NCBI GenBank assembly: GCA_019112635.1 | Contig: DXIX01000012.1 | Span: 62,001 to 126,000 of the forward strand | Direction of reading: 5' to 3' | Source: Candidatus Blautia intestinigallinarum | GTDB taxonomy: Bacteria > Bacillota > Clostridia > Lachnospirales > Lachnospiraceae | DNA length: 64,000 bases | Shown: positions 1-64,000 of the stretch, one piece after another | Layout: every line of letters starts with the position of its first letter | Position numbering within the stretch: the first letter of the stretch is position 1 | The notes under the pieces: model-generated | Seen by the model: the letters and a program-made list of their open reading frames with translations, nothing else | Database searches by the model: none | Told to the model about the DNA's origin: nothing | Made by a program: the position numbers and the translations under genes

Positions 1-1015
1 TGATCAGGCCACAGCCTGGAAAAGTGAATACCCATGTGAGCATCATGTCTTTTACAATATTAAAATTGATGGCGGACAGACGCTTCACCGCACCCACACC
101 CATGATAGCACTGGTCTTCGTGTGGGTGGTGGATACGGGGATTCCAAAAACGCTGGAGTAGAGCAGACACAGAGCACCGGCCAGGTCGGCTGAAAATCCC
201 TGATATTTTTCAAGTTTTACCATATCCATGCCGACAGACTTGATGATTTTTTCTCCTCCCACGCTGGTGCCGGATCCCATCACAAAACTGCAGAGCAGCA
301 TCAGCCAGATGGGAATCACCATTCCGGTCACATTATTCTGGCCGTTGGAAAAAGCTATGGCCAGAAAGAGCACACCGATAAATTTCTGTCCGTCCTGGGC
401 GCCGTGCATGAAGCTCATGGCAGCAGCTCCAAAGATCTGAGCGTTTTTGAAAAAGAAATTTGTCTTTCTCCGGTCCATTCCCTGACAGATCAGGGTGATA
501 ATTTTACACACGGCCCATCCGGTGAGAAAACCGAGAATCAGGCTCAGTACAAGTCCATAGAGTACTTTCACCCACTCGTCCATATTTACGCCGTCGATTC
601 CGCCTTGGATTGCGATGGCGGATCCGGTGAGACCTGCGATCAGACTGTGGCTCTCACTGGTGGGAATTCCAAAAACGGATGCGGTTACGCTGTAGATGAC
701 AATGGAAAACAGTGCCGCGCACAGGGCGATCAGTGCGCTTCGGGTATCTGTTCCGAAGTCTACCATATTACTGATGGTGGAGGCTACGGAACTGTTAATC
801 TGTGTCATAATGAAGACACCCAGAAAGTTAAAGACTGCGCTCATCCAGATGGCTTTTTTAACGCCCAGACATCTGGTGGAGACACAGGTGGCAATTGCAT
901 TCGGAGCATCGGTCCATCCATTGACAAAGATGACTCCCAGAGTCAGTAGAATAGTGACGAACAATGCCGGATTAGAGAGCAATTGCTGCCAGAAATAGGA
1001 AAATGAGATTTCCAT
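1..1015 (-). CDS. PiT-family inorganic phosphate transporter (3' end cut by window edge)
   Basis: Reading the minus strand from the ATG at 1015 gives a frame with no stop that runs off the left edge, about 338 residues, close to the usual full length of short PiT permeases. The protein starts MEISFSYFWQQLLSN and carries the PiT signature GWTDAPNAIATCV near residue 33, and the second-half counterpart FGIPVSTTHTKTSAIMGVG close to the edge; these are the two inverted repeats of the family. It is a polytopic membrane protein expected to import phosphate with a cation. AAGGAGA sits just upstream of the ATG. The gene follows ktrA by 17 bp, so it is probably the last gene of a ktrB-ktrA-pit transcript. 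Confidence 0.9.
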   Translation of the reverse strand, partial: MEISFSYFWQQLLSNPALFVTILLTLGVIFVNGWTDAPNAIATCVSTRCLGVKKAIWMSAVFNFLGVFIMTQINSSVASTISNMVDFGTDTRSALIALCAALFSIVIYSVTASVFGIPTSESHSLIAGLTGSAIAIQGGIDGVNMDEWVKVLYGLVLSLILGFLTGWAVCKIITLICQGMDRRKTNFFFKNAQIFGAAAMSFMHGAQDGQKFIGVLFLAIAFSNGQNNVTGMVIPIWLMLLCSFVMGSGTSVGGEKIIKSVGMDMVKLEKYQGFSADLAGALCLLYSSVFGIPVSTTHTKTSAIMGVGAVKRLSAINFNIVKDMMLTWVFTFPGCGLI

Positions 1016-1032
1016 AAATTTTCTCCTTCAGT

Positions 1033-1731
1033 TTATAAATTTTGTTCAAAGCGATCAATGTTGTTGATCTTTCCGATGACAACGATCACATCCCCTTCGC
1101 TGAAGCGGTACTGGGGAGATACCTCGATATTTGTGTGGCCGTTGCTCTCGATGGCGATGATATTCAGGTTATATTTGGGACGGATCTGCAGTTCTTCAAT
1201 GCTGGCGTTCACACAGCGGTCTGTCACTTTGATCTGACGGATTTCGATACTGTTGTCCAGGGAGACGTAATCCAGGAAGTTTCTGGATACCAGACGTTTC
1301 CCAAGACGCAGCGCCATATCCCTTTCCGGATATACCACATCCGCGCCCAGCTTCTTCAATACGGCTCCGTGTTCCAGACTGATTGCTTTTGAGATGACTT
1401 TTGGGACACCAAGTTCTACGACACGCATGGTGGTCAGGATGCTGGCATCAATTTTTTCGCCGATACAGACCACTACCACATCGCAGTTCTGGATGCCGGT
1501 CTCAGTCAGTGTCTCTGTTGTCAGATCGTCACAGATAAAAGCATACTCTGTGTACTGACGAGCTTCTTTTACTTTATTCTCATGACTGTCAATGACAATC
1601 ACTTCTTTTCCGGCTTCTGCCAGTGTCATGGCCAAAGCGCTGCCAAAACGTCCAAGTCCGATGATTCCGAAGGAAGTAGCTTCCTTGGGAGCAGTATTTT
1701 TTTCTTTGCGATTAATTCCAAATGAATACAT
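1033..1731 (-). CDS. ktrA: KtrA/TrkA-type potassium uptake regulatory subunit (RCK protein)
   Basis: 232 residues. Residues 20-35 hold a Rossmann nucleotide-binding loop (GIIGLGRFGSAL, G-x-G-x-x-G) followed by an acidic strand end (VIVID), the RCK_N domain; the last ~80 residues fit RCK_C. Proteins of this family form a cytoplasmic ring that gates the KtrB channel in response to ATP/ADP, and RCK_C domains of Firmicutes KtrA commonly bind c-di-AMP; a c-di-AMP synthase gene lies near 58.2 kb. It is 24 bp downstream of the channel gene in the same direction, so co-transcription is likely. Length matches single-RCK KtrA rather than the two-RCK TrkA of Proteobacteria. Confidence 0.9.
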   Translation of the reverse strand: MYSFGINRKEKNTAPKEATSFGIIGLGRFGSALAMTLAEAGKEVIVIDSHENKVKEARQYTEYAFICDDLTTETLTETGIQNCDVVVVCIGEKIDASILTTMRVVELGVPKVISKAISLEHGAVLKKLGADVVYPERDMALRLGKRLVSRNFLDYVSLDNSIEIRQIKVTDRCVNASIEELQIRPKYNLNIIAIESNGHTNIEVSPQYRFSEGDVIVVIGKINNIDRFEQNL

Positions 1732-1755
1732 ATGAGTTCCTTTCTGGTTCTGTAA

Positions 1756-3054
1756 TTAACCAATTGAGATTGATTCCTGTGAATAACGGATGTTTGGTTC
1801 CGGATGATCGATCCACATAGACAGCAGAGTAAAAGCACCCAGCCGTCCGATAAACATGATGACAATAATCACCAGCTTGCCTGCGACACTCAGTGTGGGA
1901 GTGATTCCTGTGGAAAGTCCTACTGTGCCGAAAGCCGAGACAACTTCAAACATGAGCTGTATGAAAGTACAGTCAGGCTCCAGTACGCACATCAGAAAAG
2001 TTCCGATGCAGACCACTGCGAGAGAAAGCATCATGATCATATATGACTTTGCGATGTTTTCCTTTGCGATACTGCGGTGAAAAGCACCGGCAGGTTTCTT
2101 GGAAAACATACTTTTGGCGGACTGGAACAAGACGAAGAAGGTACTGGTCTTGATACCGCCTCCGGTGGATCCCGGGGATGCTCCGATGAACATCAGGATG
2201 CAGAGGACGAACAAACCTGCGTTTGTGAAATCTCCGATGGCGTAGGTGGAAAAACCTGCGGTTCTGGCAGATACACTGTGGAAAAAGGCACCCAGCCAGG
2301 AAATCGGTTCAGTGGCTTTCAGCAAAATAGTTCCCACTGCGATCAGCACAAGTGTGGTGACGATCACAATCTTTGAGTGGAAGGTCAGCTTCCGGAACCG
2401 GCGGTGCTTTCCGATATCCAGAATTACCAGAAAACCGAGACCTCCAAAGATAATCAGACCACAGGTGGTCAGATTCAGCAGGACATTCTGCTGATAGGGA
2501 ATTAAATTCTGCAGTCCTCCGAGGATATCGAAACCAGAGTTGTTGAATGCGGCGATGGAATGGAAGACACTGATTCCAAGGGCGTGCAAAGGTGAGTAAT
2601 CCTGGCTGAATACCAGAAAACTTAAAATAGCACCTGCGGTTTCGAACAGTAAAGTCATGGTGAGGATGGCTTTGACCAGTTTCACCATTCCTTGCGTACT
2701 GTCCACGTTCAAAGCTTCTCTCACCAGGATACGGCTCTTGATGCTGACTTTTTTGCCGGCGGCAATAATCAGGCCGACGCCGACGGAGGTCACTCCCAGA
2801 CCGCCAATTTGTATCAGAAGCGCAACCATAGCCTGACCAAAAACAGTGAAATGGTCCGCCGTGTCAATGGCGATCAGACCTGTTACACAGACTGCGCTTG
2901 TGGAAGTGAAAAGGGCGTCAATAAAGGTAACATCTGCCTGTGGTTTCACAGAGACCGGCAGGAGAAGCAATAAAGTTCCAATTAAGATAACCGCCAAAAA
3001 TCCCAGCGTAATCAAACGTCCAGGCGGTTGACTTTTTAACTTCTTGATAATCAT
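1756..3054 (-). CDS. ktrB: KtrB/TrkH-family potassium channel subunit
   Basis: The frame is open further upstream, but the ATG at 3054 has AGGAG at a good distance and gives the expected start MIIKKLKSQPPGR, for 432 residues. The protein is highly hydrophobic with the pore-loop pattern of the SKT family: filter-like TSTSAVCVTGL near residue 50, later SARTAGF and GASPGSTGGGIKT, and SAFGTVGLSTGITP near the C-terminus. It should form the membrane K+ (Na+-coupled) pathway gated by the adjacent ktrA product. It heads the minus-strand group ktrB-ktrA-pit. I found no convincing c-di-AMP (ydaO) riboswitch in the short upstream gap. Confidence 0.92.
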   Translation of the reverse strand: MIIKKLKSQPPGRLITLGFLAVILIGTLLLLLPVSVKPQADVTFIDALFTSTSAVCVTGLIAIDTADHFTVFGQAMVALLIQIGGLGVTSVGVGLIIAAGKKVSIKSRILVREALNVDSTQGMVKLVKAILTMTLLFETAGAILSFLVFSQDYSPLHALGISVFHSIAAFNNSGFDILGGLQNLIPYQQNVLLNLTTCGLIIFGGLGFLVILDIGKHRRFRKLTFHSKIVIVTTLVLIAVGTILLKATEPISWLGAFFHSVSARTAGFSTYAIGDFTNAGLFVLCILMFIGASPGSTGGGIKTSTFFVLFQSAKSMFSKKPAGAFHRSIAKENIAKSYMIMMLSLAVVCIGTFLMCVLEPDCTFIQLMFEVVSAFGTVGLSTGITPTLSVAGKLVIIVIMFIGRLGAFTLLSMWIDHPEPNIRYSQESISIG

Positions 3055-3125
3055 TTTCTTGATACTCCTAGCACAAAATAATAATTCTATTTTATCCAAT
3101 TCACAGGGATATGTATCCAAGGATA

Positions 3126-3560
3126 TCAGACAGCGCAAAGGCGTTGTTTTCCGTCTTTTTTATGTCTGACAGACAAGTCGCACAGAAAACGTGCGGGATA
3201 GAAAAGAGAGACCTGAAGGCACGCAAAATAGCGCTCTTTCTCAGGTAGAAAAAGAACTGCTCTGAATAAAAAACCTGTGGCAAATGTGCACATGACAAAA
3301 AGCCGGAAGGAGATAGGCCGATACCGCAACTCTAAAGTCAGATTTCCCGTAACAGGAGCATAAGCCTGGGCCAGTAAGGTATCATCCGGGTTCTCGGTGA
3401 TATACTGTGAGGGCTGCCCGGCCTCTTCTGTGTCAGAGACGGTAAAATTCTGGCTAACTGCTTCTTCCAGAGATGTCCAGTCATTCAGAGGCAGACTGAT
3501 CAGAAGAAAAAGACATAAAATGAACCCTTGAATCAAGGATTTGATTGTTCTGCGATTCAT
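3126..3560 (-). CDS. Unknown small membrane protein
   Basis: 144 residues from the ATG at 3560, preceded by AGAAGGAGG; the frame is open further upstream but that start fits best. I do not recognise a family. A hydrophobic segment near residues 8-26 (IKSLIQGFILCLFLLIS) is followed by about 60 mostly polar, acidic residues, then a second hydrophobic stretch (FRLFVMCTFATGFLFRAVLFL) and a basic tail. This suggests a two-pass protein with an outward loop. It is monocistronic, with its own promoter, divergent from nadA and ending 71 bp before ktrB. The 3' half is rich in aromatic and Arg residues. Function unassigned. Confidence 0.6.
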   Translation of the reverse strand: MNRRTIKSLIQGFILCLFLLISLPLNDWTSLEEAVSQNFTVSDTEEAGQPSQYITENPDDTLLAQAYAPVTGNLTLELRYRPISFRLFVMCTFATGFLFRAVLFLPEKERYFACLQVSLFYPARFLCDLSVRHKKDGKQRLCAV

Positions 3561-3593
3561 TTTTGATTTTGCCTCCTTCTGATAATTTCCTTT

Positions 3594-3622
3594 AAAATAA
3601 CACCGTCTTTTCGTTTTGTCAA
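3594..3622 (-). promoter_or_regulatory. Sigma-A type promoter of the small membrane protein gene
   Basis: On the minus strand TTGACA (3622-3617), a 17-bp spacer and TATTTT (3599-3594) lie about 35 bp before the start codon. This is a near-consensus housekeeping promoter. Confidence 0.7.
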
Positions 3623-3688
3623 TATACATTCCCCTCGACATAAGATTGTGTTTTTGTTGTTTTTCTCGTACAAATTTCAGTAACTGAC

Positions 3689-3717
3689 TTGTCATATGTA
3701 AAGTATAGATGTATAAT
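3689..3717 (+). promoter_or_regulatory. Sigma-A type promoter of nadABC
   Basis: TTGTCA (3689-3694), a 17-bp spacer and a perfect TATAAT (3712-3717) lie just upstream of nadA. Transcription would start near 3724, about 25 nt before the chosen start codon. No obvious NiaR palindrome was recognised around it. Confidence 0.8.
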
Positions 3718-3748
3718 TCGGAAGAAATAACCTATGGGGGAAAATAAG

Positions 3749-4657
3749 ATGAGTACAGTGAGAGAAGAAATACAGACATTAAAAAAAGAAAAGAACGCAG
3801 TGATTCTGGCCCATTATTATGTGCCGGATGAAGTTCAGGAATGTGCGGATTATATAGGAGATTCTTTTTATCTGAGCAAGAAAGCAAAAGAGACAGACGC
3901 GGATATCATCGTGTTTGCCGGAGTTGCTTTTATGGGAGAAAGTGCGAAGATTCTCAACCCGGACAAGAAGGTGCTGCTGCCGGATCCGACCGCCGACTGC
4001 GCGATGGCACACATGGCAGATGTGGAAACTGTTCACAGGATGCGTAAGGCTTACGAGGATCTCGCGGTAGTCTGTTATATTAATTCCACAGCCGAGCTGA
4101 AGACTTGTTCGGATGTGTGCGTGACTTCGGCGAATGCGGTGAAAGTGGTCAAAGCACTGCCGAACAAGAGAATTTTCTTCATTCCGGACCGTCATCTGGG
4201 AAGTTATGTGGCAGATCAGGTGCCGGAGAAGGAAGTGATTCTCAATGATGGTTATTGTCCGGTGCACCATCTGATTACAGTGGATCAGGTGAAGAAAGCC
4301 AAGGAAGCACATCCGCAGGCAGAATTTTATGTACATCCGGAATGTTCCAGAGAAGTGGTGGAGCTGGCAGACTATGTGGGAAGTACTTCCGGGATTATTG
4401 CCCGGGTAAAAGATTCAAACGCCCGGGAATTTCTGATCGGCACAGAGATGGGAGTCACTTATGAACTGAGAAAACAAAATCCGGATAAGTGCTTCTATCC
4501 GGTACAGGATTGCCAGTGCTGTGCAGACATGAAAAAAGTGACGTTGGAAAAAGTTTTGGACTGTCTGAAAAATGAGAGTAACGAGGTTCTGATTTCTGAT
4601 GAAATCCGAAAGAAGGCAGATAAAGCTCTTGAGAAAATGTTGGAGCTGGCAAAATGA
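3749..4657 (+). CDS. nadA: Quinolinate synthase A
   Basis: Condenses iminoaspartate with dihydroxyacetone phosphate to quinolinate, using a 4Fe-4S cluster. I prefer the ATG at 3749 (GGGGGA at a good distance) over the in-frame ATG five codons upstream; the result is 302 residues, normal for the short Firmicutes form. Family motifs are present: VILAHYYVPDEVQE, GDSFYLSKKA, the Cys-bearing VCYINSTAELKTCSDVCVTS, HPECSREV and the C-terminal CQCCADMKKVTLEKVLDCL, which supply the three cluster cysteines. First gene of nadABC; 16 bp separate it from nadB. Confidence in the function is very high. Confidence 0.96.
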   Translation: MSTVREEIQTLKKEKNAVILAHYYVPDEVQECADYIGDSFYLSKKAKETDADIIVFAGVAFMGESAKILNPDKKVLLPDPTADCAMAHMADVETVHRMRKAYEDLAVVCYINSTAELKTCSDVCVTSANAVKVVKALPNKRIFFIPDRHLGSYVADQVPEKEVILNDGYCPVHHLITVDQVKKAKEAHPQAEFYVHPECSREVVELADYVGSTSGIIARVKDSNAREFLIGTEMGVTYELRKQNPDKCFYPVQDCQCCADMKKVTLEKVLDCLKNESNEVLISDEIRKKADKALEKMLELAK

Positions 4658-4673
4658 GGGGAAGTGTTGTAAA

Positions 4674-5981
4674 ATGAAAGAAATAAAGACAGATGTTTTG
4701 ATTGTAGGGACCGGAGCCAGCGGACTGTTCGCGGCACTGCACCTTCCAAGGGACAAACAGGTTCTGATGATTACCAAGGATGAGGTCCGTCATAGCGATT
4801 CTTTCCTGGCGCAGGGAGGAATCTGTGTACAGAGAGATGAAAATGATTTTGACAGTTTCATGGAAGATACGCTGAAGGCGGGACATTATGAGAACCGCAG
4901 AGAGTCTGTGGAGATTATGATCCGCTCATCCCGGGAAGTGATCAATGAGTTGATCAGCTATGGCGTGGAATTTGCCAGAAAAGACGGAGAACTGGATTAC
5001 ACAAGGGAAGGATGCCATTCAAAACCAAGGATTCTGTTTCATGAAGATATCACAGGAGAAGAGATTACCAGCAAACTTCTGGCTGCGGTGGAGAAGCTGC
5101 CCAATGTGACAATTCTGGATCACGTTACGATGCTGGATATTCTGGAGGAGAATAACCAGTGCTATGGTGTGGTAGCTGAACAAGGGAATGGAACACTTCT
5201 TAGTCTGGAGGCAGATTACACGATTTTGGCCAGCGGCGGAATCGGAGGACTGTACACAAATTCCACGAATTACCCGCACCTGACCGGAGATGCCCTTGCG
5301 ATTGCTCTGAGACATCACATTCAGCTGGAACATATTGATTATATTCAGATTCATCCCACAACGCTGTATTCCAAAAAGCCGGGAAGGCGTTTTCTCATCT
5401 CGGAATCTGTCAGAGGAGAAGGAGCGAAGCTCTACGGGGCAGATGGAAAGCGCTTTGCGAACGAGGTGCTTCCCAGAGATCTTCTCACCCAGGAGATTCA
5501 CAAGCAAATGGAGAAAGATGGTAAGCCGTATGTGTGGCTGGATATGACAGTACTTGGAAAAGATGTCATTCTGCGGCATTTTCCCCATATCTATGAGAGA
5601 TGTCTTCAGGAAGGGTATGATGTGACAAAAGAATGGATTCCGGTGGTACCCGCTCAGCATTATTTCATGGGAGGAATTCATGTGGACCGGTACAGCAAGA
5701 CTACAATGGAACATCTCTATGCAGCGGGAGAGACCAGCTGCAATGGAGTACACGGGGCGAACCGTCTGGCCAGCAATTCTCTGCTGGAGAGTCTGGTCTT
5801 TGCAAAACGCGCGGCTTTGGATCTGACCGGGAAGTGGGAGGATGCCCGGATTTCCCGGGAAGAGATCAGAAGCCTGGCAGAGGAGACGGGGGCGAAGATT
5901 CAGGAACAGAAGGATAATCTGGCAGCGGTGTATCGTCACGAAGTGCTTGAAGAAATAGAAAGGGTGAAAAAAGCGCAATGA
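4674..5981 (+). CDS. nadB: L-aspartate oxidase
   Basis: FAD enzyme that oxidises L-aspartate to iminoaspartate, the substrate of NadA. The N-terminus shows the dinucleotide-binding motif VLIVGTGASGLFAAL, then FLAQGGICV; the succinate-dehydrogenase-like body follows (ILASGGIGGLYTNSTN, HPTTLY, SESVRGEGA, HYFMGGI), and the FAD-contacting HGANRLASNSLLESLVF lies near residue 360. The chosen ATG gives 435 residues, roughly 100 fewer than the E. coli enzyme; the shortening is in the helical C-terminal domain and is common in Clostridia. The stop overlaps the nadC start by 4 bp (ATGA), so the two are translationally coupled. Confidence 0.95.
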   Translation: MKEIKTDVLIVGTGASGLFAALHLPRDKQVLMITKDEVRHSDSFLAQGGICVQRDENDFDSFMEDTLKAGHYENRRESVEIMIRSSREVINELISYGVEFARKDGELDYTREGCHSKPRILFHEDITGEEITSKLLAAVEKLPNVTILDHVTMLDILEENNQCYGVVAEQGNGTLLSLEADYTILASGGIGGLYTNSTNYPHLTGDALAIALRHHIQLEHIDYIQIHPTTLYSKKPGRRFLISESVRGEGAKLYGADGKRFANEVLPRDLLTQEIHKQMEKDGKPYVWLDMTVLGKDVILRHFPHIYERCLQEGYDVTKEWIPVVPAQHYFMGGIHVDRYSKTTMEHLYAAGETSCNGVHGANRLASNSLLESLVFAKRAALDLTGKWEDARISREEIRSLAEETGAKIQEQKDNLAAVYRHEVLEEIERVKKAQ

Positions 5982-6832
5982 ATGAGATTACCATGAAAGT
6001 AAAGGCGGATAAATTGATTATGCAGGCATTGGAGGAAGACATTACCAGCGAGGATATCACTACCAATGCGGTGATGCGTGAGAGAAAAGCGGGAGAGGTG
6101 GCCCTCATGTGCAAACAGGATGGCGTGATTGCCGGACTGAAAGTGTTTGAGAGAGTCTTTACCCTTCTGGATCCTCATACAATAGCGGAATTTTATGTGG
6201 AGGATGGAGAATTTGTCTCAAGGAGCCAGATTCTGGGAATAGTAAAAGGGGATATCCGTGTTCTCCTCTCCGGTGAGAGGACTGCTCTGAATTATTTACA
6301 GAGAATGAGTGGAATTGCCACTTATACCAGAAAGATGGCAGATCTTCTGAAAGGAACGAAGACGAAGCTTCTGGATACCCGTAAGACGACACCGAATATG
6401 AGAATTTTTGAAAAATATGCAGTGAGAGTGGGCGGCGGCTATAATCATCGCTACAATCTTTCAGACGGAATTTTACTGAAAGATAATCATATCGGAGCAG
6501 CAGGCAGTGTGAAAAAAGCAGTGGAGATGGCCAGAGAGTATGCTCCTTTTGTCCGCAAAATCGAGGTGGAGACCGAGAATATGGATATGGTGAAGGAAGC
6601 GGTGGAAGCAGGTGCTGACATCATTATGCTTGACAATATGACCATAGAGGAAATGAAAGAGGCAGTGCAGTACATTGACGGACGTGCCAAGACGGAGTGT
6701 TCCGGAAATGTGACACGGGAGAATGTAGAGCAGCTGGTAAATATCGGAGTGGACTATATATCCAGCGGTGCCTTGACTCACTCTGCTCCGATTCTGGATC
6801 TTTCGCTGAAAAATCTCCATGCGCTTGTATAA
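5978..6832 (+). CDS. nadC: Nicotinate-nucleotide pyrophosphorylase (carboxylating)
   Basis: Quinolinate phosphoribosyltransferase, the last step of de novo pyridine nucleotide synthesis, giving nicotinate mononucleotide. 284 residues, normal family length. Diagnostic motifs: EDITSEDITT at the start, SGERTALNYLQRMSGIAT, LDTRKTTPNMR, the substrate-binding RVGGGYNHRYNLSDGILLKDNH, VEVE-type EVETENMD, MLDNMT and the final ISSGALTHSAPILDLSL. The ATG overlaps the nadB stop. It closes the nadABC operon; only a weak 4-bp stem with a T-run follows the stop codon, so the operon terminator is not clear. Confidence 0.96.
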   Translation: MNEITMKVKADKLIMQALEEDITSEDITTNAVMRERKAGEVALMCKQDGVIAGLKVFERVFTLLDPHTIAEFYVEDGEFVSRSQILGIVKGDIRVLLSGERTALNYLQRMSGIATYTRKMADLLKGTKTKLLDTRKTTPNMRIFEKYAVRVGGGYNHRYNLSDGILLKDNHIGAAGSVKKAVEMAREYAPFVRKIEVETENMDMVKEAVEAGADIIMLDNMTIEEMKEAVQYIDGRAKTECSGNVTRENVEQLVNIGVDYISSGALTHSAPILDLSLKNLHALV

Positions 6833-6856
6833 CTTTTTCCAGAATAGTTTTTTGCC

Positions 6857-6885
6857 TTTACACGAAAATACAGCCGTTTTATAAT
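6857..6885 (+). promoter_or_regulatory. Promoter upstream of the GGDEF-EAL gene
   Basis: TTTACA (6857-6862), 17-bp spacer, TATAAT (6880-6885). It gives a transcript starting near 6892, about 26 nt before the TTG start at 6918. Confidence 0.7.
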
Positions 6886-6917
6886 TGAGCCATATTGTTG
6901 ACAGCAGGAAGATGTGA

Positions 6918-9227
6918 TTGGATTACGCAGATAAGAAGCAAAAGACAGGAAAGAGAGACTTTATGGACGAGAAAATGATGCAAAAACGTGTGAGGAGAAC
7001 GATTAGCCTCATAGTTGTAATCGGGTTTGTGCTTGTTGCGACGGTGGCAGGCCTGGTGTTCTATCTTCGTTCAACGCTGGACGTGGCGGTGAGAAGGCAG
7101 ATGAAATTTGAGGCTTTGGAGTATAAATTGCGTCTGGAAAAGCAGATGGCTTCGGATTTTCAGCTTCTTGATACGGTGGCGGCTCTGATTGAGGAAAATG
7201 GGACAACGGATCAGACAGAAGCTATTCAGATTCTGAGCAAGGCGAATCAGAGAAATGATTTCGTGACAATGGGATTTTTTCCAAAAAATAAGGCAGGGAC
7301 GGTTGCGGTTCTGGATCAGGAGACACACACGCAGGTGGAAGTGTCTTCTCTGGAAGAAGAAGTTCAAAGAGTCATCAACAAAGCCTGGGCAGGGGAAGCG
7401 TCCATGTCCAGGCTTTTTACTGGAAGCTATACCGGAGAAAAAGTTTTTGCCTATGGTATTCCCATTTACGGCAGTGACGGGCAAGTAGAGGGAGCCTTGC
7501 TGTCCAGTAATAAAATTAAAATTTTTACGGACATTCTCAATGATAACGGCGTGATGGGAGGCAATGGATATATTCATCTGCTGGGACAGGAAGGGGAGTT
7601 CTTGATCCGGTCTTCCCGTTCTGTGGTGAAGGAGAATTTGGCCACCATCTTTGATGGACCTTATCTATCCGGAGACGTGAGCGGCCAGGTGAAAAAATCG
7701 CTGGAAAACGGAGAGGAAGTTTTTGCTCATTTTCGCTATGAGGGAAAAAGGTATCAGTTTTTTCTGGAGCCCATTGGAATTAACGGATGGTATTTATTCT
7801 GTGTCAATACGCTGCAGACCAGTAATCAGGCAGCCTATCAGATTGTACGGACAATGGCAGCGGTCTGTCTGGGAGCAGTATTTTTGATTGTGTTTTTTAT
7901 GGTATATGGATATCGCCTGGTGCGCAAAAACAGTCAGGAATTGATGTATCAGGCATGTCATGATTCTCTCACAGGTGCATACAATCTCAGCTTTTTTGTG
8001 AGAGAACTGGAGGGTACTCTGAGAACCGGCAGAGGACTGTATGTGGCGGCTTTGAACATTCATCAGTTCAAATTTATCAACGAAATATTTGGAAGAAAGC
8101 AAGGGGATCTGCTCTTATGTGAGATCAGGCAGCTTTTGGATGAATGTTTAGACAGGGAGGAGTTCTTCTGCAGGAATACGGCGGATTTGTTTTATTTGTG
8201 TCTAAGAGGTCCGGACCGGGAGAGGATCCGTGACAGACTGTCTCAGATGATAGAGCAGATTTCAGCACTTTCCAAGAAACGACACAGTAATTACCAGGTT
8301 CGTCTGTACTGTGGAGTTGCGGCAGCAGATGGAGAGAATCTCACAGCTGATCAGATGATGACGAGGGTAATGTTTGCGCTGGATACTTCAAGGGAGAGAA
8401 TACAGAATCAAATCTGGTTCTACGACAAACAGCTTCACGAAAAAGAGATTATGCAAAATTATGTGGAGAGCCATATGGAACAGGCTCTTCTTGACGGGGA
8501 GTTTCGGCTCTATCTTCAGCCCAAAATGAATCTCAAGAGTGGAAAGATGGAGAGTGCGGAGGCTTTGGTGAGATGGATCACAGGAGAGGGAAAGATGATT
8601 TTTCCGGATCAGTTTATCCCTCTTTTTGAGGAGAATGGTTTTTGTATTCGCCTGGATATGTATATGATTGAATGCGCCTGCCGACAGATTCGGGAATGGA
8701 TGGACCAGGGATTATCGCCAGTTGGTATATCTGTGAATCAATCCAAGCTCTTATTCTATGAGGAAGATTATATTGAGAAATTGGAAGAACTGATTGCGAG
8801 ATATCGGATACCTGCGGAGAAGATTACACTGGAAATTCTGGAAGGGCTTGCCCTGGAGAATGTGGAAGAGCTCAACATCAGGCTTAGGAAGCTTCAGGAA
8901 AAGGGAATCCGGATTTCCATGGATGATTTCGGAAGCGGTTATTCGTCTCTGAATACACTGGCGGATCTGGAGATCGATGAACTGAAACTGGATCGGGGAT
9001 TTCTCATGAAAGTGGCACAGGAGGGAAATCTAAAAGTCAAATTGATTATGGAGCAGATCGTCCGCGTGACAAAGAGAATGGGAATTGACACAGTCGTGGA
9101 AGGAGTAGAGACTGAGGAGAATCATCGGTTCATCCAGGAGCTGGAGTGTGATTACGGCCAGGGATATTATTACAGCAAACCAGTCAGTGCGCAGGAATTT
9201 ACCGAGAAATTCTTGAAGAAAAAGTAA
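6918..9227 (+). CDS. Membrane c-di-GMP phosphodiesterase with degenerate GGDEF and intact EAL domain
   Basis: 769 residues from a TTG preceded by AGGAAG; an ATG at 6963 is an alternative start 15 codons on. Order: transmembrane segment (about residues 29-51), an extracytoplasmic Cache-like sensor, second transmembrane segment (about 310-332), a GGDEF fold (about 345-500) and an EAL domain (about 515-765). The GGDEF signature position reads NTADLF, so cyclase activity is not expected. The EAL domain keeps its key residues: EALVRW, VNQS, LEILEGL, DDFGSGYSSL, ELKLDRGF, EGVETEENH and QGYYYSKPV. It is therefore probably an active phosphodiesterase that lowers c-di-GMP in response to an external ligand. 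It stands alone between its own promoter and terminator. Confidence 0.9.
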   Translation: MDYADKKQKTGKRDFMDEKMMQKRVRRTISLIVVIGFVLVATVAGLVFYLRSTLDVAVRRQMKFEALEYKLRLEKQMASDFQLLDTVAALIEENGTTDQTEAIQILSKANQRNDFVTMGFFPKNKAGTVAVLDQETHTQVEVSSLEEEVQRVINKAWAGEASMSRLFTGSYTGEKVFAYGIPIYGSDGQVEGALLSSNKIKIFTDILNDNGVMGGNGYIHLLGQEGEFLIRSSRSVVKENLATIFDGPYLSGDVSGQVKKSLENGEEVFAHFRYEGKRYQFFLEPIGINGWYLFCVNTLQTSNQAAYQIVRTMAAVCLGAVFLIVFFMVYGYRLVRKNSQELMYQACHDSLTGAYNLSFFVRELEGTLRTGRGLYVAALNIHQFKFINEIFGRKQGDLLLCEIRQLLDECLDREEFFCRNTADLFYLCLRGPDRERIRDRLSQMIEQISALSKKRHSNYQVRLYCGVAAADGENLTADQMMTRVMFALDTSRERIQNQIWFYDKQLHEKEIMQNYVESHMEQALLDGEFRLYLQPKMNLKSGKMESAEALVRWITGEGKMIFPDQFIPLFEENGFCIRLDMYMIECACRQIREWMDQGLSPVGISVNQSKLLFYEEDYIEKLEELIARYRIPAEKITLEILEGLALENVEELNIRLRKLQEKGIRISMDDFGSGYSSLNTLADLEIDELKLDRGFLMKVAQEGNLKVKLIMEQIVRVTKRMGIDTVVEGVETEENHRFIQELECDYGQGYYYSKPVSAQEFTEKFLKKK

Positions 9228-9248
9228 GACATTGAGAAGAAAACATAC

Positions 9249-9293
9249 GAACATCAGACAAAGCTTGAAAAGAGCATTGTCTGGTGTTCTTTT
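9249..9293 (+). terminator. Rho-independent terminator after the EAL gene
   Basis: A 13-bp stem (9249-9261 with 9277-9289, one G-U pair), 15-nt loop, then TTTT. The remaining stretch to 9414 is AT-rich; a weak TTGAGA/TGTATT pair near 9320-9349 may drive the next gene. Confidence 0.85.
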
Positions 9294-9414
9294 ATGCCGG
9301 GAAAGCTTTCATTTTTATTTTGAGATAAAAGCATGTTTTTTATTGTATTATCAGCGATATATTGATATACTGCATATAGGTGATACGAAAATATATAAGT
9401 TGGAGGATGAAGAT

Positions 9415-10590
9415 ATGGGATGTATTGAGATGACGAAATTTGCTTCTGACAAAAAGCCAAGTATCTATCGTGAGATGTTCAGTGTCGAGGAGGCACAGAA
9501 AGTGAGAGCGTTTCACTGTCAGTTAGAGGAGTACACTCCTACGCCGCTTCGGGAATTGAAGAATCTTTCTGAGGTGTTGGGAATATCTAGACTTTATGTG
9601 AAGGATGAGAGCTATCGTTTTGGATTGAATGCATTTAAAGGACTGGGCGGAAGTTATGCCGTAGCCAAGGTAATTGCAGAGGCAAAGGGGATTTGTCTGG
9701 AGGAAGTCTCCGGGATTGAGGCGGACAGCTTTACTTTTGTGACAGCGACTGACGGGAACCAGGGAAGGGGGATTGCCTGGGCGGCAAAAAAACTTTCACA
9801 GAAAGCAGTGGTGTATCTGCCGAAAGGTTCTTCGAAGGAGCGTCTGGACAATATCCGGTCTTTGGGAGCAAAGGCAGAGATCACAGAGCTGAATTATGAC
9901 GATACGGTGCGGTATGCAAAGGAGCAGGCAGATAGAAACGGATGGTTTTTGGTACAGGATACTGCCTGGCCGGGATATGAAAAAATTCCTTCCTGGATCA
10001 TGCAGGGATATATGACGATGGCGTTGGAAGCAGCAGAGCAATTGCAAGGTGTAAGGCCAACCCATATTTTTCTGCAGGCAGGAGTGGGAGCGATGGCAGG
10101 TGGTGTCAGCGGATTCTTGCAAAGTTTTTATGGCGCGGATATGCCCAAGTTAATTCTTGTGGAACCGAATCAGGCGGACTGCCTTTTTCAGACAGCGAAG
10201 GCAGCAGATGGAAGTCTCCATAAAGTTGAGGGAGATCTGGCTTCCATCATGGCTGGTTTGTGCTGTGGAGAAGTTTGTACGGTTGGCTGGGAGATTTTAA
10301 GGCATTGCGCAGATTACTTTTTCTCTTGTCCGGATTATGTGGCGGCGGATGGCATGCGCATTTTGGGGAACCCTGCGGTTACTGATGAGCGTATCGTCTC
10401 CGGGGAGAGCGGCGCAGTGACCACGGGGCTGCTTTATCATTTGATGAGAGATCCACAGCTTGAAGATTTCCGCAGGGCTGTGGATCTTGGATCGGATTCG
10501 GTAGTTCTGTGTTTCAGTACAGAAGGGGACACAGATCAGGAAAATTACAGACGGATTGTCTGGGACGGATGGTACCGAAAAGAAAAATAA
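9415..10590 (+). CDS. dpaL: Diaminopropionate ammonia-lyase
   Basis: PLP fold-type II enzyme that converts 2,3-diaminopropionate to pyruvate and two ammonia. The frame opens at 9232, but the ATG at 9415 has GGAGG at the right distance and gives 391 residues, matching the YgeX/DpaL family (about 400). The PLP lysine lies in RFGLNAFKGLGGSYA, the phosphate-binding and substrate motifs in TATDGNQGRGIAWAA, and the glycine-rich QAGVGAMAGGVSGFL follows; GLCCGE and SGESGAVT complete the pattern. No ygeW/ygeY-like neighbours are present, so here it is a lone degradative gene. It is convergent with the nuclease gene. Confidence 0.9.
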   Translation: MGCIEMTKFASDKKPSIYREMFSVEEAQKVRAFHCQLEEYTPTPLRELKNLSEVLGISRLYVKDESYRFGLNAFKGLGGSYAVAKVIAEAKGICLEEVSGIEADSFTFVTATDGNQGRGIAWAAKKLSQKAVVYLPKGSSKERLDNIRSLGAKAEITELNYDDTVRYAKEQADRNGWFLVQDTAWPGYEKIPSWIMQGYMTMALEAAEQLQGVRPTHIFLQAGVGAMAGGVSGFLQSFYGADMPKLILVEPNQADCLFQTAKAADGSLHKVEGDLASIMAGLCCGEVCTVGWEILRHCADYFFSCPDYVAADGMRILGNPAVTDERIVSGESGAVTTGLLYHLMRDPQLEDFRRAVDLGSDSVVLCFSTEGDTDQENYRRIVWDGWYRKEK

Positions 10591-10618
10591 TCAAAAAATA
10601 TCACAATCTTAAAATTTT

Positions 10619-10661
10619 GCGGGAGATGCTATGCAGCGGTTTTATGGGTGGCATCTCCCGC
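10619..10661 (-). terminator. Hairpin overlapping the 3' end of the nuclease gene
   Basis: Perfect 11-bp inverted repeat GCGGGAGATGC (10619-10629) / GCATCTCCCGC (10651-10661) with a 21-nt loop. The nuclease stop codon (10644-10642) lies in the loop, and the last codons form one arm. On the minus strand the stem is followed by AAAATTTT, so it is likely that gene's terminator. Confidence 0.6.
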
Positions 10662-11583
10662 AGGGCTCATAGCCTTTTTCGATGATCTCCTCCCTGGTGC
10701 CGCTAAATGTCTTTTTATTGTGGGAATCCATTTCAGAGACACTGGAACAGGAAGGAAGATGAAATTTCATGGTATTTGTATTTAAAATGTAGGTGATTTT
10801 TTCACTGTCTTTCTCTTCAGAGGCGGGAACAGCAGATTCGTCTATAGAGCTTTCTCCGGTCTCATAATCGATTTCTACTCCGGGTTGAACGTTGTAGGCA
10901 TAAACGTTAAAACAGACCCCTTCTCCTTGATCTTCCACAGACATGGCTTCCATCAAAACGCCGTCCGCTACCAGATTATCTTCTTCAAAAATCGGTGTGG
11001 CACGGTAGAGTACCTGATTGTCTGTCTCTTCTACATAATCCGCGATTTGATTTTCAAAGGGGAGCATTCCCTCGATATTCATGTAACGGGTGCCGGTGAT
11101 AAGATTTTCTTCATTGGCGTTCTCAGCAGTGAGCTGATAGCCGATGAGATGGCAGCGGTTATAGAGGTATTTTCCGTCGATGAAATCGTATTTCACAGTG
11201 TGCCACCCACTTGGTTTTACTTGACTGATACTGCCCCGTTCCTCTGTGGGCATTGTGTCTGGGTCTACGTTGGCACAGGTAGTTCCGCATCTTCCCAGAT
11301 CATCCAGCTGACTGTAAGACTCAAAGGAAACGGTGCTAAGTTCCGATTCCTGGAAGAATGGAACATTGTCATTTACTTCCACATAGGCTTCTCCAGAATA
11401 TTCCGGGATTTCATCCAGATCGAAGGAGTCCAGGGAGGCTTCATCCGGAATTGCCTGGGCTGCCTCTTCTTCTGATACTTCCGAGTAAACCGTTGGCTTC
11501 GATTCTGATGAAACAGGAACGGAACAGCCAGCGGTAAACATCAATAACAGAGATACAAGGAAAACTAATTTCTGTCTGTTCAT
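10642..11583 (-). CDS. Lipoprotein DNA/RNA non-specific endonuclease with C-terminal Ada-like zinc module
   Basis: 313 residues. A lipoprotein signal ends in FTAGC (Cys20), so the mature protein is anchored on the outer face of the membrane. An acidic linker leads to a beta-beta-alpha nuclease domain (about residues 85-235) whose active-site region reads YNRCHLIGYQL (His145), as in secreted EndA/NucA-like enzymes, followed by ENLITGTRYMN with the metal-binding Asn. Residues ~262-313 form a second module, ILNTNTMKFHLPSCSSV...EPCGRC, resembling the Cys-rich Ada-type metal-binding repeat often appended to exported proteins. Likely role: degradation of environmental DNA, or DNA processing at the surface. 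It has its own promoter, divergent from the fermentation cluster. Confidence 0.85.
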   Translation of the reverse strand: MNRQKLVFLVSLLLMFTAGCSVPVSSESKPTVYSEVSEEEAAQAIPDEASLDSFDLDEIPEYSGEAYVEVNDNVPFFQESELSTVSFESYSQLDDLGRCGTTCANVDPDTMPTEERGSISQVKPSGWHTVKYDFIDGKYLYNRCHLIGYQLTAENANEENLITGTRYMNIEGMLPFENQIADYVEETDNQVLYRATPIFEEDNLVADGVLMEAMSVEDQGEGVCFNVYAYNVQPGVEIDYETGESSIDESAVPASEEKDSEKITYILNTNTMKFHLPSCSSVSEMDSHNKKTFSGTREEIIEKGYEPCGRCHP

Positions 11584-11634
11584 AATGTCTAATCCTTTCC
11601 TATGATATTTGGTGGAATTTTAAAGATTGTTTTT

Positions 11635-11663
11635 ATTATAACATTCTTTTTAGGGTAAATGAA
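11635..11663 (-). promoter_or_regulatory. Promoter of the nuclease gene
   Basis: Minus-strand perfect TATAAT (11640-11635) with a 17-bp spacer to a weak -35 TTCATT (11663-11658). It gives a leader of about 45 nt. Confidence 0.5.
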
Positions 11664-11715
11664 TAAAAAGTTCTGCCTATTTTTATTTAAAACATAAATT
11701 TAAAGAAAAATCAAG

Positions 11716-11752
11716 ATTACATGTTGCATATTACATGTAATAGTGGTAGGAT
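11716..11752 (+). promoter_or_regulatory. Putative operator-promoter of the branched-chain fermentation operon
   Basis: ATTACATGT occurs twice with a 14-bp period (11716-11724 and 11730-11738); the second copy extends into the perfect palindrome ATTACATGTAAT (11730-11741). A -35-like TTGCAT (11724-11729), 17-bp spacer and TAGGAT (11747-11752) are interleaved with the repeats, so a protein bound here would cover the promoter. The GntR gene at the end of the cluster is the obvious candidate regulator. Confidence 0.5.
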
Positions 11753-11794
11753 AAAGACAACAAAACACCGTGAAAATAAAAAGGAGGAAACGCT

Positions 11795-13126
11795 ATGAAG
11801 AGAAGTCTCTATGAACCATTAATCGCAGAAGGTTTAACATCCTTGAGATTACGCTATGATTACAGAACAGATAAAGAATATATCATTGCGGCTAAGGAGT
11901 GGGATCCGGATATTGACTGGAGTCAATACAATAAAACTTTTTATATGGAAAGTATGCTTACAGAAAATGATGTACGACTTAATAACAAAGAAACGAGAGC
12001 TATGTTCGAGAAATATGGACTGACGGATTATCTAAATGAGGTGTTTGAACTGCTCAGAAGAGGAAAGTTCTTCGGGATGGACTGCTTCTACAGCTCTTAC
12101 AAGGATATGCGGTTTACCGCTAATATTCACAGTTTTGTGCTGGGAAAGAATAATAAAGATCATGCCATTTACACAGGCGGAATCCGCAGGCATGAAAAAG
12201 ACGAACCGGAGATAGAAGTAATTATTGACGGGTTGAATCTGGGACGGGCGGAAAGTCATAAGCATGTAGCAGCAGGTCTTCATTATGGTGGTGGTAAGAT
12301 TACAGTACAGGCAGATCCTGTGGATTTGGAAGATCAAAAAGAATTGGGATTTCTCTCCTACGCATTGGATCGTGTGCGTTTCTTTACTGGACCTGATATG
12401 AGATATCCTGTTGAGCTGGCAGACGCTATGGCTCCATTTACCTGCTATATTACTGCAGGTCTTAAAAATAATCCGATTGGACCATCTGGAGATCCCACTG
12501 CTTGGGGTGTGACTGCAGCAATGAAAGAGGCTGTAAAATTTAAATTTGGCAAGGATAGTCTGGAAGGTTTAAAGATTGCCGTGATGGGACTTGGGGCTGT
12601 GGGATTCCCACAGGCAGGCTATCTGATCGAAAACGGAGCAGATTTGATTGTATGTGATTTGGATCCGAAGGCGATTCAACAATTGAAGGAGAAGTATCCA
12701 GAGGCAAATATCGAAGTGGTGGATGCCAATGAAATTCTCAATGTGGAGGCAGATATTCTGTGCCCATGTGCGATTGGTGGCTTCCTCACAGAAGAGGTGA
12801 TTGATAATCTGAAGGTGAAGATGGTATTTGGAGCAGCGAATAATCAGCTGCATGCAACCAATATTGAAGAAGAGATTATTTTGGCTAAGAGGCTTGCGGC
12901 AAGGGATATTCTTTATCAAGAGTGCTGGATTCAGAATATCGGAGGTGTAATGTCAGGTGCTGTGATGTACCGGGACGGTGCCAACGCAGACCGACAGGCA
13001 TTGATGGATCGCGCTTATCAGGTGTGCGGTGAGAGAACAAAGATCAATCTGCAGGAAGCAAAAGAGCTGGGAATTACCCCGACAGAAAATGCATACCGCT
13101 CTGTAGAGAGTAAGATTTATGTGTGA
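11795..13126 (+). CDS. Glu/Leu/Phe/Val dehydrogenase-family amino-acid dehydrogenase
   Basis: 443 residues, AGGAGG upstream of the ATG. The N-terminal catalytic half contains AGLHYGGGKITV, where the GGGK lysine is the substrate-binding residue of leucine/valine dehydrogenases, and TGPDMRYP at the position of the catalytic Asp. GPSGDPTAWGV corresponds to the conserved substrate-pocket loop, and the NAD-binding half has VMGLGAVGFPQAGYL, then CDLDPKAI, CPCAIGGFL and VFGAANNQL. It should reversibly deaminate a branched-chain or related amino acid to the 2-oxoacid with NAD(P)+. The N-terminal ~100 residues are longer than in Bacillus leucine dehydrogenase (~365 residues), so substrate is not certain. 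First gene of the cluster. Confidence 0.82.
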   Translation: MKRSLYEPLIAEGLTSLRLRYDYRTDKEYIIAAKEWDPDIDWSQYNKTFYMESMLTENDVRLNNKETRAMFEKYGLTDYLNEVFELLRRGKFFGMDCFYSSYKDMRFTANIHSFVLGKNNKDHAIYTGGIRRHEKDEPEIEVIIDGLNLGRAESHKHVAAGLHYGGGKITVQADPVDLEDQKELGFLSYALDRVRFFTGPDMRYPVELADAMAPFTCYITAGLKNNPIGPSGDPTAWGVTAAMKEAVKFKFGKDSLEGLKIAVMGLGAVGFPQAGYLIENGADLIVCDLDPKAIQQLKEKYPEANIEVVDANEILNVEADILCPCAIGGFLTEEVIDNLKVKMVFGAANNQLHATNIEEEIILAKRLAARDILYQECWIQNIGGVMSGAVMYRDGANADRQALMDRAYQVCGERTKINLQEAKELGITPTENAYRSVESKIYV

Positions 13127-13172
13127 GATATTGCGATGAGAATTACCGCGTATCGGTGAAAGGAGGAGCGGG

Positions 13173-14483
13173 ATGGAAAATAAAAGAGAAGGTTTTGGAT
13201 CCAGGTTAGGATTTTTGCTGGTGACAATCGGATTTTCCGTGGGTGTCGGTACTTTGTGGAGATTCCCTTATTTGTGCGGGGAACTTGGAGGAGGACTGTT
13301 CTTAATCACTTATATTATCCTCATGATTGTAATCGGAATTCCGCTGTTTTCGGCAGAAGTTTCCCTGGGGCTCGCTTCCAGGAAGAGTCCGGTACAGGCA
13401 TATCAGAAACTTTCCGGGAAAAAGGCATGGGGAATTGTAGGATGGGTGAATATGGCGGCAATTATTCTGGTAATTGGCTATACACTTCCCGTATATGGGT
13501 GGATCATCCATTATATTTATACTACATTAACCGGGACTTACATAGGAATGGACAGCGCACAGATTGCAGAACATTATGCGGCTATGTCTGTAGATTATCC
13601 CCATGTGTTTCTGATGATTATCATTAATATTATATTGACCATGTTGGTGGTTCGTAAGAATCTTCAGGCAGGAATTGAGAAAATTGCGAAAGTACTTCTT
13701 CCTTCACTGGCGATAATTATGGTGATTGTCACAGTCTATGGGCTGACTTTGGACGGAGCGACCGAAGGATTGGAATTTTTCTTTACCTGGGATTTTTCCA
13801 GTTTTTCCATGGAGACCATTCTGTCAGCGCTGGGACAGGTCTTCTTCTCTCTCGGAATTGCCATGGCGGTAGCTTTAGTGTTTGGAAGTTACCAAAAAGA
13901 GGGAGAATTGAATGTGGTGAAAAATTCTGCGATTATCAGCTGTGCAGTAATTTTCGTGGCAGTTCTGGCAGGTATGATGATCTTTCCGATGGTGTATTCC
14001 TTTGGCCTGAGTGTGACAGAGGGGCCCGGATTGGTTTTTGTGGTAATGCCAAATGTATTTAATCAGATGGCCGGCGGGGTGATCTGGGGTACTTTATTTT
14101 ATATTGCATTTTTCATTGCGGCGTTCTCATCCGGAATTGCGGGATGGGAGGCAGTTATGGGATTTTTGATGGATCAATTCAATCTGACAAGACAAAAAGC
14201 ATTGTGGGGAACTTTGGTTTTGGTATGTATTGTTGGAATTCCGGCAACGGTATCGACCTCAGCATTTAATCTGTTTGATATGATTACAAACAATGTATTT
14301 TTGACGATAGGTGCATTCTGTATGTCTATTTTTGTTGGATGGATTTGGGGAATTCCAAACTTCCTAAAGACGATTGGAATGGATGAAGAATCAACAGGGG
14401 CGAAGTGTCTAGGATTTGTGATCAAATATCTCTCTCCTGTTGTGATTATTGTCTTTTCCTTGACACTGTTTGGTGTAATCTGA
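13173..14483 (+). CDS. NSS (SNF) family sodium:amino-acid symporter
   Basis: 436 residues with about 11-12 hydrophobic segments. The start GFGSRLGFLLVTIGFSVGVGTLWRFPYLCGELGGG is the hallmark of neurotransmitter:sodium symporters, carrying the unwound TM1 substrate and Na+ site; similar bacterial members (LeuT, MhsT, TnaT) import hydrophobic or branched-chain amino acids. A strong AGGAGG-like site precedes the ATG. It lies 46 bp downstream of the amino-acid dehydrogenase and upstream of the kinase/transferase genes, which points to import of the amino acid fermented by the cluster. Direct substrate evidence is absent from sequence alone. Confidence 0.9.
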   Translation: MENKREGFGSRLGFLLVTIGFSVGVGTLWRFPYLCGELGGGLFLITYIILMIVIGIPLFSAEVSLGLASRKSPVQAYQKLSGKKAWGIVGWVNMAAIILVIGYTLPVYGWIIHYIYTTLTGTYIGMDSAQIAEHYAAMSVDYPHVFLMIIINIILTMLVVRKNLQAGIEKIAKVLLPSLAIIMVIVTVYGLTLDGATEGLEFFFTWDFSSFSMETILSALGQVFFSLGIAMAVALVFGSYQKEGELNVVKNSAIISCAVIFVAVLAGMMIFPMVYSFGLSVTEGPGLVFVVMPNVFNQMAGGVIWGTLFYIAFFIAAFSSGIAGWEAVMGFLMDQFNLTRQKALWGTLVLVCIVGIPATVSTSAFNLFDMITNNVFLTIGAFCMSIFVGWIWGIPNFLKTIGMDEESTGAKCLGFVIKYLSPVVIIVFSLTLFGVI

Positions 14484-14493
14484 AGAACCAAAA

Positions 14494-14527
14494 AGTCCCA
14501 TCTGATTTTTATGAGTCAGATGGGACT
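14494..14527 (+). other. Perfect 12-bp inverted repeat without U-tract between transporter and kinase genes
   Basis: AGTCCCATCTGA (14494-14505) and TCAGATGGGACT (14516-14527) with a 10-nt loop. No T-run follows on the plus strand, so it is a poor intrinsic terminator for the operon. It may instead be an RNA-stability/processing element or partial attenuator that sets different levels for the upstream and downstream genes; on the minus strand TTTT does follow. Confidence 0.6.
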
Positions 14528-14597
14528 CATGCTTTATGGGGAACTGGCAGATTCTGAAAAAGAGAAGAAAAAGAATACCTAGGAAAAGGAGAGTTTC

Positions 14598-15719
14598 ATG
14601 AGTGAAGAGATAATTTTGGTGATTAATCCTGGTTCTACTTCCACGAAAACAGCAATTTTCCGTGGAAATCATCAGGAGGATATGAGAGAGATTTTGCACA
14701 GCGGAGAAGAATTGAAAAAATTTCACTCTATAACAGAACAGTTGGATTTCCGAAAAAGGGTAGTTATGGAGTACCTAAAAGACCAGAAACTATCACCGGA
14801 AGATTTAGATGCCATTGCCTGTCGAGGCGGTGTGGTCGGACAATTGGAATCTGGTGCGTATCTGATAGACGAGACCTTTGCGAATGCTTCTTATCATGCG
14901 GTAATTCCTCATCCGGCTAATCTGGCACCCGTTATCGGCTATGGTATCGCGGTGCAGGCAAATGAGAAAAAAGGTAAAAAGATGGAGGATCCCGATGCAG
15001 TGAAGGCATATGTCTATGATCCTGTATGCGGATGTGGAGTTCCAGAGGAGATTTATACGCTTACTGGTATTCCAGAGGTGAAAAAACCATTTCTCACTCA
15101 TGTCTTAAATAGCCGTGCAGTGAGTATTGAACAGGCACGAAGAGATGGGAAGTCATTTAAGGACGTCATCTATATAGTAGCCCATTTGGGAGGAGGTATC
15201 ACAGTCAATTTGGTGAAGGATGGAAGAATTCTAGATTTTGTGGGAGACGATGAAGGTGGTTTCTCACCGGAGAGATCTGGAGGACTTCCTGTGAGGCCTC
15301 TTGTCAGTCTATGTTATTCAGGAAAATATACAGAGAGAGAAATGCAAAAAAGATTAAAGGGAAAAGGAGGTCTTGTGGCTTACTTGGGATTTAATGATCT
15401 GCGGGATGTACAGAAGAGAATTGAAGAAGGGGATTCTCATGCAAAATTGGTTTTCGACGCAATGGTACTTCAAACAGCAAAGGATATTGCTTCTCTGACA
15501 GCTGTGACCTGCGGGAAGGTGGACAAAATCATTTTCACGGGCGGAATGGCATACTCTCAGAGTTTTACACAGGAGTTGAGACGGCGCGTGGAGTTTCTGG
15601 CACCAGTGAGTGTAATCGCAGGAACTTATGAGATGGAAGCTCTGGCAGGAGGGATCCTCAGGGTTCTTCATGGGGAAGAAAAACCGCATCTCTTGATGAG
15701 GGAGAAGGTGAGCTTTTGA
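14598..15719 (+). CDS. buk: Butyrate kinase family protein (branched-chain-fatty-acid kinase)
   Basis: 373 residues of the ASKHA acetate/butyrate kinase family: the N-terminal phosphate loop VINPGSTSTKTAIF, RGGVVGQLESGAY, HPANLAPVIGYGIA, AHLGGGITVNLV, RSGGLPVRPL and the C-terminal adenosine motif FTGGMAYS. It transfers phosphate from an acyl-phosphate to ADP, giving ATP and the free acid. In this context isobutyryl-, isovaleryl- or 2-methylbutyryl-phosphate is the likely substrate. The stop overlaps the following TTG start (TTGA), so it is translationally coupled to the phosphotransferase. Strong AGGAAAAGGAG upstream. Confidence 0.92.
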   Translation: MSEEIILVINPGSTSTKTAIFRGNHQEDMREILHSGEELKKFHSITEQLDFRKRVVMEYLKDQKLSPEDLDAIACRGGVVGQLESGAYLIDETFANASYHAVIPHPANLAPVIGYGIAVQANEKKGKKMEDPDAVKAYVYDPVCGCGVPEEIYTLTGIPEVKKPFLTHVLNSRAVSIEQARRDGKSFKDVIYIVAHLGGGITVNLVKDGRILDFVGDDEGGFSPERSGGLPVRPLVSLCYSGKYTEREMQKRLKGKGGLVAYLGFNDLRDVQKRIEEGDSHAKLVFDAMVLQTAKDIASLTAVTCGKVDKIIFTGGMAYSQSFTQELRRRVEFLAPVSVIAGTYEMEALAGGILRVLHGEEKPHLLMREKVSF

Positions 15720-16624
15720 GTTATAAAAATTTCGAAGAATTGACAAAAGTAGTTAAGACTAGTGGAAAGAAATGTGTTGTTGTAGCGGCGGCGCAGGATG
15801 CCCATGCTCTGAAAGCTATATTCCGTGCCAGTGATGAAGGAATTTTGGATTATATTTTGGTAGGGAAGACGGAAGAGATTTTGTTTTTGGCTAAGGAATT
15901 GGGATATTCGGTTGCAAAAGAGAGAATCGTCAAGGCGGAGGACACAAAGCAGGCAGCCTGCCAGGCGGTAGAATTGATCCGGCAGGGAACAGGGGACTTT
16001 CTGATGAAGGGAAAGCTAGAGACAGAGACTTTGCTTCGCCAGGTAGTCAATAAGGAGAACGGAATCGGATTGGGCGGGCTGATGTGTCATATGGCTTTAA
16101 TAGAAGTGCCTTCGTATCCTAAACTTTTGGGATTGACTGACAGTGGAATGGTGATCAATCCCGATTATGGGCAGAAAAAGGAAATCCTGAAAAAAGGGAT
16201 AGGATTTTTTCATAAGATTGGAGTTTCCTGTCCGAAGGTTTCCTGTCTGGCAGCTGTGGAAAAAGTGAACGCCAAGATGCCGGAGACAGAGGATGGAGCG
16301 GCGTTAAAAGAAGAAGCACTAAAAGGTGAGTTTGGTGAGTGCTACGTGGAAGGCCCTATTTCCTGTGATCTTACTTTCAGCAGGGAGGCAGCGAAGGCGA
16401 AGAACTACAAAAGCCCGGTAACCGGAGACGTGGATCTCCTGCTTGTCCCCAATATGGTAACTGGAAACATTATAGGGAAAATTCTGACTTGTCTCGCCGG
16501 AGCAAAAATGGCGGGCTGTGTACTGGGAGCAAAGGTTCCTATTGTACTCACATCGAGAGGTTCCAGTTTTGAGGAAAAATATAATTCTTTGATACTATGT
16601 GCGGCATGGACAGGGAGAAATTAA
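15716..16624 (+). CDS. ptb: Phosphate butyryltransferase-type acyl-CoA phosphotransferase
   Basis: 302 residues from a TTG that overlaps the kinase stop by 4 bp, with GGAGAAGG upstream. Family features: FLMKGKLETETLLRQVVNKENGI, GLTDSGMVINPDYGQK, the GPISCDLTFSREAAKAK segment, DVDLLLVPNMVTGNIIGK and VLTSRGSSFEEK at the end. It converts an acyl-CoA plus phosphate to acyl-phosphate and CoA, providing the substrate for the kinase; the pair makes ATP by substrate-level phosphorylation. Here the acyl-CoA should come from the 2-oxoacid:ferredoxin oxidoreductase encoded downstream, so branched acyl-CoA is the expected substrate. Confidence 0.92.
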   Translation: MSYKNFEELTKVVKTSGKKCVVVAAAQDAHALKAIFRASDEGILDYILVGKTEEILFLAKELGYSVAKERIVKAEDTKQAACQAVELIRQGTGDFLMKGKLETETLLRQVVNKENGIGLGGLMCHMALIEVPSYPKLLGLTDSGMVINPDYGQKKEILKKGIGFFHKIGVSCPKVSCLAAVEKVNAKMPETEDGAALKEEALKGEFGECYVEGPISCDLTFSREAAKAKNYKSPVTGDVDLLLVPNMVTGNIIGKILTCLAGAKMAGCVLGAKVPIVLTSRGSSFEEKYNSLILCAAWTGRN

Positions 16625-16635
16625 GGGGAGAGAGT

Positions 16636-17298
16636 ATGAAGAAGAAAAATTTTGTGCTTTTGGGCGAGTCAGGAAGTGGTAAAAGTGAGATTGCAGTGAA
16701 TCTGGCCTGTGTGCTGTCAAAACAAAGTCCGGATGGAAAAGAAGTACATTTTTTTGATTTGGATCAAACTAAGCCTTTGTTCCGTTCTAGGGATGTGAAA
16801 GAGTTATTGGAGAGAGAAGGGGTGATAGTACATTTTGAACAACAGTTCCTGGATACTCCCACAATTGTCGGCGGTGTGGAACCATGTCTAAAGGAAGAAA
16901 AATGCTATACAATTTTGGATGTGGGAGGAAATCATACAGGGGCACGAATGATTGGAAGATTCTCCAGACTTTTGAATCAGGAGGATACAGAAGTTTGTTT
17001 TGTGATTAATCCTTACCGTCCCTGGTCGAAAGATGTTAAGTCTATTGATCAGACGCTCTCGTCCATTCTTCAGGTTTCAAGTATCAGGAAAGTAACCATA
17101 ATCAGCAATCCCAATCTGGGGAGTACAACAAAGGTGCAGGAGATTCTAGAGGGACATCAAAATGTTTTGAATATGATTCAGGAATTCTTACCAGTGAGAT
17201 ATTTGTGTGTCAGGGAAGATTTGTGTGAGGAGATCCGGAAGAAGACAGATACCTTGGTCCTCCCCCTAAAACTGCGAATGCAGTATGAAGGTATATGA
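16636..17298 (+). CDS. P-loop ATPase of unknown role inside the fermentation operon
   Basis: 220 residues from the ATG at 16636 (AAGGGGAG upstream). The N-terminus has a clear Walker A, GESGSGKSEIAVNLA (about residues 9-23), followed by FFDLDQTKPLFRSRD, and a Walker-B-like YTILDVGGNHTGA near residue 98. The pattern is that of SIMIBI/ParA-MinD or CobQ-type NTPases that act as switches or metallocentre chaperones, but the deviant-Walker Lys is not obvious. I do not recognise a named family. It sits between the phosphotransferase and the ferredoxin subunit with gaps of 11 and 37 bp, so it is clearly part of the operon. Possible roles are oxidoreductase maturation or regulation; this is inference only. 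Confidence 0.75.
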   Translation: MKKKNFVLLGESGSGKSEIAVNLACVLSKQSPDGKEVHFFDLDQTKPLFRSRDVKELLEREGVIVHFEQQFLDTPTIVGGVEPCLKEEKCYTILDVGGNHTGARMIGRFSRLLNQEDTEVCFVINPYRPWSKDVKSIDQTLSSILQVSSIRKVTIISNPNLGSTTKVQEILEGHQNVLNMIQEFLPVRYLCVREDLCEEIRKKTDTLVLPLKLRMQYEGI

Positions 17299-17335
17299 CA
17301 TAAAAATGAGTAAGTGGCAATAGGAGGTTTTTGAT

Positions 17336-17539
17336 ATGGCGAAAGTGGAGATCAGAGCAGAGAGCTGTAAAAGCTGTGGCTATTGTGTGAAATTTTGTCC
17401 CAAACGGGTGTTGGAAGTGGGAGAACATGTGAATGCAAAGGGGTATCCATATGTGGTGGTGAAGAACCAGGAAGCCTGTGTTGCCTGTCTGTCCTGCGCA
17501 CTGATGTGCCCGGAAGCAGCGATTGAGATTTATAAATAA
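17336..17539 (+). CDS. vorD: 2-oxoacid:ferredoxin oxidoreductase delta subunit (2[4Fe-4S] ferredoxin)
   Basis: 67 residues with two full cluster motifs, CKSCGYCVKFCP and CVACLSCALMCP, each C-x2-C-x2-C-x3-CP, separated by a strand rich in Val. This is the delta-type ferredoxin subunit that hands electrons from the catalytic TPP/cluster core to free ferredoxin. TAGGAGG-like site upstream; the next subunit begins 16 bp after the stop. The order delta-alpha-beta-gamma is common in VOR/KOR operons. Confidence 0.93.
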   Translation: MAKVEIRAESCKSCGYCVKFCPKRVLEVGEHVNAKGYPYVVVKNQEACVACLSCALMCPEAAIEIYK

Positions 17540-17555
17540 TAACGGAGGTGAGGAC

Positions 17556-18620
17556 ATGAAGAGAGTATTTATGAAAGGCTGTGAGGCCATCGCTGAGGCA
17601 GCAATACGGTCTGGATGCCGCTTTTTTGCTGGATATCCGATTACTCCTCAAAATGAAATTCCAGAGTATTTGGCGAGAAGGATGCCGGAAGTGGGCGGGA
17701 ACTTTGTACAGGGTGAAAGTGAGGTGGCTTCCGTCAATATGGTATATGGAGCAGCGCAAACTGGGACAAGGGCGATGACTTCTTCCTCCAGCTGCGGAAT
17801 TAGTTTGAAAAGTGAAGGAATTTCATTTATGGCATCTGCCAGAATTCCGATGGTTTATGTTAATGTGTCGAGAGGCGGTCCGGGAATCGGCTCTATTCAA
17901 CCCTCTCAGCAGGACTATTTTCAGGCAACCAAGGCTAGTGGAAATGGGGGATTCCGCATGATGGTTTTTGCCCCAGCTACGGTGCAGGAGGCGGTGGACA
18001 TGACTTATGCAGCTTTTGATTATGCCCAGAGAGACCGCAATCCGGTCTTGATTCTCACAGACGGTGTTGTGGGAACCATGATGGAGCCTGTAGTGCTGCC
18101 TCCGATGAGAAGTGAAGAAGAGGTACGAAAATTGAAAGAGGCACACCATAAGTGGGCGTTTGTGGGCCACAGAGAAGATGAAGAGCGTGCGCTGATTCTT
18201 CCGGGCGGCTGGTCTGGGCAGGAGGAGCGTTGTATTCGCAATGCCGAACTTTACGAGAGTTGGGAGAAGGACATTCAGGTGGAAGAGTATTTGATAGAGG
18301 ATGCACAAGTAGTGATTACAGCGTTTGGAATTTCTGGACGGGTATCAAAATCTGCTGTAAATCTTATGAGAAAAGAAGGTTATAAGGTTGGCCTGATCCG
18401 GCCTAAGACGGTGTCGCCGTTTCCTTATGATTCTTTTGAAAGATTGGATTATTCTAGGGTGAAAGCGATTCTGGATGTGGAGATGTCAATCCCTGCACAA
18501 TTGGTTTATGATGTGAAGCTAGGCGTGAAAGATCGGGCTTTGATTGCTACCTGCTTGCGGTCCGGAGGGGAACTGATTACTAGGGAAGCTGTGATCCAGG
18601 CAGCAAAAGCACTTTTTTGA
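17556..18620 (+). CDS. vorB: 2-oxoacid (3-methyl-2-oxobutanoate):ferredoxin oxidoreductase alpha subunit, VorB type
   Basis: 354 residues from the ATG at 17556 (ACGGAGGTGAGG upstream; the frame is open a few codons further). The start MKGCEAIAEAAIRSGCRFFAGYPITPQNEIPE is characteristic of VorB. TSSSSCGISLKSEGISFMA, VNVSRGGPGIGSIQPSQQDYFQATK and the C-terminal half (QVVITAFGISGRVSK, LIRPKTVSPFPYD, VEMS) fit domains I and II of the OFOR family. With the TPP-binding beta subunit it oxidatively decarboxylates branched 2-oxoacids to acyl-CoA, reducing ferredoxin. A 2-oxoglutarate (KOR) specificity cannot be excluded from sequence, but the neighbouring genes favour branched substrates. Confidence 0.88.
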   Translation: MKRVFMKGCEAIAEAAIRSGCRFFAGYPITPQNEIPEYLARRMPEVGGNFVQGESEVASVNMVYGAAQTGTRAMTSSSSCGISLKSEGISFMASARIPMVYVNVSRGGPGIGSIQPSQQDYFQATKASGNGGFRMMVFAPATVQEAVDMTYAAFDYAQRDRNPVLILTDGVVGTMMEPVVLPPMRSEEEVRKLKEAHHKWAFVGHREDEERALILPGGWSGQEERCIRNAELYESWEKDIQVEEYLIEDAQVVITAFGISGRVSKSAVNLMRKEGYKVGLIRPKTVSPFPYDSFERLDYSRVKAILDVEMSIPAQLVYDVKLGVKDRALIATCLRSGGELITREAVIQAAKALF

Positions 18621-18634
18621 CAGGAGGAATTGAG

Positions 18635-19372
18635 ATGGAAAAAGTATATAAGAGAACTTTTGGAATTCGGGATGACATGGTGTCTGGATTCTGTCCTGGA
18701 TGTATGCACGGTACAATTTTCAAACTGATTGGTGAGGTTATTGAAGAACTGGGAATTAGAGAACGGGTAGCGAATGTACAGGGGGTGGGATGTTGCGGTC
18801 TGGCCATGGAATACGTGACGTATGACGTAACCACTTCCCCCCATGGAAGGGCTTGCGCAGTGGCAACAGGGGTGAAACGCGCCAATCCGGAGACGATTGT
18901 ATTTACTTATCAGGGAGATGGAGATTTGGCGTCCATTGGTCTTGCGGAGTCTATGTCGGCGGCAAACCGAGGGGAAAATATCACAGTTATTTTTGTTAAT
19001 AATGGTATCTATGGGATGACAGGTGGACAGTTGGCTCCGACCACTTTACTGGGAATGAAGGCGACTACGGCTCCAAGAGGGAGAGATGCTAAGGAACATG
19101 GGTATCCCATGCATATGTGCGAGATTTTGAATACATTAACTGCACCTGTCTATTTGGAACGTACCAGCTGTAATAATCCCAAAAATGTACGCAGAACAAA
19201 GGCAGCTATTAAAAAAGCTTTTCAAAATCAGATAGACGGTAAGGGATTTTCCTTGGTAGAGGTTGTGACTTCTTGTCCTACCAACTGGGGGATGGATCCT
19301 TTGGGAGCATTGGATTTCCTGGAGGGAAAAATGCTCAAGGAATATCCTCTGGGTGTAATACGAGACAAATAG
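18635..19372 (+). CDS. vorA: 2-oxoacid:ferredoxin oxidoreductase beta subunit (TPP-binding)
   Basis: 245 residues from the ATG at 18635, which has AGGAGG 8 nt upstream; the in-frame TTG at 18617 lacks a site. The TPP/Mg2+ motif is GDGDLASIGLAESMSAANRG followed by NNGIYGMTGGQ, and the N-terminal FCPGCMHG supplies conserved cysteines of the beta subunit. LGMKATTAPRGRDAKEHGYPM and VEVVTSCPTNWGM are further family blocks. It forms the catalytic centre with the alpha subunit. 13 bp separate it from the gamma subunit. Confidence 0.9.
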   Translation: MEKVYKRTFGIRDDMVSGFCPGCMHGTIFKLIGEVIEELGIRERVANVQGVGCCGLAMEYVTYDVTTSPHGRACAVATGVKRANPETIVFTYQGDGDLASIGLAESMSAANRGENITVIFVNNGIYGMTGGQLAPTTLLGMKATTAPRGRDAKEHGYPMHMCEILNTLTAPVYLERTSCNNPKNVRRTKAAIKKAFQNQIDGKGFSLVEVVTSCPTNWGMDPLGALDFLEGKMLKEYPLGVIRDK

Positions 19373-19385
19373 GAGGGAGATTAAT

Positions 19386-19940
19386 ATGGAAAGAAATCTA
19401 TTGGTGGCAGGCTTTGGAGGACAGGGAGTTATGCTTCTGGGGAAGCTTTTGTCTAATTGTGCCTGTGAAAATACGGATAAGAATGTAACTTTTTTTCCTT
19501 CCTATGGGGCTGAGCAAAGAGGAGGGACAGCCAATTGCTATGTGGTGATCTCAGATGATATGATCGGCGCACCTGTGTCAGATAGCATGGAAGACCTGAT
19601 TGTGATGAATGAGCCATCACTGAGACGTTTTCTGGGTAAATTAAAGCCAGGCGGCAATTTGTTTGTGAACAGTTCCATTGTCCATGGATCTATTGAGAGG
19701 GAAGATATCCATGTGGTGGAAGTTCCAGTGACAGAGATGGCTTTGGAGATGGGAAATGCCAAAGTTTTAAATTTGATTATGCTAGGAGTTTATGTGGGAT
19801 ACACGCAGATTCTGCCTCCGGAATTACTTCTTGAGACGATTGAGAAGAAACTAGGGAAAAAGGCACAGTTGATTCCCTTAAATAAAGAAGCTTTTCGCAA
19901 AGGACTGGAGATTGGAGAGAAAACACGAAAACAGGAGTGA
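19386..19940 (+). CDS. vorC: 2-oxoacid:ferredoxin oxidoreductase gamma subunit
   Basis: 184 residues, AGGAGGGAG upstream. Family blocks: LLVAGFGGQGVMLLGKLL, VTFFPSYGAEQRGGTANCYVVIS and FVNSSIV. This is the CoA-contacting gamma domain of OFORs, which is fused to alpha in other members but separate here. It is the last structural gene of the cluster and is followed by the regulator. Confidence 0.93.
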   Translation: MERNLLVAGFGGQGVMLLGKLLSNCACENTDKNVTFFPSYGAEQRGGTANCYVVISDDMIGAPVSDSMEDLIVMNEPSLRRFLGKLKPGGNLFVNSSIVHGSIEREDIHVVEVPVTEMALEMGNAKVLNLIMLGVYVGYTQILPPELLLETIEKKLGKKAQLIPLNKEAFRKGLEIGEKTRKQE

Positions 19941-19994
19941 GAAACAGGAAAAAGAATTTCGGATTTTACAGTGGTTTCTGATAACAAAATGCGT

Positions 19995-20053
19995 TATAAT
20001 AGATAAAGATGCGGCACGAGGGGGATATGCTGTTCTACCTGTGCCGTATTTTT
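19995..20053 (+). promoter_or_regulatory. TATAAT followed at once by a terminator-like leader hairpin before the GntR gene
   Basis: A perfect TATAAT (19995-20000) lacks a good -35. The expected transcript start near 20007 lies at the foot of a 10-bp hairpin (20009-20018 with 20040-20049, two G-U pairs) that runs into TTTTT (20049-20053). The hairpin can terminate the VOR operon; it could also attenuate a transcript starting at this promoter. Confidence 0.55.
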
Positions 20054-20098
20054 GATGATGGTAAAAACATAAGAATGGGAACGGTAAGAGGGGTAATG

Positions 20099-20758
20099 AT
20101 GAGAAAAAAAGTAGTCCGACAGTCTTTGTCTGAGCAGGCATATGCATTGATCATTGATAAAATCCGAAAAGGAGAGCTGAAGCCGGGAGACCGTATTAAT
20201 ATTGAGGAGTTTGCCAAAGAAATTGGTGTGAGTAGAACACCCATGCGTGAAGCTGTGAACCGATTGATTCAAAATGGATTTTTGGAGAGTAAACTGAATG
20301 TGGGGCCCAGTGTGGCGGAATATAATCGCAAAGAGACTATGGATTTGATTGAGACTAATACGATCTTGAATGAGGAGGGCTTGAAACTGGTTTTCCAAAA
20401 TCCGATTTCACCCAAATTGAAAAAGAAAATCAGAGAGATTGTGGAGAAACAAAAGCAATTTATGGAGGAGGGAAAAGAACAAGATTTTTACCTATATTCC
20501 ATGGAATTCCATTATAGATTGATTGAGGAATGTTCCAATGAGAAATTAAAGAAACTTGCTATGGACGTTCAGATGCAGCTTGGCATTTGGGTTTATCAAT
20601 ATCAGGAGGATGAGAAGATCCGCCAGATAAGTCTGAACGAGCATCAGCAGCTGAATATCCTGCTTCAGGAAGAAAAAAAGAAAGAATTTCTGGAACTCTT
20701 GCGCAGACATAATGAGAAGCCGCTGGAATTCTTCAAAAATATAAATGAGGATCTCTGA
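20099..20758 (+). CDS. GntR-family transcriptional regulator
   Basis: 219 residues from the second of two adjacent ATGs (20096/20099) after AGAGGGG; the open frame extends further upstream but through the leader hairpin. The N-terminal winged helix is clear: LSEQAYALIIDKIRKGELKPGDRI, INIEEFAKEIGVSRTPMREAVNRLIQNGFL, followed by a C-terminal all-helical FCD/FadR-like effector domain (about residues 75-215, with HYRLIEECSN). FadR-type GntR proteins bind short palindromes and sense small carboxylates. Placed directly after the 2-oxoacid oxidoreductase genes, it is the probable local regulator and may act at the ATTACATGTAAT site at 11730. Confidence 0.85.
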   Translation: MRKKVVRQSLSEQAYALIIDKIRKGELKPGDRINIEEFAKEIGVSRTPMREAVNRLIQNGFLESKLNVGPSVAEYNRKETMDLIETNTILNEEGLKLVFQNPISPKLKKKIREIVEKQKQFMEEGKEQDFYLYSMEFHYRLIEECSNEKLKKLAMDVQMQLGIWVYQYQEDEKIRQISLNEHQQLNILLQEEKKKEFLELLRRHNEKPLEFFKNINEDL

Positions 20759-20762
20759 TATA

Positions 20763-20801
20763 AAATGCCAGACCACGGTTATCTTTTGTGGTCTGGCATT
20801 T
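20763..20801. terminator. Bidirectional terminator between the GntR gene and cstA
   Basis: A 14-bp perfect stem AAATGCCAGACCAC (20763-20776) / GTGGTCTGGCATTT (20788-20801) with an 11-nt loop lies between convergent genes and ends in A/T runs on both sides. Confidence 0.85.
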
Positions 20802-20803
20802 GA

Positions 20804-22528
20804 CTAATTATGGCTGTGATGTAGCTCACCAGATATGGATGATTTTGCAGGATCTTTTTTAATCAGTTCTTTTCCGGAGGTTACCACAATCGTTACGCCT
20901 AGGATCATCAGAAGGATGGCAACAATCAGTTGGAGGCCTTCTACCATAAAGACACCGGTACCAGAGGTAAAAGCGTGAATGAGGGAGAAGAACCGTTGAA
21001 TCAATGCGGTGAATGTCACGACCAGCATGATGACAAAGGGAGGAACCAATGTGCGCATTTCTCTTCCGGTTACTTTGAGGAAGACACAGAGCGTGATCAG
21101 TACCAGCGCGCTCAGCAGCTGGTTGGCGCTTCCGAACAAAGGCCAGATATTAGAGTAACCGATCTGGGTTAAGAGGTAACCGAAAAACAGAGTGATTAAA
21201 GTCGCGAAATATTTATTACACAGCAGTTTTCTCCAACCTTCGGCATGTTCCATGTCATCCACACTGAAGAGTTCCTGGAAGGACATACGTCCGATTCGGG
21301 CTACGGAATCCAGAGTAGTGAAGGCGAGGGCTGATACACACATCGTCATAAAGCTCTGTGCCACGTAGACTGGAATTCCAAAAATTTCAAGAAAACCGGC
21401 GACACCGGAAGAAAAGATCTGGAATGGAGTTCCCACTGCAGCCGTACCGTCAGAGGCGGCAGCGGCGCCTGCAACGCAAAGGGCGATGACAGCGAGAAAG
21501 CTTTCCAGAACCATGGCTCCATATCCGACTTTGAGCATATCTTTTTCATTAGAGACGGTCTTAGAGGAAGTTCCGGATGAGACAAGGCTGTGAAATCCGG
21601 ATACAGCTCCGCAGGCGACAGTCACGAACAGGATAGGAAACAAAGTGCCCAGGCTTTCATTTTGAAATCCGGTATATGCAGGAAGATTCATAGTCGGGTG
21701 GGCGAAAATCAGCCCGAGAACAGCACCGGCGATCATTCCCACGAACATGAATGTGGACATGTAATCTCTCGGCTGCATGACAAACCACATGGGGAGCACA
21801 GCAGCGAGGAAGATATAGATGAAAGCAATGTAGATCCATGCCTCTTTTCCAAGAATCAGCGGAAGATTCATGCCGCATACAAAAGAAAGAAGTGTGAAGG
21901 CAAGTCCGAGAACGACTTCTTTCCAGCCGCTGAATTTCATTTTATGTTGAATCAGTCCGAAGACTGCTGCGAAAAGGATGAAAAATAATGAGATACTTCC
22001 CGCTGCGCCGTTTACTTTGGCACTTTCAGAAAGTGTCCGTGCTCCGTCTGCCACAACATAAGCGTTGAAGGTATCTGCCACCATATCTGCAAATGCGGCG
22101 AGTACGATGAGGGTGAACAGCCAGCAAAATCCGAGAAAAAGTTTTCGCCCGGCTTTGCCGATGTATTTTTCAATCAAAAGGCCCATGGATTTGCCGTCAT
22201 TTTTCACACTGGCATAGAGGGCGCCGAAATCGGTGACTGCACCGAAGAAAATGCCGCCGAGAATAATCCACAGCAAGACAGGCAGCCAGCCAAAGGCTGC
22301 GGCTTGGATGGCTCCGGTGACAGGGCCTGCCCCCGCAATGGAGGAAAACTGATGGGCGAATACAGTCCATCCGTCTGTGGGAACATAATCTTGTCCGTCA
22401 TTGTGGAGGACTGCGGGAGTCTTTGCTTTTGGGTCAATTCCCCATTTTTTTGCCAGCCAGCGGCCGTACAGTGCGTAGGCGGCCACCAGACATACGGCAG
22501 CGATCAGTACGATGATTAATGTGTTCAT
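20804..22528 (-). CDS. cstA: CstA-family carbon starvation protein / small-metabolite carrier
   Basis: 574 residues with about 15 hydrophobic segments. The N-terminal block HNDGQDYVPTDGWTVFAHQFSSIAGAGPVTG is the CstA signature; SGFHSLVSSGTSSKTVSNE and FTTLDSVARIGRMSFQELF are further conserved blocks. E. coli relatives (BtsT, CstA) carry pyruvate or peptides. Its length fits the shorter Firmicutes/BtsT form. It is transcribed alone from a promoter at 22950-22977 through a T-box leader, so expression responds to an uncharged tRNA, which suggests a cargo linked to an amino acid. AGGAAGGAG precedes the ATG at 22528. Confidence 0.92.
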   Translation of the reverse strand: MNTLIIVLIAAVCLVAAYALYGRWLAKKWGIDPKAKTPAVLHNDGQDYVPTDGWTVFAHQFSSIAGAGPVTGAIQAAAFGWLPVLLWIILGGIFFGAVTDFGALYASVKNDGKSMGLLIEKYIGKAGRKLFLGFCWLFTLIVLAAFADMVADTFNAYVVADGARTLSESAKVNGAAGSISLFFILFAAVFGLIQHKMKFSGWKEVVLGLAFTLLSFVCGMNLPLILGKEAWIYIAFIYIFLAAVLPMWFVMQPRDYMSTFMFVGMIAGAVLGLIFAHPTMNLPAYTGFQNESLGTLFPILFVTVACGAVSGFHSLVSSGTSSKTVSNEKDMLKVGYGAMVLESFLAVIALCVAGAAAASDGTAAVGTPFQIFSSGVAGFLEIFGIPVYVAQSFMTMCVSALAFTTLDSVARIGRMSFQELFSVDDMEHAEGWRKLLCNKYFATLITLFFGYLLTQIGYSNIWPLFGSANQLLSALVLITLCVFLKVTGREMRTLVPPFVIMLVVTFTALIQRFFSLIHAFTSGTGVFMVEGLQLIVAILLMILGVTIVVTSGKELIKKDPAKSSISGELHHSHN

Positions 22529-22606
22529 ATGTTACACTCCTTCCTGTTAAAAGCACTTTGTGACGCGGCAGAAAACCTGTTATGCGGTGAAAGATCTTTC
22601 GTACAT

Positions 22607-22949
22607 AAAAAAGTCTCCTGTCAGATTGCTCTGACAGAAGACGAAATTTGCTCCGCGTTACCACTTCTATTACCGGCAGTGCCGGTCTCTCAGTCCCGTC
22701 GTCCCTCTTCTGGCTGTTCCGGAACCTGACAGCAAGTCAGGAAAATTTCAGCTTCCGATGGATTAACAGGCTTCCGGATAACGGTGGAAATCCGGCCAGG
22801 GTTACTAAAAAATGGTTCACCTTGGCTCATCGCAGGGGATAACTTCTGTGGCTATGCTGCCTCCTCACACCAACCGGAAACTCTCTGAAAACATATCTGC
22901 CAGGGAAGTCCTGTCCTGTTCTTCGATTTGCTTTGTTTGATTTTTCTTA
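22607..22949 (-). promoter_or_regulatory. T-box leader (tRNA-sensing riboswitch) upstream of cstA
   Basis: On the minus strand the leader contains the stem I distal signals CAGAGAG and GGTTGGTGTGAGG, and the conserved antiterminator AGAAGTGGTAACGCGG (22669-22654), whose TGGT bulge would pair with the ACCA end of a tRNA having A73. A strong terminator follows: 13-bp stem (22642-22630 with 22625-22613), loop of 4, then six T. In a hand-folded stem I, GAA-GTT-A (GTT at 22843-22841) occupies the specifier loop, suggesting valine; shifted readings would give UUA (Leu) or AUC (Ile). Class assignment is firm, the specifier is tentative. Confidence 0.88.
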
Positions 22950-22977
22950 ATTATAGCTCTGAATGTGTGGATGTCAA
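22950..22977 (-). promoter_or_regulatory. Promoter of the T-box/cstA transcript
   Basis: Minus-strand consensus TTGACA (22977-22972), 16-bp spacer, TATAAT (22955-22950). Transcription would begin near 22943, at the start of the leader. Confidence 0.85.
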
Positions 22978-23088
22978 TGGGAAAATCGACAGTCTTTTAA
23001 ATTTTGTTGAAATGATATAAAAATATGACACGTCAAAGTGATAATTTATGAAAAAATATGACAGAGATATTTTCAAGCAAAGAAAATC

Positions 23089-23117
23089 TTGAAATTTTAT
23101 GGATTACGCTTTATAAT
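23089..23117 (+). promoter_or_regulatory. Promoter of the FMN riboswitch/ribU transcript
   Basis: TTGAAA (23089-23094), 17-bp spacer, TATAAT (23112-23117), about 20 bp before the riboswitch. Confidence 0.85.
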
Positions 23118-23137
23118 AATCACAGAATAAAAAGAAA

Positions 23138-23272
23138 TTCTTCGGGGCAGGGTGATTCGTGAAGAACAGATATCCGAACGGAAATTCCCTACCGGCGGTA
23201 CAGTCCGCGAGCCTTCGGGCCGATTTGGTGAAATTCCAAAACCGACAGTATAGTCTGGATGAGAGAAGAAAG
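23138..23272 (+). promoter_or_regulatory. FMN (RFN) riboswitch
   Basis: The conserved blocks appear in order: TCTTCGGGGCAGGGTGA, TACCGGCGGTA, AGTCCGCGAGCC, TTTGGTGAAATTCC, ACCGACAGT, AGTCTGGATGAGAGAAG. It controls a riboflavin importer, the usual arrangement. The usual short L2 loop (TGAAATT) is interrupted by about 26 extra nt (23156-23181) that can form a small hairpin with TTCG/CGAA ends, which is unusual. Confidence 0.95.
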
Positions 23273-23296
23273 TTTGAGAACATAGATGGATGTTTC

Positions 23297-23332
23297 AGAT
23301 GCCCGGAGATCGTTTTGGAGGCATCTTTTTTT
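23297..23332 (+). terminator. Intrinsic terminator of the FMN riboswitch expression platform
   Basis: AGATGCC (23297-23303) pairs with GGCATCT (23320-23326), followed by a run of T to 23332. Riboflavin-rich cells would stop transcription here, before ribU. Confidence 0.85.
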
Positions 23333-23426
23333 GTTCTGTTTCAGATATCCATCGGAAAGCAACTCTATTCTTGATACAAGAATTTCCTTTTATTTATTAT
23401 CATTTTTTATAAAAGGAGAGAGTGAC

Positions 23427-24062
23427 ATGAGTGAGCAAGTAATTCGAAACACCCAAGTGATGAACCGCAGCAAGACGAGAAATCTGGTCCAGGTAGCGAT
23501 GCTGGGAGCAGTGGCAGGAGTTCTGATGAATTTTGAGTTCCCTCTGCCGTTTCTGGCGCCTCCGTTTTACCAGATGGATTTCTCAGAGATCCCTGTTCTT
23601 GTAGGCGCTTTCGCCATGGGGCCTGTGGCTGGCGTGGTGATTGAACTGATTAAAATTCTTCTGCATTTTGTGCTCCATGGCAGCACTACGGCTGGTGTGG
23701 GCGAACTGGCGAATTTCATCTTTGGATGTGCGTTTGTGATTCCGGCAGGCCTGATTTACCGTTATCACCACAAAAAAACCAGAGTACACGCTTTGGTTGG
23801 CATGGCAGTTGGAACAGTCCTGACGACGGTTTTGGCATGTTTGATTAATACCTTTGTACTGCTTCCAGTCTATGGCAAGGCTTTCGGCATGCCGGTGAGC
23901 GCTTTTGTGGAGATGGCACAGTCTGTACATGCGTCTGTGGATAATCTTCTGGCGTTTGCAGTGATGATACTGGTACCCTTTAATTTGTTTAAATATGTGA
24001 TTGTCTCGCTGATTGTATTTTTTATCTACAAGAGAGTTCGAGTAATTTTAAGAGGAGACTGA
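23427..24062 (+). CDS. ribU: ECF transporter S component, riboflavin (RibU type)
   Basis: 211 residues from the ATG at 23427 (AAAAGGAGAG upstream). Six hydrophobic segments; the N-terminal helix has VQVAMLGAVAGVLMNFEFPLPFLAPPFYQMDFSEIPVLVGAF, the typical RibU pattern with the A-x-x-x-A-like Ala face for the EcfT coupling protein. The FMN riboswitch directly upstream makes riboflavin the cargo. No EcfA/EcfT genes are in the window, so it likely uses a shared module. The Nudix gene starts 7 bp after its stop. Confidence 0.93.
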   Translation: MSEQVIRNTQVMNRSKTRNLVQVAMLGAVAGVLMNFEFPLPFLAPPFYQMDFSEIPVLVGAFAMGPVAGVVIELIKILLHFVLHGSTTAGVGELANFIFGCAFVIPAGLIYRYHHKKTRVHALVGMAVGTVLTTVLACLINTFVLLPVYGKAFGMPVSAFVEMAQSVHASVDNLLAFAVMILVPFNLFKYVIVSLIVFFIYKRVRVILRGD

Positions 24063-24069
24063 TGATAAA

Positions 24070-24681
24070 ATGGGTGTAATAAATGACGTGCGGAAACTTA
24101 CCGATTTGTCCTATGTGAATCTTTATCAGCTGAAAGCGACCAGCATTCACAATACTCCGGTGGTGTATAATGTGGCTTCCAGAGCAGCGGATGTCTCTTC
24201 GCTGAAGCTGAAGACGCATGAGAATAAGCCGGATGGCGTGATCATTTACAGTCTGTATGGAGAGAAGAAGGACCGGGTTGTTCTGGTACGTCAGTACCGT
24301 TACACATTAGATGATTATATCTATGAATTTCCGGCTGGACTGGTGGAGTCAGGAGAAGACTTTCATCAAGCAGCTGTACGGGAACTGAGAGAAGAGACGG
24401 GGCTGACTTTGGATCCCATCCCTGTGGATTCCAGCTATGAGAAGCCATATTTCACTACCATTGGAATGACGGATGAGTCCTGTGCCACTGTCTATGGCTA
24501 TGCCAGCGGAACTGTGACAAAAGAAGGCCAGGAGGATTCCGAGGAGATTGAGATCGTCCTGGCAGACCGGCAGGAAGTGAGGAGGATTCTGCGGGAGGAA
24601 AATGTGGCGATCATGTGCGCCTATATGCTGATGCATTTTCTGGATGAGAAGACAGATCCTTTTGCGTTTTTAAAATACTGA
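24070..24681 (+). CDS. Nudix hydrolase, ADP-ribose pyrophosphatase-like
   Basis: 203 residues. A canonical Nudix box starts at Gly90: GLVESGEDF then AAVRELREETGL (G-x5-E-x7-REUxEExGU). The preceding YEFPAG and the overall layout match ADP-ribose/NDP-sugar pyrophosphatases. The N-terminal ~60 residues are of the beta-rich type seen in dimeric ADPRases. Co-transcribed with ribU, hence possibly flavin-controlled; FAD hydrolysis is conceivable but not shown by the sequence. A strong terminator follows. Confidence 0.88.
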   Translation: MGVINDVRKLTDLSYVNLYQLKATSIHNTPVVYNVASRAADVSSLKLKTHENKPDGVIIYSLYGEKKDRVVLVRQYRYTLDDYIYEFPAGLVESGEDFHQAAVRELREETGLTLDPIPVDSSYEKPYFTTIGMTDESCATVYGYASGTVTKEGQEDSEEIEIVLADRQEVRRILREENVAIMCAYMLMHFLDEKTDPFAFLKY

Positions 24682-24689
24682 GAGAAGAG

Positions 24690-24724
24690 AAGCTTTCTAT
24701 CTGGCGGGATGGAGAGCTTTTTTC
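24690..24724 (+). terminator. Terminator after the Nudix gene
   Basis: 12-bp stem (24690-24701 with 24708-24719, two G-U pairs), 6-nt loop, run of six T. It ends only 13 bp before the start codon of the next gene. Confidence 0.88.
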
Positions 24725-24736
24725 TTTTGCGTCTTT

Positions 24737-26515
24737 ATGATGCCAGAAAATCATATAGTAATAAAAAATGGCGGAGATGATTGTTTGACCAGTCAGAAAA
24801 TTGACAATTTGCTGGGGCTTGCGATGGATTCCAGTGCGCGGGAGAGGGAGAAGTCCCTGGATCTGAATGTGGGGTATGATTCCAAGAGCAGTCTGTGGGA
24901 GGTGATTGTGAAATATACGGGAGATATCTCAAAGATTGAGAATGATGCGGTCACGGTGGTACCGCTTTTGAATGGATACGCGGTGGTGACTCTTCCCGAG
25001 AGTGGAATCCGGCAGTTGGCCAATATGGCAGAGGTGGAATATATAGAGAAACCAAAGAGGCTTTTTTTCGCTGCACGCCAGGGAAAAGAAGCTTCTTGTA
25101 TTTTCCAGGTACAGAGAGAACCTTATAATTTGACGGGGAGAGACATACTGGTGGGAATTGTGGATTCCGGTGTGGACTATCGGCATCCGGATTTCTGCAA
25201 TGCGGATGGGAGCAGCAGAATTCTAAGGCTCTGGGATCAGACTGGATCGGGAACACCGCCAAAAGGGTACCGGATGGGGGCGGAATATACACAGGAGGAT
25301 ATCAATGAGGCACTGTCTTTGCCGGCGGATGAGGGGTATGAGGTGGTTCCAAGCAGGGATCTCAGCGGTCATGGTACCTCTGTTCTGGGGATCGCCGCGG
25401 GCAACGGGCGGGCTTCTGAGGGAACAAAACGGGGTGTTGCCTGGCAGAGTGATCTTTTGGTGGTAAAACTGGGAACTGCCAGGGAAAATTCCTTTCCCCG
25501 CACGACAGAGTTGATGCAGGGGGTGGACTATCTTGTGCGGCAGTCACTGCTCATGCAAAAACCCATCGCTATCAATTTGAGTTTCGGGAACAATTATGGG
25601 GCGCACCAGGGAACTTCGCTGTTGGAGACTTACCTGGATCAGGTGGCGGACATGGGGAGGTGTTCCATCTGTGTGGGAACCGGGAATAATGGGAATCAGG
25701 CTCTCCATACTTCCGGAAGTTTAAAAAGAGGGGAGAGCGCCCGGGTTGAACTTGCAGTTACAGCCTATGAGAGGGTGCTCAATCTTCAGCTTTGGAAATC
25801 GTATGTGCAGGATTTTGATATCGAGCTGGCCCATCCTTCAGGGGAGAGAGTGGGGCCTCTCAGTGAGCGGCTGGGGACGCAAAGGTATGTGCTGGGGCAG
25901 ACAGAGCTGCTGATCTATTACGGGGAACCAAGCCCTTACCAGCTGGCTCAGGAGATTTATGTGGATTTTATTCCAAGGGAATCCTATGTGGATGAGGGAA
26001 TCTGGCAGATTGTCCTGACAGCCAGGAGTACGCAGGAAAGCAGGTATGATTTGTGGCTTCCAGGGGGAAATGTGTTGAATCCGGGAACCGGTTTCTACCA
26101 GCCTTCCCCGGATTTTACACTTACCATTCCCTCCACATCCAGAAAGGTGATCTCTGTGGGAGCCTATGACTCCCGTTCTTTGGCCTACGCAGATTTTTCC
26201 GGCCGCGGAGGAGATTTCCAGGGATGGAATTTAAAGCCGGACCTAGCAGCTCCAGGCGTGGATATTCTCGCTCCCAGACCGGGAGGCGGCTATGGGAATG
26301 TCACAGGGACATCCTTTGCCACACCCTTTGTGGCGGGCAGCGCTGCTCTTTTGATGGAATGGGGCATTGCCAAAGGGAATGATCCCTATCTGTATGGTGA
26401 GAAGCTCAAGGCATATCTGCAGAAAGGAGCAGTGCCCCTTCCGGAATTTACTAAATATCCGAATCCCTTTGTAGGGTATGGGATTTTATGCCTTTGGAAC
26501 AGCCTGCCTGTGTGA
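24737..26515 (+). CDS. S8 family serine peptidase, Csp (germination protease)-like
   Basis: 592 residues with the complete subtilisin triad: Asp143 in VGIVDSGVDYRHPDF, His212 in LSGHGTSVLGIAAG and Ser526 in GTSFATPFVAG, plus the oxyanion Asn region GTGNNGNQ. No signal peptide. About 115 residues precede the catalytic domain as a prodomain-like section, and roughly 190 residues (about 335-475) are inserted before the Ser motif, matching the jelly-roll insertion of clostridial CspB/CspC-type proteases. In Clostridia such enzymes process the cortex hydrolase SleC during germination, though many gut species hold several paralogues of unknown use. No good ribosome binding site precedes either of the two adjacent ATGs. 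Confidence 0.85.
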   Translation: MMPENHIVIKNGGDDCLTSQKIDNLLGLAMDSSAREREKSLDLNVGYDSKSSLWEVIVKYTGDISKIENDAVTVVPLLNGYAVVTLPESGIRQLANMAEVEYIEKPKRLFFAARQGKEASCIFQVQREPYNLTGRDILVGIVDSGVDYRHPDFCNADGSSRILRLWDQTGSGTPPKGYRMGAEYTQEDINEALSLPADEGYEVVPSRDLSGHGTSVLGIAAGNGRASEGTKRGVAWQSDLLVVKLGTARENSFPRTTELMQGVDYLVRQSLLMQKPIAINLSFGNNYGAHQGTSLLETYLDQVADMGRCSICVGTGNNGNQALHTSGSLKRGESARVELAVTAYERVLNLQLWKSYVQDFDIELAHPSGERVGPLSERLGTQRYVLGQTELLIYYGEPSPYQLAQEIYVDFIPRESYVDEGIWQIVLTARSTQESRYDLWLPGGNVLNPGTGFYQPSPDFTLTIPSTSRKVISVGAYDSRSLAYADFSGRGGDFQGWNLKPDLAAPGVDILAPRPGGGYGNVTGTSFATPFVAGSAALLMEWGIAKGNDPYLYGEKLKAYLQKGAVPLPEFTKYPNPFVGYGILCLWNSLPV

Positions 26516-26579
26516 AAATAGCCAGCGGATGTAAAATTGAGGTAATATTTTTTGCGCATAATGTATATTTTTTCGTGCA

Positions 26580-26635
26580 AATACACGTTTGGACTAGATA
26601 ATATAGCTAATATATGTTATATTTAAACGTGTATT
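26580..26635 (+). repeat. 11-bp inverted repeat flanking an AT-rich core upstream of the MTHFR genes
   Basis: AATACACGTTT (26580-26590) and AAACGTGTATT (26625-26635) are perfect inverted copies separated by 34 bp of very AT-rich DNA containing -10-like TATA elements. It could be a pair of operator half-sites bridging a promoter or a long-loop RNA stem. GGTGCAGA also occurs twice downstream (26637 and 26679). Confidence 0.6.
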
Positions 26636-26754
26636 AGGTGCAGAACTAAGTTATTTGCTTATGACCATTTTTCTTCATGGTGCAGAGGGTTGAAAAAATG
26701 ACAAGAGCAGGTAAGCACAAGATTTGCGAATCAATTGATAAGGAAGGTGAGCAA

Positions 26755-28716
26755 TTGGAAAACTATACCAAGTATAAGTTGAAAGAGCATGATGAACTGG
26801 TATCAGTGCTGGCCGATAAGGATAATCTGTTTATCATTGCTTGTAACAAGTGCTTCAAAGAATTTGAGACCATTGACGAACCAGATTGTGGGGAGTTTGA
26901 GAAAATTGTCGCTGAGCAGGGCAAGAACGTTGTGGGCACTGCGAAAGTCGACTTTTTGTGCAACAAGGTCCAGACAGAGAAGAAATTGCAGGATATGATT
27001 CCGGATGGAGCGGAGAATATTTTTGTGATTTCCTGTGGTCTGGGAATCCAGACAGTTGCCGATTTAGCAGGAAAACCCGTATTTGCGGCCAGCAATTCTC
27101 TGAATTATACGGGGCATCACGGAATGGCGCTGACCAAGAAGAGCTGTGATGCATGTGCGCAGTGTTATCTGAATATCACTGGCGGAATCTGTCCGATCGT
27201 AGACTGTTCCAAGAGCTTAGTCAATGGACAGTGCGGCGGTGCAAAGAACGGAAAATGCGAAGTGGATGGAGAAAAAGACTGTGCATGGGAGAAAATTTAC
27301 AGGAGACTGGAAAAACAGGGCCGCCTTCAGGAATTTTTAGACCAGCCTGTACAGGTGAGAGATTACTCCAAAGTGAACTTCAAGGTTGTTCAGGATTATG
27401 TGAAATCAATCCGTGAGAACAGACTTGATGGTTACTATGGTGGTGTTCATCCTTCAGAGCGCAAAGAATTCAGTGAACATCTTGCACTGGAGAGATTCCC
27501 GGAGCCACAGACGGTGGTAATTCCTCTGTCTCAGCATGCAGGTGCACCGGCAAATCCTATCGTTCAGGTGGGAGACACTGTGAAAGTCGGACAGAAGATC
27601 GGAGAAGCTGCAGCCTTTATCAGCAGCCCGATTCACTCCAGTGTCAGCGGTAAGGTCATCGCGATTGAGCCGCGTCCTCATGCCACAAGAGGAGAGTGTC
27701 TGTCTGTAGTAATCCAGTCAGATGGAAAAAATACTCTGCACGAATCTGTAAAACCGAATAAAGATCTTGACAGCCTGACACCGGATGAGATTGTCGACAT
27801 CGTTCGCGAGGCCGGAATCGTCGGCATGGGCGGCGCAGGTTTCCCGACTGCTGTGAAGCTGAAACCTGCCAAACCAGTGGATACGATTCTTCTGAACGGC
27901 TGCGAGTGTGAGCCTCTGCTGACAGCAGACCACAGAGTGCTTCTGGAGTTTGCCGATGATGTCATTTACGGCTTGAAGGCAATCATTAAGACAGTAGGTG
28001 CCGAGAAAGGTATTATTGTCATTGAAGATAACAAACCGGATGCCATTGAATTGCTGCAGGCGAAGACTGCGGATATCAGTGATATCGAGGTTGTGGTAGC
28101 CAAGACCAAATATCCTCAGGGTGCTGAGAAAATGTTGATCAAACGTGTCATGGGCAGACAGGTTCCACGTGGAGGACTGCCTGCAGATGTGGGATGTGTT
28201 GTGAGCAACATCAGTACTACGAAGGCGATCTCAGACGCAATTCAGAAGGGTATGCCTCTGATTGAGCGTGTTGTGACTGTGACTGGCGAGAAGATTAAGA
28301 AGCCGGGCAACTACATTGTGAAGATTGGTACCAACGTAAAAGATCTGATCGATTACTGCGGCGGTGTGACGGATGAGGATGTCACCATCAAATCCGGCGG
28401 ACCGATGATGGGATTCGATCTCCCGAACGTGAATGTTCCGATCATGAAAGGTTCCAACGGTATCATTGCCATTGAGACGGATCACACAGTGGAAGAGGCA
28501 TGTATCAAGTGCGGACGCTGCGTAGATGTCTGTCCAATGGAACTTTCACCATTGTATTTTGCAAAATATGCGGACGAGCAGAACTGGCAGGGTATGAAGG
28601 ACAAGAATGTTATGGATTGTATTGAGTGCCGCTGCTGTGAATATATCTGTTCCTCAAAGATTCCATTAGTTAGCAAGATTAAAGCCGGAAAAAGTGCGGT
28701 AAGGGAGATGAAGTGA
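26755..28716 (+). CDS. rnfC2: RnfC2-type protein with N-terminal MetV-like domain (methylene-THF reductase complex)
   Basis: I place the start at the TTG at 26755 (AAGGAAGGTGAG upstream; 653 residues), because it aligns with the start of the paralogous MetV; the frame is open to 26677. Residues ~1-195 are a MetV-like domain ending in CDACAQCYLNITGGICPI...NGQCGGAKNGKCEVDG. The remainder is RnfC-like: HPSERKEFS, biotinyl-lipoyl-like VGDTVKVGQKIGE, the NADH/FMN-site motif GIVGMGGAGFPTAVK, and two C-terminal 4Fe-4S motifs (CIKCGRCVDVCP and CIECRCCEYIC). By analogy with the Acetobacterium MetF-MetV-RnfC2 enzyme it should pass electrons from NADH to MetV/MetF. Confidence 0.85.
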   Translation: MENYTKYKLKEHDELVSVLADKDNLFIIACNKCFKEFETIDEPDCGEFEKIVAEQGKNVVGTAKVDFLCNKVQTEKKLQDMIPDGAENIFVISCGLGIQTVADLAGKPVFAASNSLNYTGHHGMALTKKSCDACAQCYLNITGGICPIVDCSKSLVNGQCGGAKNGKCEVDGEKDCAWEKIYRRLEKQGRLQEFLDQPVQVRDYSKVNFKVVQDYVKSIRENRLDGYYGGVHPSERKEFSEHLALERFPEPQTVVIPLSQHAGAPANPIVQVGDTVKVGQKIGEAAAFISSPIHSSVSGKVIAIEPRPHATRGECLSVVIQSDGKNTLHESVKPNKDLDSLTPDEIVDIVREAGIVGMGGAGFPTAVKLKPAKPVDTILLNGCECEPLLTADHRVLLEFADDVIYGLKAIIKTVGAEKGIIVIEDNKPDAIELLQAKTADISDIEVVVAKTKYPQGAEKMLIKRVMGRQVPRGGLPADVGCVVSNISTTKAISDAIQKGMPLIERVVTVTGEKIKKPGNYIVKIGTNVKDLIDYCGGVTDEDVTIKSGGPMMGFDLPNVNVPIMKGSNGIIAIETDHTVEEACIKCGRCVDVCPMELSPLYFAKYADEQNWQGMKDKNVMDCIECRCCEYICSSKIPLVSKIKAGKSAVREMK

Positions 28717-28717
28717 T

Positions 28718-29341
28718 ATGTTAATTACTCAGTTAAAATCAAAAGAGACTATCGCATCACTGGTGGACGGCAAGAAAGTTTTCGTCATCAACTGCCATGG
28801 ATGCAAAGAAGTTCATTTCCCGGAAAAAGAAGCCGTAGAGCTTGAGAAGGAACTGGCTGCTGACGGGAAGTTGACAGGAGTTATTACAACGGATTATATC
28901 TGTAATCCTGATAATATGAAATTACGCCTCGAGAAACATATGAGCGAGATTGAGGCTGCGGATGTGGTGCTGGTACTCTCCTGCGGAGTTGGTGTTCAGA
29001 CAATTGCTGAGTACTTCGAGGAGAAGAAAGTATGCGCAGCTTGTGATACTTATCCGCTGCCTGGATATCAGGGAGTGACACCGCTTGAATATGACTGTGA
29101 TCAGTGTGGAGAGTGCTATTTGAATCTGACTGGCGGAATCTGCCCGATTACTGCCTGCTCCAAGAGTCTGGTGAATGGCCAGTGCGGTGGTTCGAAAAAC
29201 GGAAAATGCGAAGTGGACGGAGATATGGAATGTGGATGGGAGCGCATCTACAGACGCCTGGCTCAGCTGGGACGCCTGGATGTACTGAAATGTCCAACCC
29301 AGATCCGCAATTTCGCAACGGATGATGAAGTGTCTAAATAG
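28718..29341 (+). CDS. metV: MetV, zinc/Fe-S subunit of methylene-tetrahydrofolate reductase
   Basis: 207 residues. Cys-rich throughout: INCHGCKEVHF, LSCGVGVQTIAE, CDQCGECYLNLTGGICPITACSKSL, then NGQCGGSKNGKCEVDG and CGWERIYRRL. These are the MTHFR C-terminal (MetV) family blocks. It is clearly paralogous to the N-terminal domain of the preceding protein. AAGGGAGATG precedes the ATG, which lies one base after the upstream stop, so translation is coupled. It partners with MetF encoded 39 bp downstream. Confidence 0.9.
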   Translation: MLITQLKSKETIASLVDGKKVFVINCHGCKEVHFPEKEAVELEKELAADGKLTGVITTDYICNPDNMKLRLEKHMSEIEAADVVLVLSCGVGVQTIAEYFEEKKVCAACDTYPLPGYQGVTPLEYDCDQCGECYLNLTGGICPITACSKSLVNGQCGGSKNGKCEVDGDMECGWERIYRRLAQLGRLDVLKCPTQIRNFATDDEVSK

Positions 29342-29380
29342 AGAAACTGTTGAAATTTATAAGATTAGGAGCAATGTATA

Positions 29381-30259
29381 ATGAAAATTACTGAGTTATT
29401 TGAACGTGGTGAATTTGTAGTTTCTGCGGAAGTAGGTCCGCCAAAAGGAATTCATATTGAACATCTGCTGGAAGAAGCGAAAACTTATTTGAGCGGTATT
29501 ACGGCTGTTAACGTGACAGATAATCAGTCCTCCGTTATGCGCCTTGGCTCTCTGGCAACGTGTAAAGCTCTGAAAGATGAAGGGTTGACACCGATTTTCC
29601 AGATAACCTGCCGTGACAGAAACCGTATTGCGCTGCAGTCTGATATCCTGAGCGCAGCAATGCTTGGAATTGAGAACCTTCTGCTTTTGACCGGTGACCA
29701 CACAAAGATGGGTGATCATCCGCAGGCAAAACCAGTCTTTGACCTGGATTCTGTTTCTCTGATTCACACAGTGAAGAAACTGGAAGAGGGAGAAGACCTG
29801 GGAGGAAATAAACTGGTTGGCGAGCCTCCGAAATTTGCGAAGGGCGCTGTTGTCTCACCGTGCAGCGATTCTGTGGATTCACAGCTCGCAAAAATGGAGC
29901 GCAAGGTTCGTGCCGGCGCTGATTATTTCCAGACACAGGCTGTTTACGAGCCAGAGAAATTCATCAAATTCATGGAGAAAGCAAAACAGTTTGGCAAACC
30001 AGTTCAGCTGGGAATCGTAATCCCGAAATCTGCTGGTATGGCAAAATACATGAATGACAATGTTGCTGGTATTCATGTTCCTCAGGAAATGATTGATGAG
30101 CTGAAGAAAGACAAAGAAAAGACCAAAGCAGGCATCACAGGTGTGGAGATTGCCGCACGTATCATCAAAGAATGTAAACCTTATTGCCAGGGTGTACATA
30201 TCATGGCTCTTGGATGGGAGTCAAAAGTTCCGGAACTGCTGAAACAGGCTGGAATCTGA
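29381..30259 (+). CDS. metF: Methylene-tetrahydrofolate reductase MetF
   Basis: 292 residues, (beta-alpha)8 flavoprotein that reduces methylene-THF to methyl-THF. Family blocks: FVVSAEVGPPKG, AVNVTDNQSSVMRL, ITCRDRNRIALQSDILSAAMLGIENLLLLTGDH, and the substrate-site QTQAVYEPEKF. Placed after RnfC2 and MetV it forms the electron-transfer-linked, acetogen-type MTHFR rather than a lone methionine-biosynthesis enzyme. TAGGAG upstream. A strong terminator follows, so the three genes form one unit. Confidence 0.94.
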   Translation: MKITELFERGEFVVSAEVGPPKGIHIEHLLEEAKTYLSGITAVNVTDNQSSVMRLGSLATCKALKDEGLTPIFQITCRDRNRIALQSDILSAAMLGIENLLLLTGDHTKMGDHPQAKPVFDLDSVSLIHTVKKLEEGEDLGGNKLVGEPPKFAKGAVVSPCSDSVDSQLAKMERKVRAGADYFQTQAVYEPEKFIKFMEKAKQFGKPVQLGIVIPKSAGMAKYMNDNVAGIHVPQEMIDELKKDKEKTKAGITGVEIAARIIKECKPYCQGVHIMALGWESKVPELLKQAGI

Positions 30260-30270
30260 GAAAAAACTGC

Positions 30271-30311
30271 AAAAGTGGCCGAAAGTTTTTAAGCTTTCGG
30301 TCACTTTTTTT
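30271..30311 (+). terminator. Terminator after metF
   Basis: 15-bp stem AAAAGTGGCCGAAAG (30271-30285) / CTTTCGGTCACTTTT (30294-30308) with one G-U pair, followed by a T-run. Confidence 0.9.
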
Positions 30312-30320
30312 ACTTATCCT

Positions 30321-30349
30321 TTGACAAACCGGGAGAATCTATTTACAAT
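30321..30349 (+). promoter_or_regulatory. Promoter of hisC
   Basis: TTGACA (30321-30326), 17-bp spacer, TACAAT (30344-30349). Confidence 0.8.
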
Positions 30350-30423
30350 AGCAACAGACATAAACAACGACTGTGGATTTTCTTCCGGCAGCGAAAATGC
30401 CGGGTATAAAAAGGAGTATCTTT

Positions 30424-31485
30424 ATGAGAACATGGGAAAAAAATGTGAGAAAAGTGATTCCGTACACTCCGGGAGAACAGCCCGATGAGCCGGATATGAT
30501 TAAGCTGAATACCAATGAGAATCCGTATCCGCCGTCTCCGAGGGTTCTTCAGGCATGGAAAGAAATGGATCTGTCGGCGATGCGCCTGTATCCGGATCCC
30601 ACGGCGAATGTGCTGGTAGAGGCAATTGCCGCGGAATATAAGGTGAAGAAGGAGCAGGTGTTTGTGGGAGTCGGATCTGACGATGTGCTTGCCATGGCGT
30701 TTCAGGCATTTTTTAATTCCGATCAGCCGGTTCTGTTTCCGGATATCACGTATTCTTTTTATGATGTCTGGGCTGAATTGTTTGGGATTCCCTATCGCTG
30801 CCCGAAATTAAATGAGAACTTTGAGATTGTAAAGGAAGACTATATGGGCCAGAACGGAGGAATCGTCTTTCCAAACCCCAATGCCCCCACGGGCATTCAG
30901 ATGCCGTTGGAGGATATCGAAGAGATTGTCCGGGCTAATCAGGACGTGGTGGTGATTGTGGATGAAGCCTATGTGGACTTCGGGGCACAGTCTGCTCTCC
31001 CTTTGATTGAGAAATATGACAACCTTTTGGTGGTACAGACATTCTCAAAGTCACGTTCGATGGCAGGTATGCGTATCGGATATGCCTTCGGAAGCGAGAC
31101 GCTGATTCGATATCTGAATGATGTGAAATACTCTTTCAATTCTTATACCATGAACCGCCCGTCCCTTCTTCTGGGAGCGGCCTGTGTGGCAGACCGGGAA
31201 TATTTCCAGGAGACTGTGGCAAAGATTCAGAAGACGCGAGAGTGGACAAAACAGGAACTTAAGAGACTGGGGTTTGAGTTTGCGGATTCCAAGGCGAACT
31301 TTATCTTCGTGACCCATCCATCCTGTCCTGCAAAAGAGCTGTTTGAGGCTTTGAGAAAGAGACACATCTATGTGCGTTATTTCGCAAAACCGCGTATCGA
31401 TCAGTATCTGAGGATAACGGTGGGAACCCAGGAGGAGATGGAGACATTTATTGAGTTTCTTGAGGAGTATTTTGATAAGCAGTGA
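30424..31485 (+). CDS. hisC: Histidinol-phosphate aminotransferase family protein
   Basis: 353 residues from the ATG at 30424 (AAAAAGGAG upstream). Class I/II PLP aminotransferase: IKLNTNENPYPPSP at the start is the HisC signature, then FPNPNAPTG, VDEAYVDFG and the PLP lysine in TFSKSRSMAGMRIGYAFG, with the C-terminal Arg in LRITVGTQEE. Converts imidazole-acetol phosphate and glutamate to histidinol phosphate. It is not inside a his operon here, so broad-specificity aromatic transamination is also possible. Own promoter. Confidence 0.87.
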   Translation: MRTWEKNVRKVIPYTPGEQPDEPDMIKLNTNENPYPPSPRVLQAWKEMDLSAMRLYPDPTANVLVEAIAAEYKVKKEQVFVGVGSDDVLAMAFQAFFNSDQPVLFPDITYSFYDVWAELFGIPYRCPKLNENFEIVKEDYMGQNGGIVFPNPNAPTGIQMPLEDIEEIVRANQDVVVIVDEAYVDFGAQSALPLIEKYDNLLVVQTFSKSRSMAGMRIGYAFGSETLIRYLNDVKYSFNSYTMNRPSLLLGAACVADREYFQETVAKIQKTREWTKQELKRLGFEFADSKANFIFVTHPSCPAKELFEALRKRHIYVRYFAKPRIDQYLRITVGTQEEMETFIEFLEEYFDKQ

Positions 31486-31573
31486 GAAAGCTTCTGTTCC
31501 GGAAGATTTCATCATATATTAAAGGGCAGAAATGTCTCAAACCAGGAGGCTGCCGAGGAAAGGATTTTAATTT

Positions 31574-32419
31574 ATGAGTAATGAAAAAAACAGCAGAGTC
31601 AATCCGCTGCAGATTGTGTTTCGTATCGTTCAGGGAGCCTTGATCGGACTGGGAGCAGTTCTCCCCGGAATTTCCGGAGGGGTACTGAGTGTCATTTTCG
31701 GCATTTACAAGCCAATTATGGAGCTTTTGTCCAATCCGTTCAAGCATTTCAAGTCACATGTGCCGCCGCTGATTCCCGTTGCAGTCGGCGGGCTGATCGG
31801 ATTCTTGGGTGTGGCGAACATTCTTGCGTTTTTCCTGGAGAAATATCCGGATCCTTCGGTCTGTCTGTTTATCGGGCTGATCGGCGGAATGCTTCCTTCC
31901 CTGTTTCGTGAGGCAGGAGAACAGGGGCGCAGCAAGGGATCTTACGTTTCGATGGTTGTCTGTATGTGTGTGATTTTTGCGCTGTTGATCGGACTGAAAA
32001 TGTTTTCTCTGGAAGTCACGCCAAGTTTTGGCTGGTATTTATTCTGCGGTTTCTGTCTGGCACTGAGTGTGATTGCGCCGGGGATGAGTTTTTCAACGCT
32101 TCTGATGCCGCTGGGTCTGTACACACCGTTTATTGACGGAATCGGACATTTTAATCTGGGAGTCTTGATTCCGGGAGGAATCGGTGCGGTTGTGACAGTC
32201 ATCTGTCTGGCGAAGGCAATCAACGCACTGTTTGACAATTTCTATTCGATTGCGTTTCACGGGATTATCGGTATTGTGATTGCAGCCACCGTCATGATCA
32301 TTCCAGTCTCCGGATTTATGGCCCCGGGACAGTGTGTGGTGAATGTGATCTGTCTGGCAGTGGGAATCGTCGCAGCCCTTGCACTGGATAAATTTAACAG
32401 CCGCGTGAAAGTCGAGTGA
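31574..32419 (+). CDS. DUF368 (PopT-type) polyprenyl-phosphate translocase candidate
   Basis: 281 residues, about 8 hydrophobic segments. The repeated motifs GAVLPGISGGVLSVIFGIY (N-half) and SVIAPGMSFSTLLMPLGLYTPF (C-half) are the internal duplication of DUF368. Members of this family have been linked to recycling of undecaprenyl phosphate across the membrane for cell wall synthesis. GGAAAGGA precedes the ATG. It lies 88 bp after hisC with no terminator seen between, and ends before a terminator at 32467. Confidence 0.88.
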   Translation: MSNEKNSRVNPLQIVFRIVQGALIGLGAVLPGISGGVLSVIFGIYKPIMELLSNPFKHFKSHVPPLIPVAVGGLIGFLGVANILAFFLEKYPDPSVCLFIGLIGGMLPSLFREAGEQGRSKGSYVSMVVCMCVIFALLIGLKMFSLEVTPSFGWYLFCGFCLALSVIAPGMSFSTLLMPLGLYTPFIDGIGHFNLGVLIPGGIGAVVTVICLAKAINALFDNFYSIAFHGIIGIVIAATVMIIPVSGFMAPGQCVVNVICLAVGIVAALALDKFNSRVKVE

Positions 32420-32466
32420 TCTATGATTTGCGAGCGAGTCTGGAAATAAAAATTTGAATTTTGAAC

Positions 32467-32503
32467 GGGGCTTTCGCACCACAGGTGTTGAGAGCTCTTT
32501 TTA
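32467..32503 (+). terminator. Terminator after the DUF368 gene
   Basis: Compound hairpin: GGGGCTTTC (32467-32475) pairs with GAGAGCTCT (32490-32498, G-U pairs) around an inner CACC/GGTG stem, followed by TTTTT. Confidence 0.7.
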
Positions 32504-32529
32504 TTCTATACAATCCGGGAGGTTAAGAC

Positions 32530-33273
32530 ATGGATGTGAAATCATTTCAGGAAAAATTAGCCCGCATGGTATCTGTGGCAAAAGAGCAGGGAAATCAGAT
32601 TTCTCTGACGCAGATTAGGGAATTTATGGGCGAGAATCAGCTGGATGAAGGACAGCTGGAAAAGGTTTTGGTTTATTTTAAGTCGCTGAATATCTCCTGC
32701 GAGGGAGAGCAGCCTTCTCAGAAGGAAGAAGAGGAGGAAGCAGATATTGTTAAGGCAGATCCCCTCAGCGCGGAGGAAGAACAGTATCTCAGGGAGTACG
32801 AGAAAAGCCTGGAGGGAGTCGCGTCTGCGGGGCAGGAAGAGTTCCGGAAGCTTTGCCAGGCAATGGACAGAGGAGAAGAGCAGGCGGCAGGGAGAATAGC
32901 GGAACTGTTCCTGCCAAGGGTGATCCAGATTGCCACAGGACTGCACAGAAAAGATTATTTTCTGGGAGATATGATACAGGAAGGAAATATGGCGCTTATG
33001 GCCGCTTTGCAGGCATGGCATCCAGAGGGAGACCCGGAGCGCTGGCTGGAAAAGCAGGTACGTCAGGGACTTCTTGAGACGCTGCGGATGAAAGAACAGC
33101 AGAATTATCAGGATGAAGCTCTGGTGGAAAAGGTGCGGAAGCTGGAAGCAGCGGTGAGAGAGCTGTCTGAGGAAGGAGAGAAGAAATTCAGTCTGGAAGA
33201 ACTGGCGGTACTGTTGGACATGGATGTGGATGAGATCCGGGATGTGCTTCGGCTCACCGGAGATGATCAGTAA
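32530..33273 (+). CDS. Sigma-70-like protein lacking region 4
   Basis: 247 residues. Residues 4-55 resemble sigma region 1.1 (a compact helical domain, ISLTQIREFMGENQLDEGQLEKVLVYF). A very acidic linker follows (about 60-80). Residues ~115-160 resemble region 2 (LFLPRVIQIATGLH then YFLGDMIQEGNMALMAALQAW, like the DLIQEGNIGLMKAV block of housekeeping sigma). Residues ~195-240 look like region 3 (SLEELAVLLDMDVDEIRDVLRL). There is no region 4, and the basic, aromatic promoter-melting residues of 2.3-2.4 are largely absent. It may be a sigma-derived regulator or RNA polymerase-binding protein. GGGAGG upstream. Confidence 0.65.
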   Translation: MDVKSFQEKLARMVSVAKEQGNQISLTQIREFMGENQLDEGQLEKVLVYFKSLNISCEGEQPSQKEEEEEADIVKADPLSAEEEQYLREYEKSLEGVASAGQEEFRKLCQAMDRGEEQAAGRIAELFLPRVIQIATGLHRKDYFLGDMIQEGNMALMAALQAWHPEGDPERWLEKQVRQGLLETLRMKEQQNYQDEALVEKVRKLEAAVRELSEEGEKKFSLEELAVLLDMDVDEIRDVLRLTGDDQ

Positions 33274-33347
33274 GAAGAAATGCATAAAAGAGCCGGGAAA
33301 TGTATATGCTGTAAGTAAAAAAACTGGAGATGGAGGAATTTGTGGTG

Positions 33348-33779
33348 ATGGGAATCTTGACAGCATTGCTTTCCGGAGCTTTGATGAGTATTCAGGGAGT
33401 GTTTAACACGGAGGTGACGAAACAGACCAGCTTGTGGGTGTCCACAGGATGGGTTCAGTTGTCAGCGTTCGCAGTCTGTGTTCTCGCATGGCTCTATAAT
33501 GGCAGGCAGAGTGTGGGAGCGCTGTTCCAGGTGGAGAATAAGTATACCCTTCTGGGAGGGGTAATAGGAGCTTTTATAACAGTAACTGTCATCCAGAGTA
33601 TGAGTCAGCTGGGGCCTGCGAAGGCAGCCATGCTGATTGTGATCTCCCAGCTGGCGGTGGCCTATCTCATCGAATTGTTTGGATTATTTGGCGTGGACAG
33701 GCAGACCTTTGAGTGGAAGAAGCTTCTGGGTATGGCTCTTGCCATTGTGGGGATTGTAATTTTTAAATGGGAAAAATGA
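33348..33779 (+). CDS. DMT-superfamily small membrane transporter (DUF606/YdcZ type)
   Basis: 143 residues from the ATG at 33348, preceded by GGAGG; an ATG six codons earlier lacks a good site. Four to five transmembrane segments; MGILTALLSGALMSIQGVFNTEV and GPAKAAMLIVISQLAVAYLIE are the DUF606 pattern. Such half-size proteins act as dimers and export or import unknown small molecules. It begins 75 bp after the sigma-like gene. No terminator was recognised before the comEA promoter. Confidence 0.82.
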   Translation: MGILTALLSGALMSIQGVFNTEVTKQTSLWVSTGWVQLSAFAVCVLAWLYNGRQSVGALFQVENKYTLLGGVIGAFITVTVIQSMSQLGPAKAAMLIVISQLAVAYLIELFGLFGVDRQTFEWKKLLGMALAIVGIVIFKWEK

Positions 33780-33811
33780 AAAGTTTCAGGGAAGAATCTT
33801 TGACTGCCTAC

Positions 33812-33840
33812 TTGTAATTATCGGATAAATTCGTTAAAAT
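33812..33840 (+). promoter_or_regulatory. Promoter of the comEA transcript
   Basis: TTGTAA (33812-33817), 17-bp spacer, TAAAAT (33835-33840). The leader to comEA is about 55 nt and contains the palindrome at 33869. Confidence 0.65.
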
Positions 33841-33868
33841 AAAAATGGTTATGTATAATTGTCGGGGA

Positions 33869-33890
33869 CTTTACAAAATTTTTTGTAAAG
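33869..33890 (+). promoter_or_regulatory. Perfect palindrome overlapping the comEA ribosome binding site
   Basis: CTTTACAAAA (33869-33878), TT, TTTTGTAAAG (33881-33890). The right arm runs into the ribosome binding site (TAAAGGAG, 33886-33893), so the RNA hairpin would mask it; as DNA it could also be an operator. Confidence 0.6.
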
Positions 33891-33901
33891 GAGAAGACAA
33901 A

Positions 33902-34522
33902 ATGCGTATAAACTCTAAAAGAATTTTGTGCTGTGTGATTGCCTCTCTTCTTTTTGCCGCATTCCTGGGAGGGTGCGGACAGGAAGAGGAGGAGCTTGTT
34001 CTGACCGAGGAAGAGACAGAGGCAGAACAGGAAGAGACAGCAGAGACTTCCAGGGAGGAACCAACAGAGGAGAATGTGAAAATTTGTGTGGACCTGGGCG
34101 GAGCTGTGGCGAACCCAGGAGTTTATTTTTTGGAGGAAGGCAGCCGCCTGTATCAGGCTGTCGAGATGGCCGGAGGTTTTACCGGCGAGGCAGCGGTGTC
34201 TGCGCTGAATCAGGCACAGGTTCTCACAGATGGACAGCAGATCAGGGTACCTACCCAGGAGGAGATAGAGCTTCAGCCGGAGCTGGCAGCCGGCCAGGAA
34301 GAGAGCGGAATTGGACCGGAACCAGACGGCAGAGTGAATATCAATACAGCGGATGCACAGGAGCTGATGACCTTAAGCGGGATCGGAGAAGCCCGGGCCC
34401 AGGCAATCATTGCCTACCGGGAAGAGCAGGGCGGTTTCGCCAGTCCGGAACAGATTATGGAAGTCAGCGGCATCGGCGAAGGAATATACAGCCGTATTGA
34501 AGACCAGATTGCAGTAGAATAG
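33902..34522 (+). CDS. comEA: ComEA-like DNA-binding lipoprotein (SLBB + helix-hairpin-helix)
   Basis: 206 residues from the ATG at 33902 (AAAGGAGAAG upstream). A lipoprotein-type signal ends at FLGGC; a Glu-rich linker (about residues 25-55) leads to an SLBB domain (ICVDLGGAVANPGVYFLEEGSRLYQAVEMAGG) and a C-terminal tandem HhH region (VNINTADAQELMTLSGIGEARAQAIIAYRE). This is the ComEA layout: it binds double-stranded DNA at the outer membrane face and delivers it to ComEC. Lipid anchoring rather than a transmembrane helix is a variation. comEC lies 3.2 kb downstream in the same direction. Confidence 0.9.
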   Translation: MRINSKRILCCVIASLLFAAFLGGCGQEEEELVLTEEETEAEQEETAETSREEPTEENVKICVDLGGAVANPGVYFLEEGSRLYQAVEMAGGFTGEAAVSALNQAQVLTDGQQIRVPTQEEIELQPELAAGQEESGIGPEPDGRVNINTADAQELMTLSGIGEARAQAIIAYREEQGGFASPEQIMEVSGIGEGIYSRIEDQIAVE

Positions 34523-34531
34523 GAGAAGATT

Positions 34532-35221
34532 ATGAGTAAAAAGGTTTTGGTAGTAGATGACGAGAAGCTGATTGTGAAAGGAATTCGTTTCAGTCTGGAA
34601 CAAGATGATATGGAAGTGGACTGTGCATATGACGGCGAAGAAGCCTTAGAGCTTGCGAAGAAGAATCATTATGACATTATTCTTCTGGATTTGATGCTTC
34701 CGAAAGTGGATGGCCTGGAGGTGTGCCAGCAGATCCGGGAATTTTCCGATGTGCCCATTGTGATGCTGACGGCAAAAGGAGAGGATATGGACAAAATTAT
34801 GGGGCTGGAATATGGGGCAGACGATTATATTACCAAGCCTTTTAATATTCTGGAGGTGAAGGCTCGTATCAAAGCAATCATGCGGCGTGCGCATCAGGAG
34901 GCCAAAACCCAGGAGAAGGCAAAGACCGTTCAGGTAGGAGATCTGCGTATGGACTGTGAGAGCCGGAGAGTTTTCATTGGAGAGAAAGAGATTAACCTGA
35001 CGGCGAAAGAATTTGATGTCCTGGAGCTTCTGGTATTTAATCCTAACAAAGTCTACAGCAGAGAGAATCTGCTGAACATCGTCTGGGGCTACGAGTACCC
35101 TGGTGATGTGAGAACCGTGGACGTACATATTCGAAGACTGCGTGAGAAAATTGAGAAGAACCCCAGCGAGCCGAAATACGTGCACACAAAATGGGGAGTC
35201 GGATATTATTTCCAGGCTTGA
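34532..35221 (+). CDS. OmpR/PhoB-family response regulator
   Basis: 229 residues. Receiver domain with VLVVDDEK, phosphoacceptor Asp53 (IILLDLMLP), Thr in MLTAKG and Lys in YITKPF; C-terminal winged helix (INLTAKEFDVLELL, TVDVHIRRLREKIE, GVGYYF). Sequence is close to the WalR/YycF-type regulators that control cell wall metabolism, but the walHIJ genes are absent. It lies 9 bp after comEA and is paired with the kinase downstream across a hairpin. Confidence 0.93.
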   Translation: MSKKVLVVDDEKLIVKGIRFSLEQDDMEVDCAYDGEEALELAKKNHYDIILLDLMLPKVDGLEVCQQIREFSDVPIVMLTAKGEDMDKIMGLEYGADDYITKPFNILEVKARIKAIMRRAHQEAKTQEKAKTVQVGDLRMDCESRRVFIGEKEINLTAKEFDVLELLVFNPNKVYSRENLLNIVWGYEYPGDVRTVDVHIRRLREKIEKNPSEPKYVHTKWGVGYYFQA

Positions 35222-35235
35222 TAGAAGAAATGAGG

Positions 35236-35268
35236 GCAGGAGAATTCTGAATCAGGGAGTTCTCCTGC
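35236..35268 (+). other. Intercistronic hairpin between response regulator and kinase
   Basis: GCAGGAGAA (35236-35244) / TTCTCCTGC (35260-35268), 15-nt loop, followed only by GTTTC. It is a weak or partial terminator that may lower kinase expression relative to the regulator. Confidence 0.5.
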
Positions 35269-35291
35269 GTTTCTGACTTAGAGGAATGCAT

Positions 35292-36725
35292 ATGAAAAAG
35301 AACAGAAAAAAATCAAAATTTTTTAGAAGCCTTCGGTTCCGGATCATGATTATTCTGTTTATCCTGGGAATTGTCCCCAGTGTGATAGTGGCTGCCGGAA
35401 TTATAGGTACCTATGAGGACCGGGCGGTTGCGCTGCGTATCAGCAACGTGAAGAACCAGTGCGATATTATATCGGATATGTTGATTCATGAAGGTTACAT
35501 GGAAGATCCCAGTTCAGTGTCCATCAACAGTAAGCTGGAGATGTTTTCCAGTGTCTACAGCGGCCGGGTGATGGTGCTGGATCTGGACTTTCGAATTATC
35601 AAAGACACATACAACCTGGATGAAGGAAAGACTTTGATCTCGGAGGATGTCTTCCGCTGTTATCAGGGAGAGGTGAGTACCCAGTATAACCGCGACAGTC
35701 AGTACCTGGAGATGGCTTTTCCGATTCAGGGAGAGGATGATGATCAGATCTACGGAGTGGTCTTCGTCAGTGCATCCACCAATGAAATTGCCACCAGTAT
35801 CGATGTTCTGGAACAGAGGGAAATTCTGATTCTGGGAATCATTTCCATTCTGGTAGTCGTGTTGGGATATGTGCTTTCCGGATTTCTTGTGAAGCCATTG
35901 GCCAGAGTGACGAAGGCGATAGAGGATCTGACAGACGGATACCAGAAGGATGAAATTTCGGTTACTGACTATACGGAGACTGAGTTGATTACGGATGCGT
36001 TCAATAAGATGCTGAACCGTATGAAAGTGCTGGATGACTCCAGACAGGAATTTGTCTCCAATGTGTCTCATGAGTTGAAGACACCGATGACATCCATGAA
36101 GGTGCTGGCGGATTCTCTGGTGGGACAGGAGAATGTTCCGGAAGAACTCTACCAGGAGTTTCTGCAGGATATTACGGTGGAGATTGACCGGGAGAATAAG
36201 ATTATCAACGATCTTCTTTCTCTGGTGAAGCTGGATAAGAAGGCTTCGGATCTGAATGTGGAGCATCTGAACATCAATGAACTGCTGGAAGCAATTTTAA
36301 AAAGACTCAGACCGATTGCGGATAAGCGGAATATTGATTTGATACTGGACAGTTTCCGTCCGGTGGAAGCCGATGTGGATGAGGTTAAATTTACACTGGC
36401 GATCAGTAATCTTGTGGAGAACGGCATCAAGTATAATGTGGACGATGGATGGGTTCGGGTATCCCTGGATGCGGACTATAAGTATTTTTATGTGACCGTG
36501 GCAGACTCAGGAATGGGAATTCCGGAGGAGCATATTGAGAGAATCTTTGAGAGATTTTACCGGGTGGATAAGTCCCATTCCAGAGAGATCGGAGGAACAG
36601 GTCTTGGCCTGGCAATTACGAAAAGCGCAATTTTGATGCATCATGGTGTGATCAAAGTATTCAGCAAGGAAGACGAGGGAACCACATTCTCCGTGAGAAT
36701 TCCTTTGTCTTATATTCCATCGTAG
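35292..36725 (+). CDS. Sensor histidine kinase (HAMP-HisKA-HATPase)
   Basis: 477 residues; I use the second ATG (35292), which is better spaced from GAGG than the one at 35286. Order: TM1 (about 15-40), extracytoplasmic sensor (~130 residues), TM2 (about 180-200), HAMP (VKPLARVTKAIEDL), HisKA with phosphoacceptor His260 in VSHELKTPMTSMK, HATPase_c with N box NLVENGIKYN, G1 DSGMGIP, F box IFERFYRVD and G2 GGTGLGL. Cognate kinase of the preceding regulator. The GerMN lipoprotein gene follows 14 bp later, suggesting an envelope signal. Confidence 0.94.
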   Translation: MKKNRKKSKFFRSLRFRIMIILFILGIVPSVIVAAGIIGTYEDRAVALRISNVKNQCDIISDMLIHEGYMEDPSSVSINSKLEMFSSVYSGRVMVLDLDFRIIKDTYNLDEGKTLISEDVFRCYQGEVSTQYNRDSQYLEMAFPIQGEDDDQIYGVVFVSASTNEIATSIDVLEQREILILGIISILVVVLGYVLSGFLVKPLARVTKAIEDLTDGYQKDEISVTDYTETELITDAFNKMLNRMKVLDDSRQEFVSNVSHELKTPMTSMKVLADSLVGQENVPEELYQEFLQDITVEIDRENKIINDLLSLVKLDKKASDLNVEHLNINELLEAILKRLRPIADKRNIDLILDSFRPVEADVDEVKFTLAISNLVENGIKYNVDDGWVRVSLDADYKYFYVTVADSGMGIPEEHIERIFERFYRVDKSHSREIGGTGLGLAITKSAILMHHGVIKVFSKEDEGTTFSVRIPLSYIPS

Positions 36726-36739
36726 GAGGTTGTACTGAG

Positions 36740-37702
36740 ATGAAAAGATGGATTATTTTTTGGCTGACGGTCATCCTGTGCTTCAGTCTTGGGGGATGTG
36801 ATATGTTTCACATCAAAGTGGAGGATAACAGCAAGGGAGAACAGCCAAAAGAAGGAAGTTATCTGATTTACTATATGAATGTGGATGAGACTGGGCTTGA
36901 GAGAGATTCCTTCCGTCCGGAGAAGGATGATACAGAGTCTGTGGTTCAGGAGATGCTGGACCGTCTGGACAATGAAGAACCAAAAGATGATATGCTGGCC
37001 CTTTTGCCGGATGATGTGAATGTGAATTCCTATGCCATCAGGCGGGACACCGTGGTGATTGATTTTAACAAGAATTATCGGCAAATGGGAGCGGTCCGGG
37101 AGGTGCTGGCGAGAGCTGGTATTGTGAAGACTTTGATTCAGGTCCCCAAGATTCGAAACATAGAATTTACAGTCAACGGAGAGGCTGTGGTGGACTCCCA
37201 GGGAGATCCGGTGGGTGAGATGAATGCGAATACCTTTGTGGAGTATACAGGGACAGATATTAACAATTATCAGTATACAACTTTGACTTTGTATTTCACC
37301 AACGAGGCCGGTGACAGGCTTGTGCCGGAACGGCGCAATGTCTACTACAGCAGCAATCTGCCGCTGGAGCGCGTAGTGATGGAACAGCTTCTGAAAGGGC
37401 CAAGGGAGGAAGGAATGCAGAGAACACTCCCGGATGACACAAATATCCTTGGGGTGACGGTCTCTGACAATATCTGTTATGTGAATTTCGGCAGTTCTTT
37501 TCTGGACAATACCCTTCCGGTTCAGGAGAATATTCCTATTTACTCTATTGCAAATTCACTGATTGACTCGTGCGGTGTCAAGCGGGTACAGATTTCTGTG
37601 GAGGGGGACAGTAAGATTATCTTCCGTGAAACCATGAATCTGGATCAGTTTTACAAAAAAAATACCGATTTAATACAAAAGGAAGCAGCAAAGGAGGAGT
37701 AA
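36740..37702 (+). CDS. GerMN-domain lipoprotein
   Basis: 320 residues with a lipoprotein signal ending at FSLGGC. Two GerMN/sporulation-lipoprotein repeats can be followed: residues ~40-165 (LIYYMNVDETGLERD..VVIDFNKNY..IEFTVNGEAV) and ~180-300 (LTLYFTNEAGDRLVPERRNV..CYVNFGSSF..VKRVQISVEG), each with the L-x-x-GP-like (LLKGPREEG) turn. GerM-type proteins act in spore cortex and germination, while a LpqB-like role with a two-component kinase is known in Actinobacteria. Its position right after a sensor kinase recalls that partnership. 3' end abuts the comEC TTG. Confidence 0.85.
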   Translation: MKRWIIFWLTVILCFSLGGCDMFHIKVEDNSKGEQPKEGSYLIYYMNVDETGLERDSFRPEKDDTESVVQEMLDRLDNEEPKDDMLALLPDDVNVNSYAIRRDTVVIDFNKNYRQMGAVREVLARAGIVKTLIQVPKIRNIEFTVNGEAVVDSQGDPVGEMNANTFVEYTGTDINNYQYTTLTLYFTNEAGDRLVPERRNVYYSSNLPLERVVMEQLLKGPREEGMQRTLPDDTNILGVTVSDNICYVNFGSSFLDNTLPVQENIPIYSIANSLIDSCGVKRVQISVEGDSKIIFRETMNLDQFYKKNTDLIQKEAAKEE

Positions 37703-39904
37703 TTGAGAAGAAGACCAATGTGTATTCTCTGCCTGCTTCTGATGTTTGGAATCTGGACGGCAGACTGTCTGGGGCTGCCCCTGTTTAGGGAGAGGCCCCT
37801 GAGTGAAAGCCAGGAGAGACAGTGGTTGGAAGAGACAGTCACCGTCCGGGGAATCCTTCAGGAGAAAGTGGAGAAGGAGACCAGTTTTTCAATTTATCTA
37901 AAAAATGCAGTTCTGACATTTCCGTCAAAAACAATCCCTATTAAAAATACAAAAATCTATATGGAAGAGAAAATTCCCTTTCCCAGAGGTACCATTCTGA
38001 GCGTTCGGGGAATTCTTCACGGGATAGACGCGCCGAGAAATCCCGGAGAATTTGACAATCCTGTCTATTACGAGACGCAGGGAATCTATTACACGATGTC
38101 CGGAGGGCATGTTCTGGCATACTCCGGAAACCCGGTGTGGTATGAGAAAAAGATGGAGGACTTCAAAGAAAGACTTTCTGTCTGTTTTGGGAGGATTGGA
38201 GGAAAGTACGCAGGGATTTTCCAGGCCATGCTCCTGGGAGACAAAAGCGGACTGGACCCGCAGATCAAAAGTCAGTATCAGATGGCAGGAATCATTCATA
38301 TTCTGGCCATTTCCGGTCTTCATCTGTCGATCCTGGGAAGTGGTTTTTTCCAGATCCTCAAACGGGTGGGGGCAGGAAACGGACTGGCCGGGATCCTGGC
38401 TCTTGCGGTCATGATTCCCTACGGGGTGATGACCGGGAGCAGCGTGGCTACTATGCGTTCAGTAATCATGTTTTTAATTGGAATTGGGGCTAAGATTTCC
38501 GGGAGAAGTTATGATCTTCTTTCTTCTCTGTCCGTGGCAGCGATCCTGATTCTTCTGGAATGTCCTGCCTGTCTGTATTATAGTGGATTCCAACTGTCTT
38601 TCGGGGCAGTTCTGGGATTGGGGTGGATTTTACCGATTCTTCAGGAAGCCTGGAAGGACAGCCCTTTGGCAGCCCCTTTTCTGGGAGCGGTCAGCGTTCA
38701 TCTGGTTATGATTCCATTGCTTTTGCATTCTTTCAGTGAGGTGTCAGTCCTGGGTATATTTCTGAATTTGCTGGTGATTCCCACGGTGGGAGGAGTACTG
38801 ATCAGCGGACTGGCCGGTGTAGCGGCAGGGCTGCTGTCCCTTTCTGCGGGGAAGCTTTTGATTTTGCCGGGAAAAGTCCTTTTGGCAGTTTACAACGGAC
38901 TGGGGGATTTGTGCTGCCGTTTTCCTTTTTGTACCTGGGTGGGAGGAAAACCGGAATTCTGGCAGATCGTTATCTATTATCTGCTCTTGATTTTTGTGAT
39001 GGAATTTTTGAGGAGATCTCAGAATTCAAGAAAAACTTGGAAAAAGATTTGGAAAGGAATGCTGGCGGCCCTCTATGTCCTCTCCCTGGCCGTCTTAGGA
39101 TGGAAAGACTGCAGCGGCTTAAGGATTACCTTCCTGGACGTGGGACAGGGGGATGGAATTGTCTTAGAAGATCAAGGGGAATGCTATCTGATAGACGGGG
39201 GAAGCACCAGCCAGTCTATGGTTGGAACCTATCGGATTCTTCCTTTTATCAAGAGCAGGGGGATCTCGAAAATTCAGGCAGTCTTTGTCACCCACACGGA
39301 TGAAGATCACTGTAATGGTGTGATGGAGATTTTAAAAGCGCAGACGGCACATACCACTTCTGTGAGGGTGAAGCGGCTGGTTCTCCCCGCATGGCAGGAG
39401 AAACCGGAGACCTATGTGAAACTGGAAGGCTTGGCGGAGAAGGCTGGGATTCCCATTTTCTATGTGCGAAGGGGAGAGAGCCTGAAAATCAAAGATCTGA
39501 GAATGTCTGTGAAAAATCCTGGGCCGGAGTCGGATCCGGAAGATACCAATGGAGGTTCTATTGTGCTCCAGATGGAGTACGGTGAGTTTCGGGGACTGTT
39601 CACCGGGGATATCGGGGAAGAGCAGGAGAGGGAGATTTTGGGAGGAGTCCAAAAGTGTACACTTTTAAAAGTTGCGCATCATGGTTCGAAGAATTCCAGC
39701 TGTGAAGAATTTCTGAAGAAAGTCCATCCCTGGCTGAGTGTGATTTCCGTCGCGGAGGAGAATCTGTACGGCCATCCCCATCCGGCGGCAGTCAGCCGCC
39801 TGAAAAAATGGAGCAAAGAGGTTCGGATGACGAAAGAAGACGGCGCGATACAGGTATGGACGGATGGAAGAAAAATGAAGGTGAAGAGCTTTACGGGGTT
39901 CTGA
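37703..39904 (+). CDS. comEC: ComEC/Rec2 DNA-uptake channel
   Basis: 733 residues from a TTG immediately after the GerMN stop (GGAGGAG upstream). N-terminal DUF4131/OB region, central Competence domain (HILAISGLHLSILG, then about 8 membrane helices), and a C-terminal metallo-beta-lactamase-like domain with FLDVGQGDGIVLE, HTDEDHCNG and VAHHGSKNSS. This is the full-length three-domain form, expected to carry single-stranded DNA across the membrane and perhaps degrade the other strand. comEA is upstream and a ComF-family gene is at 55.7 kb; no type IV pilus genes are in view. Confidence 0.95.
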   Translation: MRRRPMCILCLLLMFGIWTADCLGLPLFRERPLSESQERQWLEETVTVRGILQEKVEKETSFSIYLKNAVLTFPSKTIPIKNTKIYMEEKIPFPRGTILSVRGILHGIDAPRNPGEFDNPVYYETQGIYYTMSGGHVLAYSGNPVWYEKKMEDFKERLSVCFGRIGGKYAGIFQAMLLGDKSGLDPQIKSQYQMAGIIHILAISGLHLSILGSGFFQILKRVGAGNGLAGILALAVMIPYGVMTGSSVATMRSVIMFLIGIGAKISGRSYDLLSSLSVAAILILLECPACLYYSGFQLSFGAVLGLGWILPILQEAWKDSPLAAPFLGAVSVHLVMIPLLLHSFSEVSVLGIFLNLLVIPTVGGVLISGLAGVAAGLLSLSAGKLLILPGKVLLAVYNGLGDLCCRFPFCTWVGGKPEFWQIVIYYLLLIFVMEFLRRSQNSRKTWKKIWKGMLAALYVLSLAVLGWKDCSGLRITFLDVGQGDGIVLEDQGECYLIDGGSTSQSMVGTYRILPFIKSRGISKIQAVFVTHTDEDHCNGVMEILKAQTAHTTSVRVKRLVLPAWQEKPETYVKLEGLAEKAGIPIFYVRRGESLKIKDLRMSVKNPGPESDPEDTNGGSIVLQMEYGEFRGLFTGDIGEEQEREILGGVQKCTLLKVAHHGSKNSSCEEFLKKVHPWLSVISVAEENLYGHPHPAAVSRLKKWSKEVRMTKEDGAIQVWTDGRKMKVKSFTGF

Positions 39905-39937
39905 AATCATGGTAACATAAGTGCGGAGGATGATGCC

Positions 39938-40915
39938 GTGAAGAGTATACAGGAAGACATTAAAAAGCAGGAGTTTAAGCCGGTTTATCTTCTCTTTGGA
40001 GAGGAAGCTTATCTGAGGCAGCAGTACAAGCAGATGCTTTTGAAAGCACTGGTTCCGGAGAATGATACCATGAATTTCAGCAGATATGAGGGACGTAAGG
40101 TTGAGCCCAGGCAGATCATAGATCTGGCGGAAACCATGCCCTTTTTCGCCTCAAAACGGGTAATACTGCTGGAGAATACCGGTTTTTTTAAGAATAAATG
40201 TGAGGAACTGGCAGAATATCTGAAGCAGGTTCCGGACTATCTCTGTATGATTTTTGTGGAGACAGAGGTGGACAAGAGAGGAAAGATGTATAAGGCTGCG
40301 AAAGCAGCCGGAAGAGTTGTGGAATTTTCTGTGCAGAATTCCCAGATGCTGACCAAATGGGTTCTCCAGATTTTAAACCGTGAGGGAAAAAAGATTACCC
40401 AGAGAAATATGGAATTATTTCTCACGAAGACAGGGACGGATATGGGAAATATCCGCATGGAGCTGGAGAAACTGCTCTCTTACACAATGGGACGCAGTGT
40501 GGTGGAGAGAGAGGATATTGAGGCCGTGTGCACTACACAGACGACGAATAAAATTTTTGAGATGGTGCGGGCGGTGACGGAAAAGGATCAGAAAAAAGCG
40601 CTGGATCTGTATAACGATTTGCTGACGCTTAGGGAGCCGCCCATGAGAATTCTGTTTCTTCTGGCCCGGCAGTTCAATCAGCTGATGGTGACAAAAGAGA
40701 TGATGGAGAAAGGATACGGCCAGCCTGAGATCGCCAGCCGTCTGGGGGTGCCTCCTTTTGTGGCACGCAGTTATCTTCAGATTGCCAGAAGATATCGATT
40801 CAGTCAGCTTTTGCAGGCAGTGAAGGATTTTACGGAAGCGGAAGAGCTGGTGAAGACAGGAAGACTGGGAGAAGCTCTGAGTGTGGAGCTGCTGATCGTG
40901 AAATACAGTGCGTAA
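39938..40915 (+). CDS. holA: DNA polymerase III subunit delta
   Basis: 325 residues from a GTG with GGAGG upstream. Clamp-loader delta subunit: FKPVYLLFGEEAYLRQQYKQ start, PFFASKRVILLEN, then the helical collar domain (MRILFLLARQFNQL, EELVKTGRLGEALSVELLIVK end). It loads the sliding clamp with tau and delta-prime. The order comEC-holA-rpsT (the last on the opposite strand) is conserved in many Firmicutes, which supports the calls. Confidence 0.94.
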   Translation: MKSIQEDIKKQEFKPVYLLFGEEAYLRQQYKQMLLKALVPENDTMNFSRYEGRKVEPRQIIDLAETMPFFASKRVILLENTGFFKNKCEELAEYLKQVPDYLCMIFVETEVDKRGKMYKAAKAAGRVVEFSVQNSQMLTKWVLQILNREGKKITQRNMELFLTKTGTDMGNIRMELEKLLSYTMGRSVVEREDIEAVCTTQTTNKIFEMVRAVTEKDQKKALDLYNDLLTLREPPMRILFLLARQFNQLMVTKEMMEKGYGQPEIASRLGVPPFVARSYLQIARRYRFSQLLQAVKDFTEAEELVKTGRLGEALSVELLIVKYSA

Positions 40916-40932
40916 CGAAAAAACGGACAAAA

Positions 40933-40963
40933 AAAGACAGCCACTGACGGTATGGCTGTCTTT
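40933..40963. terminator. Bidirectional terminator between holA and rpsT
   Basis: AAAGACAGCCA (40933-40943) / TGGCTGTCTTT (40953-40963), 9-nt loop, with A-run before and T-run after. Confidence 0.85.
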
Positions 40964-40990
40964 GCATGTTTAAGTTTAAAATAAAATCTA

Positions 40991-41254
40991 TTAGCCGATG
41001 CTGTTAACGGCTTTTGTTAAACGAGAAATTTTTCTGGAGCAGTTATTTTTGTGATAAACACCTTTGGAAGTTGCTTTGCTGATGGTAGAGATTGCGTTTG
41101 CCAGTGCAGCATTTGCAGCTTCTTTGTCGTTCTGTGCCACAGCAGCCTCAACTTTTTTGATAGAAGTCTTAACAGCTGAGCGGATTGCTTTGTTTCTCGC
41201 AGCTTTTGTTCTGTTTACTAAAATACGTTTTTTTGCAGATTTGATGTTAGCCAA
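40991..41254 (-). CDS. rpsT: 30S ribosomal protein S20
   Basis: 87 residues from a TTG at 41254 with GGAGGTG upstream; the longer frame from 41308 is not used. The sequence starts MANIKSAKKRILVNRTKAARNKAIRS and ends in the conserved SKGVYHKNNCSRKISRLTKAV, typical S20. It binds 16S rRNA early in 30S assembly. A TTG start is also known for rpsT in other bacteria, where poor initiation is tied to autoregulation. Divergent from gpr. Confidence 0.96.
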   Translation of the reverse strand: MANIKSAKKRILVNRTKAARNKAIRSAVKTSIKKVEAAVAQNDKEAANAALANAISTISKATSKGVYHKNNCSRKISRLTKAVNSIG

Positions 41255-41304
41255 TTTGTACACCTCCAATTTATTTACAGTTCTTAAATCAGTTTTCTTT
41301 TCTT

Positions 41305-41333
41305 CCAAGGAATAGACACGGACATTCCTATGG
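41305..41333 (-). promoter_or_regulatory. Leader hairpin of rpsT
   Basis: In the rpsT leader CCA/TGG and AGGAAT/ATTCCT arms (41333-41305, one bulged base) form a stem-loop about 50 nt before the start codon. It may be an S20 autoregulatory site; this is inference from position only. Confidence 0.4.
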
Positions 41334-41347
41334 AAACATGCTTATAT

Positions 41348-41376
41348 AGTTTAGTATAAGTCTGAGAGGTTGTCAA
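41348..41376 (-). promoter_or_regulatory. Promoter of rpsT
   Basis: Minus-strand TTGACA (41376-41371), 17-bp spacer, TAAACT (41353-41348). Confidence 0.75.
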
Positions 41377-41447
41377 TACATAAAACCTGAAAAACTGCAA
41401 AAAATAAAGAAAAATACCAGATATTAAAAGTCAATGGAGGGAGAAAA

Positions 41448-42356
41448 ATGCTGGAGAATTACCGAATCCGAACAGATCTTGCTCTGGAAGCCACGGAGCG
41501 TTTTAGAGAAGAGAAAGTGGAAATCCGGGGTGTGGCAGTCCGGGAGAATTATGACGAAGAGCGAGACATCCGCACGACAGTTGTAAAAATTGAGACAGAA
41601 AACGGTGCAAAGGCGATGGGGAGACCCCAGGGAACTTACATCACGATTGAGGCTCCCAATCTGTCTCTTCCGGATGAGGACTACCACAGGGAGATCTCAC
41701 AGGAGATTGCACATCATCTGCGGCAGCTTCTGCACCTGCAGGAGGAGACTTCGGTTCTTGTGGTGGGATTGGGAAACCGTGAGATCACGCCAGACGCTCT
41801 GGGGCCGAATGTGATAGGCAATCTTCGGATGACACGGCATATAATCCGGGAATACGGTGTCTCAGGAATCGGACAGGAAAAAGCCCACCGTGTCAGCGGA
41901 ATTGTGCCCGGCGTGATGGCGCAGACAGGAATGGAGACTCTGGAGATTATCCAGGGAGTTGTGACGGAGACAAAACCGGAGGTGGTGATTGCCATTGATG
42001 CGCTGGCGGCAAGGAGTACCAAACGGCTGAACCGCACGATTCAGATTACGGACACGGGGATTAACCCGGGGTCCGGGGTGGGAAATCACAGGGAAGGATT
42101 GAATGAAGAGAATCTGCAGGTGAAGGTGATCGGGATCGGTGTCCCTACCGTGGTGGACGCTGCCACCATTGTCCATGATGCCATGGCCCATCTTTTGGAT
42201 GCACTGGATGAGGCGGAGCAGAAAGAATTTCTGGAAGAAATGATTTCGCCCCAGCTGCACAGTCTGTTTGTGACGCCGAAGGATGTGGATGAGACGATTA
42301 AACGTCTGGGGTACACGATCTCTGAGGGACTTAATATGGCATTTGCCCAAGTGTAG
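41448..42356 (+). CDS. gpr: Germination protease GPR (spore endopeptidase)
   Basis: 302 residues, GGAGGGAG upstream. Typical blocks: RTDLALEATE at the N-terminus (mimics the cleavage motif of small acid-soluble spore proteins), VLVVGLGNREITPDALGP, IVPGVMAQTGMET, IDALAARSTKRLNRTIQITDTGINPGSGVGNHR and GVPTVVDAATIVHD. It degrades SASPs at germination after autoprocessing. It shows that the organism carries the spore programme. gpr-spoIIP-lepA is a conserved Clostridia order. No convincing forespore promoter was recognised in the 70 bp upstream. Confidence 0.96.
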   Translation: MLENYRIRTDLALEATERFREEKVEIRGVAVRENYDEERDIRTTVVKIETENGAKAMGRPQGTYITIEAPNLSLPDEDYHREISQEIAHHLRQLLHLQEETSVLVVGLGNREITPDALGPNVIGNLRMTRHIIREYGVSGIGQEKAHRVSGIVPGVMAQTGMETLEIIQGVVTETKPEVVIAIDALAARSTKRLNRTIQITDTGINPGSGVGNHREGLNEENLQVKVIGIGVPTVVDAATIVHDAMAHLLDALDEAEQKEFLEEMISPQLHSLFVTPKDVDETIKRLGYTISEGLNMAFAQV

Positions 42357-42404
42357 TGGACTTTTGTGAGGAAGATCGTCATATACATTCTAAGAGGTGA
42401 TTAG

Positions 42405-43538
42405 GTGACGAGATTCCAAAAAGCGTTCTGCGTAATTCTGTGCTTGAGTCTGGTGGGAATTCCTGCAGTAAAAAAAGCGGATTTTATTCAGATACCACAG
42501 ATAAAGAGCGAGGATCTGGAACGCCTCTGGAAGCGTCTTCCGATCTATGGATACCTGCAGGAGAAGGCGGTGTGGGAGCCGAAGAAGGAAGATCCTGAGA
42601 CTTATGAAAAGATTGTGGAAGCCAATGAAGAATATCTGGCGGGAAAAGTCCTGGATGAGAATCAGGATTCTGTCGAACAGGAAGAAGAGAAAGAAAAAGA
42701 GAAAGAGCAGTCTGAAAAAGAGGAGGAGTCTGTGCAGGCTGCGGTGACACCCCATCCGGTTTTGGATTTGTCTGCGGAGAGACTGGCAGACTATGATTAC
42801 CTGGTAAACAATTTTTTTATCATAGATCCAAACACACAGACCAGTCCCGAGCAGCTGAATGCGGCAAATTTTCTGGCGGAAGATCTGACGATGAAACAGG
42901 ATAACTCGAAACCCCAGATTTTAATTTACCACAGTCATTCTCAGGAAGACTTCACGGATACAGTACCTGGAGATTCAAGCACAACCGTGGTGGGAGTCGG
43001 AGATTACCTGACAGAGATTCTGCAGAGTCAGTACGGATATCAGGTGCTTCATATCACGGATGCTTTCGACATTGTGGATGGAAAGATTGACAGAAATCAG
43101 GCGTATGATTTCGCAAGGGAGAAAGTGGAGCAGGTTCTGGAAGAAAATCCGTCCATTGAGGTGATTATTGACTTGCACCGTGACGGAGTGCCGGAGGATC
43201 GCCATCTGGTGACCGAGATCAATGGAAAACCCACGGCACAGATTATGTGTTTTAATGGACTTAGTTACACGACGAACAATGGTCCGGTGGAATATCTGCC
43301 GAATCCTTATATCCAGGATAATCTTGCCTTTTCCTTTCAGTTGGAGTATCAGGCAGCTCAATATTATCCCGATTTGTACAGAGGAATTTATCTGGCAGGG
43401 CTTCGGTATAATCTGCACCTGCGCCCAAAAGCAATTCTATTGGAAGCAGGGGCACAGACCAATTCTGTGGAGGAAGTGAAAAATGCCATGGAACCCTTTG
43501 CGGATATTTTAAACCGTGTGCTGACTGGTCAGAGTTAA
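42405..43538 (+). CDS. spoIIP: Stage II sporulation protein P (peptidoglycan hydrolase)
   Basis: 377 residues from a GTG with GAGGTGA upstream. N-terminal membrane anchor ([16 protein letters not shown]), a long Glu/Lys-rich linker (about residues 55-115) and the SpoIIP amidase/endopeptidase domain with [25 protein letters not shown] and LLEAGAQTN, carrying the zinc-binding His and catalytic Glu. With SpoIID and SpoIIM it drives engulfment. Transcribed after gpr with a 48-bp gap; terminator follows. Confidence 0.95.
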
Positions 43539-43547
43539 AAGAATGCG

Positions 43548-43581
43548 AAAAAAGAATTTTGCCTGGCAAAGTTCTTTTTTT
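43548..43581 (+). terminator. Terminator after spoIIP
   Basis: 15-bp stem (43548-43562 with 43566-43580, one G-U pair), 3-nt loop, A-run on the left and T-run on the right. Confidence 0.88.
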
Positions 43582-43591
43582 GTGGGATGGA

Positions 43592-43621
43592 ATGACAAAT
43601 TCAAAGAAGCTGTGCTATAAT
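43592..43621 (+). promoter_or_regulatory. Promoter of lepA
   Basis: ATGACA (43592-43597), 18-bp spacer, TATAAT (43616-43621). Confidence 0.65.
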
Positions 43622-43663
43622 AAATCGTTAAGAACCGAATTTGACTATAGGAGGAGACGATTT

Positions 43664-45478
43664 TTGGCTACAATAGATCAGAGTAAAATTAGAAATTTCT
43701 GTATCATTGCCCATATTGATCATGGAAAATCAACTTTGGCAGATCGGATTATAGAGATGACAGGACTGTTGACAGACCGGGAGATGCAGTCTCAGGTGCT
43801 GGATAACATGGATCTGGAGAGGGAGAGAGGAATCACCATTAAGGCGCAGGCTGTCCGTATTGTGTATAAAGCGCAGGACGGGGAGGAGTACATCTTCAAT
43901 CTGATCGATACCCCGGGACATGTGGACTTTAACTATGAGGTATCGAGAAGTCTTGCGGCCTGTGACGGAGCGGTGCTGGTGGTGGATGCCGCCCAGGGAA
44001 TTGAAGCTCAGACTTTGGCGAATGTGTATCTGGCTCTGGACCATGATCTGGATGTGATACCGGTGATCAATAAGATTGATCTGCCCAGTGCGGATCCGGA
44101 GAGAGTCATCAATGAGATTGAGGATGTCATCGGCATCGAGGCACAGGATGCTCCCAGAATCTCAGCGAAGACAGGAGAGAATGTCCAGGAGGTTCTGGAA
44201 CAGATTGTCCAGAAAATTCCGGCGCCTCAGGGAGATCCGTCTGCACCTTTGCAGGCGCTGATCTTTGACTCCGTCTATGATGCGTACCGGGGAGTGATTG
44301 TCTTTTGCCGGATTAAGGAAGGAAGTGTCCGGAAGGGCACACCGATTCGGATGATGGCCACAGGAGCTACGGAGGAAGTGGTGGAAGTCGGCTATTTCGG
44401 AGCGGGACAGCTGATCCCTTGTGAGGAGCTGAGTGCCGGAATGGTGGGCTATATTACGGCAAGCATTAAGAATGTGCGTGATACCCGGGTGGGAGATACC
44501 ATCACCAACCGTGACAATCCTTGCGCTCAGCCGCTTCCGGGATATAAGAAAGTGAATCCCATGGTATACTGTGGTATGTACCCGGCAGACGGAGCCAAGT
44601 ACCAGGATCTGAGAGATGCGCTGGAAAAACTGCAGCTGAACGATGCTTCTCTTCAGTATGAGCCGGAGACATCTGTGGCTCTCGGGTTTGGCTTCCGCTG
44701 TGGTTTTCTGGGATTGCTGCACCTGGAGATTATCCAGGAGCGTCTGGAGAGAGAGTACAATCTGGACTTGGTGACCACGGCGCCTGGAGTAATTTATAAA
44801 GTCTATAAAACCAACGGCGAGATGTTTGAATTGACCAATCCTTCCAATCTGCCGGATCCGTCAGAGATTGAGTATATGGAAGAACCCATGGTGGACGCGG
44901 AGATTATGGTGACGACAGAGTTTATCGGAGCCATCATGGAATTGTGCCAGGAACGGCGGGGCCAGTATCAGGGTATGGAATATATGGAGGAAACCCGTGC
45001 CCTTCTCAAGTACAAGCTTCCGTTAAATGAAATCATCTATGACTTCTTTGACGCCCTGAAATCCAGATCCAGAGGATATGCTTCACTGGACTATGAGCTG
45101 TGCGGATATGAGCGCAGTGAGCTGGTAAAACTGGATATTCTGGTGAATAAGGAAGAGGTGGATGCACTGTCCTTCATTGTCCATGCGGATACCGCTTATG
45201 AGAGGGGCAGGAAGATGTGTGAGAAGTTAAAAGAGGAGATTCCGCGCCAGCTGTTCGAGATTCCGATTCAGGCAGCCATTGGAAGCAAAATCATTGCCAG
45301 AGAGACGGTGAAGGCTCTGAGAAAGGATGTCCTTGCGAAATGTTATGGCGGTGATATCAGCCGAAAGAAGAAATTGCTGGAAAAACAGAAAGAAGGAAAG
45401 AAGAGAATGCGTCAGGTGGGTAATGTGGAGATCCCACAGAAGGCATTTATGAGTGTCCTGAAGCTGGATGACAAGTAA
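43664..45478 (+). CDS. lepA: Elongation factor 4 (LepA)
   Basis: 604 residues from the TTG at 43664 (AGGAGGAG upstream), giving the usual start [28 protein letters not shown]. GTPase motifs: AHIDHGKST (G1), RGITI (G2), DTPGHVDF (G3), NKIDLP (G4); then domains II-IV and the LepA-specific C-terminal domain ending [20 protein letters not shown]. It back-translocates or assists ribosomes under stress. Full family length. Confidence 0.97.
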
Positions 45479-45509
45479 TGGTATAAGGCACGAAAAAGGG
45501 AGGATGAAG

Positions 45510-45872
45510 ATGAGAAGAATTCCTACTATGGTATTGTGCAGTGTGCTGGCAGTGTCCATGACGGTGTTCGGGGGCTGCGGCAAAAAGAATGAAGAAGAGA
45601 CCCAGATTAAACAGCTGATCACAGGAACACCAACGCCAACGGTTCAGCCGGAGGCGGATAACCCGGAGAATACGCAGACAACAGATGGGATATCCATGAC
45701 GAATGACTATCTGAATCAGAAAGAGGCAGGGGAAGTTCCCTCAATCAAAGATAACAAGAATGTCTCCGCATCCGAGGGAGAAGACGGCACTTCCCAGCAG
45801 GATGGCCAGGGAGAGGATACCGACTCCCAGGGAAATGGGGAAGACAGTCAGGATGAGAGCGGTGAGTCGTAA
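45510..45872 (+). CDS. Small lipoprotein of unknown function
   Basis: 120 residues from the ATG at 45510 (GGGAGG 6 nt upstream). The lipoprotein signal ends at VFGGC; the mature part is short, with Thr/Pro (GTPTPTVQ) followed by a disordered Asp/Glu/Gln/Ser/Gly-rich tail. No family recognised. Its stop overlaps the proposed hemW start by about 11 bp, so the two are probably co-transcribed after lepA. Confidence 0.7.
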   Translation: MRRIPTMVLCSVLAVSMTVFGGCGKKNEEETQIKQLITGTPTPTVQPEADNPENTQTTDGISMTNDYLNQKEAGEVPSIKDNKNVSASEGEDGTSQQDGQGEDTDSQGNGEDSQDESGES

Positions 45873-47010
45873 TTCCAAAGAGCTTGAACTGTATCTGCAT
45901 ATTCCCTTCTGCGTGAAAAAATGTGATTACTGTGATTTCCTTTCCGGGCCCTGGGATAGGGAGACGCGCAGGCGGTATGTTCAGGCCCTTATCGGAGAGA
46001 TCGGAGCGCTTGGGAAGAAGTATGGATCCCAGGAGCGGGAAATACGCTCCGTCTTTTTCGGAGGGGGGACTCCGTCCCTTCTGACGGGTGATGAGATTGC
46101 CGGTCTGATGGACTGTCTGTGTGAAAACTTTTCCATAAAAGAGGGCACAGAGATTACCATGGAAGCGAATCCCGGAACTCTCACAGCGGAGAATCTGGAA
46201 AAATATAAGCAGAGCGGTGTCAATCGCCTGAGCCTCGGGTGTCAGTCCATGAATGATGAAGAGCTTCGCATGCTGGGCAGAATTCATACAGTGCGGGAAT
46301 TCCTGGAATCCTATGATATGGCGCGCAATGCCGGATTTGAGAATCTGAATGTGGATCTCATGTCGGCCATACCTGGACAGCAGGTGAGAGACTGGGAGAG
46401 AAATCTGAAAAAGGTGGCTGAGCTCGGGCCGGAACATATCTCTGCCTATAGCCTGATCGTGGAGGAAGGAACTCCTTTTTCCAGGAGAAAACTGGATCTC
46501 CCGGACGAAGACAGCGAGAGAAGAATGTATGAGATGACAGGGGAGATTCTCAGGGAGTATGGATATCATCCCTATGAGATCTCCAACTATGCCCGGTCGG
46601 GCCGGGAATGTATCCACAATGTGGGATATTGGAAGAGAATTTCATATCTGGGAATGGGGCTGGGAGCCGCTTCCCTGATTGATGGAAATCTTCGCTATCA
46701 GAATACCTGCGTCATGGAGGAGTATCTGAGGGACAGTGTCGATCCAAAGAAACTGTTTCGGGAAGAACAGATCCTGAGCAGTCAGGAAGAGATGGAAGAG
46801 TTTATGTTTCTCGGACTTCGCATGACAGAAGGAATCCGGGAAGAAGATTTTTCGGAGTACTTTGGATGCAGCATAGATAAAATATATGGAGAGAAAATTG
46901 AAAAACATCAAAAGCTTGGACTTCTGGAGCGCAGAGATGGAAGAGTGAGGCTGACGCGGCGGGGAATCAGTGTGAGCAATCAGGTGTTTGTGGATTTTCT
47001 TCTGGATTAG
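45862..47010 (+). CDS. hemW: HemW, heme chaperone / coproporphyrinogen dehydrogenase-like radical SAM protein
   Basis: 382 residues from a GTG within the end of the lipoprotein gene; an ATG three codons upstream is an alternative. Radical SAM motif: LYLHIPFCVKKCDYCDF (C-x3-C-x2-C), then FFGGGTPSLL, SLGCQS and LDLM-type NVDLMSAIPGQ. The C-terminal HNVGYW matches the HNxxYW signature of heme-binding HemW, separating it from HemN, which has an extra N-terminal region. The lepA-hemW order is common in Firmicutes. A strong terminator follows the stop. Confidence 0.93.
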   Translation: MSRNSKELELYLHIPFCVKKCDYCDFLSGPWDRETRRRYVQALIGEIGALGKKYGSQEREIRSVFFGGGTPSLLTGDEIAGLMDCLCENFSIKEGTEITMEANPGTLTAENLEKYKQSGVNRLSLGCQSMNDEELRMLGRIHTVREFLESYDMARNAGFENLNVDLMSAIPGQQVRDWERNLKKVAELGPEHISAYSLIVEEGTPFSRRKLDLPDEDSERRMYEMTGEILREYGYHPYEISNYARSGRECIHNVGYWKRISYLGMGLGAASLIDGNLRYQNTCVMEEYLRDSVDPKKLFREEQILSSQEEMEEFMFLGLRMTEGIREEDFSEYFGCSIDKIYGEKIEKHQKLGLLERRDGRVRLTRRGISVSNQVFVDFLLD

Positions 47011-47040
47011 AGACGGTACGGATGTACCGTCTTTTGTTTT
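47011..47040 (+). terminator. Terminator after hemW
   Basis: Perfect 9-bp stem AGACGGTAC (47011-47019) / GTACCGTCT (47024-47032) with a 4-nt loop and TTTTGTTTT. Confidence 0.9.
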
Positions 47041-47044
47041 GGTC

Positions 47045-47073
47045 TTGTATCCTGGAAAATTATGTGATAAGAT
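47045..47073 (+). promoter_or_regulatory. Promoter of the radical SAM/DUF4130 pair
   Basis: TTGTAT (47045-47050), 17-bp spacer, TAAGAT (47068-47073). Confidence 0.6.
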
Positions 47074-47126
47074 AAAGCAAACAAACGTTCCGAATATCAG
47101 TTCGATTAAATGAGAGGGGTGAAGAA

Positions 47127-48596
47127 GTGGAGAAGAAGAGTCCGTCCTTTGGAAAGACACTCAGTTTGGAGGAGAAGCTGGCGATTCTGGCAGACGCGGC
47201 GAAGTATGATGTGGCATGTACATCCAGCGGTGTCAGCAGGAGAGGGGAGAAGGGAAGCCTTGGCAATGCCTGTGCGGCGGGGATCTGCCATAGTTTCGCC
47301 TCGGATGGAAGATGTATCTCTCTTTTGAAAATTCTGCTGAGCAATGAATGTATTTATGACTGTAAATATTGTCTGAACCGGAGATCAAATGATCAGCCCA
47401 GAGCGACCTTCACGCCGGAGGAGATTTGCCGTCTGACGGTGGAATTTTATAGGAGAAATTATATTGAGGGGCTTTTTCTAAGCTCCGGGGTTGTGAAAAA
47501 TCCTACCTATACAATGGAGCAGATGTATCAGACGCTGTATCTGCTCAGAACGAAGTACCGGTTTCGCGGCTATATTCATGTGAAAGCGATTCCCCAAGCG
47601 GCGCCGGAGGTGATCGAGATGACAGGGTATCTGGCAGATCGTATGAGCGTCAACCTGGAACTTCCCACGGCGGATGGTATGCAGCGGCTGGCACCGAATA
47701 AGAGCCACAGCCATATTTTAAAACCAATGCGTCAGATTCAGAATGGAATCAGTGAGTACCGTCTATCGATAGGAAAGGATTCACGGATGGAACGCCACCA
47801 GATTAACAGTCAGCTTTCCGGCAGCATTTTTTCTGAGGTTCCGGACAGAATATCAGGAGAAAGTTTGAAGGACTTGCCGGGAAGAAGAAGGAAGCCGGCA
47901 GCCTTTGTGCCGGCAGGGCAGAGTACGCAGATGATTATAGGGGCGACACAGGAGAATGACTATCAACTTCTGACAACCACACAGGCTTTGTATCAGAAGT
48001 TTGATCTGAAGAGGGTATTTTTTTCAGCCTATGTTCCTTTGAATGAGGATCCTCTGCTCCCGGATCTGGGAACGGCTCCTCCTCTCCTGAGAGAGCACAG
48101 ACTTTATCAGGCGGATTGGCTGCTCCGCTTTTATGGATTTCATGCCGAAGAACTTTTAAGCCCGGGGAGACCGAATTTTAACGTGCTTGTGGACCCCAAG
48201 TGTGACTGGGCTTTAAGGCATCTGGAACTGTTTCCGGTGGAGATTAACCGTGCGTCCTATGAAGAACTCCTGAGAGTTCCAGGGATCGGCGTGAAGTCTG
48301 CCATGAGAATTGTGCGCGCCCGCCATGGGAGTGTGTTGGATTTTGACGGGTTGAAGAAGATTGGTGTGGTGCTGAAACGGGCGAAATATTTCATCACCTG
48401 TAAAGGCAAGATGATGTACGCCATTCCCATTGAGGAGGATTTTTTGACGAGGCAGCTGACAGGGGAGGACTCCAGGTCAAACTGGGAGATTGAGCACCCT
48501 CAGACATACAGACAGCTCTCCCTGTTCGAAGATATGAATATGGAGATGCCTCCAACTGTGGAGGATGTGGGAAAGTCCGTGTCGGGACAGTTATAG
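47127..48596 (+). CDS. Putative DNA modification/repair radical SAM protein
   Basis: 489 residues from a GTG with GGGGTGAAG upstream. The radical SAM cluster is LSNECIYDCKYCLNRRSND (C-x3-C-x2-C). A Cys-bearing N-terminal part (CTSSGVS, GNACAAGICHSF) precedes it and a helix-hairpin-helix follows (EELLRVPGIGVKSAMRIVRAR, about residues 385-405), a DNA-binding element unusual in radical SAM enzymes. This layout matches the family that occurs beside a DUF4130 protein and, in many bacteria, beside or fused to a uracil-DNA-glycosylase-like domain. The substrate is unknown. The partner gene begins 8 bp downstream. Confidence 0.85.
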   Translation: MEKKSPSFGKTLSLEEKLAILADAAKYDVACTSSGVSRRGEKGSLGNACAAGICHSFASDGRCISLLKILLSNECIYDCKYCLNRRSNDQPRATFTPEEICRLTVEFYRRNYIEGLFLSSGVVKNPTYTMEQMYQTLYLLRTKYRFRGYIHVKAIPQAAPEVIEMTGYLADRMSVNLELPTADGMQRLAPNKSHSHILKPMRQIQNGISEYRLSIGKDSRMERHQINSQLSGSIFSEVPDRISGESLKDLPGRRRKPAAFVPAGQSTQMIIGATQENDYQLLTTTQALYQKFDLKRVFFSAYVPLNEDPLLPDLGTAPPLLREHRLYQADWLLRFYGFHAEELLSPGRPNFNVLVDPKCDWALRHLELFPVEINRASYEELLRVPGIGVKSAMRIVRARHGSVLDFDGLKKIGVVLKRAKYFITCKGKMMYAIPIEEDFLTRQLTGEDSRSNWEIEHPQTYRQLSLFEDMNMEMPPTVEDVGKSVSGQL

Positions 48597-48604
48597 GAGG
48601 AACG

Positions 48605-49363
48605 ATGGAGATATATACCTGTGAAGATCAGTTTGAGAGTATGATGACATGTGTCTATGAGGCCTGGGCTTCTAAGAACGGACACTCCAATGTGCGCCTG
48701 ATGTTGGAACCTGTGTTGGAGCCGGAGCTGTTTTGCCGCTATCATCATGTGGAGGGGGATCCTCAGATTGCCCAGAAGGTGGTTCGCTCTGTGAGGCGGA
48801 AGATTTCCCGGAAAGCTTATGAGATGATGTATGGGGCGGCGATGTCTTTTCGCCCGGAGAAGCTGGATGCCATATACCGGTTTCTGGTTCTGGGATTCTA
48901 CGTGGGAGCAAGTGTGACCGATCTTTTGGGAGAGGCATGTGTGAACACGGTGTTCCAGCTGGACAGGAAAGTAAAAAACGAGGCACACTATTTTCGGGAG
49001 TTTATCCGTTTTTCCAGTGTGATGGATGGAAGGATCCTTTGGGCGAGAATCGATCCCAAATGTGATATTCTCACACTGGTGGCACCCCATTTTTGTGACA
49101 GAATGCCTTCGGAGGCCTGGATGATTGTGGACGGCGTAAGAGGCATGGCGGCAGTACATCCCCCGGATGAGGAATTTTATCTGACAAAGATTTCCAAAGA
49201 TGAGCTGAGCCGTATGGAAGTAAGCCGGGGGAAAACGGATCCTTACGCAGGCCTGTGGGAATCTTTTTTTCATGCGGTGGGAATTGAGCAGAGGCGCAAT
49301 GTCAAATGCCAGAGAACGATGCTGCCTCTGTGGTATCGAAAAAATATGACAGAATTTCAGTGA
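48605..49363 (+). CDS. DUF4130 putative DNA-repair partner protein
   Basis: 252 residues, AGGAGG upstream. Start MEIYTCEDQFESMMTCVYEAW and the His/Arg-rich C-terminal half (EAHYFREFIRFSSVMDGRILWARIDPKCDIL, VAPHFCDRMPSEAWMIVD) are the family pattern. It lacks the C-terminal uracil-DNA glycosylase extension seen in longer relatives, ending at RRNVKCQRTMLPLWYRKN. It always travels with the radical SAM protein above, so a joint repair or base-modification role is likely but unproven. Confidence 0.82.
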   Translation: MEIYTCEDQFESMMTCVYEAWASKNGHSNVRLMLEPVLEPELFCRYHHVEGDPQIAQKVVRSVRRKISRKAYEMMYGAAMSFRPEKLDAIYRFLVLGFYVGASVTDLLGEACVNTVFQLDRKVKNEAHYFREFIRFSSVMDGRILWARIDPKCDILTLVAPHFCDRMPSEAWMIVDGVRGMAAVHPPDEEFYLTKISKDELSRMEVSRGKTDPYAGLWESFFHAVGIEQRRNVKCQRTMLPLWYRKNMTEFQ

Positions 49364-49398
49364 GAAGATGGGAATCCCGCGACGGAGGGGAGTAAGGA

Positions 49399-49427
49399 TT
49401 GCATTCTATTTTTTTTTGTAGTATAGT
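49399..49427 (+). promoter_or_regulatory. Promoter of uvrA
   Basis: TTGCAT (49399-49404), 17-bp T-rich spacer, TATAGT (49422-49427). No LexA box (GAAC-N4-GTTC) was seen overlapping it. Confidence 0.75.
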
Positions 49428-49478
49428 CGACAGTGTTGAGAGTTGAGATATGAAGAAATCCAAAGGAGAATCAGATAA

Positions 49479-52322
49479 ATGGCAGCAGAGAAAAGCAGTA
49501 AACAGTTTATCAAGATACGGGGAGCAAATGAGAATAACCTGAAACACCTGGATGTGGATATTCCGAGAAACCAGCTGGTGGTTCTCACTGGTCTGAGCGG
49601 ATCCGGAAAATCTTCCCTTGCCTTTGATACCATTTACGCGGAAGGGCAGAGAAGATATATGGAATCACTGTCTTCCTATGCGAGACAGTTTCTTGGCCAG
49701 ATGGAAAAACCGGATGTGGAGAGCATCGAGGGACTGCCGCCGGCAATTTCCATCGATCAGAAATCTACGAACCGGAATCCCAGATCTACAGTGGGAACGG
49801 TGACAGAGATCTATGATTATTTCCGCCTTCTCTATGCGAGAATCGGAATTCCCCATTGCCCGGTCTGCGGAAAGGAGATTCGGAAACAGACGGTGGATCA
49901 GATGGTGGATCAGATCATGGGACTCCCGGAGAGGACCCGAATTCAGCTTCTTGCACCGGTGGTGCGGGGGCGGAAGGGAACACATGCCAAGCTGCTGGCT
50001 CAGGCTAAGAAGAGCGGCTATGTGCGTGTGCAGATAGATGGGAGCATTTATGAACTTTCTGAGGAAATCAAGCTGGACAAGAATATAAAACATAATATTG
50101 AGATTGTGGTGGACCGTCTGGTGGTCAAACCGGGAATTGAGAAGAGACTTACTGACTCCATTGAGACGGTGCTGGATCTGGCTGACGGACTTCTGGTTGT
50201 GGATAAGATGGACGGGACGACGATGAATTTCAGCCAGAGTTTTTCCTGCCCGGACTGTGGAGTCAGCATTGATGAGATTGAGCCGAGAAGTTTTTCTTTT
50301 AACAATCCGTTTGGAGCTTGTCCGGAGTGTCTTGGACTTGGTTACAAAATGGAATTTGATCCGGATCTGATGATTCCGGACAAGAGCCTGAGTATCTCCC
50401 AGGGTGCCATCACAGTTCTGGGATGGCAGTCCTGTACGGACAAAGGAAGTTTCACCAGAGCGATTCTGGATGCCCTGTGCGAGGAATACCACTTCAGTCT
50501 GGACACACCGTTTGAGGAGTACCCGCAGGAGATACAAGACGTAATTTTATATGGAACGGACGGGAAGGTTCTGAAAGTCCGCTACAAGGGGCAGAGAGGC
50601 GAAGGAATCTATGATGTGGCCTTTCAGGGGTTGATCCGCAATGTGGAGCAGCGTTACCGGGAGACTGGTTCGGACACGATGAAGCAGGAGTATGAAACTT
50701 TCATGAGAATCACGCCTTGCCCGAAGTGTAAAGGACAGCGTCTGAAGAAAGAATCTCTTGCCGTGACGGTGGGAGGCAAGAACATTTACGAGACCACCTC
50801 CATGACGGCAGATCATCTGAAAGAATTTCTGGACCAGCTTGAGCTCTCAGAACATCAGCAGCTGATCGGAAATCAGATTTTGAAAGAGATCAAGGCGAGA
50901 GTGGGATTTCTCTGTGATGTCGGACTGAATTACCTCACTCTTTCCAGGGCTACGGGAACTCTATCCGGAGGAGAAGCACAGCGCATTCGTCTGGCGACAC
51001 AGATCGGATCCGGTCTGGTGGGAGTTGCCTATATTCTGGATGAGCCGAGTATTGGTCTCCACCAGAGGGATAATGACAAGCTGCTGAAAACCTTGATGCA
51101 CCTGAGAGATCTGGGAAATTCTCTGATTGTGGTAGAGCATGATGAGGATACTATGAGAGCGGCGGACTGTGTGGTGGACATCGGTCCCGGTGCAGGGGAA
51201 CACGGCGGAGAACTGGTGGGAATCGGAACGGCGGAGGAGCTGATGAAAAATCCGGCATCCATCACGGGAGATTATCTGAGCGGGCGCAGAAAAATTCCGG
51301 TTCCGGAAGAGCGGAAACAGCCGAGCGGATGGCTGACTGTGTGCGGAGCAGCTCAGAATAATCTGAAGAATATCAATGTGGATTTTCCTCTTGGAGTGAT
51401 GACCTGTGTGACGGGAGTGTCCGGCTCCGGAAAGAGTTCTCTTGTCAATGAGATTCTTTACAAAAGCCTTGCCAGACATCTGAACAGGGCGAGAACGATC
51501 CCGGGAAAACATAAAGAGATCAAAGGAATGGAGCAGCTGGATAAAGTGATCAATATCGATCAGTCCCCCATTGGACGAACACCCAGGTCCAACCCGGCCA
51601 CGTACACAGGTGTCTTTGACCAGATTCGGGATCTCTTCGCGGCGACTGCTGACGCAAAGGCCAGGGGATATAAGAAAGGCAGATTCAGTTTCAATGTAAA
51701 AGGCGGACGGTGTGAAGCCTGCAGCGGTGACGGTATACTGAAGATTGAGATGCATTTTCTTCCCGATGTCTACGTTCCCTGTGAGGTGTGTCACGGAAAA
51801 CGGTATAACCGGGAGACTCTTGAGGTGAAATACAAAGGCAAGAGTATCTATGATGTGCTGAATATGACGGTGGAGGAAGCCTTGGAGTTCTTTGATCCGG
51901 TTCCTTCCATACGAAGAAAGATTCAGACACTGTATGATGTGGGGCTTTCCTATATTCGCCTGGGGCAGCCCTCCACGACACTTTCCGGCGGAGAAGCCCA
52001 GAGAATCAAGCTGGCAACGGAGCTGTCCAAGAGAAGCACGGGCAGAACGATTTACATTCTGGATGAACCCACGACAGGTCTTCACTTTGAGGATGTGCGC
52101 AAGCTGATTGAGATTCTGAAACGGCTGGCAGAAGGCGGCAATACAGTGGTAGTGATTGAGCATAATCTGGATGTGATTAAGACTGCGGATTATATCATTG
52201 ATATTGGGCCGGAAGGCGGTGACAAGGGAGGACAGGTGATCGCAAAGGGAACCCCGGAAGAAGTTGCCAAGAATCCAGCCTCCTACACGGGGCAGTATGT
52301 GTCAAAATATCTGCAGGCATAG
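49479..52322 (+). CDS. uvrA: Excinuclease ABC subunit A
   Basis: 947 residues, AAAGGAG upstream. Two ABC ATPase modules: Walker [15 protein letters not shown] near residue 36 and [13 protein letters not shown] near 650; signature sequences [12 protein letters not shown] and [12 protein letters not shown]; zinc fingers including CPVCGKE, CPDCGVS..CPECLG and [14 protein letters not shown]. Damage-recognition subunit of nucleotide excision repair. uvrB is not adjacent. Full length. Confidence 0.97.
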
Positions 52323-52344
52323 GGGAAAATTCCAGACAAAATAC

Positions 52345-52376
52345 CTCTTTCCAAGCGGAAGAGTTTTGTATATAAT
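52345..52376 (+). promoter_or_regulatory. uvrA terminator overlapping the promoter of the MreB-family gene
   Basis: CTCTTTCC (52345-52352) pairs with GGAAGAG (52357-52363, one bulge), followed by TTTT, an intrinsic terminator. The same stretch holds TTTCCA (52348-52353), 17-bp spacer and a perfect TATAAT (52371-52376), so terminator and next promoter share sequence. Confidence 0.55.
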
Positions 52377-52415
52377 AGAAAAGACAAAGTCAGAAAGAGC
52401 GGGAAAGGAGTTCAT

Positions 52416-53402
52416 ATGCCGGCAAGTGATATCGGGATTGATCTGGGAACGACCAGTTCGCTGGTTTATTCCACAGGAAAAGGAATTATATTGAAAGAGC
52501 CATCGGTTGTGGCATATGATAAGGATACGGAGAAAATCAAGGCCGTCGGTGAAGAAGCAAGACAGATGATTGGACGGGCAGGCGGAAACATCGAAGCGAT
52601 CCGGCCAATACGGGGCGGAGAGATCACAGATTATCTCATGCTGGAGAAAATGCTGAAGTATTTTATTTCCAAAGCGATGGGAAATAGGGCTTTTCGGAAG
52701 CCGCGGATCAGCATCAGTGTTCCCAGTCAGTCCACAGAAGTGGAGCGCAGGGCGATGAAGGAAGCCACGTATCAGGCTGGTGCCAGGGAGGTCTATCTGA
52801 TTGAGGAGGCCATAGCGGCGGCAATCGGATCTGGAATCGATATCCTGAAGCCTTTTGGAAATATGATTGTTGATATCGGCGGTGGAACGACGGATGCGGC
52901 GATTATCTCTCTGGGAGATGTGGTGGAATCCAACTCCATCAAGACAGCCGGTGACAGCTTTGATCAGGCTATTATGAGATATGTGAGAAACACACATAAT
53001 CTTTTTATCGGGGAACAGGCTGCGGAAAAAATTAAGATTCAAATCGGGACGGCCGTCGGGCGGGCCAACAGTATTTCAATGGAAGTAAAAGGCAGAAATA
53101 TTATCACAGGCCTGCCGAAGGTGGCAACTTTGACGTCCGAAGAAATACGTTCAGCTCTCCAGGAAGAGACTTCCCATATCCTGGAGATGGTACATGGTGT
53201 CTTGGAGAAAACCCCGCCAGAGCTGGCGGCTGACATTGTGGACCGGGGCATTGTGCTGACCGGGGGAGGAGCACTGCTGCACGGGATGGAAGAGCTGATC
53301 GAACAGAAGACAGGAATCAATACGATGATAGCGGAGAATCCCACGCTGGTTGTGGCGGAGGGAACAGGAAAATATGCGGAGTTTGCGTCCCGCATGATGT
53401 GA
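52416..53402 (+). CDS. mreB: MreB/Mbl-family actin-like cell-shape protein
   Basis: 328 residues, AAAGGAG upstream. Actin-fold phosphate loops: IGIDLGTTSSLVYS (phosphate 1) and IVDIGGGTTDAAIISLGD (phosphate 2); the adenosine loop is VLTGGGALLHGMEELI. Polymerises under the membrane to guide lateral wall synthesis. It is not next to mreCD, and the sequence fits an Mbl/MreBH-like solo paralogue as well as MreB. Slightly shorter than B. subtilis MreB (337). Confidence 0.9.
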   Translation: MPASDIGIDLGTTSSLVYSTGKGIILKEPSVVAYDKDTEKIKAVGEEARQMIGRAGGNIEAIRPIRGGEITDYLMLEKMLKYFISKAMGNRAFRKPRISISVPSQSTEVERRAMKEATYQAGAREVYLIEEAIAAAIGSGIDILKPFGNMIVDIGGGTTDAAIISLGDVVESNSIKTAGDSFDQAIMRYVRNTHNLFIGEQAAEKIKIQIGTAVGRANSISMEVKGRNIITGLPKVATLTSEEIRSALQEETSHILEMVHGVLEKTPPELAADIVDRGIVLTGGGALLHGMEELIEQKTGINTMIAENPTLVVAEGTGKYAEFASRMM

Positions 53403-53410
53403 GAAGAGAG

Positions 53411-53453
53411 TGGCTGCTGCGGAAGAAGTCTGGGATTTCGCAGCAGCCAGTTT
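53411..53453 (+). terminator. Terminator after the MreB-family gene
   Basis: Perfect 11-bp stem TGGCTGCTGCG (53411-53421) / CGCAGCAGCCA (53439-53449), 17-nt loop, short TTT. Confidence 0.75.
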
Positions 53454-53482
53454 CATTATCCGGAGTGAATTAGGAGGAGAAT

Positions 53483-55708
53483 ATGCAGGAGACAGTCAGT
53501 GGGTACATAGATCATATCATATTTCGAAATGAAGACAATGGATATACAGTGTTGTCTCTGGTAAAGGAGAATGAAGAAATCACCTGTGTGGGGAATTTTC
53601 AGTATATTTCTCAGGGGGAGATGATCGAGGCCAGCGGTCATTATGTGAATCATCCGACTTACGGGGAGCAGTTTCAGGTAGAGGCTTTTGAAATCAAAGC
53701 GCCGGAGGACTCTCTGGCTATGGAACGATATCTGGGATCCGGGGCAATCAAAGGAATCGGGCCTGCTCTGGCAGCACGTATTGTCCGAAAATTTGGAAAT
53801 GACACAATCCGGATTGTGGAGGAAGAGCCGGAGAGGCTGGCGGAAGTCAAGGGGATCAGTGAGAAGAAAGCCAGAGAGATCGCTGCGCAGGTCGTGGAGA
53901 AAGCAGACATGAGGCAGGCGATGATGTTTCTGCAGAAGTATGGGATTTCGTTGAATCTGGGGGCGAAGATTTACCAGAAATACGGGCAGAAATTATTTGG
54001 AATTCTTCAGGAGAATCCTTACCGTCTGGCCGAGGATATTGAGGGAGTCGGATTTAAGATTGCCGATGAGATCGCCGCGCGGATTGGCATCCACACAGAT
54101 TCGGATTACCGCATACGGAGCGGCCTTTTATATACACTTCTGCAGGCTGTGGGGGAAGGGCATGTCTATCTGCCCAAGGAACAGCTTTTGTCCAGGGCGG
54201 AGGAGATTCTCGGAGTGGACGCCGAGTATATGGAAAAACATCTCATGGATCTTGCCATTGAGAGAAAAGTGGTGATTAAGGAACAGGAAGAGCAGCAGCT
54301 GGTCTATGGAAGCCAGTATTATTATCTGGAACTTAACACAGCGCGCATGTTGAATGAACTGAATGTCCGCTGCCCTGAGAATCCTGTGCTGGTGGAGAAA
54401 AATATCAGCCGGATCGAACAGACAGAGGGAATTGTCCTGGATGAAATGCAAAAAGAAGCCGTCCGGCAGGCAGCGGGGAATGGTTTGTTTATTCTGACCG
54501 GAGGGCCCGGGACTGGAAAGACCACCACGATCAACACCATCATCCGCTTTTTTGAGGCGGAGGGTCTGACAATTGCACTGGCGGCCCCCACCGGACGGGC
54601 TGCGAAGCGGATGACAGAGACGACAGGGCATGAGGCGCAGACGATACACAGATTGCTGGAACTGTCAGGAATGGGACAGGAAGAACAGGGAGTTCACTTT
54701 GAGAGAAATGAACAGAATCCACTGGAGTCGGATGTTATTATCATTGATGAGATGTCTATGGTGGATATTCACCTGATTCATTCTCTGCTCAGCGCTATTG
54801 TGGTGGGAACGAGACTCATACTGGTGGGGGATGTGGATCAGCTGCCCAGTGTGGGACCTGGAAATGTTCTGCGGGATATCATACATTCTCATGCTTTCCC
54901 GGTGGTGGAACTCAATAAAATATTCCGTCAGGCAAGTCAGAGCGATATTGTTGTAAATGCTCATAAGATTAATGCCGGCCAGGAAGTTGTGCTGGACAAC
55001 AAGAGCAGAGATTTTTTCTTTCTGAAAAGATACAATGCGGACATTATTGTCCGCGTGCTGATTGCGCTGATCCAGGAGAAACTGCCGCCGTATGTGCAGG
55101 CAGAGCCGACAGAGATTCAGGTGCTCACCCCTATGAGAAAAGGATTGCTGGGAGTGGAAAGGCTGAATCAGATTTTACAGCATTATTTGAATCCGCCTTC
55201 CCCGGAGAAAAAGGAAAAGGAGACTTCCGGCGGATTGTTCCGGCAGGGCGATAAGGTCATGCAGGTGAAGAATAACTATCAGTTGGAATGGGAAATACGG
55301 GGCAAGTATGGAATCCCTGTGGATGAAGGAGTGGGAGTCTTCAACGGTGATGTGGGAATCGTGCGTGAGATCAATGAATTTGCGGAGATGGTGACGGTGG
55401 AGTTTGAGGAGAGTAAGTTTGTAGAGTATTCCTTTAAGCAGCTGGATGAGCTGGAGCTGGCTTATGCGGTTACCATCCACAAATCCCAGGGAAGTGAGTA
55501 TCCCGCAGTTGTGATTCCGCTTTTAAATGGGCCTAGGATGCTGATGAACCGGAATCTTCTCTATACAGCAGTCACAAGAGCGCGAAAGTGTGTGACGGTG
55601 GTGGGGAGTGAGGAGACCTTCCAGGCCATGATACGTAATGAGAGGCAGCAGAGAAGATACAGTTCTCTGGATGCGCGCATTGAGGAATTGAAGGAGATGA
55701 AGATATAG
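53483..55708 (+). CDS. recD2: RecD2-type SF1B DNA helicase
   Basis: 741 residues, GGAGGAG upstream. N-terminal OB-like and HhH region (GIGPALAARIVRKF, VKGISEKKAREIA), helicase motif I LTGGPGTGKTTTINTI, Ia APTGRAAKRM, II IIIDEMSMVD, III LVGDVDQLPSVGPG, V/VI YAVTIHKSQGSEYPAVVIP and YTAVTRARK. 5'-3' helicase involved in repair and recombination, independent of RecBC. It is the long RecD2 form because of the ~300-residue N-terminal extension. The downstream ComF-family gene may be coupled. Confidence 0.94.
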   Translation: MQETVSGYIDHIIFRNEDNGYTVLSLVKENEEITCVGNFQYISQGEMIEASGHYVNHPTYGEQFQVEAFEIKAPEDSLAMERYLGSGAIKGIGPALAARIVRKFGNDTIRIVEEEPERLAEVKGISEKKAREIAAQVVEKADMRQAMMFLQKYGISLNLGAKIYQKYGQKLFGILQENPYRLAEDIEGVGFKIADEIAARIGIHTDSDYRIRSGLLYTLLQAVGEGHVYLPKEQLLSRAEEILGVDAEYMEKHLMDLAIERKVVIKEQEEQQLVYGSQYYYLELNTARMLNELNVRCPENPVLVEKNISRIEQTEGIVLDEMQKEAVRQAAGNGLFILTGGPGTGKTTTINTIIRFFEAEGLTIALAAPTGRAAKRMTETTGHEAQTIHRLLELSGMGQEEQGVHFERNEQNPLESDVIIIDEMSMVDIHLIHSLLSAIVVGTRLILVGDVDQLPSVGPGNVLRDIIHSHAFPVVELNKIFRQASQSDIVVNAHKINAGQEVVLDNKSRDFFFLKRYNADIIVRVLIALIQEKLPPYVQAEPTEIQVLTPMRKGLLGVERLNQILQHYLNPPSPEKKEKETSGGLFRQGDKVMQVKNNYQLEWEIRGKYGIPVDEGVGVFNGDVGIVREINEFAEMVTVEFEESKFVEYSFKQLDELELAYAVTIHKSQGSEYPAVVIPLLNGPRMLMNRNLLYTAVTRARKCVTVVGSEETFQAMIRNERQQRRYSSLDARIEELKEMKI

Positions 55709-55752
55709 AGAAGAAAAGATGGGAACGGTATGGGGAAAAAGCACTGAACCTT

Positions 55753-56436
55753 TTGTATCCTCGCTGTTGCCCGATCTGTCATCGGGTGCTTCAGGATCAG
55801 AACGGCTTGATCTGTCCTGACTGCCTAAAAAGCCTGAGGCCAGTGGAAGAGCCTCGGTGTAAGAAATGTGGAAAGAGTATAGAGTATGAGGAAGAAGAAC
55901 TGTGCTGGGATTGCCAGAACCGAAGTCATGAATTTGATGAAGGGCGGGGGATTTTTCCTTATGACAAGGTCATGCGCAGATCGATTCTGAAGTATAAGGA
56001 TGGCGGGAGACGGGAGTATGGGGATTTCTATGGAAAAGCTCTGTTATATTATGGAAGAAAAGAATTGGCCCGCTGGCATCCCCAGGCGGTTCTGGCTGTG
56101 CCCATACACCCAAAAAAGAAAAGAATGAGAGGATTTGACCAGGCTGAATATCTTGCGGAAATTGTGGCGGAAGAGCTGAAGATTCCCTGCCTGCAAGGTT
56201 ATGTGAAAAAAACGAAGCCAACAGCTGCACAGAAAAATCTGGGAGCATCCCAGAGAAGAAAGAATCTTAGGGACTCTTTTGTGGGGCTTCCAGGAGACTG
56301 GAAGGTGTCCTCTCTTTTGATTATCGATGACGTGTATACAACCGGAAGTACAATGGATGCGGTAAGCCTGCAGGCACGTCTTCACGGAGTCGAAAAAATT
56401 TATTTTCTGACGGTTTGCGTAGGAAAAGGGAACTGA
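55753..56436 (+). CDS. comFC: ComF-family phosphoribosyltransferase-like protein
   Basis: At least 227 residues. The open frame continues upstream without ATG/GTG; CTG at 55744 (GGGGAAA 8 nt before, reading LNLLYPRCCPIC) or TTG at 55753 are the candidates and I give the TTG. N-terminal zinc ribbon with CCPICHRVL, CPDC, CKKCGK and CWDC; C-terminal PRTase fold with VPIHPKKKRMRGFDQAEYLA and the PRPP motif LLIIDDVYTTGSTMDA. Acts with ComFA in cytosolic DNA uptake in competent bacteria; no comFA is adjacent. It lies 44 bp after recD2. Confidence 0.87.
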   Translation: MYPRCCPICHRVLQDQNGLICPDCLKSLRPVEEPRCKKCGKSIEYEEEELCWDCQNRSHEFDEGRGIFPYDKVMRRSILKYKDGGRREYGDFYGKALLYYGRKELARWHPQAVLAVPIHPKKKRMRGFDQAEYLAEIVAEELKIPCLQGYVKKTKPTAAQKNLGASQRRKNLRDSFVGLPGDWKVSSLLIIDDVYTTGSTMDAVSLQARLHGVEKIYFLTVCVGKGN

Positions 56437-56444
56437 AAAAGCCC

Positions 56445-56473
56445 TTTTCATCGCTTATGATTTATGCTAAAAT
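56445..56473 (+). promoter_or_regulatory. Promoter of the membrane-protein pair
   Basis: TTTTCA (56445-56450), 17-bp spacer, TAAAAT (56468-56473), about 60 bp before the next start codon. Confidence 0.5.
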
Positions 56474-56534
56474 ATTTTTATATGCAAAAAAGTTGCAGCA
56501 ACACAGAAGAAACAAAGTGAAATGAGGTTTTCAG

Positions 56535-56963
56535 ATGTTAAATCTAGAAAAAGTAAAACTGATGAATAAGCTGGCAATGTATGAAAACAATGCAGGAAAA
56601 ACTTATCTTCCGATCAGTAAGTATTATCGAAGTGATTATATCGGAATGGCTTTAATCAAGAATTTTTTCCTTGTGACGATTGGATACATTTTACTGATTG
56701 CAGTGATTCTTGGATATCTCTCAGAGTATCTGATTGATCATATTAATAATATGAATCTGATGGCTTTGATTGCCGTGATTGTAATCGGATATCTGATTCT
56801 GCTGGCAGTTTACACCGTGCTGACATACGTCCAGTATTCTGTCCGCTATCACCGGGCCAAGAAAAGTGTGAAGCAGTATTATATTCAGCTCACAAAACTG
56901 GAGAGAATGTACGGCAGAAATGAAAAGAAAAATAATGGACGGCAGACAAGCAGGAGGAAGTGA
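56535..56963 (+). CDS. Unknown two-pass membrane protein
   Basis: 142 residues, GAGG upstream. A basic N-terminal ~40 residues (LEKVKLMNKLAMYENN, PISKYYRSDYIGM) precede two long hydrophobic helices (about 43-65 and 75-98, separated by a short outward loop DHINNMN). A basic, amphipathic C-terminal tail follows (KSVKQYYIQLTKLERMYGRNEKKNN). I do not recognise the family. It lies directly before another membrane protein (2-bp gap) and the cdaAR pair, so it may belong to the envelope/c-di-AMP group. Confidence 0.65.
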   Translation: MLNLEKVKLMNKLAMYENNAGKTYLPISKYYRSDYIGMALIKNFFLVTIGYILLIAVILGYLSEYLIDHINNMNLMALIAVIVIGYLILLAVYTVLTYVQYSVRYHRAKKSVKQYYIQLTKLERMYGRNEKKNNGRQTSRRK

Positions 56964-56965
56964 AA

Positions 56966-58141
56966 ATGACAACATTTTTAGAAGTGAAGCAGAAGATTAA
57001 AAGTTTTTATGGACGATATGAGATTTATATTGTTCCGATTCTGAAATTTATTCTGGCGCTTATCAGCTTTGTCTGGATTAATTCTACGCTTGGTTTCACT
57101 GCAGCCTTGACAAATCCGTTTGTGGTTTTGATTCTGGCCTTGCTGTGCTCTATTTTGCCGGTCAATCTGATTTTGTATCTTAGCTTTGTGCTGGTGATCG
57201 GGCATTGTTACAGTGTGGGAATTGAAGTGGCAGCTTTCGCACTGGTACTGGTTTTATTCCTGCTGATTCTGTTTTTGCGTTTCAGCAGCAAGATGAATGT
57301 GGTTATGATCTTTACTCCGCTGGCCATGGGAATACACATTCCGGCGCTTCTGCCTATCGGAAGCGGCCTGATGTCCAACCCGCTTGCGGCGATCCCGGCG
57401 GGCTGCGGAGTGATTTTTTATTATTTTGTGGAATTGGTTCAGGAACAGGCAACTGTGCTGCAGAATCAGGACACAGAGATGCTTCAGAAGATCAAACTTC
57501 TGTCAGACGGACTGATCCGGAATCAGGAAATGTGGATTACCGTGGTTGCTTTCGTGGCAGTGATCCTGATTGTCTATGGCATCCGGACAAGATTTTTTGA
57601 TTATGCGTGGAGAGCTTCCATTGTGGCAGGCGGTGTTACCTATATTTTTCTGATGCTCATGGGAAGCCTGCTGCTGAATGTTCAGAATTCAATCCTGGAG
57701 CTGGCCATTTTTACGGTGGTCGCGATCTTGATTGGAATTCTCCTGGAACTTTTTGTGTTCGGAGGGGATTACACCAGGACAGAACGTCTCGAATATGAAG
57801 ACGACGAATACTATTATTATGTAAAAGCGGTTCCGAAGGCGACGGTTGCGACTTCTGAGAGAAATATCAAGAAGATCAATGCGACACCGATGGAACAGGA
57901 ACAGACAAAAAAGAACGGCGCGGAGTATGTGGTGGCTCACGGAAAAGAGGAATGGGAACCTCAGGCTATCGTACCGCCGTCACGGGAAGAAAGAAGAGAA
58001 GACCATCCGGATGAGATCTCCACAGAGAGAATCGACTCCTCCTGGCAGGCGAATGGGCAAAATGAGGAAGCACTTCCTCTGGAGGAAAGTATGGATGTGG
58101 ATTTTGAGAAGAAACTGGAGGAATCTTTGAAAGATCTCTAG
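56966..58141 (+). CDS. Unknown multi-pass membrane protein with acidic cytoplasmic tail
   Basis: 391 residues from the ATG at 56966 (AGGAGG 8 nt upstream). Eight or so hydrophobic segments occupy residues ~20-265: short hairpins around LILALLCSILPVNLILYLSFVLVIG, MGIHIPALLPIGSGLMSNPLAAIPAGCGVIFYYFVEL and a later four-helix group. The last ~120 residues are hydrophilic and acidic (YEDDEYYYYVKAVPK to VDFEKKLEESLKDL), probably cytoplasmic. Topology recalls stage II/FUSC-like or transporter-like proteins but no named family was identified. It is translated right after the two-pass protein and 70 bp before cdaA. Confidence 0.65.
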   Translation: MTTFLEVKQKIKSFYGRYEIYIVPILKFILALISFVWINSTLGFTAALTNPFVVLILALLCSILPVNLILYLSFVLVIGHCYSVGIEVAAFALVLVLFLLILFLRFSSKMNVVMIFTPLAMGIHIPALLPIGSGLMSNPLAAIPAGCGVIFYYFVELVQEQATVLQNQDTEMLQKIKLLSDGLIRNQEMWITVVAFVAVILIVYGIRTRFFDYAWRASIVAGGVTYIFLMLMGSLLLNVQNSILELAIFTVVAILIGILLELFVFGGDYTRTERLEYEDDEYYYYVKAVPKATVATSERNIKKINATPMEQEQTKKNGAEYVVAHGKEEWEPQAIVPPSREERREDHPDEISTERIDSSWQANGQNEEALPLEESMDVDFEKKLEESLKDL

Positions 58142-58211
58142 AATGGTCGGGAAAATGATTTCAGGCTGCCGGAGAGGGCAGTGAATATAAAAATTCAGAG
58201 AGGAGGACAGG

Positions 58212-59099
58212 ATGAATAGTGTCAGTCAATTCTTGGATAATTATATATTGAAGATTTCCTTACCGCACATCGGAATTATTGATATTATTGAAATTCTGAT
58301 CATCTCCGTTTTCATTTATCAGTTTATGATCTGGATCAAACAGACCAGAGCGTATGCCCTGCTCAAGGGTATCATGGTAATTTTGTGTTTCGTGGTGATT
58401 ATCTATCTGTTTAAGATGAATACGCTGATCTGGATTGTCAACAATGTGGCCACCGTGATGGTGACGGCGTTGGTGATTATCTTTCAGCCGGAACTGCGAA
58501 AAATCCTGGAGCAGCTGGGACAGAAAAATGTGATCGCCTCGGTAATTCCTTTTGACAGAGGAAAAGAAGTACAGGCACGTTTCACAGATAAGACAGTGAA
58601 CGAGATTGTGAAGGCTTGTTTCGATATGGGAGAAGCCCGTACCGGAGCACTGATTGTGATAGAGCAGGAAGTGGTGCTGTCCGAATATGAGAGAACAGGA
58701 ATTCTTTTGGACTCTCTCATTACCAGCCAGCTTCTGATCAATATCTTTGAGCACAATACGCCGCTTCACGATGGAGCGATTATCGTGAGAGGAAACCGTA
58801 TTGTGGCGGCAACCTGTTATCTGCCCTTGTCAGACAATATGGAACTGAGCAAACAGCTGGGAACCAGACATCGGGCAGGAGTAGGAATCAGCGAAGTGAG
58901 TGATTCTCTGACAATTATTGTCTCAGAAGAGACCGGTGAGGTGTCCACCGCACTGAACGGAAAGCTGAGACGGAACATCTCAGAGGAACAGCTTCGGGAA
59001 CAATTGGTTCAGGTTCAGAATAAAAAAGTTGTGAATAACAGTAAATTGATCAATTTATGGAAGGGAAGGGCGAAGTATGAAAAAAAGTCTGACCACTAA
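58212..59099 (+). CDS. cdaA: Diadenylate cyclase CdaA
   Basis: 295 residues, AGAGGAGG upstream. Three N-terminal transmembrane segments (about residues 20-90) and a DAC domain with the catalytic DGA at 187-189 (LHDGAIIVRG) and RHR at 219-221 (GTRHRAGVGISE). Makes c-di-AMP from two ATP, controlling K+ and osmolyte transport, including Ktr systems like that at 1-3 kb. The regulator CdaR overlaps its 3' end by 23 bp. The usual third gene, glmM, is not downstream here. Confidence 0.97.
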   Translation: MNSVSQFLDNYILKISLPHIGIIDIIEILIISVFIYQFMIWIKQTRAYALLKGIMVILCFVVIIYLFKMNTLIWIVNNVATVMVTALVIIFQPELRKILEQLGQKNVIASVIPFDRGKEVQARFTDKTVNEIVKACFDMGEARTGALIVIEQEVVLSEYERTGILLDSLITSQLLINIFEHNTPLHDGAIIVRGNRIVAATCYLPLSDNMELSKQLGTRHRAGVGISEVSDSLTIIVSEETGEVSTALNGKLRRNISEEQLREQLVQVQNKKVVNNSKLINLWKGRAKYEKKSDH

Positions 59100-60366
59100 T
59101 ATCCCTTTGAAGATCATGTCTGTGATAGCGGCTATCTTGATCTGGCTGATCATTGTTAATGTGGATAATCCGATTGTGACAAGAACCATTCCGAATGTGC
59201 CGGTTCAGGTACTCAACGAAGCGTACATAGAGAGTGGCGGCATGATGTGTCTGATCCCGGAGGATCAGGATAGAGTCAGCGTGACAGTGCGCGGAACCCG
59301 GAAGACCGTTGAGAGTCTGAAGGCAAGCGACATCACTGCGACAGCAGACTTGAAGCAGGTGGTGGATCTGAGTACGGATCCTGTGATGGTGCCGATTGCA
59401 GTCAACTGTCCGGGAATTGACGCGAACAATGCCCAGTCAGTCCCAAGAAACATGGAGATTCAGATTGAGGAGATGATGACGCAGGAGTTCATCGTGACTG
59501 TGGATACAGACGGCACACAGCCAGGAAAAGGGTATGAGATCGGCTCGTTGGAATCAAATCCGGAGAAGATTCGAATTACCGGACCGCAGTCTTTGATTGA
59601 AAAGATAGACCGTGTAGTTGCGACTGTGGATGTGGAAGGAATCACTTCAGATACGACCGAGCAGGCAGAGCTGACCATTATCGACAGGAATCAGGAAGAA
59701 CTGACAGAGAATCAGATGAAATATCTGAAATATGATATTTTGTCTCCGGAAGTTTCTGTGACAGTTGATCTGTGGAAAGTGAAGTCGAACGTACAGATAG
59801 AGGCAAGCTATGTGGGAACACCGGCAGATGGATATAAAGTAGATAAACTGTCGCTGACGCCAAGTGAAATCAGTGTTGCCGGAAGCGATGAGGCCTTGAG
59901 CCAGCTGGAAGCTCAGGGAAATACCATTCAGATTTCGGCAGATCAGGTGGATGTATCCGGCAAGAAGGAAGATTTTGATACCAGAGTCAATCTGACAGAT
60001 TTCCTGCCGACCGGCATTGAACTGACCACAGGAACCAGCGAGACTTTGATTATCCGGGCAGAGATACTGCCAATGGACAGCCGGTCTTATACCATATCTA
60101 CAAAGGATATCACAGTGGAAAATGCGCCTTCCGATCTGGAGGTTGTGTTTGAGACAGACCGGATTGAAATCCGGGTGCAGGAGAATGGAAGCTCGCTGGA
60201 TGAACTGGATATCAAGGATATCGAGGCTTCCATTGATCTGACGGGAAAAGAAGCAGGAAGTTATCAAATACCGGTTGAAATTACTCTGCCGGAGGGGTAT
60301 AGTTTAGTTAGTACCGTCCATGCAGATGTGAAATTGTCGGAAACCACTGAGGTGACGACAGAGTAA
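59077..60366 (+). CDS. cdaR: CdaR (YbbR-domain) regulator of CdaA
   Basis: 429 residues starting inside the end of cdaA. One N-terminal transmembrane helix (ITT-like NIPLKIMSVIAAILIWLIIVNVDNP) then four YbbR repeats outside the membrane, each built around patterns such as VPVQVLNEAYIESGG, GKGYEIGSLESNPEKIRITGPQSLIEKIDRV and ADGYKVDKLSLTPSEISVAGS. Modulates CdaA activity by membrane contact. The order cdaA-cdaR is universal in Firmicutes. Confidence 0.93.
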   Translation: MKKSLTTNIPLKIMSVIAAILIWLIIVNVDNPIVTRTIPNVPVQVLNEAYIESGGMMCLIPEDQDRVSVTVRGTRKTVESLKASDITATADLKQVVDLSTDPVMVPIAVNCPGIDANNAQSVPRNMEIQIEEMMTQEFIVTVDTDGTQPGKGYEIGSLESNPEKIRITGPQSLIEKIDRVVATVDVEGITSDTTEQAELTIIDRNQEELTENQMKYLKYDILSPEVSVTVDLWKVKSNVQIEASYVGTPADGYKVDKLSLTPSEISVAGSDEALSQLEAQGNTIQISADQVDVSGKKEDFDTRVNLTDFLPTGIELTTGTSETLIIRAEILPMDSRSYTISTKDITVENAPSDLEVVFETDRIEIRVQENGSSLDELDIKDIEASIDLTGKEAGSYQIPVEITLPEGYSLVSTVHADVKLSETTEVTTE

Positions 60367-60383
60367 AAACAGAGGTAAAGGTT

Positions 60384-60647
60384 ATGAAAAGTTGTAAAGT
60401 ACAGGTGATCAATCCGACAGGGCTGCATCTGCGCCCGGCAGGCAATTTGTGTAAGGAGGCATTGAAATATAAGTCAATGGTGACTTTCCGTTACAAAGAC
60501 GGTACCGCCAACGCCAAGAGTGTTCTCAGCGTTCTGGGCGCCTGCGTGAAGTGTGGAGATGAGATTGAATTAGTTTGTGAAGGAGAGGATGAAGAGGAAG
60601 CAATAGAGAATCTGACCAGTTATATTAAGGCTGGCCTGGGAGAGTAG
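60384..60647 (+). CDS. ptsH: Phosphocarrier HPr-family protein
   Basis: 87 residues, AGGTAAAGG upstream. His15 in INPTGLHLRPAG is the phosphoacceptor of HPr, and Ser46 in NAKSVLSVLGACV matches the HPr kinase site. Both residues are present, so it could act in PTS phosphotransfer and in CcpA-dependent catabolite control; a Crh-type protein would lack His15. It is not next to ptsI. Extra cysteines (C4, C23, C54, C57) are uncommon in HPr. It sits between cdaR and the L,D-transpeptidase gene. Confidence 0.88.
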   Translation: MKSCKVQVINPTGLHLRPAGNLCKEALKYKSMVTFRYKDGTANAKSVLSVLGACVKCGDEIELVCEGEDEEEAIENLTSYIKAGLGE

Positions 60648-60700
60648 AGATCTTCTATCCTGTGCAGGATAGAGAAAAGGAGATAATCAGGAGGAATAAG

Positions 60701-63253
60701 ATGAAAAGAAAAGTTTTATGTGTAGCCCTCAGTCTGACTCTGTGTTCTTCCATGGTGCTTCAGGTTGGAGCTGCGGCAGTGGATTCCCAGAGCGAAGCTC
60801 AGATGGAGGATCTCACCGCAGAGGATGAGAAAGAAGTGCCGGAGGAGACCAAAGATCAGGAGACGTCGGAGGAATCCGAAGACATAGAAAACGGGCAGGA
60901 GAACGAGCCCCAGGAGGATCAGAAAGAAGAGGAATCCGGTCTTGTATCCGAGGAAGCTTCCGAGGAAGAGACAACTGAGGAGCAGGAACCGGAGAGTGAA
61001 GAATCTTCTGAGGCGGAAGAATCAGAGACTACGCAGATAGAGGCAGAAGGCGTGGTACATACACATCTGATTGCCACCCATGGAATGATACCGGCAGATC
61101 AGGTGGAATGGGTACAGGAAGAGAATGGAGAATATCGTCTGTACTGCCATGCGGATGGCTGTGACGCAGTTTACTTCACAGCGAATGATGGAATTATTGG
61201 AATCCAGAATGGTGAGAATACATCTTATTATTATTTTGACCAGGATGGATACATGGTGACTGGAGAAGCTAAGATTCAGGCATCTGAGACAGGGCTTCCC
61301 AAAGAGGATGGAACATACTATTTCCTGGGAGCCGGAGAAGATAATTCCACGGATGTGATTGAAAAAAGCGAGCTCATGACACTGGATGCGCAGGTATCTC
61401 CTGAGACATCTGCTGTGGGAAGCATTCAGACCGACAAATGGGTATGGCGGAATGAGAAGTGGAATTATTACGATGAGACCACAGGAAAAAGACTGACACT
61501 GGATGAGCTGAAAGCACAGCAGAAAGATCCGGGCAATACCATCTTCAAGATCGGTGAGAGATATTATGCATTGACTGATGACTGCGTGCCTCAGACTGGA
61601 AGATTTGCAGTGGCCAACCCGTACAATGGTATTGAGAGTTACTTCTACGGAAGTGAGGAGGAGACTGCAGACGGACACAAAGGTTATCTGATGAAAGGAT
61701 GGGTTTACCTTCCGACAAAAGTGGCCAGCGGAGCGACTGCATCCAGATACCAGTACTTCGGTCTGAGCCTGGATGGCGAGGAACTGAAGAAACAGACAGA
61801 CGGTCAGTATTATGAGGGGGCAGAGTACATGTGGAATCAGACCATGTACGAGCTTCGCCAGATTGAGTCCTGTGTGAATGCGCCGGACAGAGATATGGGA
61901 GATGACCCATGGTATTTCCTGACTGCGAACGGCTATGTGGAGCATGACAAGCTGGTGGTTGGAACATTCAACCGTCCGGGAAAATATTATGGTGTGGATA
62001 ATAAGGGACATCTGTATCGCAGCACCCTTGGAAAAGTAAGAAATTCTTCCGGCAAGGTGAGAGCGTACTGCTTCTCCGCATCCGGTGTTCGATGCAATTA
62101 CCGCAATGGATGGTATATGGTTCCAGACACCAAGGATTGGTATTATTTTGACAATACTTATGCGAGATATATTAAGACGGGATGGCAGAGTATTGATTTG
62201 CCGAGTGACCCGGACCGTGTGTGCTGGGCTTACTATTATAAGAGCGGTGCCAACAAAGGTAAAATGAAGAAAAACGGCTGGCAGGGTTCCCGTTATATCA
62301 AGCCCAATGGTGTGATGGCAATGGGTGTATATAAAGTAGGAAATACACTCTATTACTTCAAACCGGCTACGAAGACAAAATGCTACGGTACAATGGTGAA
62401 AGACGGATGGATCACCAGCGGTTCTAAGAAATATTACGCATATCCATCTGGTAAGCTATATCGTGGATGGCACACAATCGGCGGAAAGATTTACTACTTC
62501 ATCTATGATGACGGTTCTATGATGAAGAACCAGTCCAGACAGTATACAGGCTCCAACAGTAAGTACAAAGGAAAATGGGGCTATGCGGACAGCACTGGAG
62601 TATGGCAGACCGGATGGGTGAAGACTTATCTGGGTGAGAAAGAAGGAGATGGCTTCCGCTATATCGACCCGACGACAGGAAAATTCGTCAAGAATCAGTG
62701 GAAGACCATTGATGGACTGAAATTCCATTTCAAAGCAGATGGCTGGCTGAAGCTGGATGTCAGCGATGAGATCAAAGGACCTTACAGTGTGAAGGTAAAC
62801 AGAACCACCTGTGTTATGACTATTTACAATCAGAGCGGAAACACACCGGTGAAGGCGATCCGTGTATCCGTAGGAAAGGCTGAGACTCCGACCCCGACCG
62901 GAACTTACACCCTGAGCCGTGCTGGAAGATGGCAGCTTCTGATGGGACCGTCTTATGGACAGTATGCAAGCCATGTGGTGGGTGCAGGCCAGGGAGGAAT
63001 CTTCATTCACTCTGTGGCAGGATCTGCGCCAAATAGCTATAGCCTTCCGGCGGCAGAGTTCGATCTTCTCGGACAGCCGGCATCCCATGGATGTATCCGT
63101 ACCTGTGTGCGCGACGCCCTCTGGGTATGGAATAACTGTAACGGGGCTAAGATTACCATCGGCGATAATCTGAACGATCCGTTTGGAAAACCAGGTTGGA
63201 TCTGGATTCCAGGATCACAGAATTATGATCCGACAGACCCGGCAGTACAATAA
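60701..63253 (+). CDS. Exported wall-repeat L,D-transpeptidase (YkuD)
   Basis: 850 residues from the ATG at 60701 (AGGAGG upstream). A signal peptide (LCVALSLTLCSSMVLQVGAAA) leads to an ~80-residue linker made almost only of Glu, Ser, Gln and Asp. Then come many aromatic/glycine repeats of the cell-wall/glucan-binding type (for example WYMVPDTKDWYYFDNT, GWQGSRYIKPNGVMAMGVYKVG, KYYAYPSGKLYRGWHTIGGKIYYF). The C-terminal ~150 residues are a YkuD domain with catalytic Cys798 in QPASHGCIRT and the upstream HSVAGS His. Expected to make 3-3 cross-links or attach proteins in peptidoglycan while bound to wall polymers. Confidence 0.92.
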   Translation: MKRKVLCVALSLTLCSSMVLQVGAAAVDSQSEAQMEDLTAEDEKEVPEETKDQETSEESEDIENGQENEPQEDQKEEESGLVSEEASEEETTEEQEPESEESSEAEESETTQIEAEGVVHTHLIATHGMIPADQVEWVQEENGEYRLYCHADGCDAVYFTANDGIIGIQNGENTSYYYFDQDGYMVTGEAKIQASETGLPKEDGTYYFLGAGEDNSTDVIEKSELMTLDAQVSPETSAVGSIQTDKWVWRNEKWNYYDETTGKRLTLDELKAQQKDPGNTIFKIGERYYALTDDCVPQTGRFAVANPYNGIESYFYGSEEETADGHKGYLMKGWVYLPTKVASGATASRYQYFGLSLDGEELKKQTDGQYYEGAEYMWNQTMYELRQIESCVNAPDRDMGDDPWYFLTANGYVEHDKLVVGTFNRPGKYYGVDNKGHLYRSTLGKVRNSSGKVRAYCFSASGVRCNYRNGWYMVPDTKDWYYFDNTYARYIKTGWQSIDLPSDPDRVCWAYYYKSGANKGKMKKNGWQGSRYIKPNGVMAMGVYKVGNTLYYFKPATKTKCYGTMVKDGWITSGSKKYYAYPSGKLYRGWHTIGGKIYYFIYDDGSMMKNQSRQYTGSNSKYKGKWGYADSTGVWQTGWVKTYLGEKEGDGFRYIDPTTGKFVKNQWKTIDGLKFHFKADGWLKLDVSDEIKGPYSVKVNRTTCVMTIYNQSGNTPVKAIRVSVGKAETPTPTGTYTLSRAGRWQLLMGPSYGQYASHVVGAGQGGIFIHSVAGSAPNSYSLPAAEFDLLGQPASHGCIRTCVRDALWVWNNCNGAKITIGDNLNDPFGKPGWIWIPGSQNYDPTDPAVQ

Positions 63254-63269
63254 AAACAGAGAGAATCTT

Positions 63270-63307
63270 AAAAAGCTTCGGCGGAGATAAAACCGCCGGA
63301 GCTTTTT
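63270..63307 (+). terminator. Terminator after the L,D-transpeptidase gene
   Basis: 15-bp stem (63270-63284 with 63293-63307, one T-G pair) with an 8-nt loop; A-run left, T-run right. Confidence 0.92.
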
Positions 63308-63308
63308 C

Positions 63309-63337
63309 TTGCATACGCCGGGAAAATCTCCTATAAT
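63309..63337 (+). promoter_or_regulatory. Promoter of the PLP-enzyme gene
   Basis: TTGCAT (63309-63314), 17-bp spacer, TATAAT (63332-63337). Confidence 0.8.
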
Positions 63338-63372
63338 AGTTAGGAAAAAAAGAGAATGAAAAGGGTAGAAAA

Positions 63373-64000
63373 ATGGAAAGCAGCAGAATCGAGCCTCTGA
63401 GATATTTTGATATCGGAGATAATCAGGTTTATATGATGCGGGAAGATCTTCTTCCTTTTTCCCTGGGCGGGAATAAGGTGAGAATTGGATGGGAATTTTT
63501 CTGTGATATGCGAAGGCAGGAAAAAAACTGTATGGTGGTCTACGGAAACAGCAGATCGAATCTGTGCCGTGTTCTGGCCAATCTTTGCTATTCCAGGAAC
63601 ATTCCCTGTTATATGATCAGTTCCCGGGAGGAAGGAGAGGAGCGCCGGGAGACGAACAACAGCAGACTGATGCGGTGGTTCGGCGCACATGTGATTCCCT
63701 GTGAGAAGTCTCAGATTGCGCAGACAGTGGAAGAAACCATGGAGATGTTAAAAGGTAAGGGGTATCGTCCTTACTATATTTATGGAAATAAATACGGAAC
63801 TGGAAATGAAGGGGTGCCGGTGCAGGCATATGTGAATGCCTATGATGAGATCTGCTCCTACGAAGCTCAAAACGGGATACACTTTGATTATATTTTCTTT
63901 CCGTCAGGAACAGGGGCAACTCAGAGCGGTCTGATCAGCGGGCATCTTCTGAAGCAGGATCAACGTCATATTATGGGAATTCTGATTTCATCCCGGGAGA
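63373..64000 (+). CDS. ACC deaminase/D-cysteine desulfhydrase-like PLP enzyme (5' part, cut by window edge)
   Basis: About 209 residues before the right edge, no stop. AAGGG precedes the ATG. Reading MESSRIEPLRYFDIGDNQVYMMREDLLPFSLGGNKVR, the Lys in GGNKVR is the expected PLP lysine of the fold-type II D-cysteine desulfhydrase/ACC deaminase group; YGNSRSNLCRVLANLC holds the substrate carboxylate loop and FPSGTGATQSGLISG the phosphate loop. Substrate (D-cysteine, 2,3-diaminopropionate or other) cannot be told from this part. Own promoter. Confidence 0.82.
   Translation, partial: MESSRIEPLRYFDIGDNQVYMMREDLLPFSLGGNKVRIGWEFFCDMRRQEKNCMVVYGNSRSNLCRVLANLCYSRNIPCYMISSREEGEERRETNNSRLMRWFGAHVIPCEKSQIAQTVEETMEMLKGKGYRPYYIYGNKYGTGNEGVPVQAYVNAYDEICSYEAQNGIHFDYIFFPSGTGATQSGLISGHLLKQDQRHIMGILISSRE

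Follow-up and report, generated by a model that had tools for sequence, protein, structure and literature searches.

Blautia hydrogenotrophica is a member of the Lachnospiraceae. In this acetogen, the cluster RUMHYD_00546-00556 consists, in the published passage concerned, of ilvE, brnQ, vorCABD, a gene annotated as "hypothetical protein," buk, ptb, and gntR; a role in fermenting branched-chain amino acids was proposed for it there in 2018. All ten structural genes are raised together (6.48 to 9.46, given without a unit in that passage), with gntR at 1.4 (PMC6378601). A portion of a 2026 report describes RUMHYD_00549-00553 as active on branched 2-oxoacids (PMC13290082). The central idea for the operon described here is thus already in print for B. 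hydrogenotrophica. The same portion of the 2026 report treats the valine-type oxidoreductase (VOR) of Clostridium sporogenes, CLOSPO_00146-00149, also active on branched 2-oxoacids, as a four-gene set (PMC13290082). The HpdDEFG-HpdJ-HpdK system of C. scatologenes resembles our locus in combining a four-subunit VOR-type oxidoreductase with Ptb and Buk homologues, with ATP and reduced ferredoxin as products, but differs in its preference for hydroxyphenylpyruvate and in adjoining an HPA decarboxylase (PMC13285125).

Gene content and layout of the operon

The window, a 64,000-nucleotide stretch of the Candidatus Blautia intestinigallinarum genome, contains an operon on the plus strand that begins with AADH443, a 443-aa amino acid dehydrogenase of the ELFV superfamily (11795-13126; PF00208, 40.3 bits, cut-off 23.4), and continues with an MhsT-like NSS Na+ symporter (13173-14483; PF00209, 186.8 bits), buk, a butyrate-kinase-family acyl kinase (14598-15719), and ptb, a Ptb-family phosphate acyltransferase (15716-16624; PF01515, 135.6 bits). 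A 220-aa P-loop protein of the CbiA/ParA-like, SIMIBI class is encoded between ptb and vorD (16636-17298). The oxidoreductase genes follow: vorD, a ferredoxin subunit with Fer4 domains for two [4Fe-4S] clusters (17336-17539); vorB, the alpha-type subunit (about 17556-18620; NF005507 VorB, 430.2 bits, cut-off 399), which falls in a five-row tree set with support of 99/98; vorA, the TPP-binding beta-type subunit (about 18632-19372; PF02775, 80.2 bits); and vorC, the gamma subunit (19386-19940; PF01558, 133.3 bits). A GntR-family regulator gene (20084-20758), with its own 143-nt leader containing a TATAAT box, lies at the 3' end. Alternative starts are possible at 16597 for the P-loop gene, at a TTG at 17523 for vorB, at 18617 for vorA, and at 20009 for the GntR gene. 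With the starts chosen, the gaps from the dehydrogenase to the GntR gene are 46, 114, -4, 11, 37, 16, 11, 13, and 143 nt.

The initial annotation gave the operon as 11716-20758; the end is the GntR stop, but 11716 lies in the 5' flank. Each gene that it named is an intact plus-strand ORF by ORF calls and profile matches, although the set that it presented as complete omitted the P-loop ORF. The 5' flank includes a palindrome, TTACATGTAA, at 11731-11740; it was rejected as an operator, with 2 matches in the window at up to one mismatch against 1.26 expected, which is not significant. The gap between the symporter gene and buk contains a 15-bp perfect hairpin (14494-14527, plus strand; fold z = -2.99), scored as terminator-like by a pattern scan and followed by a T-poor tail. 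It is a possible attenuator, terminator, or processing site, and two transcription units are therefore possible.

Four-subunit 2-oxoacid:ferredoxin oxidoreductase genes with adjoining ptb and buk homologues make the locus a VOR-Ptb-Buk cluster, in which a dehydrogenase homologue takes the place of a transaminase for the step from amino acid to 2-oxoacid. It shares with RUMHYD_00546-00556 the vorCABD genes, a gene in the P-loop slot (the "hypothetical protein" RUMHYD_00553), buk, ptb, and gntR; however, the B. hydrogenotrophica cluster has ilvE and BrnQ where the window has the 443-aa dehydrogenase and the MhsT-like symporter. A genome of the same genus carries a module (L244) with the order ptb-buk-P-loop gene-vorDBAC-split brnQ-ilvE, and gntR beside ptb on the other strand. 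By its gene order, its split brnQ, and the genus, this module is the probable equivalent of RUMHYD_00546-00556; its P-loop protein is 28% identical to that of the window and clade-B-like. The gene set of the operon is far beyond chance, the module being found again in other genomes.

A probable catabolic pathway and its substrate

The operon probably encodes the oxidation of a hydrophobic L-amino acid to an acid with a gain of ATP. The amino acid would be brought in by Na+ symport and deaminated by the dehydrogenase; VorDBAC would decarboxylate the 2-oxoacid to an acyl-CoA and reduced ferredoxin; and the Ptb and Buk homologues would convert the acyl-CoA to the free acid and one ATP. The probable sink for the electrons is reductive acetogenesis elsewhere in the genome, as suggested by two CdhC/AcsB-domain genes found close together, which would provide a genome-level answer to the initial annotation's remark that the pathway was "without a reductive partner." Direction, substrates, and electron sink are those that we infer, the direction because the enzymes are reversible. 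Buk, Ptb, VOR, and the dehydrogenase could in principle run the other way, with activation of branched short acids by Buk and Ptb, reductive carboxylation by VOR, and amination to branched-chain amino acids; in keeping with acid uptake and branched-chain amino acid synthesis, some distant P-loop-VOR operons include ilvE, an AMP-forming acyl-CoA ligase closest to MbcS, or both. We regard this direction as very improbable here: ilvC and ilvD are present in the genome, so that the operon is not needed for making branched-chain amino acids, the uptake symporter and the type of dehydrogenase fit catabolism, and the sister cluster of B. hydrogenotrophica rises, in the published passage, while branched acids form (PMC6378601).

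Among solved structures, AADH443 is nearest to leucine dehydrogenase (LeuDH, 1e-36), followed by TrpDH (1e-31) and PheDH (1e-21); identity as a glutamate dehydrogenase was discarded, as GDH scored 39.7 bits, far below the 129.9 bits of LeuDH. The residues that we take to be catalytic in LeuDH (K68, K80, and D115, in our assumed numbering) are retained as K, K, and D. The presumed side-chain pocket of LeuDH, L40, A113, and V294, is not kept, the aligned residues being T, G, and G. A TGPDM motif, present in all seven full-length rows of the AADH443 alignment, places a glycine two residues before the catalytic D; the corresponding motif is TGPDV in Rhodococcus PheDH and AEDV in LeuDH, and the excerpted pocket list for B. 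halodurans PheDH reads 122G-123T-124D-125M (PMC9728165). Judged by alignment, then, AADH443 resembles PheDH in this motif and departs from LeuDH in its pocket; it would use NAD(P) to deaminate a hydrophobic amino acid. In a homologue at locus L230, K occupies the position of LeuDH L40, and substrates may therefore differ inside the group. At this locus, the 443-aa dehydrogenase gene comes after a set of vorDBAC genes, and ptb, buk, and an NSS homologue are divergent nearby; at two loci of genome G008 the 443-aa dehydrogenase gene adjoins an NSS gene. The nearest solved chain to the window's symporter is 4us3, titled "sodium-dependent transporter" (224 bits) and presumably MhsT, with LeuT entries at 99 to 111 bits, which is consistent with hydrophobic amino acid uptake.

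Buk exceeds the curated TIGR02707 butyrate kinase cut-off (349.6 versus 289.1 bits) and is predicted to convert acyl phosphate and ADP to acid and ATP. In a set of 16 rows, most of them kinases linked to VOR (support 94/86, not starred), it sits on a long end branch (1.19, against a median of 0.37). The kinase that it most resembles, at 46% identity, is encoded in its own genome (locus L034), facing an IOR-type gene. Buk homologues differ in substrate (PMC13285125). Kinase phylogeny was abandoned as a reader of specificity, as IOR-linked and VOR-linked kinases did not separate cleanly. Ptb, whose nearest solved structure is the Ptb 7vg9, is below the cut-offs for both phosphate butyryltransferase (TIGR02706, 280.7 versus 410.5) and branched-chain phosphotransacylase (TIGR02709, 135.8 versus 475.15). 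Butyrate formation was dismissed as the main reading, the acyl-CoA source of the operon being a 2-oxoacid oxidoreductase. For acetate, the genome has a kinase gene of its own on C22 (501 bits), next to a Pta-like neighbor.

We consider branched-chain amino acids the likeliest substrate, at about an even chance. In their favor, among distant loci a branched-chain amino acid transaminase occurs in 5 of 35 clade-B loci (one scanned member at 465.2 bits, cut-off 307), and a LeuDH-like gene occurs at L160, L161, and L178. On the other side, ilvE, LeuDH, and BrnQ genes were absent from all 45 named loci of clade A, that of the window, on the same strand within 8 kb, many of these loci ending at contig edges; L135 has a LeuDH-like gene on the opposite strand. 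The main alternative, to which we give distinctly less weight, is fermentation of aromatic (Phe, Tyr) or mixed hydrophobic amino acids to arylacetates, as by HpdDEFG-HpdJ-HpdK. The PheDH-like TGPDM motif is in its favor, as are HpdDEFG itself, whose preferred substrate is hydroxyphenylpyruvate although it groups with the VOR cluster (PMC13285125), and two VOR-like oxidoreductases of B. hydrogenotrophica that the available portion of the 2026 report gives as aromatic (PMC13290082). However, the genome already contains three IOR-type genes (two over the IOR_alpha cut-off, the third 49.7% identical to one of them), two of which adjoin ptb and buk genes; ilvE and BrnQ are part of the module from the same genus; and the dehydrogenase is overall closer to LeuDH than to solved PheDH. 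As for the branched-chain catabolic reading, the non-LeuDH pocket, the long-branch kinase, the Ptb scores below both cut-offs, and the symporter/buk hairpin are points against it. Of the initial annotation, which read the operon as oxidative branched-chain fermentation with a kinase and transferase not devoted to butyrate, the oxidative, ATP-yielding pathway and the presumed acyl role are supported by homology; branched-chain specificity is plausible, with the PheDH-like motif, the pocket, and the aromatic VOR-type trios against it, and the signals for branched acyl groups are mixed.

The P-loop gene and its linkage to vor

The P-loop protein passes the PF01656 (CbiA clan) gathering cut-off (28.3 versus 25.4 bits), and 38 of 49 family members match this profile at E 1e-3. 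Beyond CbiA, the window protein gave no Pfam or NCBIfam family match at E 1e-3; its matches are to generic families only. Its AF2 model (pLDDT 89.8) has SRP GTPases, HypB, and AF_226 as nearest folds. Seven residues, G13, G15, K16, D41, D43, D95, and N125, are invariant in 49/49 members. Mrp/ApbC/NUBPL Fe-S carriers and HypB-type ATPases belong to the same broad fold class and show weak profile similarity to some members. The family differs from Mrp/ApbC/NUBPL, however, in two respects. What we take to be the deviant Walker A signature of ParA/MinD/Mrp, a lysine five residues before the P-loop lysine, is absent from the 49 members (E in 27, H in 13, G in 5, A in 3, and a gap in 1); nor is there a conserved cysteine, of the kind presumed to bind the cluster in these carriers, the best Cys column reaching 24/49.

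When the P-loop protein sequence alone was used as the query and the best 80 named loci were taken, vor genes directly adjoined the P-loop gene in 76, from at least four phyla. The gene immediately precedes vorD in Firmicutes, Atribacterota, and Thermotogota, and comes after vorC in one Synergistota genome. In 49 of the 76 vor-linked loci, buk and ptb were absent on the same strand within 7 kb, and 26 of these 49 have 7 kb of sequence on both sides. IOR neighbors at 50% identity or more occur at L113, L136, and L161; IORA matches 249 to 424 nt after the P-loop gene, at 23 to 31% identity, were set aside as VorB cross-matches. A phylum-wide tally (343/398 genomes) was also set aside, many matches being near E 1e-4 and probably generic ParA-like proteins.

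This linkage suggests that the P-loop protein is a fifth component, dedicated to VOR; its likeliest role, tentatively and at somewhat less than an even chance, is that of an ATPase for assembly or activation. The wider proposal, that one VorDBAC lineage is a five-gene system whose enzyme is assembled or activated with ATP by a dedicated SIMIBI ATPase, is a shade more tentative. Every role for the protein, ATP hydrolysis included, is one that we infer. That it is instead a passenger or regulator rather than a partner of VOR seems rather unlikely: the vor genes adjoin it even where buk and ptb do not, and the seven invariant residues argue against it. On the other side, the VORs of C. sporogenes and I. 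bartlettii are active as four-gene sets in the portion of the report concerned (PMC13290082); the P-loop gene is missing from three of the four VorDBAC-type loci of this genome and, compared by eye, at 32 of the 65 VorB-like matches listed. Across 30 loci, moreover, its distance matrix follows that of Ptb (0.860) as closely as that of VorB (0.861), with Buk at 0.302, so distance correlation is no specific evidence for a VOR partnership.

For the candidate fifth component, the B. hydrogenotrophica counterpart is probably RUMHYD_00553. We know of no dedicated helper of this kind for this oxidoreductase family. Titles and abstract openings of the open-licence literature did not name the protein, a scope that makes the absence weak, and "MinD," "P-loop," and "ATPase" do not occur in the main text, as far as available, on the C. 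scatologenes Hpd system (PMC13285125).

The operon is a dehydrogenase/NSS variant that includes a widely conserved, overlooked ATPase-like gene, which travels with the key enzyme. Important metabolites of the gut include the branched and aryl acids that derive from amino acids, and gene-based prediction of their producers needs a correct reading of such operons; as the window carries the dehydrogenase and NSS variant, scans keyed to ilvE or brnQ would miss operons of this type. Conserved yet unnamed, the P-loop protein is a testable candidate for a part missing from a central anaerobic enzyme, and if its proposed role is true, its omission could explain some inactive heterologous VOR preparations.

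Gene content of the operon and its surroundings

Ten genes, all on the plus strand, span window positions 11795-20758 in the order AADH443 (a 443-aa ELFV-superfamily dehydrogenase, 11795-13126), NSS symporter (13173-14483), buk, ptb, a 220-aa P-loop gene (16636-17298), vorD, vorB, vorA, vorC, and a GntR regulator. The intergenic gaps from buk to vorC are tight (-4 to 37 nt), whereas the symporter is separated from buk by a strong hairpin (14494-14527) that has few T residues in its tail. The genes listed in the initial annotation are correct, but the P-loop gene was left out. The window corresponds to G000:C31:62001-126000, and its genome, G000, is a draft (2.12 Mb, 37 contigs, 75.5% complete).

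A diaminopropionate ammonia-lyase gene (9262-10590; TIGR03528, over cut-off) lies 5' of the operon on the same strand; it is probably a separate unit, because an ORF on the opposite strand (10642-11583) intervenes. At the other end, a gene at 20804-22528 is convergent to the GntR gene, with a hairpin between the ends of the two, and is nearest to CstA (NF011590, 250.5 bits, far under the cut-off of 1188). An FMN riboswitch (23134-23274; 102 bits versus 66.2) stands directly 5' of a membrane-protein gene (23286-24062), whose product resembles a riboflavin ECF transporter subunit; positions 23418-24059 of that gene gave no NCBIfam match at E 1e-20.

Precedents for the pathway and a related module in the genus

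The gene set is borne out, and the proposed fermentation of branched-chain amino acids holds in outline as a pathway of a known kind, with branched-chain amino acids the likeliest substrate and aromatic or mixed ones the main alternative. PMC13285125 reports the in vitro conversion of hydroxyphenylpyruvate to hydroxyphenylacetate by a VOR-type oxidoreductase of four subunits together with homologues of Ptb and Buk; it also describes such trios as widespread among anaerobic Firmicutes, and C. difficile kinases of this kind that prefer either branched or aryl substrates. For Blautia hydrogenotrophica, PMC6378601 gives RUMHYD_00546-00556 as a series running from ilvE, BCAA transport, brnQ, gamma, TPP, and alpha subunits, and a 4Fe-4S protein to a hypothetical protein, buk, ptb, and GntR. 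Co-culture table values (unit not given in the passage) are 6.48 to 9.46 for 10 of the 11 genes and 1.4 for gntR, and BCAA fermentation with a presumed acyl kinase and acyltransferase is proposed (PMC6378601). According to PMC13290082, expressed RUMHYD_00549-00553 had branched-chain activity, two VOR-like enzymes were aromatic, 6 of 10 2-oxoacid oxidoreductases (OFORs) were active, and amino-acid CO2 ends up in acetate. The main claim of the initial annotation had therefore been published earlier for a close relative, and the window locus represents a variant of a pathway type already described.

The P-loop protein was matched in 8 of 64 genomes of the genus. In one of these, G833, a locus (L244) carries gntR on one strand and, beside it on the other, ptb, buk, the P-loop gene, vorD, vorB, vorA, vorC, brnQ, and ilvE. 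Three of its products exceed their NCBIfam cut-offs (IlvE, 450.7 bits versus 307; Buk, 448.5 versus 289.1; Ptb, 411.4 versus 410.5); brnQ is split over two frames, both pieces of which belong to the BCAA carrier family (NCBIfam). The gene order is that of the RUMHYD cluster, two adjacent transport ORFs included, from which we infer that G833 would be B. hydrogenotrophica or a near relative and RUMHYD_00553 the P-loop protein. A second G833 locus (L243) holds a P-loop gene 41% identical to that of the window, plus a BrnQ gene.

Ten POR_N genes and a pair of CdhC/AcsB-type genes separated by 2.3 kb (G000:C22:68840-71593; L233 and L234; frames of 714 and 709 aa) make G000 look like an amino-acid-oxidising acetogen of the same kind as B. 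hydrogenotrophica. Its remaining vorDBAC-like loci (L031, L032, L033) have, in place of buk and ptb, an acyl-CoA ligase for which the best NCBIfam models all fell under cut-off. IOR, ptb, and buk are combined in two further loci. In L034, IOR is on the strand opposite to ptb and buk; L030 holds a ptb-iorA-iorB-buk operon (G000:C31:27640-32137; L030 7640-12137), whose IOR scored 696.8 bits against a cut-off of 650.9 and which is likely the arylpyruvate counterpart of the window operon.

Evidence on the substrate

Branched-chain amino acids are favored by the G833 module, with its ilvE and brnQ in the same genus as G000; by ilvE_II in distant loci of the P-loop family (5 of 35 loci in clade B, the clade other than the window's clade A; one scanned member scored 465.2 bits versus a cut-off of 307); by LeuDH-like genes in L160, L161 (Thermoanaerobacter wiegelii), and L178; and by the MhsT-like symporter in the window. 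AADH443 retains the catalytic residues. Against strict branched use, it has T, G, and G at the places of L40, A113, and V294, residues of the LeuDH side-chain pocket. All seven full-length AADH443 rows carry TGPDM, where LeuDH has AEDV and Rhodococcus PheDH has TGPDV; the B. halodurans PheDH pocket list in PMC9728165 reads 122G-123T-124D-125M. Searching 8 kb of the same strand around 45 clade-A named loci, many of them truncated by a contig edge, revealed no ilvE, LeuDH, or BrnQ; a LeuDH-like gene does occur at L135, encoded on the opposite strand. In the kinase tree the window member forms a long branch, and the window Ptb scores under its family cut-offs. On this mixed evidence, a branched-chain substrate is about an even call, and an aromatic or mixed one somewhat less probable.

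AADH443 is rare, found in 7 of 397 Lachnospiraceae genomes at E 1e-40, counting G000 and one partial match (G365). Close copies among the 41 closest genomes were confined to G000 and G008; in G008 it adjoins NSS in two loci. In G173 (L230) it comes after vorDBAC genes, among which VorB has the ligase-linked type as its closest relative by BLAST; ptb, buk, and an NSS homologue (27% identical) are divergent nearby. The short stretches around AADH443 in G382, G401, G088, and G176 contained no vor, buk, or ptb.

A P-loop gene linked to vor

A profile from 20 P-loop members, mostly of VOR loci but containing no VOR sequence, was scanned against named genomes. At least 597 stretches matched, of which 578 were confirmed, and neighbors were counted for the best 80 of the 578, those nearest the window protein. 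In 75 of these 80, vor genes followed the P-loop gene immediately, at a distance of 25-318 nt and in the same orientation (tblastn), and in L143 they directly preceded it; L149 ends at a contig edge, and L163 (941 nt left), L183, and L184 had no vor genes beside the P-loop gene (tblastn). Buk and ptb were absent from the same strand within ∼7 kb in 49 of the 76 vor-linked loci among the best 80, 26 of them with 7 kb present on both sides; the linkage of the P-loop gene is therefore with VOR rather than with the kinase. Titles beyond Firmicutes among the best 80 include Atribacteria, one Thermosipho MAG, and one Synergistales genome.

Within the Lachnospiraceae, the protein was matched in 37 of 397 genomes, at 39 places. 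Of the 38 outside the window, 30 were fetched, and a vor gene lies beside the P-loop gene in 25; P-loop and VorB matches are adjacent by coordinates in L101 and L085, L102 runs off its contig, and L082 and L084 have no vor gene beside it. Conversely, the P-loop gene adjoins 33 of 65 listed VorB-like places, compared by eye, and 18 of 21 full-length places with at least 60% identity, the exceptions being the second copies in G270 and G348 and the place in G203, where the P-loop gene lies at one end of a different contig. No P-loop gene accompanies the VorB clade formed by L031, L032, L033, and L100.

Two other arrangements were seen. In L099 (5689-12854), vorDBAC is duplicated in tandem and the P-loop gene separates the two copies; in front of the first one stands an FdhD/NarQ-family gene instead. 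Eight clade-B P-loop-VOR operons (L079, L080, L165, L170, L174, L176, L186, L246) include a BCAA transaminase and/or an AMP-forming acyl-CoA ligase whose nearest match is MbcS, the L080 ligase being HTH-cupin-fused; these operons look like routes of BCAA synthesis from isoacids by reductive carboxylation, the reverse of fermentation.

The predicted model is a P-loop domain (pLDDT 89.8, pTM 0.88); among solved structures, SRP-type GTPases come closest, followed by HypB and AF_226, presumably Mrp-like (TM-scores ∼0.4-0.6). G13, G15, K16, D41, D43, D95, G97, G98, and N125 do not vary among the 49 aligned members; the same alignment lacks the deviant-Walker lysine, and its best cysteine column reaches no more than 24 of 49. 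Pfam CbiA matches 38 of 49 members and NUBPL 13; NCBIfam matches are weak, among them ParA (15 of 49), MrpORP (10), and ApbC (6), and the window member has none. Taken together, these sequence features make the protein look like an unnamed SIMIBI-type family that would hydrolyze nucleotide. We favor a putative assembly or activation factor, because of the position before vorD, the invariant nucleotide site, and the distant kinship to maturation ATPases; a regulator or a passenger is possible. PMC13290082 describes active four-gene VORs from other organisms (C. sporogenes, I. bartlettii), so not every VOR needs the protein. The conserved P-loop gene is the most valuable result, since a silent "hypothetical protein" becomes open to direct experiment.
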